Assembly: GCF_009674675.1 (NCBI RefSeq)
Contig: NZ_WKJC01000001.1
Coordinates: 751,031 to 815,030 of the forward strand
Source: Kangiella sp. HZ709
GTDB lineage: Bacteria > Pseudomonadota > Gammaproteobacteria > Enterobacterales > Kangiellaceae
Direction: 5' to 3'
Length of the DNA stretch: 64,000 bases
The notes beneath the pieces are model-generated. The model ran no database searches. It saw nothing but the letters and a program-made list of their open reading frames with translations, and was not told the DNA's origin. The translations under genes were made by a program, and so were the position numbers. Numbering within the stretch: position 1 is the first letter of the stretch; each line of letters begins with the position of its first letter. Below are positions 1 to 64,000 of this stretch, in pieces.

Positions 1-418
1 CCAAGCTGAACGCGGTCGCTAAGTCGCCGCCGTCACCGCCTAAGGTGTCGTTACCCGCAACCGAAGCGCCGGTAATCGAGCCGTCTTCTGCCACCGTATT
101 GCTGTCATCGGTCGCCGTTGGCGTGTCATCCACCGCCGTCACCGTAATGGTTACGGTCGCGATGTCCGTGTCGCCATCAGCATCGGTGATGATGTAAGTG
201 AAGCTGTCGGTGCCGTTGAAGTTCGCATCCGGGCTGTAGTCGTAACTGCCGTCAGCATTGAAGGTCAAGGTGCCGTTAGACACGTCGGTATCCAAGCTGA
301 ACGCGGTCGCTAAGTCGCCGCCGTCACCGCCTAAGGTGTCGTTACCCGCAACCGAAGCGCCGGTAATCGAGCCGTCTTCTGCCACCGTATTGCTGTCATC
401 GGTCGCCGTTGGCGTGTC
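1..418 (-). repeat. Tandem coding repeat with a 291-bp period
   Basis: Positions 1-127 and 292-418 read as identical, so the period is 291 bp, or 97 codons. Each unit encodes one cadherin/Ig-like module. Identity at DNA level, including third codon positions, implies recent duplication or gene conversion. Further copies are expected beyond the left edge. Confidence 0.85.
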
Positions 419-1069
419 GTTCACGGTTAAATTGGCACTAGAAGCCGTACTTGCACCTAAGCCGGTATCTAAGGCACCTGCCGCAAATTGATTGGTAAAG
501 GTACCGCCTGTTGAGCTGGTTACATCAACAGTGATAGTACAAGAGCCAGGTGAACCTGAAGGAATAGTTGCTCCTGAAGCCAATGTTATAGATCCAGCTC
601 CCGCTGCAGCAGTGAGTGTTGCACTACCACAAGTGGTTGATGCATTAGGGGTCGGAGCAACAACTATGCCAGAAGGTAAAGTGTCAACTAAATTCGCTTG
701 TAAAGTGGCAACAAAAGAATTGTTATTGGTTAAAGTTATAGTCAGGGTTGATACCTGACCAACATCAATTGTTAAAGGCGAAAATGATTTGGTGGGCTGC
801 GGAATGTTAGCTAGTAGAGAGTTAGTATCACTAGCACACGCTTTTTCAGGATCATCTGCGTTATCGGTAGTGAAGTCGGTACCTGGTATACAGGCCGGCG
901 GGCCATCAGTATTATTCGATAAATCAGGATCGGTTACGCCAGCAGGTAAAGTTACGGTAACTTTGTTAGTAACTGTTGCAGGGTAATCAGCAGAGATTGC
1001 ATAGCTGCTCAGTAACATGAGGCCGGAAATTAGCGCAGCTTTTTTCAAACTAATGAAAAATTTATTCAT
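1..1069 (-). CDS. Secreted DUF11/cadherin-like tandem repeat protein, N-terminal part
   Basis: This is the N-terminal 356 residues of a protein that continues past the left edge. It opens with a Sec signal peptide (K-rich start, hydrophobic core, cleavage near SYAISA/DYP). Residues of roughly 80-200 form a DUF11-like beta-sandwich module (PLTIDVGQ, DTLPSGI, SCTITVD). From about residue 215 it changes to Ig/cadherin-like modules with the motifs ATDDSNTVAEDGSITG, FNADGSYDYSPDANFNGTD and FTYIITDADGD. Such modules are typical of very large calcium-dependent adhesins or cell-surface proteins. The module region is GC-richer than the AT-rich N-terminal part and is repeated at DNA level. The ATG at 1067-1069 fits the signal peptide. 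The exact role is unknown; adhesion or biofilm matrix is inference. Confidence 0.8.
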   Translation of the reverse strand, partial: MNKFFISLKKAALISGLMLLSSYAISADYPATVTNKVTVTLPAGVTDPDLSNNTDGPPACIPGTDFTTDNADDPEKACASDTNSLLANIPQPTKSFSPLTIDVGQVSTLTITLTNNNSFVATLQANLVDTLPSGIVVAPTPNASTTCGSATLTAAAGAGSITLASGATIPSGSPGSCTITVDVTSSTGGTFTNQFAAGALDTGLGASTASSANLTVNDTPTATDDSNTVAEDGSITGASVAGNDTLGGDGGDLATAFSLDTDVSNGTLTFNADGSYDYSPDANFNGTDSFTYIITDADGDTDIATVTITVTAVDDTPTATDDSNTVAEDGSITGASVAGNDTLGGDGGDLATAFSL

Positions 1070-1144
1070 AATGACTTTAACCAGTAGGTCACAATTAAGT
1101 TTGTTTTAGTAATTGTTTTCCTTAATCAATTGCATGCTCCTAAA

Positions 1145-1172
1145 ACATAAATAAATGAGGCTTTATTTATGT
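1145..1172. repeat. Perfect 11-bp inverted repeat upstream of the repeat protein
   Basis: ACATAAATAAA and TTTATTTATGT flank the loop TGAGGC, 76 bp upstream of the repeat-protein ATG on the minus strand. It may be an operator or a hairpin in the 5' leader. Neither arm is followed by a T-tract that would make it a clear terminator. The rest of 1070-1418 is AT-rich and shows nothing else I can name. Confidence 0.5.
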
Positions 1173-1418
1173 ACCCTTCAAGCGCAATTACTTTTATATA
1201 CAGGATAGTATATTTGAATTTAACTTATTTGCTATATGTTATTGATAGTATTATTAAAATGTAAATTAAGTCATATTTGCATTAACAAAAGAAAAGCGAA
1301 TAAAAACAATGGCTTACAAGAAAAAGAGAGTTCAATCACATTTCTATAGATTTTACATTGCTGATACAAATCGATACACATAATATTTTTAAGGGAAACT
1401 AGTGATTTGTTTGAAAAT

Positions 1419-1495
1419 TGGTCGGAGCGAGAGGATTTGAACCTCCGACCCCTTGCACCCCATGCAAGTGCGCTACCAAGCTGCGCCACGCTCCG
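1419..1495 (-). tRNA. tRNA-Pro (anticodon GGG)
   Basis: This 77-nt cloverleaf reads 5' from 1495. The acceptor stem is CGGAGCG/CGCTCCG and the D arm carries AGCTTGGTA. The anticodon stem CTTGC/GCAAG holds the loop ATGGGGT, giving anticodon GGG. The T arm contains TTCAAAT, and the discriminator A is followed by an encoded CCA. It decodes CCC and CCU proline codons. Its place beyond the ihfA-merR end of the translation block is common in gammaproteobacteria. Confidence 0.96.
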
Positions 1496-1530
1496 ATTTG
1501 TTGCTGATAGTCGAACGAATCAACAGGCAT

Positions 1531-1560
1531 TAAAAATGCGGTGCCAATGGTACCGCATCT
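1531..1560 (-). terminator. Rho-independent terminator after merR
   Basis: On the minus strand ATGCGGT pairs with ACCGCAT around a short imperfect inner stem and is followed by TTTTTA. It lies about 30 nt past the merR stop and should end the ihfA-merR transcript before tRNA-Pro. Confidence 0.65.
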
Positions 1561-1592
1561 TTTGGTATTTGCAAGAATTTACATCAGTAAAT

Positions 1593-1952
1593 TTAAGCAG
1601 CTGTAAGTAGTTCTTTGATTTTCTCTAATTCTTCTATTAAATCATCGATTTGTGCTTTAGAAGGTCCAGAAGATTGTTCCGTTTCTTCGCCTTCATTTAG
1701 ACACTGTCTAGCACCACCAATTGTATAGCCATTCTCATATAATAATGAACGGATTTGACGAACTACTAATACATCACCTCTTTGATAATAGCGTCTATTG
1801 CCACGTCTAACAGGATCAAGCTGCTCAAACTCTTGTTCCCAGTAACGCAAAACATGAGGTTTTACTGCACATAGCTCGCTAACTTCACCAATGGTAAAGT
1901 AGCGTTTCGCCGGGATCGGCGGTAATTCGTTATTATTGGTCGGTTCCAACAT
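1593..1952 (-). CDS. MerR-family transcriptional regulator
   Basis: This 119-residue protein has an N-terminal MerR winged-helix domain at about residues 16-85 ([20 protein letters not shown], then [13 protein letters not shown]). A short acidic helix at about 95-119 probably dimerises. No cysteine-rich effector site is visible, so it is not an obvious metal sensor. It belongs to the small MerR proteins found directly after ihfA in many gammaproteobacteria, whose targets are poorly known. Its ATG lies inside the end of ihfA (20-nt overlap), so the two genes are probably translationally coupled and cotranscribed with pheST. Confidence 0.9.
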
Positions 1953-2232
1953 AATGAGTTACTTTCCCTCTTAATTTTTGTCCAGGTTTAAACGTCACCA
2001 CACGCCTAGCGCTTATGGCCACCTCTTCACCAGTTTTTGGGTTTCTTCCAGGGCGTGATGCCTTGTCACGCAATTCAAAGTTACCGAATCCTGAAAGTTT
2101 AACATTATAACCATCTTCTAGGGCATCTCTGATTTCTTCAAAAAAGCCCTCAACGATTTCCTTTGACTCACGCTTATTTAGACCTAATTCCTCGTATAAA
2201 CGTTCTGCCATATCGGCCTTGGTTAATGCCAT
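1933..2232 (-). CDS. ihfA: Integration host factor alpha subunit
   Basis: This 99-residue HU/IHF-family DNA-bending protein is of usual length for IhfA. It starts [20 protein letters not shown], carries [20 protein letters not shown] with the DNA-intercalating beta-arm proline region, and ends [13 protein letters not shown]. It pairs with IhfB, which is not in this window, to bend DNA in promoters, recombination and replication. It lies 41 nt after pheT in the same orientation, which is the classical pheST-ihfA arrangement. Confidence 0.96.
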
Positions 2233-2273
2233 AGTTTATCCTCTCATTATCAACTGCAACTCAAACTACTTAA

Positions 2274-4652
2274 TTAAGCTCTAAGTGTTGCAGAGAAGCT
2301 TTGCTCAAGACCGCTAATTAGTTTATCCATAACTTGAGTGATTTCACTCTCTTCCAAAGTTTTCTCTGGATGCTGCAAAGTCATGGCTATTGCGACGCTT
2401 TTCTTTCCTGCTTCTAGATGTTCACCTCTGTATATATCAAAAATACGCACATCTGTCATCAAGTCAGCACCATTTTTTACAATAAAATCAATCAATTCCG
2501 CACCTTTTACCTGATCTTCGACCACTAAAGCCAAATCTCGGCGGATTGATGGAAATTTTGATAGAGAATGAAATTGAGGTAATTGACGCTCTGAAATAGC
2601 TTCTAAATCTAACTGGAAAACGAAGCTTTCCATGTCTAAATCAAGTTCTTGTTGTAATCCTGGATGGATTTTTCCAATGTAACCAACTTCCTTGTCTTGG
2701 TGAATAATTATCGCCGACTGTCCAGGATGCAGAATGTCTTTTTGAGTAACGTCAAAGCTATAGTCTAATTTCGTTAAATCTAAAACAGATTCTAGATCGC
2801 CTTTCAAATCATAAAAGTCGACTTTACCACCATCATCATTCCATTGTTCTTCTAGACGCGAACCACCAATCAAACCAGCAATGGTTGGGATTTGTTTAAG
2901 TTCAGTCCCTGAGTTATCAAATCGCAAGCCAATTTCAAATAGACGCACACGAGATTGTTGACGGTTAACGTTAAATTTCGCAGCCTGAACCAGGCCTGCT
3001 AGTAAATTAGTACGCATAACCCCTAATTCATTAGAGATTGGATTCATTAACGGTAATGGTTCATCACCAGGCTGTAATTTCTTTTGTAATTCAGGCTCAA
3101 CAAAAGAATAAGTTATCGCTTCTTGATAACCACGATCAACCAACACTTCGCGCATTTGATTTTTCCAGACGCGATTTTCGGGCAGGCGATACATGCTCAT
3201 TTCCGCAACAGGCTTACGCGTTGGTAGATTGTTGTAACCAAATACTCTAACCAACTCTTCTATCAATGACTCTTCATTATCTATATCAAAACGGAACGAA
3301 GGAACTAACACGTTCCAACCTTCAGAGTTGGTTGTTAACTCTAAACCTAAACGCGTCAAAATGTCTTCAACTTGCGTATCTTCAAAAGCAAAACCCACTA
3401 GCCTTTCGATTCTTGCACGACGTAAAATTAAATTCCTTTTCTCTGGTAAATGTTCAGTATTTACCGCTTCAATAATTTCGCCAGCTTCACCGCCTACAAT
3501 ATCCAATAATAATTCTGTAGCGCGCTCCATAGCTGTGCGTTGTAATTCAAAATCGACACCACGTTCGTAACGATGAGATGCATCTGTATGCAGACCATAT
3601 TGACGAGCACGCCCAGCGATGGCAACTTGATCAAAATAAGCTGACTCTAAAAAAACGTCTTTAGTTTTTGAGTTGATGCCAGAAAATTCACCGCCCATAA
3701 CTCCAGCAATAGCTAACGATTTTTTATGGTCAGCAATCATTAAAGTATTATCGGAAAGGTTAACTTCTTGGCCGTCCAGTAAAGTTAGCTTTTCATCTTG
3801 CTTAGCCATTCGCACATCAATACCGCCATTGATATTGTTTAAATCGAAAGCGTGCATCGGATGGCCTAATTCCAATAATACAAAATTAGTTATATCAACC
3901 ACAGGATCGATTGAGCGAACACCTGAGCGCTCTATTTTTCTAACCATCCAGTCTGGAGTTTTCACACTTGGATTAATCCCTTTTATAACTCTTCCTAAAT
4001 AACGTGGGCATGCATTAGGAGCAGAAAGGTCGATCTGTAAAACATCTTTTATAGTAGCTTCAATCGGTCTAGGCTGAACTTCATTAACTTCAGTTTGGGT
4101 TAAAACACCAACTTCACGAGCGATGCCGCGAATACCTAAACAATCACCACGGTTTGGCGTTAAATCCACATCAATTTCTGTGTCATTAAGTTGCATATAA
4201 TCGACAAAATCTTGGCCTATTACTGCATCCTCAGACAACTCCATAATACCATCATGATCTTCGCCCAAATTTAACTCTTTGGTTGAACACAACATTCCAA
4301 ATGAAGCCACACCGCGAAGCTTCGCTTTCTTAATTTTAAAATCTCCCGGTAAGACAGCACCGATCATCGCAACAGCAACTTTAATACCTTTTCTAGCATT
4401 TGGCGCACCACAAATGATTTGCAAATCTTCATCTGATTTATCGCCTACATTAACGCTGCACACTTGCAATTTGTCTGCATCTGGGTGTTTTTCTGCAGCA
4501 ACAATTTCGCCAACGACTACTTTAGAAAAATTATTCCCTAAAAATTCAAATGCATCAACTTCTAACCCAGCCATTGTTAATTTCTCTACTAACTCTTCAG
4601 TAGAAATATTTGGATTAACCCATTCTCTTAACCAATTTTCACTAAATTTCAT
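2274..4652 (-). CDS. pheT: Phenylalanine--tRNA ligase beta subunit
   Basis: At 792 residues this is the normal bacterial size. The order runs MKFSENWLREWV at the start, an EMAP-like tRNA-binding OB fold at about 40-150 (ICGAPNARKGIKVAVA), B3/B4 editing domains at about 210-400 (CPRYLGRVI, GHPMHAFDLN, ASHRYERGVD), B5 with the catalytic-core-like fold, and the C-terminal anticodon-binding FDX-ACB domain (FPSIRRDLALVV). It forms the alpha2-beta2 PheRS with PheS and edits mischarged tyrosine. It sits 12 nt after pheS in one operon. Confidence 0.97.
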   Translation of the reverse strand: MKFSENWLREWVNPNISTEELVEKLTMAGLEVDAFEFLGNNFSKVVVGEIVAAEKHPDADKLQVCSVNVGDKSDEDLQIICGAPNARKGIKVAVAMIGAVLPGDFKIKKAKLRGVASFGMLCSTKELNLGEDHDGIMELSEDAVIGQDFVDYMQLNDTEIDVDLTPNRGDCLGIRGIAREVGVLTQTEVNEVQPRPIEATIKDVLQIDLSAPNACPRYLGRVIKGINPSVKTPDWMVRKIERSGVRSIDPVVDITNFVLLELGHPMHAFDLNNINGGIDVRMAKQDEKLTLLDGQEVNLSDNTLMIADHKKSLAIAGVMGGEFSGINSKTKDVFLESAYFDQVAIAGRARQYGLHTDASHRYERGVDFELQRTAMERATELLLDIVGGEAGEIIEAVNTEHLPEKRNLILRRARIERLVGFAFEDTQVEDILTRLGLELTTNSEGWNVLVPSFRFDIDNEESLIEELVRVFGYNNLPTRKPVAEMSMYRLPENRVWKNQMREVLVDRGYQEAITYSFVEPELQKKLQPGDEPLPLMNPISNELGVMRTNLLAGLVQAAKFNVNRQQSRVRLFEIGLRFDNSGTELKQIPTIAGLIGGSRLEEQWNDDGGKVDFYDLKGDLESVLDLTKLDYSFDVTQKDILHPGQSAIIIHQDKEVGYIGKIHPGLQQELDLDMESFVFQLDLEAISERQLPQFHSLSKFPSIRRDLALVVEDQVKGAELIDFIVKNGADLMTDVRIFDIYRGEHLEAGKKSVAIAMTLQHPEKTLEESEITQVMDKLISGLEQSFSATLRA

Positions 4653-4664
4653 TTTGGTAAATCC

Positions 4665-5768
<1,104 letters not shown>

Positions 5769-5808
5769 CTAAATTTAGAATTAAAAAATATTTAAATTTA
5801 AATTAGGA

Positions 5809-6168
5809 TTAAGCTTCTAGGGCAGATTTTGCTTGTTCTGCAAAAGCAGCAAAAGCTACTTTGTCGAACACTGCCAATTCAGCTAGCATTTTACGGTCAA
5901 CTTCAATCTCTGATTTTTTCAAACCATTGATGAACTTGCTGTAAGACAAACCGTTTACACGAGCTTCAGCATTAATACGAGCAATCCATAAAGCACGGAA
6001 TTGACGTTTGCGCTGACGACGGTCACGGTATGCATATTGACCAGCTTTAATTACAGCTTGCTTAGCTACACGGTATACGCGCGAACGAGCACCATAATAA
6101 CCTTTAGCTTGCTTTAAAATTTTCTTGTGACGAGCGTGTGCAGTCACACCACGTTTTACTCTAGGCAT
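5809..6168 (-). CDS. rplT: 50S ribosomal protein L20
   Basis: At 119 residues this is full length for bL20. The basic N-terminal extension ([19 protein letters not shown]) threads into 23S rRNA, followed by the helical globular domain ([41 protein letters not shown]). L20 is an assembly protein of the large subunit and in E. coli represses the rpmI-rplT message. It follows rpmI by 14 nt. Confidence 0.98.
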
Positions 6169-6182
6169 CTTTTAATCCTCTA

Positions 6183-6380
6183 TTAACCGTTAGGAAGCAT
6201 ACGATCGATTTGCTTGGTATCGGCAGCATCTACCAATTTACCATGACGCAAATGACGCTTACGCTTAGTGGATTTCTTGGTCAAAATATGACGCAAGTGT
6301 GCTTGTTTGTGTTTATAACGGCCTGAAGCTGTTTTCTTAAAACGCTTCGAAGCACCGCTATCAGTCTTCATTTTTGGCAT
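6183..6380 (-). CDS. rpmI: 50S ribosomal protein L35
   Basis: This 65-residue very basic protein has the bL35 signature ([35 protein letters not shown]). It is part of the large subunit. The 158 nt between infC and rpmI hold no gene. In E. coli the equivalent stretch is where L20 binds to repress translation, and it could serve the same role here, although I cannot show the pseudoknot. The RBS in front of the ATG is weak, which would suit translational control. Confidence 0.97.
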
Positions 6381-6538
6381 AGTTAAATACTCGCATTAGT
6401 TACCCGTTAAGGCCATTGTTCATGCTTGCTCTACTAAAAAGCTAGCAGTCAATCGTTAAAAGCCATAACTAGTTACAAAAACGGACGTTCGGGTTACAAC
6501 ACCTTTCCATCCAACCTATCAAAAAGAAATAAGTGAAC

Positions 6539-7081
6539 TTATTTCTTTTTCTTGGGACCTATCATCATCGTCATTTGACGACCTTCCATAGACGGACGAC
6601 TCTCAACAGAACCGTATTCTTCCAAGTCTTTTTCAACACGCTTCAATAACTCCATTCCGAGCTCTTGATGCGCCATCTCTCGACCGCGGAAGCGAACTGT
6701 GATTTTCGCCTTGTCCCCGTCTTCTAGGAAACGTATCAGGTTGCGTAGTTTTACCTGATAATCCCCTATATCAGTTCCTGGACGGAACTTGATTTCTTTT
6801 ACATGGGTTACTTTTTGTTTCTTTTTGGCAGCAGCTTTAGCTTTTTTCTGCTCAAAACGATACTTACCAAAATCCATGACTTTACAGACTGGAGGTTCAG
6901 CTTCCGGAGAAATCTCCACTAAGTCTAAGCTAGAACCTTTTGCTGATTGTAGTGCTTCATCTAGTGAAACAACGCCAACGTTCTCGCCTGTGGCGTCAAT
7001 CAATCGCACTTCACGTGCGGTGATATCGTCATTTATGCGCTGTCTGTTTTTAAAACCGCCGCGCTTGTCATGTTTTCTAAT
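6539..7081 (-). CDS. infC: Translation initiation factor IF-3 (ATT start)
   Basis: The coding frame extends upstream of the GTG at 7009. Reading on, the frame gives [19 protein letters not shown] and reaches an ATT at 7079-7081, nine nt after an AGAGGG ribosome-binding sequence. From there the product is 180 residues, exactly the E. coli IF-3 length, and the N-domain signature [13 protein letters not shown] is complete. ATT as an infC start is a known device: IF-3 itself rejects such codons and so represses its own translation. The C-domain carries [20 protein letters not shown] and [14 protein letters not shown]-3 binds the 30S subunit and proofreads initiator tRNA and start codons. It lies 57 nt after thrS. 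Confidence 0.95.
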
Positions 7082-7138
7082 GGTAATTACCCTCTGTAAT
7101 AATATTCTTAACTTTGTTTATGTCCGCTATTTAAGTCG

Positions 7139-9052
7139 CTACTTGCGTCCTTTAGCGGCCACTGCTTTCTCAAGCAGTTCTGCAAAGGCTTCAATGCTCA
7201 TGCTTCCTAGGTCTTCACCCTCTCGAGTTCGTACCGCAACATGACCATTTTCGACTTCTCGATCACCAACGACCAAGAGGTATGGCACACGTGCCAAAGT
7301 CTGACCGCGAATTTTAAAGCCGATCTTCTCATTTCTCAAGTCTAAATTGACTCTAAAACCCTTATTTTTCAAAGTTTCTGCTGTTTTTTGGCAAAATTCG
7401 CCCTGTTTGTCCGTAATGTTCATAATTACGGCTTGAGTTGGGGCCAACCAAGCTGGGAATTTGCCCGCATATTCTTCAATCAAAATACCGATAAATCGCT
7501 CTAAAGATCCCAAAATAGCCCGATGCAACATTACTGGAACTGCTTTATCACCATTTTCGTCAATATATTCCGCGCCCAATCGACCTGGCATCGAAAAATC
7601 GACCTGCATAGTGCCACATTGCCAATGACGACCCAGACAATCTTTTAGCGTGAATTCGATTTTTGGACCATAGAAAGCACCTTCGCCAGGTTGGTACTCA
7701 AATTCAATATCGCTGGCTTTCAATGCTTCTGCCAATGCGGCTTCAGATTTATCCCAAACCTCATCCGAACCAACACGCTCTTCCGGACGAGTTGAAAGCT
7801 TCACGATTAAATCAGTAAAACCAAAATCAGCATAAACGTCATATAACAACTCAATAAATTGAGTCACTTCTTCTTGAATCTGATCTTCGGTACAGAAAAT
7901 ATGCGCATCATCTTGAACGAAATTACGCAAACGCATAATGCCGTGTAAAGCGCCTGATGGCTCATTACGGTGACAAGAACCAAACTCAGCCATGCGTAAC
8001 GGCAAATCACGGTAAGACTTCAAACCAACGTTAAATATCTGAACGTGACACGGACAGTTCATTGGTTTTACTGCAAAGTCTTTGTGATCGGATTCAAGCG
8101 TAAACATGCCATCTGAAAATTTATCCCAATGACCCGACTTTTCCCATAATGTGCGGTCAACAATTTGTGGCGTTCTTACCTCTTGATAGTTCTGCGCCTG
8201 TAAACGATCGCGGATATATTGTTCTAAAGTACGATAAATACTCCAACCATTGTCATGCCAGAAGACCATACCCGGTGCTTCTTCTTGTAAGTGGAATAAA
8301 TCTTGCGCTTTACCAATCTTACGGTGATCACGCTTTTCAGCCTCTTCTAAACGATGAAGATAGGCTTTTAAATCCTCTTTTTTCGGCCAGGCAGTTCCGT
8401 AAACCCTTTGCAACATAGGCTTTGTTGGATCACCACGCCAGTATGCTCCAGCCACTTTCATCAATTTGAAAGCTTTTAACTTGGCTGTTGAAGGAACGTG
8501 AGGACCACGACATAAATCAATAAAATCGCCTTGCTTGTATAAAGACAGTTCTTCGCCAGCAGGGATTTCTTCGATGATTTCGGCTTTATATTCTTCGCCC
8601 ATATCGCGGAAGAAACTAATCGCTTCGTCACGGCCCATAATCGAGCGCTCAACTTTTAAGTTTTGCTTCACAATACGATTCATCTCTTTTTCGATGGCTT
8701 TTAAATCTTCATCGGTAAAAGGACGCTCGGTAGCAAAATCATAGAAGAAGCCATCTTCAATCACTGGACCTACAGTCACCTGAACATTATCAAATAAACG
8801 CTGAGTCGCTTGCGCTAATAAATGCGCTGTTGAGTGGCGAATCACTTCTAAACCGTCATCATCACGATCGGTAATAATGGCTAAATTCGAGTCTTTATCG
8901 ATTACGAAACTGGTATCCACCATTTCGCCATCGATTTTTCCGGCTAAAGCGGCTTTGGCTAATCCAGGACTAATGTTATGGGCGACATCGTAAACCGATA
9001 CAGCATCATCAAACTCACGTTTGCTACCATCAGGTAATGTTATGACTGGCAT
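7139..9052 (-). CDS. thrS: Threonine--tRNA ligase
   Basis: The 637 residues are close to the 642 of E. coli ThrRS. In order come the TGS domain ([20 protein letters not shown]), the editing domain with its zinc-like [10 protein letters not shown] motif at about residue 73, the class II core with [11 protein letters not shown] (zinc-binding Cys) and [19 protein letters not shown], and the anticodon domain ([23 protein letters not shown]). It charges tRNA-Thr and hydrolyses Ser-tRNA-Thr. It heads the minus-strand translation block. The 182 nt upstream (9053-9234) show no gene and presumably carry its promoter. Confidence 0.98.
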
Positions 9053-9234
9053 TTTCTGTTCTCTCTGTTTTCAATAAGCCTTACCAACGGCCTATATAAA
9101 GTTTTGGTAATGATTGCCGAAGGTGCTGACTAAGAATGCCGCCCCTTCTTGAGCAATAGATAAGCTAATGATAAAGGATCTGACGCTAGACTCAAGGGTT
9201 AATTTTAAAGCCTCACTGAATGGTTTTGGTCTGC

Positions 9235-9741
9235 TTACAGCTTTAAACCACTCAAACTAATTCTCACCTCTTCATCTGCCATCATTTGTTCATGGTCTAT
9301 AAACACTAATTTTGGATATCCAAACTCTGAGTCGTATTGAACTTCGATTAACTCGGCGCTTTTGGTGGCTTTGTTTAACATTGCAAAAACTTGTTCCACG
9401 GTCTTGATAGCTTCCATGGTTTGTTTTTGGGCCGGTTTATTGTCTTTATCTATTGCCTTGACTATCTTGCCATTGGCTACCGTTAACTGAAATGGCTGAG
9501 TAAATTCTTGCGGGCAAAAGCAGCTTTGTTGAAAAGTTATCTGATAATTACCACTAGTTTTTGCTTCCCAAAGTGCTTTGTGTTCCTGCAAATCCTGCCA
9601 AGTCTGTCCCCGATTATCTATAAAGTTGCCAACTTGTGGTTTTGACTCTGGATAGGGAGTGACTTGCTGTTTACAACCAAAACTCGTGATTAAGGTTAGT
9701 AGCATCAAAAGAATCCAATCTATTTTTATAGTTTTAATCAT
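9235..9741 (-). CDS. DUF6174-like lipoprotein
   Basis: This 168-residue protein has a short basic start, a hydrophobic segment and a lipobox ending at C23 (LITSFGC), so it should be a lipoprotein. The mature part resembles the DUF6174 family: a NYQITFQQSCFC strand near residue 65, a VANGKIVKA strand, and a terminal YDSEFGYPKLVFIDHE motif. The function of that family is not known. Its ATG overlaps the stop codon of the metallopeptidase gene by 4 nt (ATGA), so the two are in one operon and probably translationally coupled. Confidence 0.75.
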   Translation of the reverse strand: MIKTIKIDWILLMLLTLITSFGCKQQVTPYPESKPQVGNFIDNRGQTWQDLQEHKALWEAKTSGNYQITFQQSCFCPQEFTQPFQLTVANGKIVKAIDKDNKPAQKQTMEAIKTVEQVFAMLNKATKSAELIEVQYDSEFGYPKLVFIDHEQMMADEEVRISLSGLKL

Positions 9742-11699
9742 TTGCTATTCTTAGTCTCTTTAAAGTTAACGCCTTTTATATTAACTCCATAGCGTAAGAG
9801 CAACAAGGCTAACAACCACCATTGAGCCAAGCCGCCTCCTGAACCGCCATCATCTGGTGCTGGTGCAGGAGGCGCTGGCGGAGCTTCTAAACTGATACTG
9901 ACTGTATTGGAAGCGCTGGCATCTCCGCCTGCGTTAAAAGCAATTAATCGATAGCTATAATCATTATCATCACTGACATTGGAATCTTGATAAGACATCA
10001 CATTAGATGCAAGCTCAACAATTTGATTGAATGCGCCATTATTATCACTACGTTCGAGTCTAAAACCATCCTCATTATCAGAATTATCAGACCAATTTAA
10101 AGTTACGATATTATTCGATTCTGAAGCCGTTAAATTAGTCACTGCAGCAGGCACCATTATTTGACTGACATTAAAACTAGAAGTTAATTGATTATTAGTC
10201 AAATCTACATCTACAAAGTCACTAGAAACACTGACTTCTTGTGATAATTCGAAGTCGGTAGTTAATGGGGTCACGTTGATATTAATACTAGAAGCCGCTG
10301 AGGGATTTGCTAGTTGGCAATCGAACGAAGCACCATCAGTATCAATTGAGCAAGTGGTGCCTGCAAAGCTAACGACATTAAAACGACCCGTTTGGGCTGG
10401 TATTGATCCAACTAAACCCACTTGATTTAAGGTAGCGCCGCTGGGCAGCTCTAACGAGACATCAAAATTTAAATCAGCTGCTTGCATAACAATCATGTCT
10501 TGCGAATTGCCTGGATCCGAAGCTATCGCTAACTCCAAAGGAAAATCAAAACATGCTTGAGGATTAGTTAAGTCATTATATTCTTGAGTCATTACGTCAA
10601 TCGAACAGCTAGAAAAATTAGTTGCCGAACCGCTTGCGCTAGCGGCCATTACAAAACCAGAACTAGGGCAAGAATTACCATCACTGTCGTGACCTGAACC
10701 AAAGTTATGCCCTAGTTCATGAGCGATAACTAAAGCCGTTATAGGTAAACGCGGAGTCCCTCCCGAACTTGGAATTAAATTGGTTACCCCACTGCTAAAC
10801 CCCGAATTGCTGCACAAAACGCCAACATAGGCTACCCCTGCAGTACTGCCGTCAAAGTTTCGACCTGTCACTACATGCAATAAACTACGTTTGTTCTTAA
10901 TAAAACCTAATTGATCATTGGATTTTCTTTGACGAACATCAGTTAAAAAGTCTCGTGCATCTGTTGTCGTATCAAAAGTTTCTGCTTGTAAAAATTCTAC
11001 AGTGATGCTGTTAAAACGAATATTAAAATCATTTTCATAAAAACCTTCAATAATATTAATTAAAGCATTAGTTTGGCTAACTAATTCGTTAGCTGCAAAA
11101 CGATCTTGATAGAGCTGATCGAACACAAACTCTATCTCGGCAAAACTACAAACACCACCAATGGCATCGGAACAGACTGCTTGCTGCTTGTTATAAGATA
11201 AATACAAAGGTTGCGCTTGAATTTGATGGGAAGTATGTGTCTCATTTTGCTGAGACTCACCTATAAATTGTTTTAAAAAATCCGTTTTTGGATTATGTCT
11301 TTCAGTTTCATGTTCGACTCCGCAACTCGTGTCATGCTGATGAGTATTAAGTGGAGTTAACTCAATAGCATTGCCAGTTACCGAAACAACTTCATAAAGC
11401 TGACCATCTATTGACGCCAGACCTGTCCATTGTTCATTAATTTTAGAAGTTCTGATCCAAGATCTATCATATTGATTAATAGTAGCTTTAAAATGCTCAG
11501 AATTATCTTTCCTAGAATTGGGCGCTTTATGCTTAAAGTTAATCTTGTTCGATAATTGTTGGTTAGCTTTTAACTCGATTGGAATTGATTGGTTTTCAAA
11601 GACCAGCAAGGCTTCTTCTGCTACAGCGTTTATTGAACCTAGTCCAATAATAGCAATGGTTGCTAACCATTTGATACATTTTACTTTTATAGCTGACAT
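9738..11699 (-). CDS. Secreted reprolysin-like (M12) metallopeptidase
   Basis: This 653-residue protein has a signal peptide (about 1-27), a propeptide-like stretch to about residue 160 and a catalytic domain at about 165-380. The zinc motif HELGHNFGSGHD places the ligands at H327, H331 and H337 with the general base E328. A Met-turn candidate (VMAASA) follows, as in adamalysin/reprolysin proteases. Residues of about 390-510 are a DUF11-like module and about 515-605 a fibronectin type III module. The tail (GGSGGGLAQWW, then a hydrophobic run and R) resembles a GlyGly-CTERM sorting signal, normally processed by rhombosortase. Likely role: extracellular protein degradation. Confidence 0.88.
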   Translation of the reverse strand: MSAIKVKCIKWLATIAIIGLGSINAVAEEALLVFENQSIPIELKANQQLSNKINFKHKAPNSRKDNSEHFKATINQYDRSWIRTSKINEQWTGLASIDGQLYEVVSVTGNAIELTPLNTHQHDTSCGVEHETERHNPKTDFLKQFIGESQQNETHTSHQIQAQPLYLSYNKQQAVCSDAIGGVCSFAEIEFVFDQLYQDRFAANELVSQTNALINIIEGFYENDFNIRFNSITVEFLQAETFDTTTDARDFLTDVRQRKSNDQLGFIKNKRSLLHVVTGRNFDGSTAGVAYVGVLCSNSGFSSGVTNLIPSSGGTPRLPITALVIAHELGHNFGSGHDSDGNSCPSSGFVMAASASGSATNFSSCSIDVMTQEYNDLTNPQACFDFPLELAIASDPGNSQDMIVMQAADLNFDVSLELPSGATLNQVGLVGSIPAQTGRFNVVSFAGTTCSIDTDGASFDCQLANPSAASSININVTPLTTDFELSQEVSVSSDFVDVDLTNNQLTSSFNVSQIMVPAAVTNLTASESNNIVTLNWSDNSDNEDGFRLERSDNNGAFNQIVELASNVMSYQDSNVSDDNDYSYRLIAFNAGGDASASNTVSISLEAPPAPPAPAPDDGGSGGGLAQWWLLALLLLRYGVNIKGVNFKETKNSK

Positions 11700-11880
11700 A
11701 CGTTATTCACATCCAAATCAAGATAAGCTTCACACTATCATAATGACTAAGTAAGATTCGCCTGTGAACTAGAACCCAAATCTCAAAAGTCGCCATTAAT
11801 AATTAAAAGTATCAATCAGTTAAGGTATTATATATTCATCAGCTTTCGTAAATTTCATGTTTAGATCAAAGGAAATATTA

Positions 11881-12534
11881 ATGGCAAAATCGGTTGCAGT
11901 TATTCTTTCAGGTTGTGGTTTTCAAGATGGTGCAGAAATTCAAGAGTCTGTTATGACCTTATTAGCTTTAGACCTACAAGGTGCTAGCTACCAGTGCTTT
12001 GCTCCCGATATTGAGCAATTTAAAGTACAAAACCATTTAACAGGCGAATCTGCTTTTGAAAGTAGAAATGTACTTATCGAATCGGCTCGAATTGCACGAG
12101 GTGATATCAAAGCCTTATCCGAATTTGAGGTAGCGAACTTCGATGCTTTAGTGATGCCTGGTGGATTTGGAGCTGCGCTCAATTTATCCACTTTTGCTAT
12201 AGATGGTGCGGCTTGTAAAATTAATTCTGACGTTGAAGCTGCTGTTCGCAAAACCTACTCTGCGAAGAAACCCATCGGCGCTTTATGTATAGCTCCGGTT
12301 ATCTTGGCGAAATTAATTCCTGATGCGAACTTGACCATTGGGAATGATACCGATGTTGCAAAGGCACTTGAGTCAATGGGGGCAAACCACTCTAATAGCA
12401 ATCACGGCGAAGTCCTTGTTGATCCCGTCAATAAACTAGTCACTACGCCCTGTTATATGCTTGACGCCAAAGTCTCAGATATCTACCAAGGTGCTAATGC
12501 CTTAGTAAGAGAGTTAATTACTTTAAGTTCTTAA
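11881..12534 (+). CDS. elbB: Isoprenoid biosynthesis glyoxalase ElbB
   Basis: This 217-residue DJ-1/PfpI-superfamily protein matches ElbB along its length: VILSGCGFQDGAEIQE, NHLTGESAFESRNVLIESARI, PGGFGAALNLS, then the nucleophile region GALCIAPV with the conserved Cys, and TTPCYMLD. ElbB has glyoxalase activity and was linked genetically to isoprenoid synthesis. I place the start at 11881 because AAAGGA lies 8 nt upstream; an in-frame ATG at 11857 has no RBS. It is monocistronic, reading away from the metallopeptidase gene. Confidence 0.93.
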   Translation: MAKSVAVILSGCGFQDGAEIQESVMTLLALDLQGASYQCFAPDIEQFKVQNHLTGESAFESRNVLIESARIARGDIKALSEFEVANFDALVMPGGFGAALNLSTFAIDGAACKINSDVEAAVRKTYSAKKPIGALCIAPVILAKLIPDANLTIGNDTDVAKALESMGANHSNSNHGEVLVDPVNKLVTTPCYMLDAKVSDIYQGANALVRELITLSS

Positions 12535-12583
12535 CATATAATTAAGGCCGGCAAATATCCCACAGCAATGCGATATAGATATG

Positions 12584-12976
12584 CTATTTTGTAGGAGATT
12601 CTAGGCCAGTAAAATAACCTAGAAATCCTTTTGAATTTAGGTAACCTCGAAGACCAATCAAATAAAATGCTAGTAACAAAGCGCTGAAACATTTTATAAA
12701 GCCAATAATGCTAAACAAGGCCGCTAGAGAGACGACAAAGTACAAAGCCACTAAAAGTGCTAAGACATATAAAATACCGCGTAAAGTATTCCAGAGTTTT
12801 TGTCCGCGATACATAATAACCATCTGGCATAAAAATAGACCACCAATCATGGCAGCACTTAGAAATGCTAGAAAGTACTCGCCCTGCCAGTTCATATAAA
12901 CCTGAAACGCTAATACCAATAAAGTAATCATTAATATTGAATTGATAGTTAATACAGTTTTGGCACTTTTAGGCAT
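12584..12976 (-). CDS. Small inner-membrane protein, unknown
   Basis: This 130-residue protein has about four hydrophobic segments (near residues 8-28, 36-55, 67-90 and 92-108), a basic loop YRGQKLWNTLRG between the second and third, and a hydrophilic tail. I recognise no family signature. It converges with elbB and stands just upstream of nothing obvious on its own strand, so the context gives no functional clue. Confidence 0.65.
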   Translation of the reverse strand: MPKSAKTVLTINSILMITLLVLAFQVYMNWQGEYFLAFLSAAMIGGLFLCQMVIMYRGQKLWNTLRGILYVLALLVALYFVVSLAALFSIIGFIKCFSALLLAFYLIGLRGYLNSKGFLGYFTGLESPTK

Positions 12977-13030
12977 CGGATACGACTCTCATCAAAATTG
13001 AGGCATTATTCTAAATTCAACCAACTAGAA

Positions 13031-15034
13031 TTACCATTGCTTAGTAATGCTGATTCCCCACTCGCGACCATTTGCTAGAGGCGCTAGTTCATCCGCCGAT
13101 GAGAAATAGTCTTCATCCAACAAATTATCTAAACTAAATTGAATGCGAAACTTATCATTGAACAGATACGCAAATGAGACATCTGCCAGTAAAGCGTTGC
13201 CTATAAACTTCTCCCCTGCTGCAGTAGGGCTTTTATCTTGACGATACTCCATCCCAAACTTTAGGAGATATTTCTCAGCTTGATAATCAAGCTTAAGCTT
13301 AGAGCGGTGAGAAGGGATATCCACTAGAGGATTACCCCCTTGGTCTTCACCTTCGATGAAACTAGTAAAGAAGCTTAATTTTAGCTCTTTATTTAAGCTG
13401 TAAACTGCATCAAACTCAACACCTTTAATCGTCCCGTCTTGGATATTGCGAAAGCTTAATAATTCAGGGGCAATTTCAACTCTTTCGATATAATCACTGA
13501 CTCTTTGCTGATAAAGATTGGCTGCAAGAGAAATACTGGCGTCAGAATACTTCAGTCCAAAATCGGCACTAATAGAACGTTCTTCTTTTAAATTTGGATT
13601 ACCTTCTACTTCACCTCTTCCTGTAGTACCTTCAAAAAAACGCTCACTGACAGTTGGGAAACGAATCCCCGTTCCAAGTGAAGTTGTTAACAAAAAATTA
13701 TCCGACAAAGCAAATGACTTACCAATAAACCCGGTCAAAGCGTTATTAACAATAGTATTCCTTTGATTATTTTGCTCATTATTAATTAAGCGAATACCGA
13801 GCTGCCATTTACTTGAATCAAAAGCTTTGTTTAAGGTGAAAAACGCTGCTGATTCTCTTTCTGAAGCTCCTGAAAGTGATTCAGTAAGAATCACACTACC
13901 GTCTGTCAATGAAGTGCTTTTATCGGAGGCGTCAATACTATTTCTAACAAAGGTATCCAAACCGTAGAGACCCTCGAAAAGCTGAGCATGCCACTCTTGC
14001 TCAAAATGAAAGCCCCAATCATTCGATTTGTTCTGCACTTCATTTGTCCGGTCTTCAGGGCGCAATGTTAGTGTTTCTACTTGGTTAGGATGTAAATAAA
14101 TAGAAGCTCGCCAGTTATCTGATTGAACCGCAAACTGTCCTAACAGGTGCTCTTCGTTCGGTATAGTCACCACTCTATCGGGAAAGCGAGTGCTTGAACG
14201 TCCTATATCATCACCTCTACTGGCTAAAAGCATCACTTCATAATCTAAATCTTCACTATGCCACTGCTTAATGAAACTTGCTGAATATTGATTATAACCA
14301 TCATTTAATTCTATACCTCTCGCATCTTGCGAATTGTTAGCAAACTGCCCGGCAAAACCTAATGACCAATCCTGACCTGAAGTACCAACGATATGTTGTT
14401 GGCTATTACCCGCTGAGTAATAATCCGTTGTCCAAGAAGTTCCATTGAAAAAACGAGGCTGTATTTTAATAACCCCGCCAAGACTTCCAGATTGATATAA
14501 TGTTGAGGCTGGCCCTTTCTTTACCTCCACTGAGTCGAGTAATAAAGGATGTAAAAAAGACGCAGCTACTCCAGCACGCCTTTCTGCTTTAATGGGTATA
14601 TCCGAAAGATAGGTTAAAACTCTTTGTCTAGAGACCCCGCGAATCGAGTAAGTTTGAAATAAACCTGACTGTCCATTTTCAGTGACACCAGGTATCTCTG
14701 TAATCAAATCCAAAAGTTGGTTAGCTGCGCCGATAGTATCTTTAGGAGTCACATAACTATTTTTAGTGCTCAAGTCAGTAAAGTGTTGCGGTGCTTTTGA
14801 ACTTAACACGGTTATCACCCGAGAATTAGCTTCTTCATTAGGTAACTGCCTTTCTTGCTGGGTTAGCTGCTCAGGTTTTGCATCCTCTGTAGCTTTTGAG
14901 CCATCCACTGATTTTGTGAAATTAGCTTGATCGGTAACTTTACTTTTTTCTTCTTTTAATACTTTCGTAGCTTTCAATTGGAACGAGATTGTTGAAAATC
15001 CTAAAAGAGCAAAAAAACAAATAAATCGAATCAT
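13031..15034 (-). CDS. TonB-dependent outer-membrane receptor
   Basis: This 667-residue protein has a signal peptide (about 1-22), a charged linker, and a TonB-box-like segment (RVITVLSS) near residue 73. The plug domain (about 85-195) contains LLDLITEIPGVTENGQSG, YSIRGVSRQRVLTYLSDIP and VEVKKGPASTLYQSGSLGG. The beta-barrel includes GTGIRFPTVSERFFEGTTG and NPNLKEERSISADFGLKYS, and the final residue is aromatic (GISITKQW) as the BAM machinery expects. Its substrate cannot be read from sequence. No Fur box is visible in the short upstream gap, so iron uptake is not implied. It follows the 1534-residue secreted protein, separated by a strong terminator. Confidence 0.92.
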   Translation of the reverse strand: MIRFICFFALLGFSTISFQLKATKVLKEEKSKVTDQANFTKSVDGSKATEDAKPEQLTQQERQLPNEEANSRVITVLSSKAPQHFTDLSTKNSYVTPKDTIGAANQLLDLITEIPGVTENGQSGLFQTYSIRGVSRQRVLTYLSDIPIKAERRAGVAASFLHPLLLDSVEVKKGPASTLYQSGSLGGVIKIQPRFFNGTSWTTDYYSAGNSQQHIVGTSGQDWSLGFAGQFANNSQDARGIELNDGYNQYSASFIKQWHSEDLDYEVMLLASRGDDIGRSSTRFPDRVVTIPNEEHLLGQFAVQSDNWRASIYLHPNQVETLTLRPEDRTNEVQNKSNDWGFHFEQEWHAQLFEGLYGLDTFVRNSIDASDKSTSLTDGSVILTESLSGASERESAAFFTLNKAFDSSKWQLGIRLINNEQNNQRNTIVNNALTGFIGKSFALSDNFLLTTSLGTGIRFPTVSERFFEGTTGRGEVEGNPNLKEERSISADFGLKYSDASISLAANLYQQRVSDYIERVEIAPELLSFRNIQDGTIKGVEFDAVYSLNKELKLSFFTSFIEGEDQGGNPLVDIPSHRSKLKLDYQAEKYLLKFGMEYRQDKSPTAAGEKFIGNALLADVSFAYLFNDKFRIQFSLDNLLDEDYFSSADELAPLANGREWGISITKQW

Positions 15035-15070
15035 GATGATAAATTTTAAATCTAAAAAAGGTTAATAATT

Positions 15071-15102
15071 AAAAAAGCACTGAAGGTTCCCCTTCAGTGC
15101 TT
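15071..15102 (-). terminator. Strong rho-independent terminator
   Basis: AAGCACTGAAGG and CCTTCAGTGCTT form a perfect 12-bp stem around the loop TTCC. On the minus strand this is followed by TTTTTT, 22 nt beyond the stop of the 1534-residue protein gene. Confidence 0.92.
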
Positions 15103-15123
15103 CTTGTTTTTATGGTGCTTAGA

Positions 15124-18100
15124 TTAAGTGTATCTTCTGCGTCTTGCAAGACCTAATAGGCCTAACATCGCTAAGATTGCTAATCCAAAGCTACCACCAG
15201 AATCACCCTCAATGGTTACACCAATAGAAGGGTTACCAATAGTAGCACCACCTTGAGCATTACTAAGTACTACACTGAAACCTAAATCAGTTTCACGTGA
15301 AGTATTAATAGTGGATACCGTGATAGTTTTATCAGCTGTATCACCATCCGCCCAAGTTAGAGTACCAGTTGTCGCCGAATAGTTAGTACCAGCAACAGCT
15401 GTTCCGTCAGCAGTTTGATAATCTACAGTTACAGCAAAGTCAGAACCGCCTGCTCTAGAAACTGTGATTACAACATCATCACCATTTTTCTCAGAAGCTT
15501 CAGTAGTAGTAATACCTAAACTACCGAAGTTTGGCGCAGTAACATTCAATGTTACTAGACTTGTGCTATCACCGTAAGGCGTATCATTTGCAGTGATTAA
15601 CTGTGCTTGATAAGTGCCTGGCTCAAGCTCAGTAGCATTAAAGCCTAATTCAACATCAGCTGAACTATTGGCTGCAACTAAACCGCTGTTACCTGTGTTT
15701 AGCTTTAACCAAGACAGCTCTTTCCACTCACAAATATTGGTTTCGCCAGTTGCGACACCAATCACGCCGCCAAATGCACGTACAGGCGTCCACAAGTTGC
15801 CATCACAGTCAATCGCTAAACCAGACTGAATACCATCAGGTAACAAGTCATCGTTAACACCATCGCCTGTGAAGTCTTGGTTGTTAGGGAAGTTAAAGGC
15901 AGAAATCGGTAACAAGTCTGGTGTAGCTGTATCGAATACCACCACATCAAACGTCGGATTAGAGCCATTCAACATTGCATACAAGCTGCCATTTACCGGG
16001 TTAATTGCTAAACCAGAAACTGGCTGACCAACATTCACGGAACGTAACAAAGTACCGTCTGTAGTGAACTGATGAATAATACTGTCATTCCAAGAACCTG
16101 AGTAGAAAGTATTAGTCAAAGGGTCATAAGCTAGGCCACGTTGAGAAGTACCAAACGCAGGACAAATTTGATTACCAGTCACTGTTAATCCTACCGGATC
16201 AATTTCATGGATACAGTTAGCATCACCAACTTCAACCTGCCAGAACATGCCGGTACGGTTGTTGTAGGCCATATCAGCGGCAAAGATTGCAGATACTTCA
16301 GAGTTATCGATAGTGTTGCCTGTAAAGCTACCGGTTGCATCGTATTGATACAAGGTATCTGATGGACCACCACCAGCTAACAAATCACCTACCCAGAAGT
16401 TGTCATTATCTTGATTGAAGCCAATACCCCATGGGAAGCCTGTTTCACCATTCACTGGGAAGAACCCAACAAATTCAACTGTGCTTTCTGGAATATTTAC
16501 GCTTGCATAATCAAACTTATGACGAATCTTCTTAGTATCTAAGTCGGCTAAGTTTTTCGGACCGAAATGACGGCTAGAAGGATGGAATGGACCCGTTGCT
16601 TTATTTGCCACACTACCAGAAGGTGGTAGTTGAGCCAGGATAAAGGTGTAGTTCGCATCCACGTTACCAGTATTTTCAACTGCTATGGTGCTAGAACCTT
16701 CACGACCTTGGGTTACATCAGTAGCTGGTAATTCAGCAGCAACTTCAATAAGACCCGCATCTAGTTCAATTGGGCTCGCTATCGCTACAGCCGAAGCATC
16801 CACAGTATTATCCGCATAGTTAGATGCAGAAACTGTTACTTCAGTTTCAGTATCAGGAACGAATATGCTGAAATAACCATCAGCAACACTATCATCATCA
16901 GGCGTAGCAATAGTATTCGCTTCTTCACGACCAGCGGTTACCGTAGCACCATTTAAAGCTTCACTAGTATTAGCATCAACTACTAGGCCTTTAACTACAG
17001 CACCTGATCTTGGAACACATGTAGTTTCACCAATCTGTACGTCATCAACGTATGCATACCACTCAAAGAAAGCATCATAGTTCCAACGAAGTTGGAAGCT
17101 AGTAGCGCCAGTGATCTGTGGCGATAAATCTACTGATAAGCGTTCTGCAACGTTAGTAGGAACCATGGCTAGGATAGATGTCCAAGCACCGCCATCAACG
17201 CTGATTTCAACGTTATATACGTCACCACCAGCAAATGTTCTGAACCAACTAGAGAACTGTAATTCTGTCGAAGCTAAATCAGCAACATTGATAACTGGAG
17301 AGGTCAAAGTACCTGCAGTATTACCCGCAGAACCACCTGCATCACTATCAATAAGAGCGGCTTCACCCGTTCCTAACAAGTTACCTCTGGCAGCTGAAGT
17401 TGCAGCTTTCCATGTTTCGCCAGCTGAACCTGTATCAGCAATTACCCAATCTGTCGGCGGAACGCCACCTTCAAAGTCTTCGAAGAATGATGGGAATTGG
17501 AACTCATAACCGTCAGCAGTACAACTTCCTTCCACTAACAAAGCAAAGTCTTGCACTGGAGTATTTTCAGGAAGAATGTCCGCACTCTGAGCTAAATAAC
17601 CATCAACTAAAGCCATAGCTGTAATTTGTACTAAAGTACCTTCAAACAAATCTAAGCTGTATTGGCCCGTTACTGGATCAGTAAAGGTAGAGATAGTTGC
17701 GCCTGGGGCTTGTACTACAACTTCAGCATATAAGTTTCCACCTAAACCTGAACCGTCTGTCACTGTACCTGTAACGGTGACTGGAGGAGCTGGCACTAGT
17801 ACAAAATCAACATCAACAACTGCATCTTCAGCAACATCGATACCTGTCGTTGTAGCTGAAATCCAACCATAACGAGAAGCTGTAACTTCATAACCAGTAT
17901 CTACTGGTAAAGTCGCCGAATAATTACCATCTGCATCAGTTGATACAGTTAAAGCACCAATCGTGACCTGTACATTTGCAATAGCAGCGCCATCAGCTTG
18001 GTTAGTCACAGTACCTGAAATTTCACCTGCAGGACCGGCAACACAGTTATCAAACTTGAAGCTACCAATGTAGGTTTGCCAGCCAGTAGAGTTGTTATTC

Positions 18101-19728
18101 GCAGCAGTATAATACTCAGTGGTATACCACATAGTACAATCATCAACTGGATCAACACTTAAGCTTGAGTAATCACCCCAACGGTTTGCACCTTGTTGCG
18201 CGCCTTCACCAGCTTTTAGCTCAGTTTCAGGAAGCGTTAATGTATCAGCTGGGTCGCCAGCTAAACGACCACTGAAACGGATCGAAGGATTAAGTGTAGG
18301 ACCTGAAACACTGTATGCAACACCAATGTTACCTACTGCATCCATAGCGGCACTACCCATCCAACGTGAATTACCATCGTCAAGATTATAGGTACCATTG
18401 TTAGCTAAAGTTGCAGTGCCGTCATCGGCTAAGTCAAACTCATACCAACGAACACCGGCAATATTAGTATCCGTAGCAGAACCAACAACAGTATGGTTAG
18501 CAACTAACTTATTCACACCATTAAGATTACGGTAAGCCGCACGGAACATCATACGTTGACCAATGACATCTAAACGCTGAGTATTCGGCTGAACAATACA
18601 GTCACGAGAGAAACCACACACTGCGCCATTATATGGGGCAACAGTTACTGTTGAGGATAATTCGAAAGTAGAATTAGCTGGTGTTGCCCAATCTACGGCA
18701 AACTTCCAAATATTCATTTCTCCAGCAGTATCAGCAGTTACAAATGGAGCAGCCATACCCGTAGGAGGTAAGAATGGACCGTCAATATCTGCAGGCATTG
18801 GAGTAAATGCATTCGGGAAAGTCGTTTCCAAGTCGAAGATTATTTGCTGAGCAGGTTGACCTTGCAACATCGCGTCACGCTCAAATGCAACTACGCCAGA
18901 ACCAACAAAAGATAATGGACTACCTGCGAACTGGTTAATACCTGCGTAATAACCATCTGTCCAAACACCATAGTGAGGGTAGTCATTAAATTTGGTCGTG
19001 CTGTATAAGAAATCATACAAATAATATGCGCCAGTAGGGTCGCCTGTTTGTGAAATTGCAATACAGTTTCGGTTATCAGTAAAACCCGCCGGGAAAGCAA
19101 ACTGACTGATTAACCAGCGATCAGCTTGCGAATCATATAAGACAATCGGGTCACCACGGTTTGTGCTTTCACATAAACCGCCAAAGCCAGCCCAAAGACT
19201 GTTGATTGCTACTGGAGCAACTAGCTCGTTACCTGCTTTGTCATAAACAGCTAATGCTGTATTAACCGTTTGAACAATGTGGTTAGGGCCAACGTCAGCA
19301 TTCGTATCAGGCGGAACTGCACCTGTTACGTTGCCCATACCGTCAAAGCCTACGCCAACGGTCGCCATTTTAAAATCGCGAAGACCGTCTTTAGCTATGG
19401 AGCTCGACTTTTGTAAAACAGTATCTGTTAAATCTTTACCCACATTTTTCTCTTGGTATTCTTTACCAAATGGGTAATTTTGATTTGGAACAGGGTTTAC
19501 TTTATTGATACCAGGTACCTTATCACCCGATTGAAGCATCTTAAATTTTCGCGCTTCGGTGAGTACCGGTAATGGCTTTGCAAGCTCTGTTAGAGACTTA
19601 CTGATTTTTGGTTTTGCTAGGTGTACTCTTACCTTTGAGTCATCAGCAAAAGCTGCACCAGAAAGTGCAATTGAGCTGACCAAACTCAGTGATAACAGTG
19701 CCTTCCAGCTAGATTTTATAGCAGACAC
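15124..19728 (-). CDS. Large secreted multidomain protein with GlyGly-CTERM tail
   Basis: This 1534-residue protein has a signal peptide (about 1-28). The first 550 residues form a conserved beta-rich region (GAVPPDTNADVGPNHIVQTV, DPIVLYDSQADRWLISQFA) found in uncharacterised secreted bacterial proteins. Two carboxypeptidase-regulatory-like beta-sandwiches follow (near 575-735, GEISGTVTNQADGAAIANVQ), then a MAM/immune-inhibitor-A-like jelly roll (near 755-905), a third regulatory module, a beta-propeller-like stretch with repeated blade motifs (near 1100-1350), and a Calx-beta domain (near 1420-1500). The end SGGSFGLAILAMLGLLGLARRRRYT type tail is a classical GlyGly-CTERM signal. No protease active site is visible, so it is probably a structural or binding protein of the surface or medium. 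Confidence 0.85.
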   Translation of the reverse strand: MSAIKSSWKALLSLSLVSSIALSGAAFADDSKVRVHLAKPKISKSLTELAKPLPVLTEARKFKMLQSGDKVPGINKVNPVPNQNYPFGKEYQEKNVGKDLTDTVLQKSSSIAKDGLRDFKMATVGVGFDGMGNVTGAVPPDTNADVGPNHIVQTVNTALAVYDKAGNELVAPVAINSLWAGFGGLCESTNRGDPIVLYDSQADRWLISQFAFPAGFTDNRNCIAISQTGDPTGAYYLYDFLYSTTKFNDYPHYGVWTDGYYAGINQFAGSPLSFVGSGVVAFERDAMLQGQPAQQIIFDLETTFPNAFTPMPADIDGPFLPPTGMAAPFVTADTAGEMNIWKFAVDWATPANSTFELSSTVTVAPYNGAVCGFSRDCIVQPNTQRLDVIGQRMMFRAAYRNLNGVNKLVANHTVVGSATDTNIAGVRWYEFDLADDGTATLANNGTYNLDDGNSRWMGSAAMDAVGNIGVAYSVSGPTLNPSIRFSGRLAGDPADTLTLPETELKAGEGAQQGANRWGDYSSLSVDPVDDCTMWYTTEYYTAANNNSTGWQTYIGSFKFDNCVAGPAGEISGTVTNQADGAAIANVQVTIGALTVSTDADGNYSATLPVDTGYEVTASRYGWISATTTGIDVAEDAVVDVDFVLVPAPPVTVTGTVTDGSGLGGNLYAEVVVQAPGATISTFTDPVTGQYSLDLFEGTLVQITAMALVDGYLAQSADILPENTPVQDFALLVEGSCTADGYEFQFPSFFEDFEGGVPPTDWVIADTGSAGETWKAATSAARGNLLGTGEAALIDSDAGGSAGNTAGTLTSPVINVADLASTELQFSSWFRTFAGGDVYNVEISVDGGAWTSILAMVPTNVAERLSVDLSPQITGATSFQLRWNYDAFFEWYAYVDDVQIGETTCVPRSGAVVKGLVVDANTSEALNGATVTAGREEANTIATPDDDSVADGYFSIFVPDTETEVTVSASNYADNTVDASAVAIASPIELDAGLIEVAAELPATDVTQGREGSSTIAVENTGNVDANYTFILAQLPPSGSVANKATGPFHPSSRHFGPKNLADLDTKKIRHKFDYASVNIPESTVEFVGFFPVNGETGFPWGIGFNQDNDNFWVGDLLAGGGPSDTLYQYDATGSFTGNTIDNSEVSAIFAADMAYNNRTGMFWQVEVGDANCIHEIDPVGLTVTGNQICPAFGTSQRGLAYDPLTNTFYSGSWNDSIIHQFTTDGTLLRSVNVGQPVSGLAINPVNGSLYAMLNGSNPTFDVVVFDTATPDLLPISAFNFPNNQDFTGDGVNDDLLPDGIQSGLAIDCDGNLWTPVRAFGGVIGVATGETNICEWKELSWLKLNTGNSGLVAANSSADVELGFNATELEPGTYQAQLITANDTPYGDSTSLVTLNVTAPNFGSLGITTTEASEKNGDDVVITVSRAGGSDFAVTVDYQTADGTAVAGTNYSATTGTLTWADGDTADKTITVSTINTSRETDLGFSVVLSNAQGGATIGNPSIGVTIEGDSGGSFGLAILAMLGLLGLARRRRYT

Positions 19729-19897
19729 ATTAACTCCTTAGAAAAGTTAGTTAGATTAATAAAAATTCATTATTATTGTGTTTCATCTGAATGATGATTC
19801 AGACATGCCCCTCTTATTCTCATAAGCCAAAGTTTTATAGCACTAAATCTATTTGTAAAATATTGTCAAAATGTATCGAAAGAGGTTGAATCTGCTG

Positions 19898-20224
19898 TTA
19901 CTTTTTGGTTTTCGGTTTGATAAGCGATTTAGGATGGGGTTGATTAGGAACTTCGCAAATGCCATTCTTGTTCTTGAACTTCTCTTCACACTCGTACGAC
20001 GCAGGTTTTTTTTGTTCAGTTGCAATCTCAGTGAGGCTCCTGCTCTGACCAGCCTCAGACACAGTGCTCATAGGCGCTCCCGACTGACTGGCGCTTTTTA
20101 AGTTTTCCGCTTTAACCGTTCTATTGTCAGTTTTATTTACATTGTTATAATCATTTTTCATAGCGGTATTCTCACAAGCTGCTAACAATAACAAACTTAA
20201 AACTATCATGTATTTATATTTCAT
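19898..20224 (-). CDS. Small predicted lipoprotein
   Basis: This 108-residue protein has a basic start, a hydrophobic run and the lipobox LLAAC at about residues 13-17, which predicts a lipidated Cys17. The mature part is Asn/Lys/Ser-rich and of low complexity. Two further cysteines occur in a short C-terminal motif (YECEEKFKNKNGICEV), which could form a disulfide. No family recognised. It stands alone between the large secreted protein and gloA. Confidence 0.7.
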   Translation of the reverse strand: MKYKYMIVLSLLLLAACENTAMKNDYNNVNKTDNRTVKAENLKSASQSGAPMSTVSEAGQSRSLTEIATEQKKPASYECEEKFKNKNGICEVPNQPHPKSLIKPKTKK

Positions 20225-20273
20225 ATATTTGCTCCAAGCAGCTTTCTAGTCAATTTAATAAAAAAAACTTTTT

Positions 20274-20666
20274 TCATGAATTGTGACGGTCTTCTAATAA
20301 TTCAATTTTATAACCATCGGGATCTTCAGCAAACGCTAACACGGTATCGCCGTGTTTCATAGGTCCTGGTTCACGAGTGATCCTACCACCTGCATCACGA
20401 ATTTTCTCACAAGCGATATAAACATCGTCAACTGCAATCGCTAAATGACCAAAACCATTGCCTAGCTCATAGTTCTGAGTATCCCAATTATGAGTCAACT
20501 CTATGACCGTTGAAGTCTTTTCTTCTCCATAACCTACAAAAGCTAAGGTAAACCTTCCAGACTCGTAATCATGTTTACGAATCAACTTCATGCCTAAAAC
20601 CTGGGTATAGAAGTTTATCGATTTATCCAAATCGCCTACTCGAAGCATGGTGTGTAAGATACGCAT
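20274..20666 (-). CDS. gloA: Lactoylglutathione lyase (glyoxalase I)
   Basis: This 130-residue vicinal-oxygen-chelate protein matches Glo[52 protein letters not shown] and [11 protein letters not shown]. The metal ligands H5, E56 (VIELTHN), H74 and E122 are in place as in the nickel-type bacterial enzymes. It turns the methylglyoxal-glutathione hemithioacetal into S-lactoylglutathione. It is divergent from pyrC. Confidence 0.95.
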
Positions 20667-20712
20667 ACATTTTCCTTATAACAGCTATAGCTAAATGCTA
20701 TACCAAAACTAG

Positions 20713-20740
20713 TTACTAATTAAACTCACTTGCGTATAAT
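20713..20740 (+). promoter_or_regulatory. Candidate sigma-70 promoter for pyrC
   Basis: A perfect TATAAT (20735-20740) has a poor TTACTA 16 nt upstream. It lies 66 nt before the pyrC ATG. The -10 is convincing and the -35 is weak. Confidence 0.45.
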
Positions 20741-20806
20741 AGCCCGCCAATTGAGATTGTAAAACTGTTTCGCGGCAGTGTTTCAAAAACAACTTAGCAA
20801 ATCTAA

Positions 20807-21853
20807 ATGGATACTAAAACTGTGGATACTATTACCATTACTCAGCCTGATGATTGGCACATTCATCTACGCTCAGGCGCAGCGCTGCAACACACGGTTC
20901 AAGACGCGGCGCGTCAATTTGCACGCGCCATTGTAATGCCCAATTTAGTACCGCCAGTGACTAATGTTGAGATGGCTGAAGACTATTATAACGCTATCAA
21001 GCGCTATACACCTTCAGGGGTTTTTCTTGAACCATTAATGGTTTTATATCTAACAGATAACACCAGCGTTCAAGACATTGAAGCCGCTGTCGCAGCTGAT
21101 TTTATTTACGCATGTAAACTATATCCTGCAGGTGCTACGACCAATTCAGACTCAGGTTTAACTAATGTTGAAAATGCTTATCCTGTATTTGAGAAAATGG
21201 CTGAGCTTGGTTTACCGCTATTAGTACATGGTGAAGTTACGGATTCACATATCGATATTTATGATCGCGAAGAAAAATTTATTGATACCATCTTAAAACC
21301 TTTGTTAGAAAAATTTCCTACACTTCGATTAGTATTAGAGCATATCACGACTAAGCAAGCTGTTGACTTTGTTAATAGCCAAGGCGATAACGTGGCCGCG
21401 ACTATTACAGCGCACCATTTATTACACAATCGTAATGACATGTTAGTTGGTGGTATCCGTCCTCACTTATATTGTTTGCCCATCTTAAAGCGCTCAGAGC
21501 ACCAAATAGCTTTGAATGAAGCGGCAACTTCTGGCTCTAAAAAATTCTTCTTAGGCACTGACAGCGCACCTCATTCACAAGATGCCAAGGAATCGTCTTG
21601 CGGTTGTGCTGGAGCTTATACCGCTTATGCTGCTATGGAACTTTACGCAGAAGCCTTTGAAAAAGCAGACGCTCTAGACAGGTTAGAAGCATTCGCCAGC
21701 TTTAATGGCCCTGATTTTTATGGCTTACCAAGAAATGAAGGCACTATTACTTTAGTCAAAGAACAATGGAAAATGCCTAAAAAACTCAATTTAGGTAATG
21801 AAGACTTGATACCATTTCGCGCTGATGAAATGATTGAGTGGAAATTAAAATAA
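20807..21853 (+). CDS. pyrC: Dihydroorotase (class II)
   Basis: At 348 residues this equals the E. coli-type PyrC length. Zinc-binding and catalytic features are present: [10 protein letters not shown] with the HxH pair, [10 protein letters not shown], the carbamylated lysine in [42 protein letters not shown] and the catalytic aspartate in LGTDSAPH. The enzyme cyclises carbamoyl aspartate to dihydroorotate in pyrimidine synthesis. The ATG at 20807 lacks a good RBS, and a GTG five codons later is an alternative start. The rnt gene follows after 51 nt. Confidence 0.96.
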
Positions 21854-21904
21854 CAAGCGCTTAAAAATTAATATAACTGACTCAACAAAATCTAAGGATA
21901 TCTA

Positions 21905-22507
21905 GTGGCTGCATTTGAAATGAAAGATCGTTTTCGCGGTTTTTTCCCTGTCATTGTCGACGTTGAAACTGGCGGTTTTGAATCTTCAACCGATGCTTTA
22001 TTAGAAATTGCGGCAGTCACCACCCGTTTTGATAAGCAAGGCAAACTCGAAGTCGCAAATTCTTATCATTTTAACGTAGAGCCATTTGAAGGGGCCAATG
22101 TCGAACAAAAAGCTCTAGATTTTACCGGCATCGATTTAAAGAACCCTTTACGCGCTGCAGTAAAAGAAGATTTTGCTTTGCAAGAAATATTTAAAAGCTT
22201 GCGTATAGAGCAAAAAGCCTCTGGTTGTAATCGCTGCGTACTAGTCGGTCATAACTCCTGGTTTGACTTGAGTTTTGTGAACGCGGCTGTCGAACGAGTG
22301 AAAATCAAACGAAACCCATTCCACCCTTTCACCAGTTTTGACACTGCTTCTTTATCAGCATTAGTGCTGGGACACACGGTTCTTGCTCAGGCCTGCGAAT
22401 TAGCTCATATTCCATTCAGCCAAAAAGATGCGCACTCGGCTTTATATGATGCTAAGAAAACTGCTGAATTGTTTTGTTATCTAGTCAATAACACTAAGAA
22501 ACTTTAA
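21905..22507 (+). CDS. rnt: Ribonuclease T
   Basis: This 200-residue DEDDh 3'-5' exonuclease has ExoI (VIVDVETGGFESSTDALLEI), ExoII (LVGHNSWFDLSFVNAA) and ExoIII (HSALYDAKKTAELF, with the catalytic His in KDAHSA). RNase T trims the 3' end of tRNA and 5S/23S rRNA. The start codon is GTG at 21905, preceded by AAGGAT. Pairing with pyrC is also seen in Pseudomonas. Confidence 0.95.
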   Translation: MAAFEMKDRFRGFFPVIVDVETGGFESSTDALLEIAAVTTRFDKQGKLEVANSYHFNVEPFEGANVEQKALDFTGIDLKNPLRAAVKEDFALQEIFKSLRIEQKASGCNRCVLVGHNSWFDLSFVNAAVERVKIKRNPFHPFTSFDTASLSALVLGHTVLAQACELAHIPFSQKDAHSALYDAKKTAELFCYLVNNTKKL

Positions 22508-22519
22508 TTAACCCAATGA

Positions 22520-22771
22520 TCAAAGCGGGCAATCTTTAATACCAGTGATACACATTTGTTCACTGGCATATTCCAGCAGCAACCTCTTTACCAGCTTCTT
22601 AATGCCCGCTTTACTTGCTTGATTGAGTTCCTGCAAACTAACAACTCCCGTTTGAAAAAGTTGGTCACAAGCTCGGCCTACCCAGCTTGCCACAATTATT
22701 CCTGTGTCTTCTTCTGTAACAATCAGTTCTGGCGTAGATTTGTCTAACCAAGCATTAATAGTAAATGTCAT
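22520..22771 (-). CDS. Iron-linked small protein of unknown function
   Basis: This 83-residue protein matches no family I know. It begins with a beta-hairpin-like stretch (LIVTEEDTGIIVASW) and continues with two helices (LQELNQASKAGIKKLVKRLLLEYA). It has three cysteines (C35, C74, C81), two of them close to the C-terminus. A perfect palindromic Fur box sits 41-63 nt upstream of its ATG, so expression under iron limitation is the best available clue. It converges with rnt. Confidence 0.7.
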   Translation of the reverse strand: MTFTINAWLDKSTPELIVTEEDTGIIVASWVGRACDQLFQTGVVSLQELNQASKAGIKKLVKRLLLEYASEQMCITGIKDCPL

Positions 22772-22811
22772 ATTGCCCTCATAAATTCATAAAATAAGTT
22801 TGCCCAACTCT

Positions 22812-22834
22812 TAAATGAGAATAATTCTCATTTA
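22812..22834. promoter_or_regulatory. Fur box (perfect palindrome)
   Basis: AATGAGAATAATTCTCATT forms the 7-1-7 Fur motif (TGAGAAT A ATTCTCA) and the symmetry extends to 23 bp without a mismatch. It lies between the divergent 83-residue gene and the asparaginase gene, closer to the former. Either or both could be repressed by Fe-Fur. Confidence 0.88.
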
Positions 22835-22943
22835 GATTAATTGCAACTGATTTCTCAACAAAATGATGACAATTCATAATAAATCTAATGAAATTAACAA
22901 AAGCAATCTTTATGCTATAGCAAAACCAATGACGGAGAACTCT

Positions 22944-23981
22944 ATGCTCACTTCTAATAATAAATTTGTAGCGAGTATCCTATCGCTTGGACTTATTGTT
23001 CTAGCGCCAATAGCTAACTCGGATTCGCCTGCTGTTACTGATAAGCAAACAAAAGTAGCACTTGTCATACATGGTGGTGCTGGGACCATCCTTAAAAAGA
23101 ATATGACAGCGGAAAAAGAAAAAGCATATAAGGATGCGCTGAAAGAAGCTTTGGTGGCTGGTTATCATATTCTAATTAACCAGGGCTCGAGCACTGAAGC
23201 TATCAAAAAGTCCATCACCATTATGGAAAACTCGCCACTGTTTAATGCCGGCAAAGGAGCAGTATTCACCCATGAAGGTAAAAACTCTTTAGATGCTTCT
23301 ATTATGGTGGGTAATGATTTAAGCGCTGGAGCTATAGCCGGCGTTGAAACCATTAAAAACCCGATTCTCTTGGCAGACAAAGTTAGAACTGATTCAGTGC
23401 ACGTGATGATGTCAGGTCAAGGCGCCGAAGAGTTCGCCAAAAAGCAAAACATTGAGCAAGTAGATCCTAAGTACTTCTTTACCCAAAGACGCTGGGACTC
23501 GTTACAGAAAGCCTTAAAATCAGATGCTAAACAAGCAGTCTTACCTAAAGATGAAGCCGACAACTTTAAATTTGGCACCGTTGGCGCGGTGGCGCTTGAT
23601 ACTAACGGCGTTATTGCTGCGGGAACATCAACTGGGGGCATGACCAACAAACGATATGGTCGAATCGGAGACTCCCCTATTATAGGTGCTGGAACTTACG
23701 CTAATGATCAGTGCGGTATTTCAGCAACTGGTCATGGCGAATACTTTATTCGAGCTGCGGTAACTTACGACATATGTGCCCTGGTGGCTTATAAGGAAAT
23801 GTCCATTAATGATGCCGCAGATAAAGTTATTCACGATAAACTGAAAGCTATGGGCGGTGATGGCGGCGTTGTTGGCTTGGATAATCAAGGCAACATTATG
23901 ATGAGTTTTAATACGGCAGGCATGTATCGAGCGAGTATTGATACCGATGGTAATGTAACCATAAAAATTTATAACAATTAA
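22944..23981 (+). CDS. Exported isoaspartyl peptidase / L-asparaginase (Ntn family)
   Basis: The protein is 345 residues from the ATG at 22944, chosen because GGAG lies 8 nt upstream and the product then begins with a proper signal peptide (LVLAPIANS). The precursor is an N-terminal nucleophile hydrolase: VALVIHGGAGTI, then SPLFNAGKGAVF and LDASIMVG. The autocleavage site is before the Thr of KFGTVGAVALD, and GTSTGGMTNKRYGRIGDSPI forms the binding loop. It hydrolyses beta-aspartyl dipeptides and asparagine. Export to the periplasm would fit scavenging of damaged peptides. Its promoter region contains the Fur box. Confidence 0.9.
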   Translation: MLTSNNKFVASILSLGLIVLAPIANSDSPAVTDKQTKVALVIHGGAGTILKKNMTAEKEKAYKDALKEALVAGYHILINQGSSTEAIKKSITIMENSPLFNAGKGAVFTHEGKNSLDASIMVGNDLSAGAIAGVETIKNPILLADKVRTDSVHVMMSGQGAEEFAKKQNIEQVDPKYFFTQRRWDSLQKALKSDAKQAVLPKDEADNFKFGTVGAVALDTNGVIAAGTSTGGMTNKRYGRIGDSPIIGAGTYANDQCGISATGHGEYFIRAAVTYDICALVAYKEMSINDAADKVIHDKLKAMGGDGGVVGLDNQGNIMMSFNTAGMYRASIDTDGNVTIKIYNN

Positions 23982-24010
23982 CTCCAACAATGAACACTGA
24001 GGAAAAGCGC

Positions 24011-24607
24011 ATGAAAGTTTATGGTGATATGGTTTCTGGTAACTGCTACAAAGTCGCACTGACTTGTGCGCTGTTAGAGTTAGAACATGAATGGATTGCA
24101 ATGGATATCCTAAAAGGTGATGCACGCTCAGAAGAATTTATCGCTAAAAATCCTAACGCAAAAACACCGACTTTAGAGTTAACTTCTGGTGAAACATTGT
24201 GGGAGTCCAATGCCATCATTAACTATTTAGCAGAAAGCTCAGATTTAATGCCAACAGACGCTTGGACAAAAGCCAAAGTGCAGCAATGGCAATTCTTCGA
24301 ACAATACAGTCATGAGCCTTTTATTGCCGTAGCACGTTTTATCAATAAATATTTAGGCCTGCCCGAAGATCGAAAAGCTGAATACGAGTCCAAACAAGAA
24401 GGCGGTCATAAAGCTCTAGCCATTATGGAACAACAGCTTCAACAAACACCCTACTTAGTTGGCGACCAACTCACCACCGCCGACATCAGCCTGTACGCCT
24501 ATACTCATGTTGCTCATGAAGGTGGTTTTGACTTATCAAGCTACCCCGCTATTAACACTTGGATGGAAAGGATTCAGCAGCAGGAAAAATATATAGGGAT
24601 GGAATAA
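24011..24607 (+). CDS. Glutathione S-transferase family protein
   Basis: The protein is 198 residues from the ATG at 24011 (GAGGA 8 nt upstream). An N-terminal thioredoxin fold (MKVYGDMVSGNCYKVALTCA, PNAKTPTLELTSGETLWESNAII with the cis-Pro and the glutathione-binding ES pair) is followed by an all-helical C-domain (DQLTTADISLYAYTHVAHEGGFDL). The exact substrate is unknown. It starts 29 nt after the asparaginase stop and is followed by the DoxX-like gene after 2 nt, so these form an operon. Confidence 0.88.
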   Translation: MKVYGDMVSGNCYKVALTCALLELEHEWIAMDILKGDARSEEFIAKNPNAKTPTLELTSGETLWESNAIINYLAESSDLMPTDAWTKAKVQQWQFFEQYSHEPFIAVARFINKYLGLPEDRKAEYESKQEGGHKALAIMEQQLQQTPYLVGDQLTTADISLYAYTHVAHEGGFDLSSYPAINTWMERIQQQEKYIGME

Positions 24608-24609
24608 CT

Positions 24610-24948
24610 ATGAATAAAGTCGTTTTAGTATTAACTATTATTATAGCTCTTTTAAGTCTTGCAGCAGGTGCAGCTAAAGTCATGCAGACACCCCAAGAAG
24701 TAGAATTCTTAACTGGTCAGGGGTTAAATCTAAATTTGATAATCGCTTTTGGTGTTTTTCAAATATTGGGTGGCATATTGTTATTAGTCCCTAAAACCAA
24801 ACTAATAGGATCTGTTATCAGCTTAATTGCCTTTACAGCTTCAGCAATATTAGTTTTTAACTCAGGTAATATAAACTTTACACTAATATCTATTATTCCT
24901 GTCTTTATATTATTGTTATTAATTTATCTAGATCGAATTAAAAACTAA
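24610..24948 (+). CDS. DoxX-like small membrane protein
   Basis: This 112-residue protein has four transmembrane segments and a DoxX-like pattern: helix 1 with AAGAAKVMQTPQEVEFL, helix 2 with GVFQILGGILLLVPKTKLIG, and two further helices. DoxX-family proteins are small quinone- or redox-linked membrane proteins of varied function. Its start lies 2 nt after the GST stop and its stop 2 nt before the next ATG, so it is translated together with its neighbours. Confidence 0.75.
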   Translation: MNKVVLVLTIIIALLSLAAGAAKVMQTPQEVEFLTGQGLNLNLIIAFGVFQILGGILLLVPKTKLIGSVISLIAFTASAILVFNSGNINFTLISIIPVFILLLLIYLDRIKN

Positions 24949-24950
24949 TC

Positions 24951-26090
24951 ATGAAAAAATATTTAATTGCTACTACTCTACTTTTTATACATGAACTTAC
25001 TTTTGCTAACCATGATTCTACGAAGTGGATTGATGCACCAATAGTTAAAGTTGACATTAAATCTATAGAACCTGGCGAACTAAATACTTACGAGTGGGCC
25101 GGCTTGCCAATTTATGTAATAAAGCTCACATCAAAACAAGCAGAAACTCTTAAAAATATTCCGGTTGATAACGTTGGCGATAAGAAAAATAGTTCACCTG
25201 AGCAACATACTTACAATAATGCTTATTTTCGTGGGTATGAACAATATTTGTTTCAGTTACAAATGCAAGAAAAGCGAGTACAAAACGACATTGTTGTATT
25301 AATAGGACTGTCTCCTTACATCGGGTGCAGCCCCTACTTTAATAGAAATTTATTAGATGGTAGCAAGCCAGATTTTTTGAACGATTATTTCTACTCACCA
25401 TGCAGAGAAGTGTATTTTGATATTTCTGGTAGAGTAATAAAAGGCCATAAACATAAAGAACAACTAAATATGTTGTTGCCTCCCTATGTGTTAGAAAATG
25501 ACAAAATATTAATAGGTAATGACCAAACTTTAAATAAGGAAAAGCTAAGCATATTTCTTGGGGTTTTAAAGCTCGAAAATAAGCATATAGAAAACGAGCT
25601 AGATCTCTATCATGCCATTGGTTTAAATCTAACCAAAGAAATTGCGCGCTATTTTGATCAGTCAAATATGGATATTTCTAAACCCACAGTTTTCGGAGCA
25701 ACGCCGCTGGGCCAGGCCGTTGCTTTCAACCATTTAGAGTTAATAGATCTTTTTCTCCAAAGAGGTTCTAGTTTCGAAGAGCACCTTCCCTCAGGTGAAA
25801 AAGTTGGCTGCTTGTTACAGCATCAGAAAGCTAGCGAGATTGAAAAATACTATAAACTAGGATTTGATCCTTCTATTGGTTATTGTAAAGCTTCTAACGA
25901 TTGTTTTATACCCATAATTCACTCTTCAGCACCTTTGCAATGGGAACCTACGGAAGCAGAAAAAATAGCTTTAGCTCAAAAGCATGGATTTGATATTAAC
26001 AAAAAGTATTGTGGCAAAAGCCTTGTTGAAAGGCTCAAGGCAAATAATCGCGAAAGCTTAATCAGCCCCAACAAAAAAGCCGCAAATTAA
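24951..26090 (+). CDS. Exported degenerate Rieske (PetA-like) domain with ankyrin-like tail
   Basis: This 379-residue protein has a Sec signal peptide (about 1-19). Residues 28-190 follow the periplasmic domain of the cytochrome bc1 Rieske subunit from end to end: VDIKSIEPGELNTYEWAGLP, then IVVLIGLSPYIGCSPYF, then YFYSPCREVYFDISGRV and LLPPYVLENDKILIG. The four [2Fe-2S] ligands of Rieske proteins (C-x-H in the first motif, C-x-x-H in the second) are replaced by S121, Y123, S149 and R152. The two cysteines that form the structural disulfide in Rieske proteins remain (C126, C151). Residues of about 246-280 read as an ankyrin repeat (TPLGQAVAFNHLELIDLFLQ), and the rest is hydrophilic with four more cysteines. 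It therefore keeps the fold but should not bind a cluster. Function unknown; homology is by eye. Confidence 0.75.
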   Translation: MKKYLIATTLLFIHELTFANHDSTKWIDAPIVKVDIKSIEPGELNTYEWAGLPIYVIKLTSKQAETLKNIPVDNVGDKKNSSPEQHTYNNAYFRGYEQYLFQLQMQEKRVQNDIVVLIGLSPYIGCSPYFNRNLLDGSKPDFLNDYFYSPCREVYFDISGRVIKGHKHKEQLNMLLPPYVLENDKILIGNDQTLNKEKLSIFLGVLKLENKHIENELDLYHAIGLNLTKEIARYFDQSNMDISKPTVFGATPLGQAVAFNHLELIDLFLQRGSSFEEHLPSGEKVGCLLQHQKASEIEKYYKLGFDPSIGYCKASNDCFIPIIHSSAPLQWEPTEAEKIALAQKHGFDINKKYCGKSLVERLKANNRESLISPNKKAAN

Positions 26091-26102
26091 TGCGGCTTTT
26101 TT
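26073..26102 (+). terminator. Terminator of the GST-DoxX-Rieske-like operon
   Basis: AAAAAAGCCGCA and TGCGGCTTTTTT form a perfect 12-bp stem around AATTAA, with the stop codon in the loop and T residues following. It can work in both directions, but the gene order favours the plus strand. Confidence 0.92.
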
Positions 26103-26120
26103 AATCCCAATAACGCAGGA

Positions 26121-26220
26121 AAATTGTTCTTAGGCGAGGCGGGAAGTAATTTTTAACGCGGAGTTGGCTTTGGCCAATGAGCATTTAAAATTGCTTCCCA
26201 ACGAAGCATAAGGACAATTT
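26121..26220. repeat. Structured intergenic inverted-repeat element, copy A
   Basis: The left arm begins AAATTGTTCTTAGGCGAGGC and continues GGGAAGTAATTTT. The right arm mirrors it with AAAATTGCTTCCC and ends GCATAAGGACAATTT. An inner hairpin TTGGC/GCCAA closes the middle. Arms and middle fold as one roughly 100-nt hairpin with an internal loop (GGCGAGGC opposite AACGAAGCATAA). It lies between two convergent genes. A diverged copy is at 51607-51700. Confidence 0.7.
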
Positions 26221-26230
26221 AACCAGTTAT

Positions 26231-26836
26231 TTATAGGTTATCTGCTTCTTCAGATAAGTACTTTGCAACACCGTCAGGACTCGCATCCATACCTTTATCA
26301 CCTTGATTCCAACCCGCTGGGCAAACTTCGCCGTGCTCTTCGTGGAATTGAAGCGCGTCAACCATACGTAACATTTCATCTACGTTACGACCTAGTGGTA
26401 AATCATTTACTACTTGGTGACGAACAACACCGGCTTTGTCGATTAGGAATGAACCACGGAAAGCAACCCCTTCAGCTGGATGCTCAACGTCATACGCTTG
26501 GCAAATTTCATGCTTCATGTCCGCTACTAAAGTGTAACCTACTTGACCGATACCGCCATTGTTTACGTCAGTGTTTCTCCAAGCATTGTGTGAGAAGTGA
26601 GAATCAATTGATACACCAATAACTTCTACCCCACGCTTAGTGAACTCGCTTAAACGCTTATCAAAAGCAATTAACTCAGAAGGACATACAAAGGTGAAAT
26701 CTAATGGGTAAAAGAAAACTACAGTTTCTTTACCTTTAGTTGCTTCTGCAAAGTTAAAGTTATCAACGATTTCGCCATTACCTAAAACGGCTGGAGCTGT
26801 GAAGTCTGGTGCTTTACGGCTTACTAATACGCCCAT
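26231..26836 (-). CDS. 2-Cys peroxiredoxin (AhpC/Prx1 type)
   Basis: The protein is 200 residues from the ATG at 26836, chosen for its GGAGGA ribosome-binding sequence 6 nt upstream; a longer frame adds 14 unlikely residues. The peroxidatic Cys is in FYPLDFTFVCPSELIAF and the resolving Cys in HGEVCPAGWNQG, so it is a typical 2-Cys enzyme. GGIGQVGY and the C-terminal YL-type tail mark the peroxide-sensitive form. It reduces hydrogen and organic peroxides. It is divergent from the Fur-regulated bfd gene, as in the Pseudomonas gene order. Confidence 0.95.
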   Translation of the reverse strand: MGVLVSRKAPDFTAPAVLGNGEIVDNFNFAEATKGKETVVFFYPLDFTFVCPSELIAFDKRLSEFTKRGVEVIGVSIDSHFSHNAWRNTDVNNGGIGQVGYTLVADMKHEICQAYDVEHPAEGVAFRGSFLIDKAGVVRHQVVNDLPLGRNVDEMLRMVDALQFHEEHGEVCPAGWNQGDKGMDASPDGVAKYLSEEADNL

Positions 26837-27038
26837 GATAATCCTCCAATGGATTGAGATTATGGTTATGTTTTTCAACAGGAAAATTTTGAAGAAGAAT
26901 TATAGCGCCCCAAAATTTGAAAATCTTATCTTTTTTTGAATTTTTAAGCTTTGCCTATAAATCAATAGACTCAGCCTATTTAAACACTCTACTCCTGCAC
27001 AAATATTCGGCGAAATGCGTGAACATCACCCAAACCTT

Positions 27039-27067
27039 ATTGACAATCATTCTCATTTAGTTATAAT
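27039..27067 (+). promoter_or_regulatory. Fur box over a sigma-70 promoter for bfd
   Basis: TTGACA (27040-27045) and TATAAT (27062-27067) are 16 nt apart and both perfect. A Fur box (TGACAAT C ATTCTCA, 27041-27055, one mismatch from a palindrome) covers the -35. Fe-Fur would block RNA polymerase, so bfd should be made under iron limitation. Confidence 0.85.
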
Positions 27068-27109
27068 TCGCATTATCAAATGATATTCATCCTTATTTAA
27101 ATTAGTGTT

Positions 27110-27313
27110 ATGTACGTTTGCCTTTGTAAAGCCATTACCGATACTCAGATCCGCCAAGCTGCCGAATCAGGCTGCCATACTATGCGTTGTTTAAACAAAG
27201 AGTTAGGCGTCGCTACCCAATGTGGCAAATGCGCAAAAGATGCGCGTCAAATCTTAAATGATGTTAAACAAGAAAAGCGTGCTTTCAATTTCGATTTAGC
27301 TATTCCAGCCTAA
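27110..27313 (+). CDS. bfd: Bacterioferritin-associated ferredoxin
   Basis: This 67-residue [2Fe-2S] protein has the Bfd ligand set C4, C6, C38 and C41 (MYVCLCKAITDTQIRQA, GVATQCGKCA). Bfd docks on bacterioferritin and reduces its mineral core so that iron can leave. That fits iron-limited expression from the Fur-controlled promoter in front of it. The bfr gene follows after 159 nt with its own leader. Confidence 0.96.
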   Translation: MYVCLCKAITDTQIRQAAESGCHTMRCLNKELGVATQCGKCAKDARQILNDVKQEKRAFNFDLAIPA

Positions 27314-27472
27314 GCAATTCATTCTTAAAACATTTTTTCTGTCTAGGATTGATTCTCAATCAAGAACGATTCTAATTACCATTAAATATCAATAAGTTAG
27401 CTGCCATTTAGATTGCTATTGCCCTACTCTAGGGTTAGACTTATTGATAATTAATTTTAAAAAGGAATCATC

Positions 27473-27952
27473 ATGAAAGGCGATCCAAAGGTCATCGAGT
27501 TTTTAAATAAAGTCTTAGGCAATGAGCTGATTGCCATAAACCAATATTTCTTACACGCGCGTATGTACAAAGACTGGGGGCTAAAAGAATTAGCCGATTA
27601 CGAATACGAAGAGTCGATCGATGAGATGAAGCATGCGGATATGTTAGTCGATCGCATTTTATTCTTAGAAGGCCTACCTAATATGCAAGATCTGGGGAAA
27701 TTACGGATTGGTGAAAACACCAAAGAAATCTTGGAATGTGATTTAGCCTTAGAAATGGACGCCATTCCTGACTTACGGACCGGTATTGCTTATTGTGAAA
27801 GCGCCCGCGATTTTGTCAGCCGCGATATCCTGAACGATATCTTAGAAAGCGAAGAAGAGCATGTGGACTGGCTAGAAACTCAACTGGGGCTAATTGATAA
27901 AGTGGGTATTCAAAACTACCTAGCTGAAAAAATAGAAGATGGTGGGAATTAA
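27473..27952 (+). CDS. bfr: Bacterioferritin
   Basis: This 159-residue protein forms the 24-meric iron store. Ferroxidase-centre residues E18, E51, H54, E94-type, E127-type and H130-type positions are present ([34 protein letters not shown]), and M52 is the haem-binding methionine, so this is the haem-carrying form. A good AAAGGA RBS precedes the ATG. The 27314-27472 gap holds partial Fur-like half-sites (GATTCTCAATCA and CGATTCTAATTA) that I cannot resolve into a box. Bfd, encoded upstream, is its iron-release partner. Confidence 0.97.
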
Positions 27953-27969
27953 CCAATCATAAAAAATAA

Positions 27970-27995
27970 AAAAGAGGCTTTAAGCCTCTTTTTTT
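27970..27995. terminator. Bidirectional terminator between bfr and the transporter
   Basis: AAAGAGGC and GCCTCTTT pair around TTTAA, with A and T tracts on either side, so it works on both strands. The last codons of the minus-strand transporter gene lie within the hairpin. Confidence 0.85.
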
Positions 27996-29293
27996 GTTGC
28001 CGTTATGAAGGTAGCAACTCCATCGTATTTTTTGCCTAGATAAACCGCTAGCCCACCCCAAGTCGCAGCTATTCCAGCACCGACTAAAGAGATAGCGGCT
28101 AAGCCAAGTCCCAAACCTTCACTCAACAAAGCAAAAATAGAACCACTAACCGCATCGCCACCGCGATACACCACAATATCAATGACTGGTTTAGATTTAA
28201 ATCGCTCATCAGCAGAGACATCCGTAAAAAGCATTTCCCGAGCAGGACGAGTGACGGCATAATTACCTGCTCGTCTTGTAACTTGTAATGCTAATAACAC
28301 CACAATGATAGGCGCGAAGGCTAAAATAATCATACCTGCCATAATAATAAACGGCACTAAAGCCAGAGTAGCTGCCATACCCAACTTTGTAGTTAACCTA
28401 CCAGTTACAAAAAATGCCAATAAGAAAGTCAGAGTATTAGTTATCCAGTCAATTCCACCTAGTATCTGAGTCCTATCTGCCCGACTATAATCTGCTAATA
28501 GGTTTTTCTGCTCAAAGTAAACAAAAGAGCCAATAAACACATATAAGAGTATAAAAGCGCTAATAGCTAAAAGCGTTTTATTAGTAAAAATTGATTTGAA
28601 GCCTGTCCACCACTGAGCTTTTAACTTAGCCTCACTTAAATCAGCAGTTAGATTCTCGTTATGCAAGTCCTCTGATTTTAAACGATACATATAAATCACT
28701 AGCGGCACTACCAATAATAAGCCCACAGCAGCTATCAGCATTAAATTATCCAACCCTAGCTTTTCAGCAAAAACGGTCGGAATAGCAGGACCTACTATGG
28801 CACCTAAACTTGCACCAGCTGCAACCACTGAAAAAACTCGTTTAGATTGCTCTTTATTGAATGTATCCGCCATAAAGCTCCAAAAGACAGATACGTGAAA
28901 TAAACTAAAGGCACTGACCCAAACATAAAAGCTTTTCTCTACCAAAGTAGGATCGGTAAAAACCGGGGTTAAAAAATAAAATGCTAAAAAGCTAAGAGCA
29001 AAAGCTGAGTAGACTAAAGGCACTACATTTTTAAATCTGAGTTTTGAAATAACAAAACCATAAATAGAAACAATGCCGATACTAATAAAAAACTGGAGGT
29101 TCCATAAAAAGCTCACTTCAGAATCTGACCAATCGCTAGCCATAGCATCTCTAACTGGTCGCAGTACAAAATATGACGCCATTAAAATAAAAATAATGGC
29201 GAATGAAGTTAGCGTAGCCTTCAGTTCATTGGAATGAACCTTGGTCGCTTTATCAATTAAATCAGTAAATTTCTTTGTAATTGTTTTGGTCAT
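27980..29293 (-). CDS. MFS transporter, nucleotide-translocase (NTT)-like subgroup
   Basis: This 437-residue protein has about 12 transmembrane segments. The first segment ends in SYFVLRPVRDAMASDW, a motif shared with bacterial members of the ATP/ADP-translocase-like branch of the MFS, whose substrates in free-living bacteria are mostly unknown. A second marker is TRRAGNYAVTRPAREMLFTD. It is the last gene of a three-gene operon (165-residue exported protein, exported SDR, transporter) with gaps of 10 and 7 nt, divergent from the LytS/LytTR pair. Confidence 0.82.
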   Translation of the reverse strand: MTKTITKKFTDLIDKATKVHSNELKATLTSFAIIFILMASYFVLRPVRDAMASDWSDSEVSFLWNLQFFISIGIVSIYGFVISKLRFKNVVPLVYSAFALSFLAFYFLTPVFTDPTLVEKSFYVWVSAFSLFHVSVFWSFMADTFNKEQSKRVFSVVAAGASLGAIVGPAIPTVFAEKLGLDNLMLIAAVGLLLVVPLVIYMYRLKSEDLHNENLTADLSEAKLKAQWWTGFKSIFTNKTLLAISAFILLYVFIGSFVYFEQKNLLADYSRADRTQILGGIDWITNTLTFLLAFFVTGRLTTKLGMAATLALVPFIIMAGMIILAFAPIIVVLLALQVTRRAGNYAVTRPAREMLFTDVSADERFKSKPVIDIVVYRGGDAVSGSIFALLSEGLGLGLAAISLVGAGIAATWGGLAVYLGKKYDGVATFITATKKEA

Positions 29294-29300
29294 ATAATTT

Positions 29301-30266
29301 CTACTTATGCTGACTTAACGCTATATCTAACATTTCAATAAGCGCTTTCCTATTTTGCTCAAAAGGCTGTTTTTTATTAAGCTCAATAATTCTATTAAAG
29401 CTAGCCTGAAGTGTTAAAGTCGCTTCTTGTTCTACCGGTACAACCATATACCTTAGTTTAGGGCTTTCTGAAGATACTGCGTCGATAATAGCGTTTGCCA
29501 CATCTACGGGCTCTTTATGGTTAGAGCGGTCTTCAGTAAAATACTGAAACAATCGTTGCATTTCTTTATCGTATTGGCTATTTGAAGTTGTATCAATTTG
29601 TTGCATCCGTCGCTTCATGGTTTTAATGATGCTTGAGTTGTAATTACCAGGCTCAATGATACTGACTTCAACACCAAATTTTTTTAGTTCCTTGGCTAAG
29701 ACTTCAGAATAAGCTTCGATTGCAAATTTACTCATATTATAGGGCCCCACCATAGAACCTGTGAAAATCCCAGCCACTGAACTGATATTAACCACTCGCC
29801 CCTGACTTTCAATAATCATAGGGGCAAACGCCTTTGTCACCCGATAGGGTCCAAATAGATTCACATCCATCTGAAATTGCATATCCTGTTCAGAAACTTC
29901 AATTAAAGGCCCAAAGACGGTTACACCTGCATTATTAACAACAGCATGCAGGCCTCGACCTTCTTTTCGGATCAGCTCTACTGCTTTATCAATGTCTTCT
30001 TGGATGGTCACATCTAACCTAACACCTAGCATATTTTTATTGGCGCTTAGTGCTTTTAAATCTTTTTCTTTCCTAGCGCCCGCATAAACAAAATAACCTT
30101 GCTTAGCCATCATTTCTGCGGTTTTCTTGCCGATACCGCTTGAGGCGCCAGTAATAAGAACCGCTTTCTGAGCTTTCTTTTCTTTTGCTGCATAAGATAG
30201 CGAGATACCAGGTAGCGAGCTAATGACATAAATGCTGATTATTAAAAGGTATTTTATGAATTTCAT
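29301..30266 (-). CDS. Short-chain dehydrogenase with an N-terminal export signal
   Basis: This 321-residue protein has a hydrophobic signal or anchor at residues 6-26, followed by AKEKKAQK, then a complete classical SDR: cofactor loop TGASSGIG (about 39-46), RLDVT, NNAGVTVFG, NISSVAG and the YNMSK catalytic pair, ending EPGNY. The basic residue after the first beta-strand (GARKEKD) suggests NADP(H). The substrate is unknown. An exported SDR is odd because free NAD(P) is scarce outside the cytoplasm. The first 26 residues may instead be a membrane anchor. Confidence 0.85.
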   Translation of the reverse strand: MKFIKYLLIISIYVISSLPGISLSYAAKEKKAQKAVLITGASSGIGKKTAEMMAKQGYFVYAGARKEKDLKALSANKNMLGVRLDVTIQEDIDKAVELIRKEGRGLHAVVNNAGVTVFGPLIEVSEQDMQFQMDVNLFGPYRVTKAFAPMIIESQGRVVNISSVAGIFTGSMVGPYNMSKFAIEAYSEVLAKELKKFGVEVSIIEPGNYNSSIIKTMKRRMQQIDTTSNSQYDKEMQRLFQYFTEDRSNHKEPVDVANAIIDAVSSESPKLRYMVVPVEQEATLTLQASFNRIIELNKKQPFEQNRKALIEMLDIALSQHK

Positions 30267-30276
30267 CAGTTGTTCC

Positions 30277-30774
30277 TTAATTTAAATTGATATGATTATT
30301 AATAGTATGAGGCTGTATGGCGGATATTTTCCAATGAGCACCTTCTTTATACAGTATGTAAAGAGTAGAAAGTCGGGATAGTATATTCCCCTGTGCATCC
30401 ATCGCATTGGCGATATTAATCGCCACCGCTTTGTTTTCAGTTAAAGGCTTGACCTGTAGTTTCTCCCATACAATTTTAGCTACTGATTTTTTCCGTAGAT
30501 CATCAACAAAGAAACTGAAATTTTTGATCAGTTGAGCTGATTCTGTCACTATCACCGGAGCACCTTTACTAGGGATTTGCATTACAGGATATGCAAAGTG
30601 ACTGGCGATTTGTGGCAACGCGGATTTATTATTAGGGTTCTCCAGATAGAGGTTATAACCTTGAATATAATCATGAAAAAATTCAGTTAAGTCTATCTGC
30701 TGTGACTGTTCTGCCTTTAAACTTATTGATGCTAAAGTTAGCATACAGATGATTAAAAAATTGCTTATTCGCAT
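30277..30774 (-). CDS. Exported NTF2-like (SnoaL-type) protein
   Basis: This 165-residue protein has a signal peptide (about 1-21, cleavage near SLKA/EQSQ). The mature part has the helix-helix-strand pattern of NTF2-like folds: FFHDYIQGYNLYLENPN, HFAYPVMQI, then LSTLYILYKEGAHWKISAIQPH at the end, as in SnoaL/DUF4440 proteins. No catalytic residues are evident. It is the first gene of the operon with the exported SDR and the MFS transporter. Confidence 0.65.
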   Translation of the reverse strand: MRISNFLIICMLTLASISLKAEQSQQIDLTEFFHDYIQGYNLYLENPNNKSALPQIASHFAYPVMQIPSKGAPVIVTESAQLIKNFSFFVDDLRKKSVAKIVWEKLQVKPLTENKAVAINIANAMDAQGNILSRLSTLYILYKEGAHWKISAIQPHTINNHINLN

Positions 30775-30899
30775 TGGAGCTCCTTAAACTTAGATGGATG
30801 GACAAGCAAAACTTTATCAATAGAAATCACTCCTTATTGAATAAGTAGACGAACCTCTTTACATTATCGACAAGACTGTATGAATCACAGGATAAAGCC

Positions 30900-30929
30900 A
30901 TTAGTCGACCATTTTTAACGATTAGTCGA
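30900..30929 (+). promoter_or_regulatory. Candidate LytTR-type binding site (paired direct repeat)
   Basis: ATTAGTCGA occurs at 30900-30908 and again at 30921-30929, exactly 21 bp apart, two helical turns. LytTR regulators such as AgrA and AlgR bind paired short direct repeats with this spacing. The site lies between the divergent operons, next to the gene pair that encodes a LytTR regulator. Confidence 0.5.
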
Positions 30930-30932
30930 TCT

Positions 30933-32060
30933 TTGGTTAACAGATGTGCGGACAAACGTTACAATTCAAACAACACTACAAGATTAGTACATAGTTTCTT
31001 GGCAAAAAATCATAATCAATATTTATGGCTTGGCTATATATTTTTTTGGTGCCTGGTTTATTTAATAAACACTGGACCACATTGGGGTATTTATTCAACC
31101 ACACGAGAGCTCATTGAAACAGTAGGCTTAGTCACCTCTTTGCAGATGCTTATTGCTTTTATAGCAATAAAGTATCTAATACCTATCTCTTTAAGAAAGA
31201 GTAAGAATATTAAGTTTATCGTCTTATTAATTGTTTTAACTTTTATTGCTTGCGAAATTCATATTTTAATTCGAGTTCTTTATCTAGAGCCTACGTATCC
31301 GGAATCCTATGTGCGTTTTTTTGAAGTCAATGGGAAACGAACGCTTCTAGAGCGGATGTTTAGTTTATGGACTATGAAGTACTTATTTTTCTGGAAATTC
31401 CCACAGCATTTGTATCCAGCATTTATCTTGATTGCTCATAGCTTTTATCTCACCCAAAGACAACTGCTCAAAGTTAGCGAGCAAAAACAAAAAGCTGAGT
31501 TAAAGGCTTTAAAAAACCAACTTAACCCGCATTTTATTTTTAATACGCTAAATAATCTATACGCCTTAACATTACAAAAATCTGAACGAGCGCCCATAGT
31601 CATCGAAAAGCTTTCAGATATTCTAGATTATGTGCTTTATCGTTGTAATGAAAAATACGTTTATCTAGAGTCTGAAGTCGCATTACTAAAAAGTTATATC
31701 ACCCTAGAAGAAATACGCTATGGGAAAAGAATCCAAGTCACTCTTGAGACCAATATTGAGTCCAATCCAAAAATAGCACCCTTGTTATTACTCAATTTAG
31801 TAGAAAATGCTTGTAAGCATAGTACCAGCGAAGAAATAGGTTTAGCTAAAGTGTCCATCGCGATAGATGCCAATGAATCACAAGTTTATTGCACCATTAA
31901 TAATACGATTCCAAGTCTCATAAAGCCTTCACAATCAGGAGGGATTGGTTTGCAGAATCTACAACGACAGCTGGATCTTATTTATCCTAATCAGCACCAA
32001 TTATTAATCGAGCAAGATAGTGCTTCATTTCAAGTCACTCTGAAAATTGAGGTCAAATAA
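30933..32060 (+). CDS. LytS/YehU-type sensor histidine kinase
   Basis: The frame gives 375 residues. Four to five transmembrane helices fill about residues 28-170 (WLGYIFFWCLVYLINTG and others). The His_kinase domain follows, with the phospho-accepting H200 in LNPHFIFNTLNNLYAL, and then an HATPase_c domain (LLLNLVENACKHS as N box, SGGIGLQNLQRQL as G box). The start is uncertain: 30933 is a TTG without a clear RBS and touches the direct repeats, and another TTG at 30999 would still precede the first helix. It should phosphorylate the regulator encoded next. Confidence 0.88.
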   Translation: MVNRCADKRYNSNNTTRLVHSFLAKNHNQYLWLGYIFFWCLVYLINTGPHWGIYSTTRELIETVGLVTSLQMLIAFIAIKYLIPISLRKSKNIKFIVLLIVLTFIACEIHILIRVLYLEPTYPESYVRFFEVNGKRTLLERMFSLWTMKYLFFWKFPQHLYPAFILIAHSFYLTQRQLLKVSEQKQKAELKALKNQLNPHFIFNTLNNLYALTLQKSERAPIVIEKLSDILDYVLYRCNEKYVYLESEVALLKSYITLEEIRYGKRIQVTLETNIESNPKIAPLLLLNLVENACKHSTSEEIGLAKVSIAIDANESQVYCTINNTIPSLIKPSQSGGIGLQNLQRQLDLIYPNQHQLLIEQDSASFQVTLKIEVK

Positions 32061-32064
32061 GATT

Positions 32065-32754
32065 ATGCATACATACAGCTGTATGGTTATCGATGATGAA
32101 GAACTCGCGCGCTCATTATTGGAGTCTTATATCGAAAAATTGCCACAATTTAATTTAATCGCGTCTTGCTCCAGCGCTATTGAAGCTTCTGAAGTGTTAC
32201 GTGTTCAGCCGGTAGATTTATTATTTTTAGATATCGAAATGCCTATTTTAAAAGGTATGGATTTTTACCGCAACTTACCGCTAAAGCCTAAGGTTATTTT
32301 CACAACAGCCTATCGAGATTATGCGATCGATGGCTTCGATTTAGATGCCGTTGACTATCTATTGAAACCAATTACCTTTCCTCGGTTTTATAAAGCTACA
32401 GAAAAGTTTATAGCTTTATCAAGTGTCATTAAAGGAGCACCAAGCACACAAAAAGATTTCATCTTTATTCGAGAAAATCGTAAGCAAGTTAAGCTGCTTT
32501 TAGACCAAATACTGTATATACAAAGTTTAAAAGATTATATTCAGATATACACTCATGATAACAAGCATGTTATCAAGTCCAGTTTGTCGTCATTCTTTGA
32601 AAGTTTAACTAATAATTTTATTCAAGTTCATCGCTCCTATGTCGTCAATATCGACAAAGTAGTAGCATACTCAAATACTGATCTTGAAATTAATCAATTT
32701 GAAATTCCGATTGGTGATAATTATCGCCAAAGTGTTATTGATAAGTTATGTTGA
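32065..32754 (+). CDS. LytTR-family response regulator
   Basis: The protein is 229 residues from the ATG at 32065. A TTG at 32047 would overlap the kinase gene and add six residues. The receiver domain (1-120) has D10, D11, the phosphorylation site D56 (LLFLDIEMP), T84-type (FTTAYRDYA) and K106-type (YLLKPITF) residues. The C-terminal LytTR DNA-binding domain (about 130-229) contains FIFIRENRKQVKLLLDQILY, VHRSYVVNIDKV and FEIPIGDNYRQSV. It is translated 4 nt after the kinase stop. Likely targets are the paired repeats at 30900 and the divergent exported-protein operon. Confidence 0.93.
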   Translation: MHTYSCMVIDDEELARSLLESYIEKLPQFNLIASCSSAIEASEVLRVQPVDLLFLDIEMPILKGMDFYRNLPLKPKVIFTTAYRDYAIDGFDLDAVDYLLKPITFPRFYKATEKFIALSSVIKGAPSTQKDFIFIRENRKQVKLLLDQILYIQSLKDYIQIYTHDNKHVIKSSLSSFFESLTNNFIQVHRSYVVNIDKVVAYSNTDLEINQFEIPIGDNYRQSVIDKLC

Positions 32755-32864
32755 ATCGCGATATATCTTTGCGCAATACTTAGTTACAGTTTGTTATTTG
32801 CGAGCTCGATAAACCACTGTTAGGGTATTTGCTCATAAGTTGGGACTCTTATGAGGATATCTCT

Positions 32865-33986
32865 ATGGCCAACCGCCGTCAGTTTTTAAAACAATCATTC
32901 ATCGCTTCAGCTGCTTTGGCAACGGCTTGCCAGGCAAAATCTGTACTGCCTAAAACAACTAAATCACTTAATATCTTATTTATGGGTGGTACTGGATTTT
33001 TAGGCCCTCATACCGTAAAGGCGGCTGTCGATGCTGGGCATAAAGTCACTTTATTTAATCGTGGTAAAACCAAGCCTACTTTACATGCAGAACTGCTAAA
33101 TTCATTGCCTTTAATTAAAGGCGATCGTAAAACTGATGATATTATGCAGCTTAAGGGTACTAAGTGGGATCTGGTCATCGATACCTCCAGTTATTATCCA
33201 CGCGTGGTCAACCTGCTACTGGATCAAGTAGGCGATACTATTGATCAGTATATTTTTATTTCGACTATTTCTGTGTATGCCGACTGGACACAAAAAAATA
33301 TGGATGAGTCCGCTGCAGTTGGAACTATTGATGACCCAACAACGGAAGAAGTTACTGGTGCTAGCTACGGGCCATTAAAAGCGCTGTGTGAAAAAGCTGC
33401 TATCGAAAGGCTTGGCAATAAAGCAACCATTGTTCGACCGGGCTTAATTGTAGGCCCTGGCGATAAAACTGACCGCTTTACTTATTGGCCAATACGCATC
33501 AAAAAAGGCGGCGATGTGTTATGCCCTAGCGAAGGAAAAGATTTTATTCAAATTATCGACGTACGTGATCTAGCCGAATGGACTATTCATTGCGCCAATA
33601 AAACGATCACAGGAACTTTTAACGCACAAACCAATGGCAACGATATGACTATTGGCGAATTACTGACTAACTGTAAAATGACGCTTAATCCGAAAGCAAA
33701 TTTAATTTGGATCCCTACTGAATTCCTTGAAAAGCATTCCGTTCAACCTTGGTCTGAAATGCCTACTTGGTTTCCGCCAAAAGGTAATTTCGCCGGCGCT
33801 GGTACCATGAGCTCTAAAAAAGCTTATGCCAATGGGTTAAAGCAAAGACCTTTAAAAACCATCATTCAAGATACTCACGATTGGTTTGTGACTTTATCCT
33901 CTGAAAGACAAGAAAAAATTCGCGCAGGAATAAAGCCTGAAAAAGAAGTCGAGGTCTTAGCTGCTTGGCAAAAGCACAAGAGTTAA
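32865..33986 (+). CDS. Tat-exported NAD-dependent epimerase/dehydratase family protein
   Basis: The protein is 373 residues from the ATG at 32865 (GAGG 8 nt upstream). A twin-arginine signal (NRRQFLKQSF, then an Ala-rich core) ends around A21/C22, so it may even be lipidated. The mature domain is an extended SDR: GGTGFLGPHT at residues 41-50, DTSSYYP, ISTISVYAD, and YGPLKALCEKAA in place of YxxxK with Tyr and Lys kept. Tat export would let it fold with its cofactor inside the cell before transport. Such Tat-SDRs occur in several phyla with unknown substrates. It follows the two-component genes in the same orientation but after 110 nt. Confidence 0.87.
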   Translation: MANRRQFLKQSFIASAALATACQAKSVLPKTTKSLNILFMGGTGFLGPHTVKAAVDAGHKVTLFNRGKTKPTLHAELLNSLPLIKGDRKTDDIMQLKGTKWDLVIDTSSYYPRVVNLLLDQVGDTIDQYIFISTISVYADWTQKNMDESAAVGTIDDPTTEEVTGASYGPLKALCEKAAIERLGNKATIVRPGLIVGPGDKTDRFTYWPIRIKKGGDVLCPSEGKDFIQIIDVRDLAEWTIHCANKTITGTFNAQTNGNDMTIGELLTNCKMTLNPKANLIWIPTEFLEKHSVQPWSEMPTWFPPKGNFAGAGTMSSKKAYANGLKQRPLKTIIQDTHDWFVTLSSERQEKIRAGIKPEKEVEVLAAWQKHKS

Positions 33987-34013
33987 TTGATCAAGTATTC
34001 CGTTCGTATTTTC

Positions 34014-34045
34014 CAAAAAAATGCCACTAAAGTTAGTGGCATTTC
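34014..34045 (-). terminator. Terminator between the epimerase gene and grxD
   Basis: AATGCCACTAA pairs with TTAGTGGCATT. On the minus strand it is followed by TTTTTTT, which ends grxD transcription. On the plus strand the T-tract is short, so it is weaker for the epimerase gene. Confidence 0.8.
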
Positions 34046-34102
34046 TGCATATCATTTAATGTCTTTACGAGACCACTGCTTTAATAGGAGTGGCTTAAAA
34101 AA

Positions 34103-34450
34103 TTATGCTTCTGGTGCTTTGCCATAAGACTCATCTAAAACTTCTTGCAACTCGCCGGCTTGATACATTTCTAAGATAATGTCACAACCACCTTGCAACT
34201 CACCATCTACCCAAAGCTGTGGGAATGTTGGCCAGTTAGCGTATTTTGGCAATTCAGCGCGAATATCTGGGTTTTGCAGAATATCCACGTAAGCGAATTC
34301 GTGACCGCATTGCATAAGAGCTTGAACTGCTTGCGCAGAGAAACCACACATCGGAAGTTTTGGCGATCCTTTCATGTATAAAACCACTTTATTATCAGCG
34401 ATTTGCTTTTTGATTTGCTCTACAGTTTCGTTCATTGCGTTGTCACTCAT
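34103..34450 (-). CDS. grxD: Monothiol glutaredoxin, CGFS type
   Basis: The protein is 115 residues from the ATG at 34450 (GAGGA 5 nt upstream). The active site CGFS lies in SPKLPMCGFSAQAVQAL, followed by AYVDILQNPDIRAELPKYA and the glutathione-binding WPTFPQLWVDGELQGGCDI. GrxD binds a glutathione-ligated [2Fe-2S] cluster as a homodimer or with BolA and passes it to target proteins. In Pseudomonas it sits in the same cluster as bfd and bfr. Confidence 0.97.
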   Translation of the reverse strand: MSDNAMNETVEQIKKQIADNKVVLYMKGSPKLPMCGFSAQAVQALMQCGHEFAYVDILQNPDIRAELPKYANWPTFPQLWVDGELQGGCDIILEMYQAGELQEVLDESYGKAPEA

Positions 34451-34602
34451 GGGATTCCTCAAAATATATCAAGATACAGCATCAATAATGGGCGCTATTA
34501 TACGGATTTCAAGTTACTTGTCGCCCGCAAAAAAGAATCTTTTACTGATTGATGGATTCAACACTAGGCAACCTATTGATTGCCCGTTACAATAAGGAGA
34601 AA

Positions 34603-34617
34603 TGATAATCAATCTCA
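34603..34617. promoter_or_regulatory. Fur box upstream of the FbpC-type ATPase
   Basis: TGATAAT C AATCTCA fits the 7-1-7 Fur motif with one break in symmetry. It ends 15 nt before the ATPase ATG. A TACAAT -10 candidate is at 34588-34593, so bound Fur would cover the start of transcription. Confidence 0.72.
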
Positions 34618-34632
34618 GTATCACTTAGCGGC

Positions 34633-35787
34633 ATGAACCAAGCACCTATCTTAGAATTAAACCAAGTTGAATGTCGCCATGACGATCAGTTAGTGGTTGA
34701 TGGTATTGGTTTCTCACTGCTAGCTGGTGAGTCGGCTTGTCTGTTAGGCCCAAGCGGTTGCGGCAAGACCACCTTATTAAGAGCGATTGCTGGATTAGAG
34801 CCTATTTATCAAGGTGAAATTCGTATTCATGGCAACTTATGCTCCTCAGCCAATAAGTTTACACCTCCTGAAAAGCGTCACCTTGGACTGGTCTTTCAAG
34901 ATCATGCCTTATTTCCACACTTATCTATTGCTGACAATGTTGGCTTTGGCTTACGAAAACTTTCTCACCAAGACAAGACATCACGCGTGCAAGAATGTTT
35001 AGAGTTGGTCGGCTTAGAGGGTTTAGGTGAGCGATTCCCTCATCAAATCTCCGGCGGTCAACAACAGCGGGTCGCACTGGCAAGAACCATTGCCCCAAAA
35101 CCCAAATTGATTTTATTGGATGAGGCCTTTTCCAGTTTAGATACTCACTTGAGACGTTCACTAGCCCGAGAATTAAAACAACTCCTCAAATCTCAAGGCA
35201 TTGCTTCCCTTCTAGTCACTCACGATCAACAAGAAGCATTTGCCATGGCCGATTACATTGGTGTGATGCATCAAGGTCAATTATTGCAATGGGATACACC
35301 ATACAATTTGTATCATCAACCTGCCGATCCTCAGATCGCGGCTTTTATTGGTGATGGTCATTTTATTAATGGCGTCATCCATAAAGACATGAGTCAAGAA
35401 GAGCACTCTGCTGATGACACCCCTATCGTCAGCACCGCTTTAGGGGACTTCCCCATCGCGAATGTTTTAAATAATTTAGCCAAGGACAAATCTGAAAATG
35501 GCTTTGATGAAACTGACTCCGATCGCTATTACTTTTCCGATCATGAAGCCGTGTTAGTCCTAATGCGCCCCGATGACATTACGCCAAATCAGAGCTCATC
35601 TCTGCGCGCAAAAGTCACCCATAAGGTGTTTAGAGGGGCAATCATCGAATATGAGCTAGAATTACCCAATAAGGAGACTTTGAAGGCCTTGTTTGCTAGT
35701 CATCACGATTATCCGCTAACCCAAGATATTGGGTTGGATTTAGACGTACAACACTTGATCGTGTATCCCAACAAAATAACCTTGTAA
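34633..35787 (+). CDS. FbpC/PotA-type ABC transporter ATP-binding protein
   Basis: This 384-residue ATPase has Walker A GPSGCGKTT, Q-loop VFQDHALFPHL, signature SGGQQQRVALAR, Walker B LILLDEAFSSLD and the H-loop LVTHDQQEAFAMAD. The C-terminal TOBE-like domain (about 240-384) contains an acidic insertion. The closest subgroup is iron(III) importers (FbpC/SfuC), and the Fur box supports that. No permease or binding-protein gene is next to it, so its partners must be elsewhere. An eight-codon mini-ORF (34602-34628) with a strong AAGGAG RBS ends 4 nt before the ATG. Confidence 0.88.
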   Translation: MNQAPILELNQVECRHDDQLVVDGIGFSLLAGESACLLGPSGCGKTTLLRAIAGLEPIYQGEIRIHGNLCSSANKFTPPEKRHLGLVFQDHALFPHLSIADNVGFGLRKLSHQDKTSRVQECLELVGLEGLGERFPHQISGGQQQRVALARTIAPKPKLILLDEAFSSLDTHLRRSLARELKQLLKSQGIASLLVTHDQQEAFAMADYIGVMHQGQLLQWDTPYNLYHQPADPQIAAFIGDGHFINGVIHKDMSQEEHSADDTPIVSTALGDFPIANVLNNLAKDKSENGFDETDSDRYYFSDHEAVLVLMRPDDITPNQSSSLRAKVTHKVFRGAIIEYELELPNKETLKALFASHHDYPLTQDIGLDLDVQHLIVYPNKITL

Positions 35788-35882
35788 AATTTTCTGACAG
35801 TTGAAAATATTTTTTTCGCCTTGACAGCCCTCAAAGCCAAGTAACTCAAGGCTTTGCGCAGACTTGTCATTTTTCCCACATT

Positions 35883-35891
35883 TTATCCACA
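35883..35891 (+). promoter_or_regulatory. DnaA box in the nrdA promoter region
   Basis: TTATCCACA matches the strict DnaA consensus. A poorer version (TTTCCCACA) lies just upstream. DnaA boxes upstream of nrdAB tie dNTP supply to replication in E. coli. The gap 35788-36136 otherwise shows only a tentative pair of NrdR-like sites (from GCACTA at 35932 and ACACTA at 35961), which I do not trust because the spacing is short. Confidence 0.65.
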
Positions 35892-36136
35892 GAAATTCCA
35901 CTAGATAGGGGCTTGCCAAGGCCAGGAAAACGCACTATCTTGTATCTGTTTGTATAGATAACACTAGATGTTGATAATTAACAGTTTGAGCTAAGTTGTT
36001 GATTTTTGGTCTAAGCAAACAGAAAAAAGATTTATTTGTCATTTTTGCAAGTTTCCTTAAGAAAAACCCACAAAAATGGCTAAGAAACTAACCCTTATAT
36101 AAGACAAATGACGACAAACTAGAGGTTCGTGGATTA

Positions 36137-39019
36137 ATGGAAACCGAAGCCGGTAAACAAGCAAACCAAGGCGTAGAAAATGTAGCTATGTCAGAAACAT
36201 CACAAACAACCAATCACCCAGAAATTCAAGCAACTAAACCAGGGGAAATCCGAGTTATCCGTCGTAACGGTAAAGTAACACCTTACGAAGATTCGAAGAT
36301 TGAAGTTGCTATGACGAAAGCTTTCTTGGCAGTAGAAGGTGGCGCTGCAGCAGCATCGGGGCGCGTCCATGAAACGGTCAAACAACTGACCCAAATGATT
36401 AGCGAAGCTTTCAAACGTCGTCTACCAGCCGGCGGTACAATCCATATTGAAGACATTCAAGATCAAGTGGAATTAGCCTTAATGCGTAATGGCGAGCAAA
36501 AAATTGCCCGTGCTTACGTTTTGTATCGTGAAGAGCGCTCTAAAGAACGTGCCGAAAGAGATAGCGCAAAATTAGACGCTATCGTTGGCGACCATCAATA
36601 CACAGTAACCCTAGAAGATGGCTCGCAACGTCCATTAGATGTTCAACGTTTACACACTGTGGTTTTAGAAGCCTGTAAAGATTTAGATGACGTTGACCCA
36701 GAGTCCATCATCAAAGAAACCATGCGTAACCTTTATGATGGCGTTGCCATTAAAGACGTTTATCAAGCTATGGTGATGACCGCGCGTACTATGATCGAAA
36801 ACGAGCCAAACTACACTTATGTAACCGCTCGTTTGTTAATGGATTCTATTCGTACGGAATCATTGCAAGCGTTAGGCGTTGCTAAACGTGCAACACAAGC
36901 AGAAATGACAAGTCTTTATCCACAGGCATTCAAAGCTTACTTACAAATGGGCGTGGATAATGAACTATTAAGCCCTGAGTTATTAACTTTTGATTTAGAT
37001 CGCTTGGCGGCGGCTATTAAGCCTGAGCGCGACATGCAGTTTACTTATCTAGGCATTCAAACCTTATTCGATCGTTACTTCATCCATAAAGATGAAGTTC
37101 GTATCGAATTACCACAAGTGTTTTGGATGCGTGTTTGTATGGGACTAGCAGTACGTGAAGACGATCGAGAAGCTCGTGCCATTGAGTTTTACGATAACTT
37201 ATCCAGTTTCCATTACATGAGCTCAACTCCTACTCTATTTAACTCTGGTACTTTACGTCCGCAGCTATCTAGCTGTTATTTGACCAATGTTCCTGATGAT
37301 TTAGATGGCATCTACAGCGCGATTAAAGATAACGCTATGTTGTCAAAGTTTGCCGGCGGTTTAGGTAATGACTGGACTCCAGTACGTAGCTTAGGTGCCT
37401 ACATTAAGGGTACCAATGGTAAATCTCAAGGCGTAGTACCTTTCTTAAAAGTTGCTAATGATACTGCAGTTGCAGTTAATCAAGGTGGCAAACGTAAGGG
37501 CGCAGTTTGTGCTTATCTAGAAACTTGGCACTGTGATATTGAAGAATTTTTAGAGCTTAGAAAAAATACCGGTGATGATCGCCGTCGTACCCATGATATG
37601 AATTCAGCGAATTGGGTTCCTGACTTATTCTTAAAGCGTGTCGCTACTGATGGCGAGTGGACTTTATTTAGTCCGCATGAAGTGCCTGACTTACACGATT
37701 TATACGGTAAAGCTTTCGAAGAGCGTTACGAGTATTACGAAGAGATGGCTAAATACGGCAAATTAAAAACTGCCAAAACGATCGTAGCCAAAGATCTATG
37801 GCGCAAAATGTTATCCATGTTGTTCGAAACAGGACATCCTTGGATCACCTTCAAAGATCCTTGTAATGTGCGCTCTCCACAACAGCATACCGGTGTAGTA
37901 CACAGCTCTAACTTGTGTACTGAGATCACGCTAAACACCAAAGCGCGCGAAGAAATTGCCGTTTGTAACTTAGGTTCCGTGAATCTTCCTAAGCACATGA
38001 AAAATGGTAAGTTAGATATCGAACAATTAGAAAGAACCGTTAATACTTCGGTTCGTATGTTAGACAACGTTATTGATATCAATTTCTATCCAGTTGATAC
38101 CGCTAAAGCATCGAATATGCGCCACCGCCCTATCGGTCTAGGCATGATGGGCTTCCAAGACGCGCTTTATATGCAAAACATTCCTTACTCTTCGAATGAT
38201 GCGGTTGAATTTGCGGATCGTGCGATGGAAGCGATTTCTTACTTTGCCATTCAAGCATCGACTAATCTTGCTGAAGAGCGTGGTTCTTATGAAACTTACG
38301 AAGGCTCATTATGGTCGCAAGGTATTTTACCCATCGATTCAGTTCAAAAACTAATTGATGAGCGTGGCAGTGACTTTATCGAAGTGAATCAATCGCAAAC
38401 TATGGACTGGAATACTTTACGTAACCGTGTTGAAACCGTCGGTATGCGCAATTCGAACGTAATGGCGATTGCTCCTACTGCAACCATTTCAAACATCACT
38501 GGTGTCTCTCAGTCGATTGAGCCGACTTACCAGAACTTATACGTTAAATCGAATCTGTCAGGCGAATTCACGGTCGTAAACCCATACATGGTTAATGAGC
38601 TTAAAGCTCGTAACTTATGGGACAAAGTGATGGTTAACGATTTGAAATACTATGAAGGTAGTCTCAATCAAATTGACCGTATTCCTGATGATGTAAAACA
38701 TTTATTCTCAACAGCTTTCGAAATAGAACCTAAATGGTTAGTGGAAGCTGCCAGCCGTCGTCAAAAGTGGATTGACCAAGCACAATCATTGAACCTATAC
38801 ATGAGCGAACCTTCAGGTAAAAAACTGGATATGGTTTACCGCATGGCTTGGTTCCGTGGTTTGAAAACGACTTACTATTTGCGCTCTTTAGGTGCGACTA
38901 GTACGGAAAAGTCGACCATTAGCGATGGCAAATTGAACGCCGTAGCCGCAGCGCCAGTAGGCTCTGCTGCACCACAAGCATGTTCGATTGATGACCCTGA
39001 TTGTGAAGCTTGCCAGTAA
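36137..39019 (+). CDS. nrdA: Ribonucleotide reductase class Ia, large subunit (two ATP-cones)
   Basis: At 960 residues it is about 200 longer than E. coli NrdA, owing to two N-terminal ATP-cone modules (about 36-130: IRVIRRNGKVTPYEDSKIEV; about 155-245: YTVTLEDGSQRPLDVQRLHT). P. aeruginosa NrdA has the same layout. Core residues are present: the redox cysteine in LSSCYLTNVPDD, the radical Cys in NLCTEITLN with its Glu, and the partner Cys in AVCNLGSVNLP. The C-terminal shuttle pair is CEAC. It reduces ribonucleoside diphosphates to deoxy forms. Start 36137 follows GAGG; a Met 17 codons later has no RBS. Confidence 0.97.
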   Translation: METEAGKQANQGVENVAMSETSQTTNHPEIQATKPGEIRVIRRNGKVTPYEDSKIEVAMTKAFLAVEGGAAAASGRVHETVKQLTQMISEAFKRRLPAGGTIHIEDIQDQVELALMRNGEQKIARAYVLYREERSKERAERDSAKLDAIVGDHQYTVTLEDGSQRPLDVQRLHTVVLEACKDLDDVDPESIIKETMRNLYDGVAIKDVYQAMVMTARTMIENEPNYTYVTARLLMDSIRTESLQALGVAKRATQAEMTSLYPQAFKAYLQMGVDNELLSPELLTFDLDRLAAAIKPERDMQFTYLGIQTLFDRYFIHKDEVRIELPQVFWMRVCMGLAVREDDREARAIEFYDNLSSFHYMSSTPTLFNSGTLRPQLSSCYLTNVPDDLDGIYSAIKDNAMLSKFAGGLGNDWTPVRSLGAYIKGTNGKSQGVVPFLKVANDTAVAVNQGGKRKGAVCAYLETWHCDIEEFLELRKNTGDDRRRTHDMNSANWVPDLFLKRVATDGEWTLFSPHEVPDLHDLYGKAFEERYEYYEEMAKYGKLKTAKTIVAKDLWRKMLSMLFETGHPWITFKDPCNVRSPQQHTGVVHSSNLCTEITLNTKAREEIAVCNLGSVNLPKHMKNGKLDIEQLERTVNTSVRMLDNVIDINFYPVDTAKASNMRHRPIGLGMMGFQDALYMQNIPYSSNDAVEFADRAMEAISYFAIQASTNLAEERGSYETYEGSLWSQGILPIDSVQKLIDERGSDFIEVNQSQTMDWNTLRNRVETVGMRNSNVMAIAPTATISNITGVSQSIEPTYQNLYVKSNLSGEFTVVNPYMVNELKARNLWDKVMVNDLKYYEGSLNQIDRIPDDVKHLFSTAFEIEPKWLVEAASRRQKWIDQAQSLNLYMSEPSGKKLDMVYRMAWFRGLKTTYYLRSLGATSTEKSTISDGKLNAVAAAPVGSAAPQACSIDDPDCEACQ

Positions 39020-39171
39020 TATCGGCAACTGAGTAATCGGCTCATTTATAGAGCATGCTAAAACCTCTGCTTAAGCTCATTCAGTTAAGTAGAAAAAAGA
39101 GAAGAGGCGTGACTAGTAATTAGTCAAACAAACGCCATGACATAAAGTGACAACGAAAAGTTCGGGGAGAT

Positions 39172-39192
39172 GGTTCTTTAATATAAAGGACC
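39172..39192 (+). other. Hairpin between nrdA and nrdB
   Basis: GGTTCTTTA and TAAAGGACC form a 9-bp stem (one wobble) around ATA. No T-tract follows, so it is not a terminator. It may stabilise or process the nrdAB message. The 253-nt gap (39020-39272) is long for this operon and holds no gene. Confidence 0.5.
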
Positions 39193-39272
39193 ACAATAAA
39201 TTTGAGAGGGTTTATTGAATCTCTCTCCGCTTTTTAAATGGAACAATCTTACGAACAATTTATGAGGTAACT

Positions 39273-40574
39273 ATGTTCAACTGGGATGACTATAATAAAG
39301 AAGAAACTGCTGAAACAACCAAGCCTGCGCCACAAGCAGCGCCAGCAGCTTCAGAAGCAACCAGCAATACAGTTGCGCAAGCAGAGGCTGTTGCTCCACA
39401 ACAGGCTCCTGCGCCTACGGCGACCATACCAGCAGCTCCTCAGGTCAGTGAACCTAAAGCTGATTATTCTAATATTGCCAACCCAAGTGAACGTGCCAAA
39501 GCCGGTTTGGAGAAGCTTGATGTAGCGGCAGGTTTAGAAGAACTAGAAATGGGTGCGGCACGTGTGCAAGTTGATGATAAAAAAATGATCAACTCGCGCG
39601 CAGACTTAAACCAGCTAGTACCATTTAAATACGACTGGGCATGGCAAAAATATTTAGATGGTTGCGCTAACCACTGGATGCCACAAGAAGTTAATATGAC
39701 AAAAGACGTTGCCACTTGGAAAGATCCAAATGGTTTGTCTGAAGATGAGCGCCGTATCGTGATGCGCTCTTTGGGTTATTTCTCCACTGCAGATTCATTG
39801 GTTGCCAATAACCTAGTACTAGCGATTTATCGCTTGATAACTAACCCAGAATGTCGTCAATACATTTTACGTCAAGCGTTTGAAGAAGCGATCCATACTC
39901 ATGCTTATCAATATTGTGTTGAGTCATTAGGTATGGATGAAGCTGAAGTCTTTAATATGTATCGTGAAGTACCAAGCATCGCTAAAAAAGCGGCTTGGAG
40001 TATTGAGCATACTAAAGGTATTTCAAACCCTTCGTTCCAAACAGGTACTACCGAATCTGATCAAGAATTATTAAGAAACTTAATCGGCTTCTACTGCGTA
40101 ACCGAAGGCGTTTTCTTCTATTGCGGTTTCACCCAAATTCTTTCTATGGGGCGTCGCAATAAAATGACTGGTGTCGCTGAGCAATTCCAATACATCTTAC
40201 GCGATGAATCGATGCACTTAAACTTTGGTGTTGATGTGATTAACCAAATTAAATTGGAAAACCCACATCTTTGGACTGAAGAGTTCCAACAAGAAGTTAC
40301 GCAAATGATTCTTGAAGGTACTGAGTTAGAAATCGAATATGCTCGTGACACTATGCCTCGCGGCGTGTTAGGCATGAACGCCAGCATGATGGAAGAGTAC
40401 TTGCAGTTCATCTGTAACCGTCGTCTAGCGCAGTTAGGCCTACCTGAGCAATTCCATGGGGTTTCTAATCCTTTCCCTTGGATGAGTGAAATCATGGATT
40501 TAAAGAAAGAGAAAAACTTCTTTGAGACTCGTGTTATCGAGTATCAAACAGGGGGAGCGCTATCTTGGGACTAA
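39273..40574 (+). CDS. nrdB: Ribonucleotide reductase class Ia, small subunit
   Basis: This 433-residue protein has an Ala/Pro/Gln-rich low-complexity N-terminus (about 10-70) ahead of the R2 core. Di-iron ligands and the radical tyrosine region are conserved: [24 protein letters not shown] and [13 protein letters not shown]. The C-terminal TGGALSWD is the tail that docks in NrdA. It supplies the tyrosyl radical for NrdA. The Pseudomonas protein also has an N-terminal extension, but of different composition. Confidence 0.97.
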
Positions 40575-40622
40575 CCGCATAACGACAATAAGAACGGTTA
40601 AATAAACGATAGCAAAAACAAG

Positions 40623-40655
40623 ACGGCCAACTTCGCAAAAAGTTGGCCGTTTTTA
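40623..40655 (+). terminator. Terminator of nrdAB
   Basis: ACGGCCAACTT and AAGTTGGCCGT form a perfect 11-bp stem around CGCAAA, followed by TTTTT. It sits about 50 nt past the nrdB stop and before the convergent SDR gene. Confidence 0.93.
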
Positions 40656-40681
40656 TAGACGTAGCTTTTATGGGTTAGAAA

Positions 40682-41485
40682 CTAAGATAGTTTAGTAAAT
40701 AACTCTTCCATTTTAGTAATCAACTGTTGTTGTTTTGCTTCCTCCAATGAATCGGTATGAGGCGTTGAAAATTGTTTAGAGTCATTGTCATAATATTTCC
40801 CTGTCGCATCTGCAAACTCTTCGGACAAAGCAGCTCGATAAAGAATATCTGCACCAATACTTAAGTTTGAGCCGCTGACCCCAAAACCTTCTTTGACCAT
40901 TTTACTGCCAAGCAACGAACCTGGGTTTACTGCAATTATTGAAGGACCATTGACAAGGTTCTTTGCCATAAAATTAGACCAACTGGTTATTGCTAGCTTA
41001 CTTTGCGCATATGCATCTATATCCGTCAACTCCCCTTCACCCATTAAAGCTTTTAAATCGACCCGCGCTTGTGCTGCTGAAGAGAGATTAATTACACGGC
41101 CATCATTTGGCATAACCGGAAGTAATTGTTTTGTTAAAATATAAGGCGCTAAAGTATTAACCATAAAGCGGATATCAATTCGCTCTTTGGTAAGAGTATT
41201 CTTTGTTTTTAAAATACCAGCATTGTTTATTAAAATATCTACTGAGTCATACTGACTTTTAATTCTACTGGCAAAATCATACACCTGTTGAATATCAGAT
41301 AAATCGCACAAACAGGTATCGACCGATGACTTCGGTTCGACCGTCAAAAGTTCTTGCCTAACCTGATTGAGTTTATCTTCACTACGGCCATGTATGATAA
41401 TTCGGTGTTCGGTTTTAACTAATAATTTAGCCGTCTCAAATCCTATACCATCTGTAGCACCGGTTATTAGAATTATTTTTTGCAT
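40682..41485 (-). CDS. Short-chain dehydrogenase/reductase
   Basis: This 267-residue cytoplasmic SDR (no signal) resembles the retinol-dehydrogenase/WW-domain-oxidoreductase branch. It has MQKIILITGATDGIGFETAK, an HGRSEDK segment suggesting NADP(H), CDLSD, INNAGILK, NLSSAAQA and the catalytic pair in YAQSK, then VNPGSLLGSKM. The substrate is unknown. It is divergent from the amidohydrolase gene. Its first residues are nearly the same as those of the SDR at the right edge (ILITGATDGIGFETA in both), so the two are paralogues. Confidence 0.88.
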   Translation of the reverse strand: MQKIILITGATDGIGFETAKLLVKTEHRIIIHGRSEDKLNQVRQELLTVEPKSSVDTCLCDLSDIQQVYDFASRIKSQYDSVDILINNAGILKTKNTLTKERIDIRFMVNTLAPYILTKQLLPVMPNDGRVINLSSAAQARVDLKALMGEGELTDIDAYAQSKLAITSWSNFMAKNLVNGPSIIAVNPGSLLGSKMVKEGFGVSGSNLSIGADILYRAALSEEFADATGKYYDNDSKQFSTPHTDSLEEAKQQQLITKMEELFTKLS

Positions 41486-41631
41486 TTGTAATATCCTTTT
41501 ATTTAATTCTCTAACTATAACAAATGTTTTCTTTGCGTTTAGGCACTTAGTCGAAATTTGTTACAACTTATAAGTGTAACCATCCTAACTTAGGATTAGA
41601 CTGAGACATCCCCATTATCAGGAGTAACGTT

Positions 41632-42981
41632 ATGAGGCTTCTATTATCGACTTTGGTTTTTTGTTTAAGCTTATTTAACCCTGAACTCTTTGCTGAAAGC
41701 ATATTATTTAAAAATTCGAATATTGTCAGCATGAAGTCTGAAGCTGTTGATGAAAAGCAAGATTTACTTGTTATTGATGGCGTTATTAGCTCTATCCAAA
41801 AAACGGGACATATCTCAGTTGGAGAAGATACCTTTATTATTGATGCCACGGATAAGTTTTTAATGCCCGGGTTATCTGAAATGCACGCCCATGTTCCAGG
41901 TGATAAAGATCTCGAGACCCGAAATCACTATCTTTATTTATACTTAATTAATGGTATAACCACTATTAGAGGGATGTTGGGAGACCCATCCCATCTAGTA
42001 CTGCGAAAAGAATTGGCGCAAGGAAAAACTGCTGGACCTCGATTAATCACCTCAGGACCATCTTTGAATGGTAACTCGATAATCTCTGTTAAACAGGCAA
42101 AAAAAATGGTGCAACAACAAGCCAAAGCTGGCTATGACTTTCTAAAATTACATCCCGGCCTTAGCAAAGAAGAGTTCATCGCTATCGCTGATGAAGCTAA
42201 TAAATTCAATATACCGTTTGGAGGTCACGTTTCTGATGATGTTGGTTTAGAGCTCACATTTGCCAAACGACAAGCGACTATTGATCATTTGGATCAATTC
42301 TTCCGGCCTCTTTTTGCGGATATTCATGCAGACAAACAACAAGATCCGCAGCAGTTCTTTGGGATCAACTTTGTTCCTTATATCGATAAAAGTAAGATTA
42401 AACACTTCGCTCATTTTTTTTCTGAGTCTAATTCATGGTTAGTGCCAACGGAAACTTTAATGGACAATCTGGCTAACGAAATAACTGCCGAAGAGCTTGC
42501 AGACAGAGATGAAATGAAATACGTATCAGCGAGTCTTGTTAATAGCTGGAAAAATGCAAAGAAAGGATTCAACGCACCCAAAGAAATCAAGCAAGGTTTT
42601 TTAAAGTATCGTGCAGAATTGTTAAAGGCGATTCAAAAAAATAATGGCAAAATTTTATTAGGATCTGATGCACCACAAATTTTTAATGTGCCAGGTTTTT
42701 CCATTCATCGAGAATTGGAACTCATGGTAAGGAGTGGTCTATCGCCTTTTCAAGCATTGCGAACAGGCACCGTTAATGCAGCTAAATTCTTTAACGAATC
42801 TGATAAAGCAGGAACATTAGAAGTCGGCAAAAGAGCGGACATTGTTGTTTTAAGTAAGAATCCTTTAACTGATATAAAGAACACCAAGACTATTCAAGGC
42901 GTTCTTCATAAGGGTATTTGGATTAACCAAGATAGTATTGATAGATACTTAAAGAACTATCTTAAACGGCCTTCTAATTAG
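41632..42981 (+). CDS. Exported amidohydrolase (imidazolonepropionase/prolidase-like)
   Basis: This 449-residue protein has a signal peptide (about 1-21, cleavage LFA/ES). The TIM-barrel metal ligands of the amidohydrolase superfamily can be followed: MHAHVPG (HxH), the lysine bridge in FLKLHPG, GGH, DHLDQ and the terminal aspartate in LGSDAPQ. The tail GTLEVGKRADIVVLSKNP is typical of this branch, which includes exported Xaa-Pro and Xaa-Arg dipeptidases. The substrate is therefore probably an N-acyl amino acid or dipeptide. Its 3' end overlaps the convergent GDYXXLXY gene by 8 nt. Confidence 0.9.
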   Translation: MRLLLSTLVFCLSLFNPELFAESILFKNSNIVSMKSEAVDEKQDLLVIDGVISSIQKTGHISVGEDTFIIDATDKFLMPGLSEMHAHVPGDKDLETRNHYLYLYLINGITTIRGMLGDPSHLVLRKELAQGKTAGPRLITSGPSLNGNSIISVKQAKKMVQQQAKAGYDFLKLHPGLSKEEFIAIADEANKFNIPFGGHVSDDVGLELTFAKRQATIDHLDQFFRPLFADIHADKQQDPQQFFGINFVPYIDKSKIKHFAHFFSESNSWLVPTETLMDNLANEITAEELADRDEMKYVSASLVNSWKNAKKGFNAPKEIKQGFLKYRAELLKAIQKNNGKILLGSDAPQIFNVPGFSIHRELELMVRSGLSPFQALRTGTVNAAKFFNESDKAGTLEVGKRADIVVLSKNPLTDIKNTKTIQGVLHKGIWINQDSIDRYLKNYLKRPSN

Positions 42982-43582
42982 ACTCTTGCTCGAGCTCCAC
43001 AAACTCTAAGATAGGGGTATCATTGATAAAGAGATCTTCAATGGTGCCTTTACCATTTCTGATCTTTACTGCTACATAAACTTCATCATCATTATTTCTT
43101 GAGCGGCGTTGTACGTTCGCTTCGATCGCTAGTGCCTTGTGTTCCGGCGCATAATAACGATCAAAAGGAATATGTACTCGTAACTTTTTATTGACCGAAT
43201 AGTATCCTGATTTAACTCTTATGTAATTATTACCTTCAGGTTTTTTAATTGTCACCGAATCGAAAACTGCATAGCCTTTTTCGTTTCTTGAGAGGTTGGC
43301 ATAAACCCAAGCATGGCGTTTATAATTATAATTGTCTTTATCTTGCTCAATTAGCGGAATGTGATTCTGTTCAGCTTCGAAGCTAAGAACGACATAACGA
43401 CCGCGAAAAGGATCATAAGGATCAATTGGCCGCACTTTGAATTTATATAGTTCGCCATATTGCAAAGTTTGCTGCTGCTCAAAAATCATATAGCCAGGAA
43501 CTAACAGTTGAATCGCAAAAACCAACAAGACTAAAGGTAACCACACATTCTTTTGATATAGTTTTTTTATAATATTAGTCAT
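42974..43582 (-). CDS. GDYXXLXY-family membrane-anchored protein
   Basis: This 202-residue protein has one N-terminal transmembrane helix (about 14-34) and an outward domain containing a variant of the family motif: PIDPYDPFRGRYVVLSFE in place of the usual DPxDPLRGDYxxLxY. The function of the family is unknown, but it nearly always follows a DUF2157 membrane protein, as here (8-nt overlap). The two are probably a complex. Confidence 0.85.
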   Translation of the reverse strand: MTNIIKKLYQKNVWLPLVLLVFAIQLLVPGYMIFEQQQTLQYGELYKFKVRPIDPYDPFRGRYVVLSFEAEQNHIPLIEQDKDNYNYKRHAWVYANLSRNEKGYAVFDSVTIKKPEGNNYIRVKSGYYSVNKKLRVHIPFDRYYAPEHKALAIEANVQRRSRNNDDEVYVAVKIRNGKGTIEDLFINDTPILEFVELEQESN

Positions 43583-44927
43583 TAGCCATCTCCGAATTTT
43601 GTAGTGTAGATTTATTATGCTGACGACTAAACCAAATATTAACTGCTATAAAACCGCTACCAATTAAAATAAAAGCAAAAGCTTTAATGAGTATTCCAAT
43701 ATCACTATCAAAGAAACGAATTAAGATCAGACAGGACATCCATATCAAACCAGCATTCAACAGTAAGGCTCTATTGAGTTCGACCGCGCGAATGATGATT
43801 AAAGTCGAGGTACAGAGTATAAACAGGTTCATAGCAATAATAAGAAGACTGTAACTTGAATAACTCTGAGCAAAATGAAGAATGGCAAAGACCGCCGAGA
43901 TGCTTACTAACATTAGTAACCGTTGATACCAGTATAAGCGTGACCAATACCTAATTAGTACCCACGTGATAATGCCGAAGGCTACAAAAATTAGCAATGC
44001 ATCCAAATAAAAACTAAAACCGTAAGCAAGATCAAGTCTACTGTAGCCCCATACCCAAGAGTCACCATAGCTTAAGATTAAGCTAAAAGAACCGATGCCT
44101 AATGCACCAGTGCTGGCTAATGGATTTCGCCAAAACCCCATCTCTGTTAATCCAAAAATAGATTTGCCGAGCCCATAAAAAGCTACAGCCATTAGTAATA
44201 AAGATATGATGGGATACAAGCTCAATGGAGAGTCACGATATACTGCACTCAGCATTATTGATAAAGCGAAACCGAAGGTGGCCAACCAAGTGCTCCAATA
44301 AAAAGTGCCGTTACGCTGATTATGATAAAAATCAATCCATAATGGCACAAAAGCAATAAATAGTAGCCAATAGGGATCGCCTTGAAAAGTGCATAACCAA
44401 ACCACTAAGGCGGTCAATAAGATAAGAACTAAATTTGAACGCATCAAATAAGCCAATGGCAAACCTAAGGCGAACCAAGTAATAACAAATCGCTCCAAGT
44501 CACCATAAATGTGATAAGTTTGCCCTATCAAACTAATGCTAGCGGCGATAGCCATAAAGGTTAAGCCGGCCGACGCCTCTCGCCAAGCCACAGAAGTAAA
44601 ACGTTGGCGATAAGTATACAAGCAAAGTGATTGCGCTATTACTAAGGGTAAAAAGGATAAGAAGGTTCGAGCAGCTTTGCCTAGAACTTCCCAATTATGC
44701 GCAAATAACATAATAACCCCGCCACCAATTAACAAGGCACCCAAAGCCACCAAAATACCCGTAGTCCATGAAGTATTGCTGGTACTGTCTTGACTTTGCT
44801 CTATCCGATAATAAGCTTGAATCTCATCACTTTGTTGCTGACTAATAAGACCTTGTGATGACCAATCAACAAGTTCGCTCTGTAGCCAACGAGATTTTTT
44901 AACAGAAATTATTTTGCGCTTATCCAT
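43575..44927 (-). CDS. DUF2157 membrane protein
   Basis: This 450-residue protein has a soluble N-terminal DUF2157 segment (SRWLQSELVDWSSQGLISQQ, then QSDEIQAYY) followed by about 12-13 hydrophobic helices. The family has no known biochemical role. It forms an operon with the GDYXXLXY gene. In many bacteria a DUF4401 gene sits between the two; here none does, and the length suggests that the DUF4401-like half may be part of this protein. Confidence 0.85.
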   Translation of the reverse strand: MDKRKIISVKKSRWLQSELVDWSSQGLISQQQSDEIQAYYRIEQSQDSTSNTSWTTGILVALGALLIGGGVIMLFAHNWEVLGKAARTFLSFLPLVIAQSLCLYTYRQRFTSVAWREASAGLTFMAIAASISLIGQTYHIYGDLERFVITWFALGLPLAYLMRSNLVLILLTALVVWLCTFQGDPYWLLFIAFVPLWIDFYHNQRNGTFYWSTWLATFGFALSIMLSAVYRDSPLSLYPIISLLLMAVAFYGLGKSIFGLTEMGFWRNPLASTGALGIGSFSLILSYGDSWVWGYSRLDLAYGFSFYLDALLIFVAFGIITWVLIRYWSRLYWYQRLLMLVSISAVFAILHFAQSYSSYSLLIIAMNLFILCTSTLIIIRAVELNRALLLNAGLIWMSCLILIRFFDSDIGILIKAFAFILIGSGFIAVNIWFSRQHNKSTLQNSEMAND

Positions 44928-45111
44928 ACATCATAAATGGGTTATTGTTTGAATAAATTGACCATAGCATAAATTGAAAAACTTTAAAGCTAGCCAGGAC
45001 AGGCCTTAAATAAAAGTTGAACTAAAAATATAGAAAGCAATTAGTTCTTTAAGTCAATTCAAGTTATATTAGTAACCAGTCAATTCTTACTAAGTTCCTT
45101 AACTGTAATTT

Positions 45112-45546
45112 ATGCTGCTAATATTATTCATCACCATCTTATTAATTTTTGTATGCGTGGTTATACATTACGAAGCTTTGTATCGTTTTGATAACCTATG
45201 TCAACTAATGAATATACAGGGACGAATTAAGGTTGCTGCAGGCTCTATTTGGGTGCTAATAGCCCATACCATAGAAGTATGGCTGTTTGGTTTAAGTTAT
45301 TACCTGTTAGTCAATAACATAGAGAAAAATTCACTAGTGTCACCACAAGGTGAAGTTTTTCAAAGCTTTATGGACTCGGTCTATTTTTCTTTTATCTCCT
45401 ACAGTAGCCTTGGTTATGGAGATTTAGTTCCAGCTGGGCCGATTCGATTTATGGCTGGCACAGAAGCTTTAGTAGGACTAGTTTTAATTGCCTGGAGCGC
45501 TTCCTTTTTATATTTAAAAATGGAAACTAATTGGAATAAGAATTAG
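45112..45546 (+). CDS. Small two-helix ion channel (Ion_trans_2)
   Basis: This 144-residue protein has an N-terminal membrane helix (2-20), then a second hydrophobic segment (about 45-70), a pore loop with FISYSSLGYGDLVPAG, and a last helix (about 118-138). The filter reads SLGYGD where classical K+ channels have TVGYGD, so the GYGD core is kept. No regulator domain is attached. Potassium selectivity is likely but the changed first filter residues leave doubt. The gene stands alone. Confidence 0.82.
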   Translation: MLLILFITILLIFVCVVIHYEALYRFDNLCQLMNIQGRIKVAAGSIWVLIAHTIEVWLFGLSYYLLVNNIEKNSLVSPQGEVFQSFMDSVYFSFISYSSLGYGDLVPAGPIRFMAGTEALVGLVLIAWSASFLYLKMETNWNKN

Positions 45547-45578
45547 CAAAAGAAAACGGACAAAGATTATTGATTTAA

Positions 45579-46013
45579 TTAAGCGATCGTTTCAGCGATC
45601 ACTTCTCTTTCACTTATGCTGTTAGCGTAAGCTCTTATCTTAGCTGAGCTAACCGCACCATTGATAAACTCAAGTGCACGATAACTGATACTTTTGTCGG
45701 CAAACAATTTACGCACTTCCAGTAGTCTCTCTTCTGCACCATCACCTGCCTCAACTTCGATATAATGTTCAGTTTGATAATCGTAGCTAGGTTCATTGGA
45801 TAAGCGTTCTACTTTAAAATCCTCGCCAAATCCAAATCGAGCATCTTCAGCAAAAGAAGACAGATCGTCCTCATGAATATCAACATCAAGGTAATAAAGC
45901 TCGCAACCATCCAGAGCAGCCATAGTATTCACTTTTAAAGGGTAATTCGCCTTTAAAGCTTTTAACCGTCCTGCAAAACTTTTTAAAGCACTGTTTTGTA
46001 TCACTAAAAACAT
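45579..46013 (-). CDS. Unknown soluble protein behind a c-di-GMP riboswitch
   Basis: The protein is 144 residues from the ATG at 46013, chosen because GGAGA lies 6 nt upstream. It has no signal or membrane segment and no motif I recognise. It looks like a compact alpha/beta protein: MFLVIQNSALKSFAGRLKAL, ELYYLDVDIHEDDLSSFAED, YIEVEAGDGAEERLLEVRKLF. The only clue to its function is the c-di-GMP-I riboswitch about 80 nt upstream, which predicts expression that varies with c-di-GMP level. Confidence 0.8.
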   Translation of the reverse strand: MFLVIQNSALKSFAGRLKALKANYPLKVNTMAALDGCELYYLDVDIHEDDLSSFAEDARFGFGEDFKVERLSNEPSYDYQTEHYIEVEAGDGAEERLLEVRKLFADKSISYRALEFINGAVSSAKIRAYANSISEREVIAETIA

Positions 46014-46090
46014 CTTGTTTCTCCAGTCCATTATTTAAGTACGCTGAATTAAGACAAGTTTAGAAATATTGAACCTTATTACTGTGATTA

Positions 46091-46187
46091 GATTCGGTGG
46101 TCCTGCCATCATAGGTTTACTTAACTTTCTCAGTTAACCCTTAGATCGGTAACTTTGCGTCAAAAGCTTTCGCTTGATTTGCCCTTT
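46091..46187 (-). ncRNA. Cyclic di-GMP-I (GEMM-I) riboswitch
   Basis: Reading the minus strand from 46187: GGGCAAATC, a hairpin AAGC-GAAA-GCTT, then GACGCAAAG, CTAAGG, a second hairpin arm closing with CCTATGA, then ATGGCAGGACCACCGA. This is the GEMM-I order: GGGCAAA, a GAAA tetraloop, GACGCAAAG, a tetraloop receptor (CUAAG/UAUGA) and a terminal ACCGA. Positions equivalent to the two ligand-contacting bases of the V. cholerae aptamer (G in GGGCAAA and C in ACCGA) are kept. The 46014-46090 stretch between aptamer and gene shows no terminator, so control may act on translation or be weakly transcriptional. Confidence 0.78.
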
Positions 46188-46211
46188 CGTCTAAACTTGC
46201 TGGCTATAAGA

Positions 46212-46239
46212 ATAATATAATTCTCAAAGATTTTGATAA
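46212..46239 (-). promoter_or_regulatory. Candidate promoter for the riboswitch transcript
   Basis: On the minus strand TTATCA and TATTAT are separated by 16 nt. Transcription would start about 20 nt before the aptamer. TGAGAAT and ATTCTTA arms overlap the -10 but are too far apart for a standard Fur box. The remaining stretch 46240-46504 shows nothing else I can name. Confidence 0.5.
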
Positions 46240-46504
46240 CCGTGTCACAAAAAAATATGACGACTCAAGATTTGCTACCGTTATAGAACCCTATATCATT
46301 GTATTTTATAACTATTTTTTTTATTTGGTGGTAAATATTTCTCTTTTTATCCTGTTCGCTCTGTGTTGAAAACACATCTAAATCCACTGATTGAAGACAA
46401 TTATGGATATTTAGTGTCAATTTTTGTCATCACTGTTGGTGCTTAGCAGTCGCTTGAGGGTATTTATAAGGGAGTTAAATACATTGAGATGATTTTAGAC
46501 ATAA

Positions 46505-46529
46505 AAAAGCCTCGCATAACGAGGCTTTT
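46505..46529 (-). terminator. Terminator of sodB
   Basis: AAAAGCCTCG and CGAGGCTTTT pair perfectly around a five-base loop and end in TTTTTT on the minus strand, about 15 nt beyond the sodB stop. Confidence 0.93.
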
Positions 46530-46543
46530 GGGTAGTAAAGCTA

Positions 46544-47125
46544 TTAACCAAGATTTGCAGAAGCAAATTCCCAGTTAACCAGCTCCCAGAAATGGTTTAA
46601 GTATTCTGGGCGAGCATTACGGTAATCTACGTAATAAGCATGCTCCCAAACATCAACCGTTAATAACGGAGTCATGCCCGCTTCTGTTAATGGTGTTGCA
46701 GCATTGCTGGTATTCACAATCTCTAAATCGCCAGCAGCATTCTTGCATAACCAAGTCCAACCAGAACCAAAGTTACCAATAGCACTTGCAGTAAATTTTT
46801 GTTTAAAGTCAGCAAAAGAACCAAAGGCAGCATTAATAGCTTCCGCTAAAGTACCTGAAGGCTCACCACCACCGTTCGGGCTAAGCGAGTGCCAGTAGAA
46901 CGTATGATTCCAAACTTGTGCAGCATTATTAAAAACACCACCTTCTGACGTGCGAATAATTTCTTCCAATGACATGTCAGCCATATCAGTGCCGTCGATC
47001 AAATTGTTTAAATTCACTACGTAAGCATTATGGTGTTTGCCATAGTGAAAATTAATGGTTTCTTCTGAAATATGCGGTGCTAAAGCATCTCGCGAGTAAG
47101 GCAATGCTGGTAATTCAAATGCCAT
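46544..47125 (-). CDS. sodB: Superoxide dismutase [Fe]
   Basis: At 193 residues this is the standard bacterial length. Metal ligands are in [12 protein letters not shown] (H26), [11 protein letters not shown] (H73) and [14 protein letters not shown] (D156 and H160). The AAQ before VWNHTFYW is characteristic of iron rather than manganese enzymes. It turns superoxide into hydrogen peroxide and oxygen in the cytoplasm. No Fur box is visible in front of it. Confidence 0.96.
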
Positions 47126-47324
47126 GGTTTGCTCCTATCCTAAATGATAAATAACGCTAATCTAAAAAAACAAATTCTAGCACGAACCCCATGCGGACCC
47201 AATAGGGTTTATTGTTCCAATAATCAGTACTAGCAGATCGTAAACTTGTGTTAAGTGTCTAATAATTAACCTAATTAACTGGTAGGATCATATTATTAAA
47301 ACAGTGAATAAGAGGTCAAGGATT

Positions 47325-47867
47325 ATGAGCTTATTATCAACACATCAAAATATAACTTCGGAGCCGACTAAACTATTGGTCGATTGGTCTGCGGTCCTAT
47401 GGTCAGGAATCACTACAGCCGCCTTATCGCTACCCATTTTATTTTTTGCTTTACCTGGCTTACTTGGTATCGATACCAACAACATTATTCAGTATTGGTC
47501 TGCTATGCTTTTAGGAGCTCAAGTAATAACGGTTCCGTCTGACTTTTCGGTTGTTTTATTCTTTACAGCTATCATTAGTCATTTAGCTATCGCTTTAGTT
47601 CTGAGTACTGTGATTGCATCAATTTTTCATCGTTTTGGAATTCTAGTCGGTATCACTGGGGGCGCCTTAGTCGGCCTAGCTTATTACTTCATCAATATAT
47701 ACAGTATGACTTATTTCTTTAACTGGATGTACTTCTTAGAAGGTCCGGTATTTATGTTGTTTAATATGCTCTTAGGAGGCATGGCAGGCTTTTTCTATGA
47801 ATCTCTAGAAATAGAACAGTGGGAAGACCCAAAGGACTACAATAGCTCAATGTCTTTAAATTATTAG
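47325..47867 (+). CDS. Conserved-looking four-helix membrane protein, unknown
   Basis: The protein is 180 residues from the ATG at 47325, preceded by AAGGAT; a GTG at 47304 would add seven residues without a better RBS. Four membrane helices are evident (about 27-50, 73-100, 107-127, 137-158). Glycine-rich packing (GITGGALVGLAYYF, MLLGGMAGFFYES) lies in the last two. I recognise no family. It is 43 nt upstream of the M48 peptidase gene on the same strand, so they may be cotranscribed. Confidence 0.65.
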   Translation: MSLLSTHQNITSEPTKLLVDWSAVLWSGITTAALSLPILFFALPGLLGIDTNNIIQYWSAMLLGAQVITVPSDFSVVLFFTAIISHLAIALVLSTVIASIFHRFGILVGITGGALVGLAYYFINIYSMTYFFNWMYFLEGPVFMLFNMLLGGMAGFFYESLEIEQWEDPKDYNSSMSLNY

Positions 47868-47910
47868 AGCGTTATTATAAATAAGTGGCACTGTTATATA
47901 TGGACATTAA

Positions 47911-48765
47911 ATGCGGATAGGAAATCGACGATTAGGTCGTAAATTACTACCACTTAAAAATGCTGGTTTTCGAGGCGCGGGAAAAATGCGTCTTTTGATT
48001 GCTTTGGCCATTGGTGTTTTTGGACTGCTATCTTATTGTTCCTCACACAAATACAACCCGGTGACTGGCGAAAAACAGTATTTGTCGATGACCACCAGTC
48101 AAGAAATTGCCATGGGACTACAGGCAGTCAATCAGATGGCTGCTAAACATGGCGGTTTACATCAAGATCCCCGCTTACAAGAATTTCTCGACTCCGTTTG
48201 TATGAGGATTATTGAGCAAAGCCAAGCTCGTGAAACTCAATGGCGGTTTGAATGCCACCTTTTGGCAGACCCTAATGTAGTCAATGCATTTGCTTTACCT
48301 GGTGGTCAAATGTTCATTACCTACGCACTTTTTAGGCAGCTGGAAACTGAAGGTCAGTTAGCTGGAGTCATGAGCCATGAGATTGCCCATGTGGTGGCTC
48401 GGCATTCAGCGCAACGAATTGCCAAAGCCCAACTAACCCAAAACTTGATCCAAGCGGTGTTAACCGGTTCAGATAGCCAAGGCATGGGGCAAATGGCCTC
48501 TATGGTCGGTAACATGATTAATATGAAATATGGACGTGATGATGAATTACAGTCTGATACTATTGGGGTAAAATTTATGGCTCAAGCGGGTTACAACCCT
48601 CATGCATTAAAAGGCGTTATGCGGATATTAAACCAGGCTGCTCAGAGTCAAAAGAGACCTGAGTTTTTTAGTACTCATCCAAATCCAGAAAATCGAATAG
48701 AAAAAATAGAAGCCGCCATCAACCAATTATTCCCACAAGGTTTACCTAAAAATCTAACACCTTAG
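47911..48765 (+). CDS. M48-family zinc metallopeptidase, membrane-anchored
   Basis: The frame gives 284 residues. A hydrophobic segment at about 27-43 ends LLSYC, so it is either an anchor or a lipoprotein signal. The YNPVTGEKQYLSMT motif follows, then the HExxH zinc site in AGVMSHEIAHVVARHSAQR and the third ligand Glu in DELQSDTIGVKFM. The final STHPNPENRIEKI is the M48 signature end. Related proteins (LoiP/YcaL/BepA groups) act in envelope quality control. The start may instead be the Met at residue 26 (47986). Confidence 0.88.
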   Translation: MRIGNRRLGRKLLPLKNAGFRGAGKMRLLIALAIGVFGLLSYCSSHKYNPVTGEKQYLSMTTSQEIAMGLQAVNQMAAKHGGLHQDPRLQEFLDSVCMRIIEQSQARETQWRFECHLLADPNVVNAFALPGGQMFITYALFRQLETEGQLAGVMSHEIAHVVARHSAQRIAKAQLTQNLIQAVLTGSDSQGMGQMASMVGNMINMKYGRDDELQSDTIGVKFMAQAGYNPHALKGVMRILNQAAQSQKRPEFFSTHPNPENRIEKIEAAINQLFPQGLPKNLTP

Positions 48766-48854
48766 CCCTAACTTTTGCTTAGACTAATCTAAACTGGTGA
48801 ATCGCAGCCAAATCACCTATGATTATTGGCAATCAAAATAAAAAAGAATTCTTC

Positions 48855-49475
48855 ATGAAATTACTAGTACTTACTTGCGCTTTTATCAGTGGCTTTTGCA
48901 TTATGACCGTTGAACTTCTAGGTGGGAAAATTTTATCGCCTTACTTTGGAGGTAGTGTTTTCGTCTGGGGCAGCATTATCACTGTCTTTATGCTAGCGCT
49001 ATCTATTGGCTATCTACTGGGTGGCAAATGGTCGCTATCACAGCCCTCTACTAAAAAATACGGCTCATTATTCTTAGCCGCAGCACTTACCGTTTTACCA
49101 TTAATTTTAGCGCACGATGCTATTTCAGATTGGGTATTTGAATTAATTGAAGATCCAAGATACGGTTCCTTAATAGCATCAGTAATTATGTTTTTTATCC
49201 CCACCACTATTTTAGGGATGATAGCGCCTTATTCAGTGCGATTATTAGTCTCTTCGACTCAGTCTAGTGGTCAAACGGCAGGCTTCTTATATTTCGTATC
49301 AACTCTCGGTAGCGCCCTAGGTACACTTGCTACCTCATTCTATTTTGTGAAATACTTTGAGTTGGATCATATTTTATACGGCGTAGTGGTGGCTCTTTCT
49401 CTAGCCGGAATATGCGCTATTTTTTTTGGGCCCAGGTATTTGATTTCTGAACAGCAGGAACAACACAATGCTTAA
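48855..49475 (+). CDS. Membrane half of a split MFS/spermidine-synthase-like protein
   Basis: The protein is 206 residues from the ATG at 48855; a start 12 codons upstream is possible and neither RBS is strong. Six to seven hydrophobic helices are present, with the markers FCIMTVELLGGKILSPYFG, FVWGSIITVFMLALSIGYLLGG and APYSVRLL, as in the N-terminal part of fused MFS/spermidine-synthase proteins. The second half of that architecture is a separate overlapping gene here. Function unknown; a transporter or anchor for the synthase-like domain is inference. Confidence 0.8.
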   Translation: MKLLVLTCAFISGFCIMTVELLGGKILSPYFGGSVFVWGSIITVFMLALSIGYLLGGKWSLSQPSTKKYGSLFLAAALTVLPLILAHDAISDWVFELIEDPRYGSLIASVIMFFIPTTILGMIAPYSVRLLVSSTQSSGQTAGFLYFVSTLGSALGTLATSFYFVKYFELDHILYGVVVALSLAGICAIFFGPRYLISEQQEQHNA

Positions 49476-50364
49476 AATTCTATCTTTGCTAACGAGTATC
49501 ATTTTATTTTTTGCAGCAAATGGCGTTCAAGCTAAAACCATTGAAAAGAAGCGTTCACTCTATCAAAACGTCTATGTAGTAGAAGAACATGGAATGCGTT
49601 GCTTGCGTTTTAGGAAGAAAAATAAAAATGACTTAAGCCAATCCTGTATTTTTTTAGATACTCCAGAAAAACTCGTTTTCACTTATTACAAACAAGCTAT
49701 GGGTGTGACTTACTTTTTAGATAACCCTAAAAATATCTTAATCGTTGGTCTAGGCGGTGGAATCTTAGCCAATACTTACGCCGAAGTTTACCCTCAAGCT
49801 CATATTACTTCAGTAGAAATTGATGAAGTGGTTGCGGAAATGGCCAAGAAGCACTTTGGCTATGACGACTCAGCCGCTAATAAAGAAACTCACGTGCGTG
49901 ATGGCCGCGTTTTTGTAAAAAGAGCTATCAAAAAAGGTTTAAAATATGACTTAATTCTATTGGATGCTTTTAATAGTGATTATATCCCCGAGCATATGAT
50001 GACCAAAGAATATCTTGAAGAGGTCAAACAGCTGGTCACTGATGACGGTATCATTATGGCAAATACTTTTAGTAGCAGTAAATTATTCGATCACGAGTCT
50101 GCGACCTACCATTCTGTATTTGGTGAAATGTACCAGATCATGCTGCATGAAGGTAAAACGAATCGCGTGATTATCGTGAATAAAAATGGCCTGCCAGAAA
50201 AGAAAGACTTGCTTCCTAAAGTGAATCAAATGAAAGGCGAACTCAATTACTATGGGGTTGATGCTTTTGCTTTATACGATGCAATGTCTAAAGATGTAAA
50301 CTGGAATACCAAGGCAAAAATATTAACCGACCAATTTTCACCTGCTAATTTATTAAAAGATTAA
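49468..50364 (+). CDS. Exported spermidine-synthase-like protein
   Basis: This 298-residue protein begins with a signal peptide (about 1-22, VQA/KT). It then shows the Rossmann methyltransferase-like fold of spermidine synthase: VGLGGGILANTY, SVEIDEVV, VRDGRVFVKRA and LDAFNSDYIPEHMMT. The last lacks the D(S/T)(S/T)DP pattern of true aminopropyltransferases, so it may use another substrate. It overlaps the membrane-half gene by 8 nt. A genuine speE exists elsewhere in the window. Confidence 0.8.
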   Translation: MLKILSLLTSIILFFAANGVQAKTIEKKRSLYQNVYVVEEHGMRCLRFRKKNKNDLSQSCIFLDTPEKLVFTYYKQAMGVTYFLDNPKNILIVGLGGGILANTYAEVYPQAHITSVEIDEVVAEMAKKHFGYDDSAANKETHVRDGRVFVKRAIKKGLKYDLILLDAFNSDYIPEHMMTKEYLEEVKQLVTDDGIIMANTFSSSKLFDHESATYHSVFGEMYQIMLHEGKTNRVIIVNKNGLPEKKDLLPKVNQMKGELNYYGVDAFALYDAMSKDVNWNTKAKILTDQFSPANLLKD

Positions 50365-50387
50365 TAAGAGGCGTGACGCCTCTTATT
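50363..50387. terminator. Shared terminator of two convergent genes
   Basis: AATAAGAGGCG and its mirror CGCCTCTTATT form a near-perfect 25-nt palindrome. It contains the last bases of the upstream gene and touches the stop of the CNNM gene. Flanking T-tracts are short, so efficiency is uncertain. Confidence 0.65.
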
Positions 50388-51444
50388 CTTCGATGTTTAT
50401 TCCCTTGTGCTTAGCGCGCATTTTCCATTTGATTTTCGCAAGCTGTTGCATATCCGCCACACGGTCAACCTCATCCATAATCTCAACTCCTAACAAGGTT
50501 TCTACTATATCTTCTAGAGTTACTAAACCTTTGGTTGCACCGTATTCATCAACCACTAGTGCCATATGATGTTTTTGTTCAATCATATTCTTTAAGAGTT
50601 CAGCTAGGTTTTTATTGGCATAAATCACTTCAAAATCCCGCTTAATATCGGAAACCAAAGTGTCTTGATGACCTTCACTCTTCATTCGATAGATATCATC
50701 TTTTAGGACAAATCCATTGATTTGATCGATGTCTGAATCGTAAATTGGGAACCTTGAAAAAGGGGCTTTAAGTGCGATCTGATAAGCTTCGCCGATGCTG
50801 GAATTTTCCGGAATACCGGATATTACGGTTCGAGGGGTCATAACAGCTTCAGCGGTTAGCGACTCAAATTGAAATAAATTTTTAATCACTTTTAATTCAT
50901 ATTCTTCTAGATCACCGGCCTCTTCGCCAACATCGGCCATAGCGACAAATTCATCACGATTAAATAATGGCACTTCCTTATCTTTAGCAATAAATCGAGT
51001 GATTTTTTCTGAAATCCATATTAGTGGATAAAGCAATTTTATGATCCAATGAATAAACACAGACACTGTCGGCGCCAGATTTTTCCAGAAAACCGCACCA
51101 ATGGTTTTAGGAATTATTTCCGATAAAATTAAAATCGCTAATGTCATGGCTGCCGAAAAAGCACCGATCCAAGCGCTTCCAAACACTTGGGTAGCCTTCG
51201 CACCCGCTACAATCGCACCGACCGTATGGGCAATAGTATTTAAGGTTAAGATCGCAGCTAAAGACTGATCGATATTCTCCATTCGTACTTTAGCCAACAG
51301 AGCAGCCTGCTTTGGATGCTCCTGCTTATGATGCTCAATATAGCCAGGACTGATACTTAACAGCACCGCCTCAGCAATCGAGCAAACAAAGGAAACCCCG
51401 ATAGAAAGTACAATAAAGATAATTAAAAGGTATACGTCGCTCAT
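50383..51444 (-). CDS. CNNM/CorC-family membrane protein with CBS pair
   Basis: This 353-residue protein has an N-terminal CNNM (DUF21) transmembrane domain (about 1-170: SIAEAVLLSISPGYIEHH, LSEIIPKTIGA) and a CBS pair (about 200-330: AVMTPRTVISGIPENSSI, FPIYDSDIDQINGFV, HMALVVDEYGATKGLVTLED). The CorC_HlyC tail seen in many relatives is missing, since the protein ends about 20 residues after the CBS pair. Members are linked to magnesium or cobalt efflux. Confidence 0.9.
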   Translation of the reverse strand: MSDVYLLIIFIVLSIGVSFVCSIAEAVLLSISPGYIEHHKQEHPKQAALLAKVRMENIDQSLAAILTLNTIAHTVGAIVAGAKATQVFGSAWIGAFSAAMTLAILILSEIIPKTIGAVFWKNLAPTVSVFIHWIIKLLYPLIWISEKITRFIAKDKEVPLFNRDEFVAMADVGEEAGDLEEYELKVIKNLFQFESLTAEAVMTPRTVISGIPENSSIGEAYQIALKAPFSRFPIYDSDIDQINGFVLKDDIYRMKSEGHQDTLVSDIKRDFEVIYANKNLAELLKNMIEQKHHMALVVDEYGATKGLVTLEDIVETLLGVEIMDEVDRVADMQQLAKIKWKMRAKHKGINIEE

Positions 51445-51606
51445 TACGCCGCTATTAATTTGATATCAAAAGATTAATTGATTATATATAAAGCATGCAC
51501 ATAATAAAAACTACTATTACCCTCATTTCTTATAGATGAAGGCAATAGACCTAATTCAAACAGAACTCTGGGAGTTTGATTAATAGAAGATAAAATATGA
51601 TTATTT

Positions 51607-51700
51607 ATTTCTAAGTGAGGCGTAGCGATAATTTAAAATTCGATTTTACTAAAGCAAATCAACAGCTTTAAATTACTGCTACAACAAAGCATAAGAAGAA
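51607..51700. repeat. Structured intergenic inverted-repeat element, copy B
   Basis: The left arm TTCTAAGTGAGGCGTAGCGA continues TAATTTAAA, and the right arm is TTTAAATTACTGCTAC then AACAAAGCATAAGAAG. It aligns with copy A (26121-26220) in the same order. Stem positions differ but stay paired (GTAGC/GCTAC here, GGGAAG/CTTCCC there), while GAGGCG and AAGCATAAG are kept. The gap 51445-51717 holds nothing else I can identify. Confidence 0.65.
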
Positions 51701-51717
51701 GTAAGCAATTTTATCAG

Positions 51718-51993
51718 TTAAAACTTAGGCTTATTCTTCTCTTCCCACTCTTTCTGCTGCTGCTTCACTAACTTATAAGCCTGAAACAGCTGCTTATGAA
51801 AAGGGACCATCATAGCAATTCCAGCTACAATCATAACCCAAGGATAATAAGGCCAGTTAATCAGGTTAATTAACGCAGCTTTACCCGTTTCATGAAGACT
51901 ATACATTTCGTAAGCGGCAAACATGATGAGTATCATCCCTAAAACATTTAGGATCATTTTTAACGGAGAAATTTTTGGTTGTTCATAACTCAT
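51718..51993 (-). CDS. Small two-helix membrane protein
   Basis: This 91-residue protein has two membrane helices (about 13-31 and 50-62) and a charged, coiled-coil-like tail (AYKLVKQQQKEWEEKNKP). No family recognised. It lies 19 nt after the cysteine synthase gene on the same strand and is probably cotranscribed with it. Confidence 0.65.
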   Translation of the reverse strand: MSYEQPKISPLKMILNVLGMILIMFAAYEMYSLHETGKAALINLINWPYYPWVMIVAGIAMMVPFHKQLFQAYKLVKQQQKEWEEKNKPKF

Positions 51994-52012
51994 AAGAATC
52001 CAATCCTTTGTT

Positions 52013-52981
52013 TTAATCTAGGAAACCTTGTTCTTTCATCCATTCATCGTTATACATTTTTGATAAATAACGATTACCAGTATCACAAATTAACGTAACT
52101 ACTCGTTTCGGCTCGGTTTGTTCACGGCAATACTTTAATGCTGCAGCTAGCAAGGTTCCGCTGGAAGAACCGCCCATGATGGCTTCTTTGGTCATCAATT
52201 CACGCGCCACCATTAAGGCTTCTTTATCAGAGACATAATAGGCTTTATCGAATAGTTTCATATCACAAATATCAGGAATAAAGTCTTCGCCAATACCTTC
52301 CACTAGCCATGAGCCAGCTTCAACCATTTCTCCAGTTTCATGATAGTGCGCTAGAATTGAGCCCTCTGGATCGGCCAAAACCATCTCCATGTCAGGGTTT
52401 TGCTCTTTTAAATAACGACCTAAGCCGGTTACCGTTCCGCCGGAACCAACACCTACAACCATAGCGTCGATTTTGCCAGCAGTTTGCTGCCAAATTTCAG
52501 GGCCTGTGGTTTTGTAATGTGCGGCAAAATTTGCTGGGTTGGCAAACTGATTGATGTAATACCAGTCATTTTCTTTTGCCAAGCGTTCAGCCATATCTTG
52601 ATAATACTCTGGATGACCTTTCATCACATCTGAGCGCGTCCAAATCACTTCGGCACCCAATGCTTTCAAGTTATAAGCTTTCTCTTTAGACATTTTGTCG
52701 GGCAAGACGATTTTTAGTTTGTAGCCTTTTTGCGCCGCAACCAAAGCTAAGCCTAGGCCAGTATTGCCAGCGGTGGCTTCGATTAGCGTATCGCCTGCTT
52801 TGATATCGCCCGCTTTTTCAGCGGCGTCGATCATGCTAACGGCAATTCTATCTTTAATAGAGCCGCCTGGGTTTTGCGATTCAAGCTTGCCAAACAACTG
52901 ACAAACGCCAGTGTCCATTTTTTTAAACTCTACCATTGGCGTGTTGCCAATCATCTCTAAAACGTTATCAAAAGTATTCAT
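52013..52981 (-). CDS. Cysteine synthase / cystathionine beta-synthase-like PLP enzyme
   Basis: The protein is 322 residues from the ATG at 52981. The open frame continues another 37 codons upstream, but that stretch is unlike any family member. PLP lysine is in NPGGSIKDRIA, the phosphate loop in GSGGTVTGLG, and TAGNTGLGLALVAA binds substrate. KLKIVLPDKMSKEKAYNLKALGAEV resembles the CBS branch more than CysK, though no CBS regulatory domain is present. It uses O-acetylserine with sulfide, or serine with homocysteine. No transsulfuration partner is adjacent. Confidence 0.88.
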   Translation of the reverse strand: MNTFDNVLEMIGNTPMVEFKKMDTGVCQLFGKLESQNPGGSIKDRIAVSMIDAAEKAGDIKAGDTLIEATAGNTGLGLALVAAQKGYKLKIVLPDKMSKEKAYNLKALGAEVIWTRSDVMKGHPEYYQDMAERLAKENDWYYINQFANPANFAAHYKTTGPEIWQQTAGKIDAMVVGVGSGGTVTGLGRYLKEQNPDMEMVLADPEGSILAHYHETGEMVEAGSWLVEGIGEDFIPDICDMKLFDKAYYVSDKEALMVARELMTKEAIMGGSSSGTLLAAALKYCREQTEPKRVVTLICDTGNRYLSKMYNDEWMKEQGFLD

Positions 52982-53160
52982 ATGAATTGCGGTGCTAAGC
53001 CTTTCAAATTGGGATATTTCGTTGGGCGCTACTTTACCACAAAGCCCATAAAATTGGAGCAAAAAGATCTGCTCCAACCAGTCTTTAGGCAAGTGACTTA
53101 TCCTATGGGTTACCGCATACTAGGCGCACTTTTAAAAGGCCAATAAAGCTCAGAATAACA

Positions 53161-55377
53161 ATGTTAGATCGCGCCAGTGTCATTGACGAAAATTTCCAAA
53201 TTGCAGTAAAAACTTCTAAGTTCCCAGCCAAGCTAAGCAATATATCAGCAGCCGTAACTCAGTTATCCCCTAAAGAATTTGTGGAGCTTTTCGAATCACA
53301 GCTAATTAGTCGTCATTTGGACCTGCGTGCTCGCAAACTTAAAGATCAAGGTATCGGCTTTTATACCATCGGCTCTAGCGGGCATGAAGGCAATGCAGTA
53401 TTAGGTAAAGTTTTTCGTCATACTGATATGGCTTTCTTGCATTATCGTTCTGGCGCTTTAATGGTTCAGCGCTCGCGTCACTTGCCGAACATCGATCCTA
53501 TTCGCGATCAAATCTTGTCATTAGTTGCTGCTAAAGCCGATCCTATTTCACAAGGCAGGCATAAAGTCTTTGGTAGCAAAGAATTATTCGTGCCCCCGCA
53601 AACATCTACTATCGCCTCACACTTACCGAAAGCAATGGGGGCCGCTTGGTCACTAGGTAGAGCTGAGCGGAATGATTTTGGTGCCGAGATACCAAGCGAT
53701 AGCGTTATCTTGTGTAATTTTGGTGATGCGAGTTTCAATCACGCCACTTCACAGTCAGCCTTTAACACAGCGCAATATCTAGCCTATAAAGGTGAGCCGC
53801 TGCCATTGGTCTTTATTTGCGAAGATAATGGTATCGGTATTTCGGTTTCCACCCCCGATAATTGGGTCGAAAATAATGTAAAAAACCGCCAGTCTATAGA
53901 ATACATTCAAGCCAATGGTCTGCACCTTCCTGACGCCTATCTGGCAGCACAAGAAGCCGAAGAGATAGCCCGTATCGAGCGCCGCCCGGTATTCTTACAT
54001 CTAAAAACGGTCCGCTTAATGGGACATGCCGGTAATGATACCGAATCCATGTATCATTCAATGGACAAAATCGAACAAGACGAGGCACAAGATCCTTTAC
54101 TTCACTCAGCGAGAATTTGTATTGAATCTGGCTATTTATCAGTGGGCGAAATTTTAGATTTATATGAACAAACTCGTGATAAAGTTGAAGCAACCGCCAA
54201 GCAAGCGATCGAACTACCGAAGCTATCAACAGCTGAGGAAGTATGCTCGGCAGTTGCTCCTGAGCGACCCGCTCAAGAAAAACCTCCAATTGCTAAAATC
54301 ACCAAACGCCAAGAGTTATTTGATATCGGTCGCCAGTTTAAATTCTTAGATAAGCCACGCAGCATGGCGCAATTAATCAATTACGCCCTCACCGATTTAA
54401 TGGAACAATATCAAAATACCATTATGTTTGGTGAAGATGTGGGAAAAAAAGGTGGCGTTTACTCAGTCTCCACTAATTTGCAAAAGCGATTTGGCGAAGC
54501 CCGTGTTTTTGATACGTTGCTCGATGAAACCAGTATTTTAGGAACAGCGATTGGTGCAGCTCACCTGGGTTATCTGCCCATTCCAGAAATACAATTCTTA
54601 GCCTATACGCATAATGCTGAGGATCAAATTCGCGGCGAAGCAGCAACCTTATCCTATTTTTCTAATAATCAATTCACTAATCCAATGGTTATTAGAATTG
54701 CTGGCCTTGCTTATCAAAAAGGCTTTGGCGGACACTTCCATAACGATAATAGCTTTGGATTCTTGCGCGAAATTCCAGGTCTTATCCTCGCTTGCCCGTC
54801 CAACGGTTTAGATGCCGCGAAAATGATGCGTGAAGCTGTACGCCTTGCTGACGAACAAAAACGTGTAGTGGTCTTTTTAGAACCCATTGCTTTATACCAT
54901 GCTAAAGACTTACATGAAGCGGGTGACAATGCTTGGTTATGCGAATATCCACATCCGAGTGAAACTATCGAGTTTGGCGAGTTTGGTTTAAAACCTGCAG
55001 CCAATCAATCAAAAGAAACCTTAATTATTACTTATGGCAATGGTCATTATTTATCACAACAAGCGCAAAAGATTCTAGCAGACAAGCATAAAACTGATGT
55101 TGCCGTAATGGACTTACGTTGGCTAGCACCGCTTAATCATCAAGCCATTGCCAAAGAAGCCACCAAGTACAAAAAAATATTGATTGTGGATGAGTGCCGC
55201 AAAACGGGATCGCTATCAGAAGAATTAATTACTGGCTTAATTGAAAATTTAGATAAACCGCCACAAATAAAACGTATAACAGGCCACGATACCTTTATAC
55301 CAATCGGCACATCTTGGGAGTACGTGCTGCCTAGCAAAGACGATATTGTTAGCGCTGCACTCGAACTGAAAAAATAA
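53161..55377 (+). CDS. Fused alpha-beta 2-oxoacid dehydrogenase E1 component
   Basis: This 738-residue protein joins an E1 alpha half (about 1-370) and an E1 beta half (about 400-738). The alpha half contains FYTIGSSGHEGNAVLGKVF and a ThDP-binding GDASFNHATSQSAFN...CEDNGIGIS stretch. The beta half contains MFGEDVGKKGGVYSVSTNLQ, DTLLDETSILGTAIGAAHLG and the terminal FIPIGTSW. It is of the branched-chain (2-oxoisovalerate) type and needs an E2 and E3, which are not in the window. The linker region (about 350-400) is Ala/Pro/Glu-rich. Confidence 0.87.
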   Translation: MLDRASVIDENFQIAVKTSKFPAKLSNISAAVTQLSPKEFVELFESQLISRHLDLRARKLKDQGIGFYTIGSSGHEGNAVLGKVFRHTDMAFLHYRSGALMVQRSRHLPNIDPIRDQILSLVAAKADPISQGRHKVFGSKELFVPPQTSTIASHLPKAMGAAWSLGRAERNDFGAEIPSDSVILCNFGDASFNHATSQSAFNTAQYLAYKGEPLPLVFICEDNGIGISVSTPDNWVENNVKNRQSIEYIQANGLHLPDAYLAAQEAEEIARIERRPVFLHLKTVRLMGHAGNDTESMYHSMDKIEQDEAQDPLLHSARICIESGYLSVGEILDLYEQTRDKVEATAKQAIELPKLSTAEEVCSAVAPERPAQEKPPIAKITKRQELFDIGRQFKFLDKPRSMAQLINYALTDLMEQYQNTIMFGEDVGKKGGVYSVSTNLQKRFGEARVFDTLLDETSILGTAIGAAHLGYLPIPEIQFLAYTHNAEDQIRGEAATLSYFSNNQFTNPMVIRIAGLAYQKGFGGHFHNDNSFGFLREIPGLILACPSNGLDAAKMMREAVRLADEQKRVVVFLEPIALYHAKDLHEAGDNAWLCEYPHPSETIEFGEFGLKPAANQSKETLIITYGNGHYLSQQAQKILADKHKTDVAVMDLRWLAPLNHQAIAKEATKYKKILIVDECRKTGSLSEELITGLIENLDKPPQIKRITGHDTFIPIGTSWEYVLPSKDDIVSAALELKK

Positions 55378-55456
55378 TTTTACAATCAACAAGTCATATT
55401 TGCATTGCTGTTTTATCTTAAATTGCCTAAACTAAAATTTAGCTTTTTTTGGGGGA

Positions 55457-56710
55457 ATGGACATAGAACTAGTCAATTCAAAAACAGGGAAATCAACCTA
55501 CGATAAGGGAACACGTTTTGTTAGAGTAAAAATTCCGAGTGAATTTATTAGTCTTGGTATGAATGTAGCCAAACTAGATAAGCCTTGGAAAGAGGTCCCC
55601 GTTTCATTTCAAGAGTTTACTCTTAACTCAGAAACCGATGCAGAAATTCTTAGACAGCACTGTAAATTTATTTATATTGAACTCGAAGAAGATTACTGGG
55701 ATACCATTAAGCACATATACCCTCCAACTGATGCTGAACCTATTCATCCAGAAGCCAAAAAATTACAAGCAGAGTACCCCAGAGCTAAAGAAACCTATGA
55801 GGAAGCAAAAGATTTCATCGCTCAAATGATGGAATCCGTCAAAAGCGACAATGTTATCGACATAAAACAATCAAAAACCATTGTTAATAAATGTATAAAA
55901 AGCATTTTTGCTAATCCTAATGCTATGTTTTGGCTTAGTAGAATTAAAAAGCAAGATGCATACACCGCAGAGCACTGCTTAAGGGTATGCGTATTAGCTA
56001 TTGCATTTGGTCATTTCTTGGATTTGCCCAAAAGCCAAATAGCTACGCTCGGTTTATGCGGGATGTTACACGACGTGGGAAAAATGAAAATTCCTAATGA
56101 ACTTATCAATAAACCTGGTCCGCTCAATGAGACCGAGTATAAACTCATGAAAGAACATACTAGGTTAGGTTACCTCTATTTAAAAGAGCAAGGAGGCATT
56201 GATGACTTAGTTTGTAGAGCTGCTATTGAACATCATGAGCGAGTTGATGGTAATGGTTATCCTAATAACTTGTCTGAAGATAAGATCCATTTCTTATCGA
56301 AGATAATCTCAATAATTGATTGCTATGATGCCGTCACAAGCACTAGAAGTTACCGCGCTGCCTACACCCCTCATCAAGCTTTAAACATTATTTACAAAGA
56401 ACGCGCAATCCATTTTGACCAAGAATTAGTAAAGCAATTTATCAGGATGATTGGTGTTTATCCTCCTGGAAGTTTAGTTGAAATGACTAATGGAGAAACT
56501 GCGATCGTATTATCAGCTAATCCTGATCATAAATTACAACCCAAAGTAGAGTTAATTATTGATGAGCATGGAATTTTAAGAAAGCCCAAAGTGATAGACC
56601 TTACTCTTGATAACTATGATGAAAGCAATCAAATTTATAAGATTAAGAAACCTTTAACTGACGAAGAAATAAGTTTAGATCTAGGAATTATTATTAAAGA
56701 AATGCATTAG
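55457..56710 (+). CDS. HD-GYP domain c-di-GMP phosphodiesterase (DUF3391)
   Basis: This 417-residue protein has an N-terminal DUF3391 domain (about 20-130: VKIPSEFISLGMNVAKLDKPW) and an HD-GYP domain (about 150-340). The catalytic signatures are complete: EHCLRVCVLA, LHDVGKMKIPNELI, EHTRLGY and IEHHERVDGNGYPNNLS, so it should hydrolyse c-di-GMP. A C-terminal beta-rich segment (VEMTNGETAIVLSANPDHK) follows. The G-rich stretch GGGGG before the ATG leaves an unusually short RBS spacing, so the start is not certain. It has no sensory membrane domain. Confidence 0.93.
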   Translation: MDIELVNSKTGKSTYDKGTRFVRVKIPSEFISLGMNVAKLDKPWKEVPVSFQEFTLNSETDAEILRQHCKFIYIELEEDYWDTIKHIYPPTDAEPIHPEAKKLQAEYPRAKETYEEAKDFIAQMMESVKSDNVIDIKQSKTIVNKCIKSIFANPNAMFWLSRIKKQDAYTAEHCLRVCVLAIAFGHFLDLPKSQIATLGLCGMLHDVGKMKIPNELINKPGPLNETEYKLMKEHTRLGYLYLKEQGGIDDLVCRAAIEHHERVDGNGYPNNLSEDKIHFLSKIISIIDCYDAVTSTRSYRAAYTPHQALNIIYKERAIHFDQELVKQFIRMIGVYPPGSLVEMTNGETAIVLSANPDHKLQPKVELIIDEHGILRKPKVIDLTLDNYDESNQIYKIKKPLTDEEISLDLGIIIKEMH

Positions 56711-56864
56711 AAACCTCTCGCTGTCAAAGCATGCATAGCATGCTCAAGTCCCTTGCCCATCACATTTCAATACAACATTTATACAATTTTATTATTTTGA
56801 GAGCGCCGAATATTTAAATATAGCTATTGGCCGCTAAAATATTCTATTAACAGCATAATAGAAA

Positions 56865-57722
56865 TTAATTTTTGATTAGCCCCTTGAGACCCTTTTTAGC
56901 AAAGCTAGGTAAAGCAAAGGCTGCTGAATGAAGTTCTTTATTATAATAATCAAACTCCAAACCTGACTCTTCTACCCTTTTTGATTCAAAATCATTAATT
57001 GGATGATACTTTTTACTGGCAAAAGTAAAGCTCCATAATCCGCCAGGATAAGTCAGGTTAGAAAAGCTATAAAGATAGCAAGCCGGGAAAACTTGATTTA
57101 AGACTTTCAGTAACGATTGCTGAATATCCATGGCGTACCAAGATGACTCGCCTTGTGATACCACAATACCGTTATCGCTTAAACACGCATAAATATCTTT
57201 ATAAAAATCTTCACCAAACAAAGGCTGTGCAGGCCCTATCGGATCAGTAGAGTCAACAATGATCACATCAAACTTTTCATTGGTATTTTTTACGAACTCT
57301 ACCCCATCACCGATGATTAAATTCATCTTAGGATGGTCTAAATCTTTAGAAGTTTGCGGTATATATTCACGACAAGCATCAACCACCATCCCATCAATTT
57401 CGACCATGGTGCACTTTTCCACCGAAGTATGGCGTAACACTTCACGAGCCGTGCCACCATCGCCGCCACCAATCACTAAAACATTCTTGGGGCTTGGGTG
57501 AACAAACATAGGAACATGGGTGATCATGTCATGATATGCAAACTCATCACGCTCGGTCACCATTATCAAACCATCATTAAGCAGCATCTTGCCATGGCCT
57601 TTAGTCTCAACAACGTCTACGGTCTGAAATTCACTTTTACCTGAGAAAAGAACCTTCTCTACTTTTAAGCGTAATCCAAGAAAATCCTTGAATTTCTCTT
57701 CTACCCATAAATCAGAGTTCAT
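56865..57722 (-). CDS. speE: Spermidine synthase
   Basis: At 285 residues this is the usual length. Features are LWVEEKFKDFLGLRLKVEKV, MLLNDGLIMVTERDEFAYHDMITHVP, VLVIGGGDGGTAREVLRH, the catalytic Asp in VDSTDPIGPAQPLFG, and WSFTFASKKY. It transfers aminopropyl from decarboxylated AdoMet to putrescine. It overlaps the AdoMet decarboxylase gene by 11 nt and has a strong AAGGAG RBS inside it. Confidence 0.96.
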   Translation of the reverse strand: MNSDLWVEEKFKDFLGLRLKVEKVLFSGKSEFQTVDVVETKGHGKMLLNDGLIMVTERDEFAYHDMITHVPMFVHPSPKNVLVIGGGDGGTAREVLRHTSVEKCTMVEIDGMVVDACREYIPQTSKDLDHPKMNLIIGDGVEFVKNTNEKFDVIIVDSTDPIGPAQPLFGEDFYKDIYACLSDNGIVVSQGESSWYAMDIQQSLLKVLNQVFPACYLYSFSNLTYPGGLWSFTFASKKYHPINDFESKRVEESGLEFDYYNKELHSAAFALPSFAKKGLKGLIKN

Positions 57723-58674
57723 AATTTTCTCCTTTCAAATCCAAACGTCGGGGTTGTCTAACTTCATTTTGTGGTTTTAAGTAATTGGCAAAATTAACTT
57801 TATATCCGTTGTCCAAATCAGACTCTACTCGGTCCTTTAAGATATAGTGCTTTGGTAAAAACTTTTCAGTAGAGGCTGCAAATTTCATTTCATTAAATGT
57901 CACTATATCAAATGATACCGGATTTAGAATTTGCAAAATAGTTGGCGCTAATTCGATCAAGTTCAAGCTCGATTCGAAGCTCACATAACTTGAGTGTGCT
58001 TGAGGGGTAACATGAATGGTTAAATAGTCATCATCTTTAATTGCATTTAAAGAATATCCAAAAGGTTCAAATGCAAAGTCATCAAGCTCGAATCCTTGTA
58101 ACCACTTATCAAACTGAAAATATTCGCGGATTTCAGCGACATCTAATCCTTCCCGGGTTAAATGCTCTGACGCATCTTCACTGATCTGATACGCCAATAG
58201 CTCATAAGTAATATCGTCCTTAGCGGCTTGATAAGGATGCAGCGAGTGAAACAAATAATTATGGTGGGAATACATTTCGCCAAAACGATAAGCTTTGCCA
58301 TCGGTGTAGCGTTTCAGTTGCTTAACGTCATCTATAAAATTAGTGGGTTGGGCATAAGCAAAGTATTCATTTTTCCTTTGATAGATCACCTGCAAAATAG
58401 CAGCCGCAGGAACCTGCTTTACAAAATATTCAACCGCATTGACTAACCGTGTATTGCCACAAGTCAGTATTACCAGCCTATCCTGCCAAACAAATAAGCT
58501 GGACTCGGATAGCAAAAAAGCGCGACACGATTGATTCACAACAGAAGACAATATTTTTGCCTGGCACTGCTCTACCATTTTTGACCAGAAGTCATCATTG
58601 AAATCTTGCAGCAGTGATAATTGCTGTGCATCTATGATAATTTCAGCTTTCTTTTCTGAGCCTTCAAAAAACAA
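57712..58674 (-). CDS. S-adenosylmethionine decarboxylase, eukaryote-type
   Basis: This 320-residue protein matches the animal and fungal AdoMetDC layout, not the short E. coli SpeD: FFEGSEKK at the start, then AFLLSESSLFVW with the pyruvoyl-forming serine in LSES/S, RLVILTCGNTRLVNAV with the catalytic Cys, and the second half GYSLNAIKDDDYLTIHVTPQ followed by SSYVSFES. It should cleave itself at the SES-S bond. It starts at a TTG (58674) with GAGGA 7 nt upstream. It provides the aminopropyl donor for SpeE, encoded directly behind it. Confidence 0.9.
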   Translation of the reverse strand: MFFEGSEKKAEIIIDAQQLSLLQDFNDDFWSKMVEQCQAKILSSVVNQSCRAFLLSESSLFVWQDRLVILTCGNTRLVNAVEYFVKQVPAAAILQVIYQRKNEYFAYAQPTNFIDDVKQLKRYTDGKAYRFGEMYSHHNYLFHSLHPYQAAKDDITYELLAYQISEDASEHLTREGLDVAEIREYFQFDKWLQGFELDDFAFEPFGYSLNAIKDDDYLTIHVTPQAHSSYVSFESSLNLIELAPTILQILNPVSFDIVTFNEMKFAASTEKFLPKHYILKDRVESDLDNGYKVNFANYLKPQNEVRQPRRLDLKGENYEL

Positions 58675-58842
58675 TAGGGTGTCCTCTTCGTTAAGCCCAA
58701 GTATCCTAATTTATAGTTACAATTAGATTGTATAAGTCGCGCTATTTTACTACCGAATAATAATGTCGCCAATTCATTTTTGCTGGCTTAGGACAACTTA
58801 TTGAGCGATAATTATGCCACTTAATCTTGCTGTGTTGCTTAA

Positions 58843-59808
58843 ATGAATAGTCAACTATCTCCACTTAAAACTATTGATATTAAGTTAGCTTCTCCGGAAG
58901 TGTCTTTTTATTGCTCACGCTCAACCAAGCAAATCCATGCTGGCGGGATATACCTTATTGGATTTGAGTTCGATGGCACTGCCTGCTTTAGAAAAGGCAC
59001 CAGACTTGGTCCAAATGCACTACGTGCTGTTTCCGATGGTATTGAGTCTTACTCGCCCTATTTGAATGAGGATTTAGCGGACTTTAGATTCTACGATCTT
59101 GGCAATCTCAATATCACAGATTATCCCATTACCACTGAGGCTAATCCTACCGAGCAAAAGCTTATTGAAGCTCAATGGCAAAGTGCGACAAACGATTTTG
59201 AAACGCTTTTTCAAGATATTAATCTAGGCAGGGATCAGGTAAAAGTCATGACCTTAGGCGGCGAGCACTCCATCTCTTTTGCCCCTATTAGTAAATACCT
59301 ATCGGACTTTGAAGATTTAGTGGTGATTCATCTGGATGCTCATGCGGATTTGCGTGATGGATACCTTGGCCACCATTACTCTCATGCTTCAATTATTAGA
59401 CGAGTTCTTGAGCGGTTTTCTAGTCAACATGAATTAATTCAATACGGTATTCGCTCAGGAACAAAAGCCGAGTACGAGTGGATGAAAAATCATGATACGT
59501 TAGTGGCAAGTCGTCAGCAGTTTTTGCAAAAGATAGAAAGCATTGCAGCTGAACGTCCGATTTATCTGACTTTAGATTTAGACTTTTTTGATCCCAGCTT
59601 TTTCCCAGGCACTGGTACCCCTGAGCCTGGAGGTGAAGACTTTCACTCTTTTGTCAGTTTATGCAAAATTTTGATGAATAAAAATTTGGTCGGCTGTGAT
59701 GTTGTTGAGTTATCGCCGGAGCTAGATAGCTCTGGTAACAGCAGTGTTTTTGCCGCCAAAGTTGTTAGAGAATTGTTGATGTGTCTTAAAGGTAAAATAC
59801 ATGAGTAA
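58843..59808 (+). CDS. speB: Agmatinase
   Basis: This 321-residue ureohydrolase has all four manganese-binding blocks: GGEHSISF, IHLDAHADLRDG, the HHYSHAS segment, and LTLDLDFFDPSFFPGTGTPEPGG. The LGPNALRAVSDGIE stretch is usual for agmatinases. It splits agmatine into putrescine and urea. SpeA, which makes agmatine, is encoded next with an 8-nt overlap. Confidence 0.93.
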   Translation: MNSQLSPLKTIDIKLASPEVSFYCSRSTKQIHAGGIYLIGFEFDGTACFRKGTRLGPNALRAVSDGIESYSPYLNEDLADFRFYDLGNLNITDYPITTEANPTEQKLIEAQWQSATNDFETLFQDINLGRDQVKVMTLGGEHSISFAPISKYLSDFEDLVVIHLDAHADLRDGYLGHHYSHASIIRRVLERFSSQHELIQYGIRSGTKAEYEWMKNHDTLVASRQQFLQKIESIAAERPIYLTLDLDFFDPSFFPGTGTPEPGGEDFHSFVSLCKILMNKNLVGCDVVELSPELDSSGNSSVFAAKVVRELLMCLKGKIHE

Positions 59809-61720
59809 CTGGACTACACAAGACTCAGAAAACCTATACAAGGTTCAACGTTGGGGAAATGGTTATTTTAAAATTGGAGATGATGGTAATTTAAAAGTCA
59901 CGCCTAAATTAGATGAGCCCAATCTACAAATTGATCTCCCTGAAGTTCTGAAAGAAATGCACGCCGACGGAATCCAATTTCCAGCAGTTATCCGCTTTCA
60001 TGACATACTTCGCTCACAAGTAAAAACCCTCAACGAAACTTTTCGACGCGTCATTACTGAAGCAGGCTATGAAAATAGCTACATGGGGGTTTATCCCATC
60101 AAAGTGAACCAAATGCGTGAGGTGATTGAAGAAATAGTGGATGCTGGCCGCCCTTACCATTATGGATTAGAAGCCGGTTCAAAAGCCGAATTAATGGCAG
60201 CATTGGCCTACAATACCAATAGGCGCTCATTAACCATTTTAAATGGCTACAAGGACGATGAATACCTGCGTTTAGCTTTGCTTGGACGCAAAATGAATCG
60301 CAAAATCGTCGTTGTCATTGAAAAGTTCAGCGAGTTAATTCGACTCATCAAGTTGTCAAAAGAGCTTGGGGTAGAACCCATCATTGGGCTTAGAGTTAAA
60401 ATGATGGTTAAAGGCCGCGGTAAGTGGGAGCATTCTTCAGGAGAGCGAGCAAAATTTGGCTTAAGCATAGCAGAAATCTTAAAGGCGGTAGACCTATTAC
60501 AACAAGAAGATATGTTGCATCTGACGGAGCTACTGCACTTCCATATCGGTAGTCAATTAACCGATATACGATCGGTAAAAGAAGCTGTGCAAGAAGCGTC
60601 TTTAATTTATAGCAAACTGTATCAAAATGGCGTTCCTTTACAATACATTGATGTTGGTGGTGGCCTTGCTATCGACTATGACGGCTCTCAATCTACCAAT
60701 GACTCATCTCGTAATTATTCTTTAGATGAATATGTTTCTGACATTGTTTACGGCTTTAAACAAACCTGTGAATTACAAAATGTTCCTCATCCGATTATCG
60801 TCAGCGAATCAGGAAGAGCCATTACCGCTCACCACTCTTGCGTTTTAACCAAGGTCATAGGTGAAATTAAACGCACAGGGGTAGATTACAATACAGATCC
60901 TTTGCCTGATGAGCATATCCTTGTCACTAACTTACGGGATTTAAATAACCTTTTGGATGAAGACAGTGATAACTGCCAAGAAGTTTATAACGATGCTGGT
61001 CAGATAAAAGAACAAGCCATGAATGGTTTTAAACTCGGCGTTTTAACCTTAGACGAACTAGCAAAAACAGAAACCCTTTATTGGCAGCTACTCACTCGCA
61101 TTGATGCAATTTCACACCAGCTAGAATTTATCCCCGAAGAGCTAAAAGAAATTTCCGAAAGCTTGTCCTCACAATATTTAAGCAACTTTTCAGTATTTCA
61201 ATCGGCTGCCGACTCCTGGGCTATCGATCAAGTATTACCGATTGTTCCTATTACTCGGCTTGATGAAGAACCAACCAAGCAATGTTCATTAGTTGATATC
61301 ACTTGTGATTCGGATGGTAAAATTGATAAGTTCATCGGCGACGAAAGTGAGCCTATTGCAAAGAATATAGCCTTACACTCTTTGAAAGCAGATGAGGATT
61401 ATTTCTTGGGTATATTTTTAACGGGTGCCTATCAAGATGTGATGGGCGATATGCACAACTTATTTGGTCGCCTGAATGAAGTTCATATTTTTAGCTATGA
61501 CGACGACCCTAAAGATTTCTACATCGAAGAAGTGGTTAAAGGCTCTTCTGCCAACCAAGTTCTTTCAACCATGCAATACAATCCAGAAATCATGGCGCAA
61601 CTGGTTAAAAAACAAATCGATAAACAAATTCGTAAAGGTCGTATTGCTCCTCGTGAAGGTGTCAAACTTATCGATTTCTATGAAGAAAGCTTATCCTCAT
61701 ATACTTATTTAAAAAGTTAG
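59801..61720 (+). CDS. speA: Biosynthetic arginine decarboxylase
   Basis: This 639-residue PLP enzyme of the alanine-racemase-fold group carries the cofactor lysine in YMGVYPIKVNQMREVIEEI, the phosphate-binding HFHIGSQLTDI and DVGGGLAIDYDGS stretches, and VSESGRAITAHHS. Its length and SpeA-specific tail (GAYQDVMGDMHNLFG, VKLIDFYEESL) fit the biosynthetic form. It produces agmatine from arginine. It forms an operon with speB and diverges from speD-speE. Confidence 0.95.
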   Translation: MSNWTTQDSENLYKVQRWGNGYFKIGDDGNLKVTPKLDEPNLQIDLPEVLKEMHADGIQFPAVIRFHDILRSQVKTLNETFRRVITEAGYENSYMGVYPIKVNQMREVIEEIVDAGRPYHYGLEAGSKAELMAALAYNTNRRSLTILNGYKDDEYLRLALLGRKMNRKIVVVIEKFSELIRLIKLSKELGVEPIIGLRVKMMVKGRGKWEHSSGERAKFGLSIAEILKAVDLLQQEDMLHLTELLHFHIGSQLTDIRSVKEAVQEASLIYSKLYQNGVPLQYIDVGGGLAIDYDGSQSTNDSSRNYSLDEYVSDIVYGFKQTCELQNVPHPIIVSESGRAITAHHSCVLTKVIGEIKRTGVDYNTDPLPDEHILVTNLRDLNNLLDEDSDNCQEVYNDAGQIKEQAMNGFKLGVLTLDELAKTETLYWQLLTRIDAISHQLEFIPEELKEISESLSSQYLSNFSVFQSAADSWAIDQVLPIVPITRLDEEPTKQCSLVDITCDSDGKIDKFIGDESEPIAKNIALHSLKADEDYFLGIFLTGAYQDVMGDMHNLFGRLNEVHIFSYDDDPKDFYIEEVVKGSSANQVLSTMQYNPEIMAQLVKKQIDKQIRKGRIAPREGVKLIDFYEESLSSYTYLKS

Positions 61721-62059
61721 GCTTAGATCTCGCTGTAAGTTTCGTTGGGAGAAGTATCTACGCTATTAGGTAGCAAATGCACTAAGTATAAATCTGACAA
61801 TGGAGATTGTATTTATCTGACTAATAGCTCCCCAAATTAACTTAATTGCCCACTGATAAAGCCAGCTTAGCTCTAATACTTTATAAGTTCTTTACAAACT
61901 CTATCTCCATTGTGTTGTTTTCTCATTGATTAAATAAGAGCATTTCGGCCCAATTATCAACAAAAAATATAAAGTGATTACAAAAGAAGCATCATTATCA
62001 TTTTTTTAAATATAACTATAATTCCAATCTCGATTGAATAGTAAATACAGGATTTGATT
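61721..62059. other. Gene-free intergenic stretch
   Basis: This 339-bp AT-rich gap holds the 5' region of the crotonase gene. I find no RNA gene, clear promoter or terminator. A weak Fur-like half-site (ATTATCA near 61994) and a 10-nt match to the inverted-repeat element (TTCGTTGGGA at 61741) do not hold up. Confidence 0.6.
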
Positions 62060-62905
62060 ATGGAATACAGAGGTTATAAGACATTTAAAACTAGTAGTGA
62101 CAACGGTGTACTAACGGTTACTTTTGATTTTGGCTCAGTTAACGTACAAGGCCAGGAAATGCTGGCTGATTTAAATAGCCTTGCAATGAGGTTGGAGCGA
62201 GATAGAGACACTAAGGTAGTTGTGTTCCAATCTGCCAATCCAGAAATTTGGGTGTGCCATTATGACACTGAATTACTCAAGCATATGTCAACAGAAGCTG
62301 TCTCTCGTGATGAAGCACAACTGTTAGATCTGCAATCGGTTTGTGAGCGGATCAGTAAAGTACCGCAAGCGACTATTGCTAAGTTAGAAGGTTTTGCTCG
62401 AGGCGGTGGCCATGAACTAGCCCTTGCTTTAGACATGAGATTTGCTGCTCGTGGTAAGTTTAAGTTTATGCAAATGGAAGTTGGCATGGGGATCTTGCCT
62501 TGTGGCGGCGGAGCTTCTCGCATGGCAAGACAAGCAGGTCTGGGACGCGCACTTGAAATCATTCTTAGCGCTCGTGACTTTGATGCAGACGAGGCAGAAG
62601 CTTACGGCACTATCAACAAAGCATTAGAGCCTGATGAAATCGGAGAGTATGTAGACACCTTAGCCAAACGTATTGCTCAATTCCCAGCTGAGTCTATCAA
62701 TGCTTGTAAGCAAGCCGTATACGAGTCAATTGATAAACCAATTGATGAGGCTTTAAAAGCTGAAGCTTATTGGCTATATCAAGCTACTAGTAAGACTCCT
62801 GCCATAAAGCGCTTCACTATCGCCGATGAGCAAGGACTTGAACACGATATTGAGAATCAAAGAAACTGGAATGAACTAGTTATGAAGGTTCAAGAAATTA
62901 ACTAA
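62060..62905 (+). CDS. Enoyl-CoA hydratase/isomerase (crotonase) family protein
   Basis: The protein is 281 residues from the ATG at 62060 (AGGA 9 nt upstream). The crotonase fold is recognisable from GVLTVTFDFGSVNVQGQEML, VVFQSANPEIWVCHYD (first oxyanion strand), ATIAKLEGFARGGGHELALALD (second oxyanion loop) and MGILPCGGGASRMARQAG. The usual hydratase Glu pair is not clearly placed, so the reaction cannot be named. It may be cotranscribed with the luciferase-like gene behind it. Confidence 0.85.
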   Translation: MEYRGYKTFKTSSDNGVLTVTFDFGSVNVQGQEMLADLNSLAMRLERDRDTKVVVFQSANPEIWVCHYDTELLKHMSTEAVSRDEAQLLDLQSVCERISKVPQATIAKLEGFARGGGHELALALDMRFAARGKFKFMQMEVGMGILPCGGGASRMARQAGLGRALEIILSARDFDADEAEAYGTINKALEPDEIGEYVDTLAKRIAQFPAESINACKQAVYESIDKPIDEALKAEAYWLYQATSKTPAIKRFTIADEQGLEHDIENQRNWNELVMKVQEIN

Positions 62906-62923
62906 GATCTAGAATATCAATTA

Positions 62924-62951
62924 AACGCTGTGGGATTATTCTCACAGCGTT
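62924..62951 (+). other. Intercistronic hairpin without T-tract
   Basis: AACGCTGTG with GA inside pairs with TC and CACAGCGTT, giving about 12 pairs (one G-T) around TTAT. No T-tract follows, so it more likely protects or separates messages in an operon than terminates it. Confidence 0.5.
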
Positions 62952-62967
62952 ATTGCAGGAACTTTGA

Positions 62968-63933
62968 ATGACAAACATGGCTATCACATCCAAGTTTCAA
63001 TCTTTAAACAACGGCTATAACTCCGTGTTTAAAGCTAATGAATTGAGCGTTGGGTTAGTTGTACCAATAGAGCAATATGAATCTAACTCTGTTCCCAGCA
63101 TGAAGCGTCACTTGGAAAGAGTTAAACTTGCCGAGGAGTTAGGTTTTTCTTCAGTATGGCTAAGGGATGTGCCTTTCAATGTGCCTAGTTTTGGTGATGC
63201 TGGTCAGCCTTATGATCCTTTTGTTTACCTAGGATACCTAGCCGGGCAAACCAGCAAAATAGCACTTGGGGTCGCCAGTATTGTACTACCTCTGAGACAC
63301 CCAGCTCATGTCGCAAAATCAGCAGCAAGCGTGGATGAGTTATCTAGTGGTCGTTTGATCCTTGGCATAGCTTCTGGAGATCGCCCAAATGAGTACCCAG
63401 CAACCAATTTTAATTATCATAATCGTGGTGAGCGCTTTAGGGATAGCTTTGAATACATAAGGAATATGAAGGACAGCAATCCACGTTTTACGAACCAATA
63501 TGGCTCCTTAAATGGCGATATCGATATGCTCCCTAAACCTGTTAGTGAACAACTCCCACTGCTTATTACAGGAGGCAGCCAGCAAAGTGTTGAGTGGATT
63601 GCCCAAAATGGGAATGGATGGATGCTTTATCCTAGACCCGCTGATTTACAGAAAAAAATCATCAGTAAATGGAGAGAGTTCATTGAAATAAAACAGGCTT
63701 ATCAAAAACCAGTTATGGAACCACTCTATGTGGACATATCAAAAAATCCTGATGAAACGCCTACTCCTATTCATTTAGGCTTACGACTTGGAACCAAGCA
63801 TCTAGCCAACTATTTAAGATCAAGAAGGGACATAGGTGTTAATCATGTCGCACTTAACTTAAGATTTAACAAGCAAGATTCTGAAGAAACAATGCAGCAG
63901 ATAGCTTCAGAAGTTTTGCCTCAATTATCATAA
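62968..63933 (+). CDS. LLM-class (luciferase-like) flavin oxidoreductase
   Basis: This 321-residue TIM-barrel protein of the bacterial-luciferase superfamily has LSVGLVVPIEQYES, LAEELGFSSVWLRDVPFNV, IALGVASIVLPLRHPAHVAKSAASVDELSSGRLILGIASGD in outline, and PLLITGGSQQSVEWIAQNGNGWM. It resembles the TIGR03571 subgroup, whose substrate is unknown. It is likely to use FMN or F420. An RBS (GGAACTTT) precedes the ATG. Confidence 0.87.
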   Translation: MTNMAITSKFQSLNNGYNSVFKANELSVGLVVPIEQYESNSVPSMKRHLERVKLAEELGFSSVWLRDVPFNVPSFGDAGQPYDPFVYLGYLAGQTSKIALGVASIVLPLRHPAHVAKSAASVDELSSGRLILGIASGDRPNEYPATNFNYHNRGERFRDSFEYIRNMKDSNPRFTNQYGSLNGDIDMLPKPVSEQLPLLITGGSQQSVEWIAQNGNGWMLYPRPADLQKKIISKWREFIEIKQAYQKPVMEPLYVDISKNPDETPTPIHLGLRLGTKHLANYLRSRRDIGVNHVALNLRFNKQDSEETMQQIASEVLPQLS

Positions 63934-63943
63934 AGGAAAAGCA

Positions 63944-64000
63944 ATGAGTAAAACTATTTTAATCACTGGCGCTACAGATGGAATTGGCTTTGAAACTGCT
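63944..64000 (+). CDS. Short-chain dehydrogenase, N-terminal fragment
   Basis: Only 19 codons lie in the window: the start MSKTILITGATDGIGFETA with the SDR cofactor loop TGATDGIG. AAAGGAAAAG lies just upstream, and the gap to the luciferase-like gene is 10 nt, so they are in one operon. The visible part is nearly identical to the SDR at 40682-41485, so it is a paralogue. Confidence 0.85.
   Translation, partial: MSKTILITGATDGIGFETA

Follow-up and report, generated by a model that had tools for sequence, protein, structure and literature searches.

A predicted exported, bc1-type Rieske family that lacks the cluster ligands and often carries an ankyrin or ankyrin-like region

Introduction

What does a Rieske protein do when every residue that would bind its cluster has been replaced? 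The question is raised by a gene on the forward strand of a 64,000-nucleotide stretch of the Kangiella sp. HZ709 genome, which was analysed as a whole and is referred to as the window. The open reading frame (24951..26090, +) encodes 379 residues, which were read as an exported Rieske-like protein without cluster ligands followed by a C-terminal ankyrin-like region. An initial annotation, made from the sequence alone, took it for a bc1 Rieske copy turned into a redox-dead scaffold or a disulfide-based sensor. We compared the protein with known Rieske proteins, collected its relatives, and inspected the sites where their genes reside.

Results

The window protein contains a bc1-type Rieske domain

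The protein starts with a Sec-type signal peptide (residues 1-19; 24951..25007, +), which was recognised by eye and has neither a twin arginine nor a membrane anchor. The Rieske-like domain follows at about residues 22-190 (25014..25520, +), as delimited by matches to the NCBIfam model TIGR01416, the PDB chain 8smr_C, and PetA (22-192). TIGR01416, which represents the bc1 Rieske subunit, matches residues 21-188 with an E value of 1.5e-17 and a score of 64.2 bits, below the family cut-off of 97.4. The Pfam Rieske model PF00355 has no match in the window protein, and a NirD-type family is listed for it by neither Pfam nor NCBIfam. A phmmer search against the PDB aligned residues 27-192 with the Pseudomonas aeruginosa bc1 Rieske protein 8smr_C (E 2.1e-15), and the PetA of the same genome aligns over 177 columns with 27% identity (E 1e-15). 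The Rieske relation proposed for residues 28-190 is hence borne out by all three, at E values of 2.1e-15 to 1.5e-17. When a profile of three homologues was searched against the PDB, 32 distinct sequences were retrieved at E <= 0.001, all of which are named Rieske or bc1 chains. Since the bc1 model matches the family weakly, its members can be misread as a second petA.

Two AlphaFold models, each built from two sequences, were of low confidence, with pLDDT values of 42.8 and 47.0. In a Foldseek search with the second model, the 50 rows listed were all bc1, complex III, or Rieske entries, at a weak query TM score of 0.37-0.44 and an rmsd of 9-14. With models of such low confidence, the assignment of the Rieske fold rests on sequence.

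The genome also has a separate intact petA (G000:C3:1052446-1052991; 209.9 bits), the presence of which had been left for confirmation; it is followed by the cytochrome b gene. Its product has an RR near the N-terminus, whereas the signal of the window protein has none, as judged by eye. A plain Sec signal in place of a Tat-type anchor, as initially described, agrees with the sequence to the extent that inspection by eye allows. Neither petB nor petC is among the neighbours of the Rieske-like gene in the window.

The cluster ligands are lost and the disulfide cysteines are retained

Alignment columns place S121 and Y123 at the positions of the first Cys and His ligands (25311..25319, +), and both residues are invariant in the three Kangiella proteins. 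The first Rieske disulfide cysteine, C126, lies just downstream (25326..25328, +). S149 and R152 occupy the positions of the second Cys and His ligands, with the second disulfide cysteine, C151, between them (25395..25406, +). The alignment with PetA gives the same assignment and numbering of these six residues as the initial annotation.

We then aligned the seven members that have a whole Rieske part with 48 PetA rows. These rows were hand-picked, mostly from loci pre-screened as intact, so their full ligand set is a matter of choice and no finding. None of the 28 ligand cells survives in the seven members, and both disulfide cysteines are retained in every one of them. The first Cys ligand is replaced by Ser in five members, Arg in one, and Gly in one, and the first His ligand by Tyr in four, Glu in two, and Gly in one. 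At the second Cys position six members have Asp and the window protein has Ser; at the second His position Arg, Glu, and Gln occur once each and Ser in four. Of the S/Y/S/R pattern, it is the loss of ligands that the homologues share (7/7), not the exact letters, as the Asp at the second Cys position in six of them demonstrates. No member with intact ligands was found, and a sequencing error is an unlikely cause because homologues in other genomes have the same losses.

Two further features separate the family from PetA. The Pro loop has its Pro and Ala in 48/48 PetA rows and has lost both in 7/7 members. The first motif lies 71-78 residues beyond a conserved Trp in the seven members, compared with 57-62 in all 48 PetA rows; this longer distance is a family mark independent of the ligands. 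In the window protein it amounts to 72, and the stretch holding the extra residues runs from after W49 to before S121 (25098..25310, +). The GR and PP positions of PetA, in turn, are shared by the window protein.

In PetA the disulfide ties the two ligand loops together. The spacing between C126 and C151 is 25, within the range of 20-27 in the 48 PetA rows. It equals that of Cys129-Cys154 in Thermochromatium PetA, for which the available text on the crystal structure describes this disulfide and zinc chloride in the cluster site (PMC10492824). Signal peptides were judged by eye to be present in all seven proteins, and each has an even number of cysteines in its mature part (6, 6, 6, 4, 4, 2, and 2); one extra cysteine in the signal peptide of the G001 protein and one in that of the G105 protein, both peptides bounded by eye, stand outside these counts. 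Even numbers fit structural disulfides of an exported protein and argue against a switch.

The C-terminal region is ankyrin-like

The C-terminal region of the window protein covers about residues 215-364 (25593..26042, +) and includes four cysteines (C287, C312, C318, and C354), which are invariant in the three Kangiella proteins and had gone unmentioned in the initial annotation. Its Pfam ankyrin matches are weak and below the cut-off, with E values from 0.016 (Ank_3) to 0.058. Pfam detects no ankyrin repeat at E values up to 1 in the proteins of two other Kangiella genomes (G001 and G010) and of two genomes outside the genus (G042 and G105). In contrast to the window protein, the members in G429 (Pfam Ank_2, E 1.3e-16) and G088 (E 1.1e-9) have clear ankyrin repeats above the cut-off. 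Altogether, five of the seven members have a C-terminal tail, while the G042 and G105 proteins end without one.

The G010 and G429 proteins align by BLASTP over 304 columns (E 4e-14), continuously from the Rieske part into the repeats, and the window and G088 proteins over 250 columns (E 9e-14). Two cysteines with a separation of 5 to 7 residues are a recurrent feature close to where the repeats end. On account of the unbroken G010-G429 alignment and the recurring cysteine pair, we take the tail of the Kangiella proteins to be an ankyrin region that has diverged. When profiles of the tails alone were compared, that of Kangiella was colinear with the two true ankyrin tails over 110 columns (E 0.0058), at a probability of only 6.4. 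The ankyrin-like tail first proposed for the window protein thus has the clear repeats of G429 and G088 and the alignment spanning both parts on its side, and the sub-threshold match of the window protein and the blank Pfam results of G001 and G010 against it.

The family is sparse within and beyond Kangiella

Full-length genes were found in 3 of 20 Kangiella genomes, namely the window genome (G000), G001, and G010. The latter two encode proteins 34-37% identical to the window protein. Four further members (G429, G042, G105, and G088) and one broken copy (G797) belong to other families. Six of the relatives were compared with TIGR01416, and all scored below its cut-off (E 4.9e-8 to 2.1e-14). 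The broken copy (L192:9447-10258, on G797:C400) has lost its middle part and has a frame change; it lies between an ATPase-like and a DNA cytosine methyltransferase-like gene, both named by eye.

Searches with the N-terminal domain mostly met ordinary Rieske genes. Of 58 loci read (29+29), 55 had intact ligands, and the three others were two Kangiella copies and that of G429 (L104). Seven more loci comprised six intact ones and the G042 copy (L123). Among 60 hit open reading frames 52 were intact; the remaining eight were the three Kangiella genes, those of G429 and G042, and, as new finds, G105, G088, and the broken G797. A phylum-wide search, run at a threshold of E 1e-17 that diverged members would escape, gave 27 ligand-intact loci and three without, all three already known. 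The reading covered 30+7 loci for 122 genomes with hits, 30 loci for 162, 30 for 37, and all 30 of the phylum-wide search, so that the census is a lower bound.

More specific queries pointed in the same direction. A profile of the three Kangiella proteins retrieved only these proteins at E <= 1e-25 from 394 genomes of the order, and a profile of the tail retrieved only its own gene at E <= 1e-4 from 369 genomes of the class, a sample to which G001 and G010 contributed no match. In the collection of genome contigs, a single-protein search found no relatives and a profile search found one, in K. taiwanensis. On plasmids, the window protein matched 106 records; each of the 15 listed was petA or unannotated, and none covered 80% of the query. 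The G042 protein had no plasmid match, and the G088 protein matched 16 plasmid records, the 15 listed being mostly matches to the ankyrin region and one petA. Phages gave no match, nor did viral contigs with the profile of the three Kangiella proteins. PADLOC had no match for the window protein and matched only the ankyrin region in 2 of 4 relatives scanned. A 24,177-residue frame with a Rieske hit in G631 was discarded as an artefact, since it runs through masked bases, and the Rieske domain there has its ligands.

Four Kangiella genomes were seen to hold a second Rieske gene with all ligands: G006 (L016/L037), G019 (L025/L038), G013 (L039), and G012 (L040). The three longer of these second genes form a branch of their own (100/98), away from the Kangiella petA rows.

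The Kangiella gene occupies a slot of variable content

The Rieske-like gene of the window is packed closely behind a GST gene (23990-24607) and a DoxX-like gene (24604-24948), both on the forward strand (23990..24948, +); the two overlap, and the Rieske-like gene begins 2 bases after the second. Peroxiredoxin- and bacterioferritin-like genes, named by eye, are near by. We compared this slot in 19 Kangiella genomes. It adjoins an isoaspartyl-peptidase-like gene, with a peroxiredoxin gene on the far side where the contig reaches (both by eye; the pieces L070, L071, L073, and L077 are short). Its content varies, with GST in six genomes, DoxX in five, and the Rieske-like gene in three. In G001 and G010 the Rieske-like gene follows a lipoprotein gene (NlpE_C in G001) and has neither GST nor DoxX beside it, while in other Kangiella GST and DoxX occupy the slot in its absence. 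A tblastn search of 18 slot stretches with the window protein detected only the G001 and G010 genes at E < 0.1. The working link to GST, DoxX, and peroxiredoxin that the initial annotation had suggested does not withstand this comparison, in which the genes occur apart; carriers from different groups, moreover, have no gene in common but the Rieske-like one in the stretches compared.

In the close relatives G015 and G011, blastn and the junction sequences reveal the same slot without the Rieske-like gene. A segment of about 1.17 kb (24903..26068) is unmatched there, its right edge being 26068 against G015 and 26072 against G011. An inverted repeat followed by a T run (26073..26102, +) resembles a terminator by eye and also encodes the last codons and the stop of the gene; a pattern scan did not list it in the window. 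This repeat is common to the G015 and G011 sites, where it follows DoxX. Between DoxX and peroxiredoxin in the closest relative, G011 (L063, on G011:C1), a small AlpA/excisionase-like gene, named by eye, takes the place of the Rieske-like gene and is enclosed by two copies of the terminator-like repeat.

Other genomes hold different proteins in this slot. G004 and G005, two Kangiella species, have other exported ankyrin proteins (Pfam E 1.6e-10 and 3.3e-6). Their genes (L065:3444-4091 and L075:3698-4414, both on the minus strand) encode signal peptides by eye, and the proteins have no useful match to the profile of the Rieske-like family. In G009 the slot contains VgrG, a gene that by eye resembles an adapter, and a frame of the VasX type. 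This frame (L076 and L125; G009:C2:32300-46000) has 1030 residues and a VasX N-terminal domain (Pfam E 5e-22), and is followed by two near-duplicate membrane-protein-like frames, which by eye may be immunity genes. VgrG (TIGR03361) was detected in 6 of 20 Kangiella genomes, none of which is among the three carriers.

The G042 copy is part of an integron-like array

The G042 gene (8652-9191 of L127) is flanked by repeats at 8543-8649 and 9192-9297, which belong to a set of 25 spread over 11.7 kb. From their general features we take them to be attC-like. Small, mostly same-strand genes populate this part of the contig (G042:C12; L127, L188, and L189), with repeats of about 110 bases and more of them beside the 11.7-kb stretch. 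A tyrosine recombinase (Pfam PF00589, E 5.1e-35) is encoded about 20 kb away on the contig, of which bases 1-13999 lie outside the stretch read. A model built from this array found no repeats in the window or in the stretches of other carriers, though it could miss attC sites of a different type.

The remaining copies have various neighbours, all named by eye. That of G429 lies between gltX- and ogt-like genes and changes frame close to the 3' end, perhaps through an assembly error; that of G088 adjoins a lyase-like gene, and that of G105 stands among small exported or membrane proteins. In the stretches read, where most neighbours were named by eye or are unknown, no toxin or cognate effector gene was recognised beside the carrier copies. 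All eight carriers, including that of the broken copy, have a petA above the TIGR01416 cut-off with all ligands, which is common in these groups.

Origin and selection

In the tree the seven members are on one side of a branch, apart from PetA, at 99/96 support, though on long branches for which the program warned of false joins. The AU test did not reject a grouping of the Kangiella homologues with the Kangiella PetA (p 0.31) or with the second PetA (p 0.086). Of the proposal that a bc1 Rieske copy became a scaffold, the bc1-type domain without ligands stands; a recent duplication of this genome's own petA may or may not be its source, with the 99/96 grouping against it and the AU values compatible with it.

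Between G001 and G010, protein identity is 60%, dN is 0.31, and dS is too high to estimate. For the window gene and that of G010, dN is 0.71 and dS 2.49 by NG86, the only one of three pairs for which NG86 gave a dS; YN00 gave no estimate in 3/3 pairs. The alignment of the three Kangiella proteins has 392 columns, 107 of them invariant. Within the limits set by saturation, these values suggest purifying selection on the Kangiella gene. That the Rieske domain is unable to hold a cluster in the known way and is nevertheless selected agrees with the conserved family and the intact petA elsewhere in the genome.

Discussion

The sequences point to a family of exported, bc1-type but cluster-less Rieske proteins that is maintained and in part mobile; five of its seven members have an ankyrin or ankyrin-like region. 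In the window protein, a periplasmic Rieske beta-sandwich would be held by the C126-C151 disulfide in place of the cluster. Such a domain would be redox-dead and carry out no electron transfer, and together with the ankyrin-like tail it may form a binding module. The presence in 3 of 20 Kangiella genomes, the slot without the gene in G011 and G015, and the attC-like flanks in G042 mark the gene as accessory cargo. Combined with the precedents of periplasmic ankyrin proteins, this cargo setting makes an orphan immunity- or inhibitor-type role our best single guess: by analogy, the window protein could be a periplasmic binding protein of the immunity type that binds a periplasmic enzyme or toxin, whether incoming or self-made, in the manner of Tli and Bd3460, a proposal that we put forward tentatively. 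The exported ankyrin proteins that G004 and G005 have in this slot, and the VgrG, adapter-like, and VasX-type genes of G009, also speak for the immunity type, while the lack of a recognised toxin gene beside the carrier copies read speaks against it. The orphan status has to be assumed, as VgrG is absent from the three carriers. Since the G042 and G105 proteins have no ankyrin part, ankyrin repeats alone cannot be the function.

The main rival is a factor directed at the bc1 complex, which we consider rather unlikely. Its dead Rieske head would dock on cytochrome b/c1, apo-Rieske, or maturation partners, and would help assembly or throttle the complex. The bc1-type domain speaks for such a factor, and a Rieske-like factor without ligands has a precedent in TEF5/PSB33 of plants and algae, as far as the available text goes (PMC12164590). 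A ligand-intact petA accompanies the family in 8/8 carriers, but bc1 is so common in these groups that this carries little weight. The residues round the former cluster are changed and the Pro loop is gone in all seven members, the gene is away from petABC in the carrier stretches read, and a patchy presence and a cassette setting would be odd for an assembly factor. A related idea, which is a good deal less probable, is that these Rieske mimics are decoys that sequester toxins or inhibitors directed against the Rieske protein of respiration, or that occupy its docking site. If so, a subunit that once served respiratory catalysis would now serve defence or control and move between bacteria, and weapons directed at bc1 would be indicated.

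The remaining explanations concern the altered residues themselves. That the substituted residues bind a different metal or cofactor, with Asp or Ser beside a retained Cys, is improbable: the change of the second Cys to Asp in six of seven members and of the first to Ser in five is unlike random decay, but no single residue replaces either His (Y, Y, Y, Y, E, E, and G at the first; R, E, Q, S, S, S, and S at the second), and at the second Cys position the window protein has Ser where the other six have Asp. For the disulfide-based redox sensor or thiol switch of the initial annotation one could cite the two cysteines kept in 7/7 members and the peroxiredoxin- and bacterioferritin-like genes near by. 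The latter, however, stand without the Rieske-like gene in other Kangiella, and even cysteine numbers in all seven mature proteins, two of which have that pair alone, are what structural bonds predict; we therefore regard a sensor as very improbable. Decay has its traces in the broken G797 copy and, unless the assembly is at fault, in the 3' frame change of G429. Yet the frames in G000, G001, and G010 are open over their full length at 34-60% identity with the invariant columns given above, dN is below dS wherever dS could be estimated, and homologues with the same losses speak against a dying gene; we regard the chance that the window gene is a relic as close to negligible.

The orphan immunity- or inhibitor-type reading and the family as a whole can be set beside four known systems. 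With PetA (TIGR01416) the window protein shares the sequence blocks of residues 21-190, the GR and PP positions, and the disulfide pair; it differs by the lack of ligands, Pro loop, and Tat-type anchor (by eye), by extra residues and an added tail, and by a location away from petB/petC. NirD, the small subunit of nitrite reductase, likewise has a Rieske-like fold said to be ligand-less; it differs in being a cytoplasmic enzyme subunit. Ligand-less Rieske-like domains as such are already known from plants and algae. PSB33/LIL8/TEF5 of green plants and algae has a Rieske-like domain without iron- or cluster-binding residues, and the available text assigns TEF5 a role in assembly, towards photosystem II (PMC12164590). 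Compared by description, the window protein matches it in this domain. The same text describes PSB33/TEF5 as a chloroplast protein anchored in the membrane by a C-terminal transmembrane helix, and what is available of it mentions no ankyrin part (PMC12164590); the window protein, being bacterial, has no chloroplast targeting, and by eye it has no C-terminal transmembrane helix. In the open-licence PMC literature we found no report of a bc1-type Rieske domain that serves as an exported module held by a disulfide and joined to an ankyrin tail, or that lies in an integron-like array.

The exported ankyrin proteins Tli of Enterobacter cloacae, which neutralises its lipase, and Bd3460 of Bdellovibrio, which neutralises its endopeptidases, are the parallels in proposed function (PMC11470151; PMC4686830 for the pair). 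In the available text of these sources their target gene is adjacent and no Rieske part is mentioned, whereas beside the carriers of the present family no such gene was recognised. The likeness lies in export, with the signal of the window protein judged by eye, and in a C-terminal region whose ankyrin match is below the cut-off in the window protein and above it in the G429 and G088 proteins. If the immunity or inhibitor function is true, the Rieske-like family would add one more fold to the periplasmic immunity or inhibitor repertoire that Tli and Bd3460 represent.
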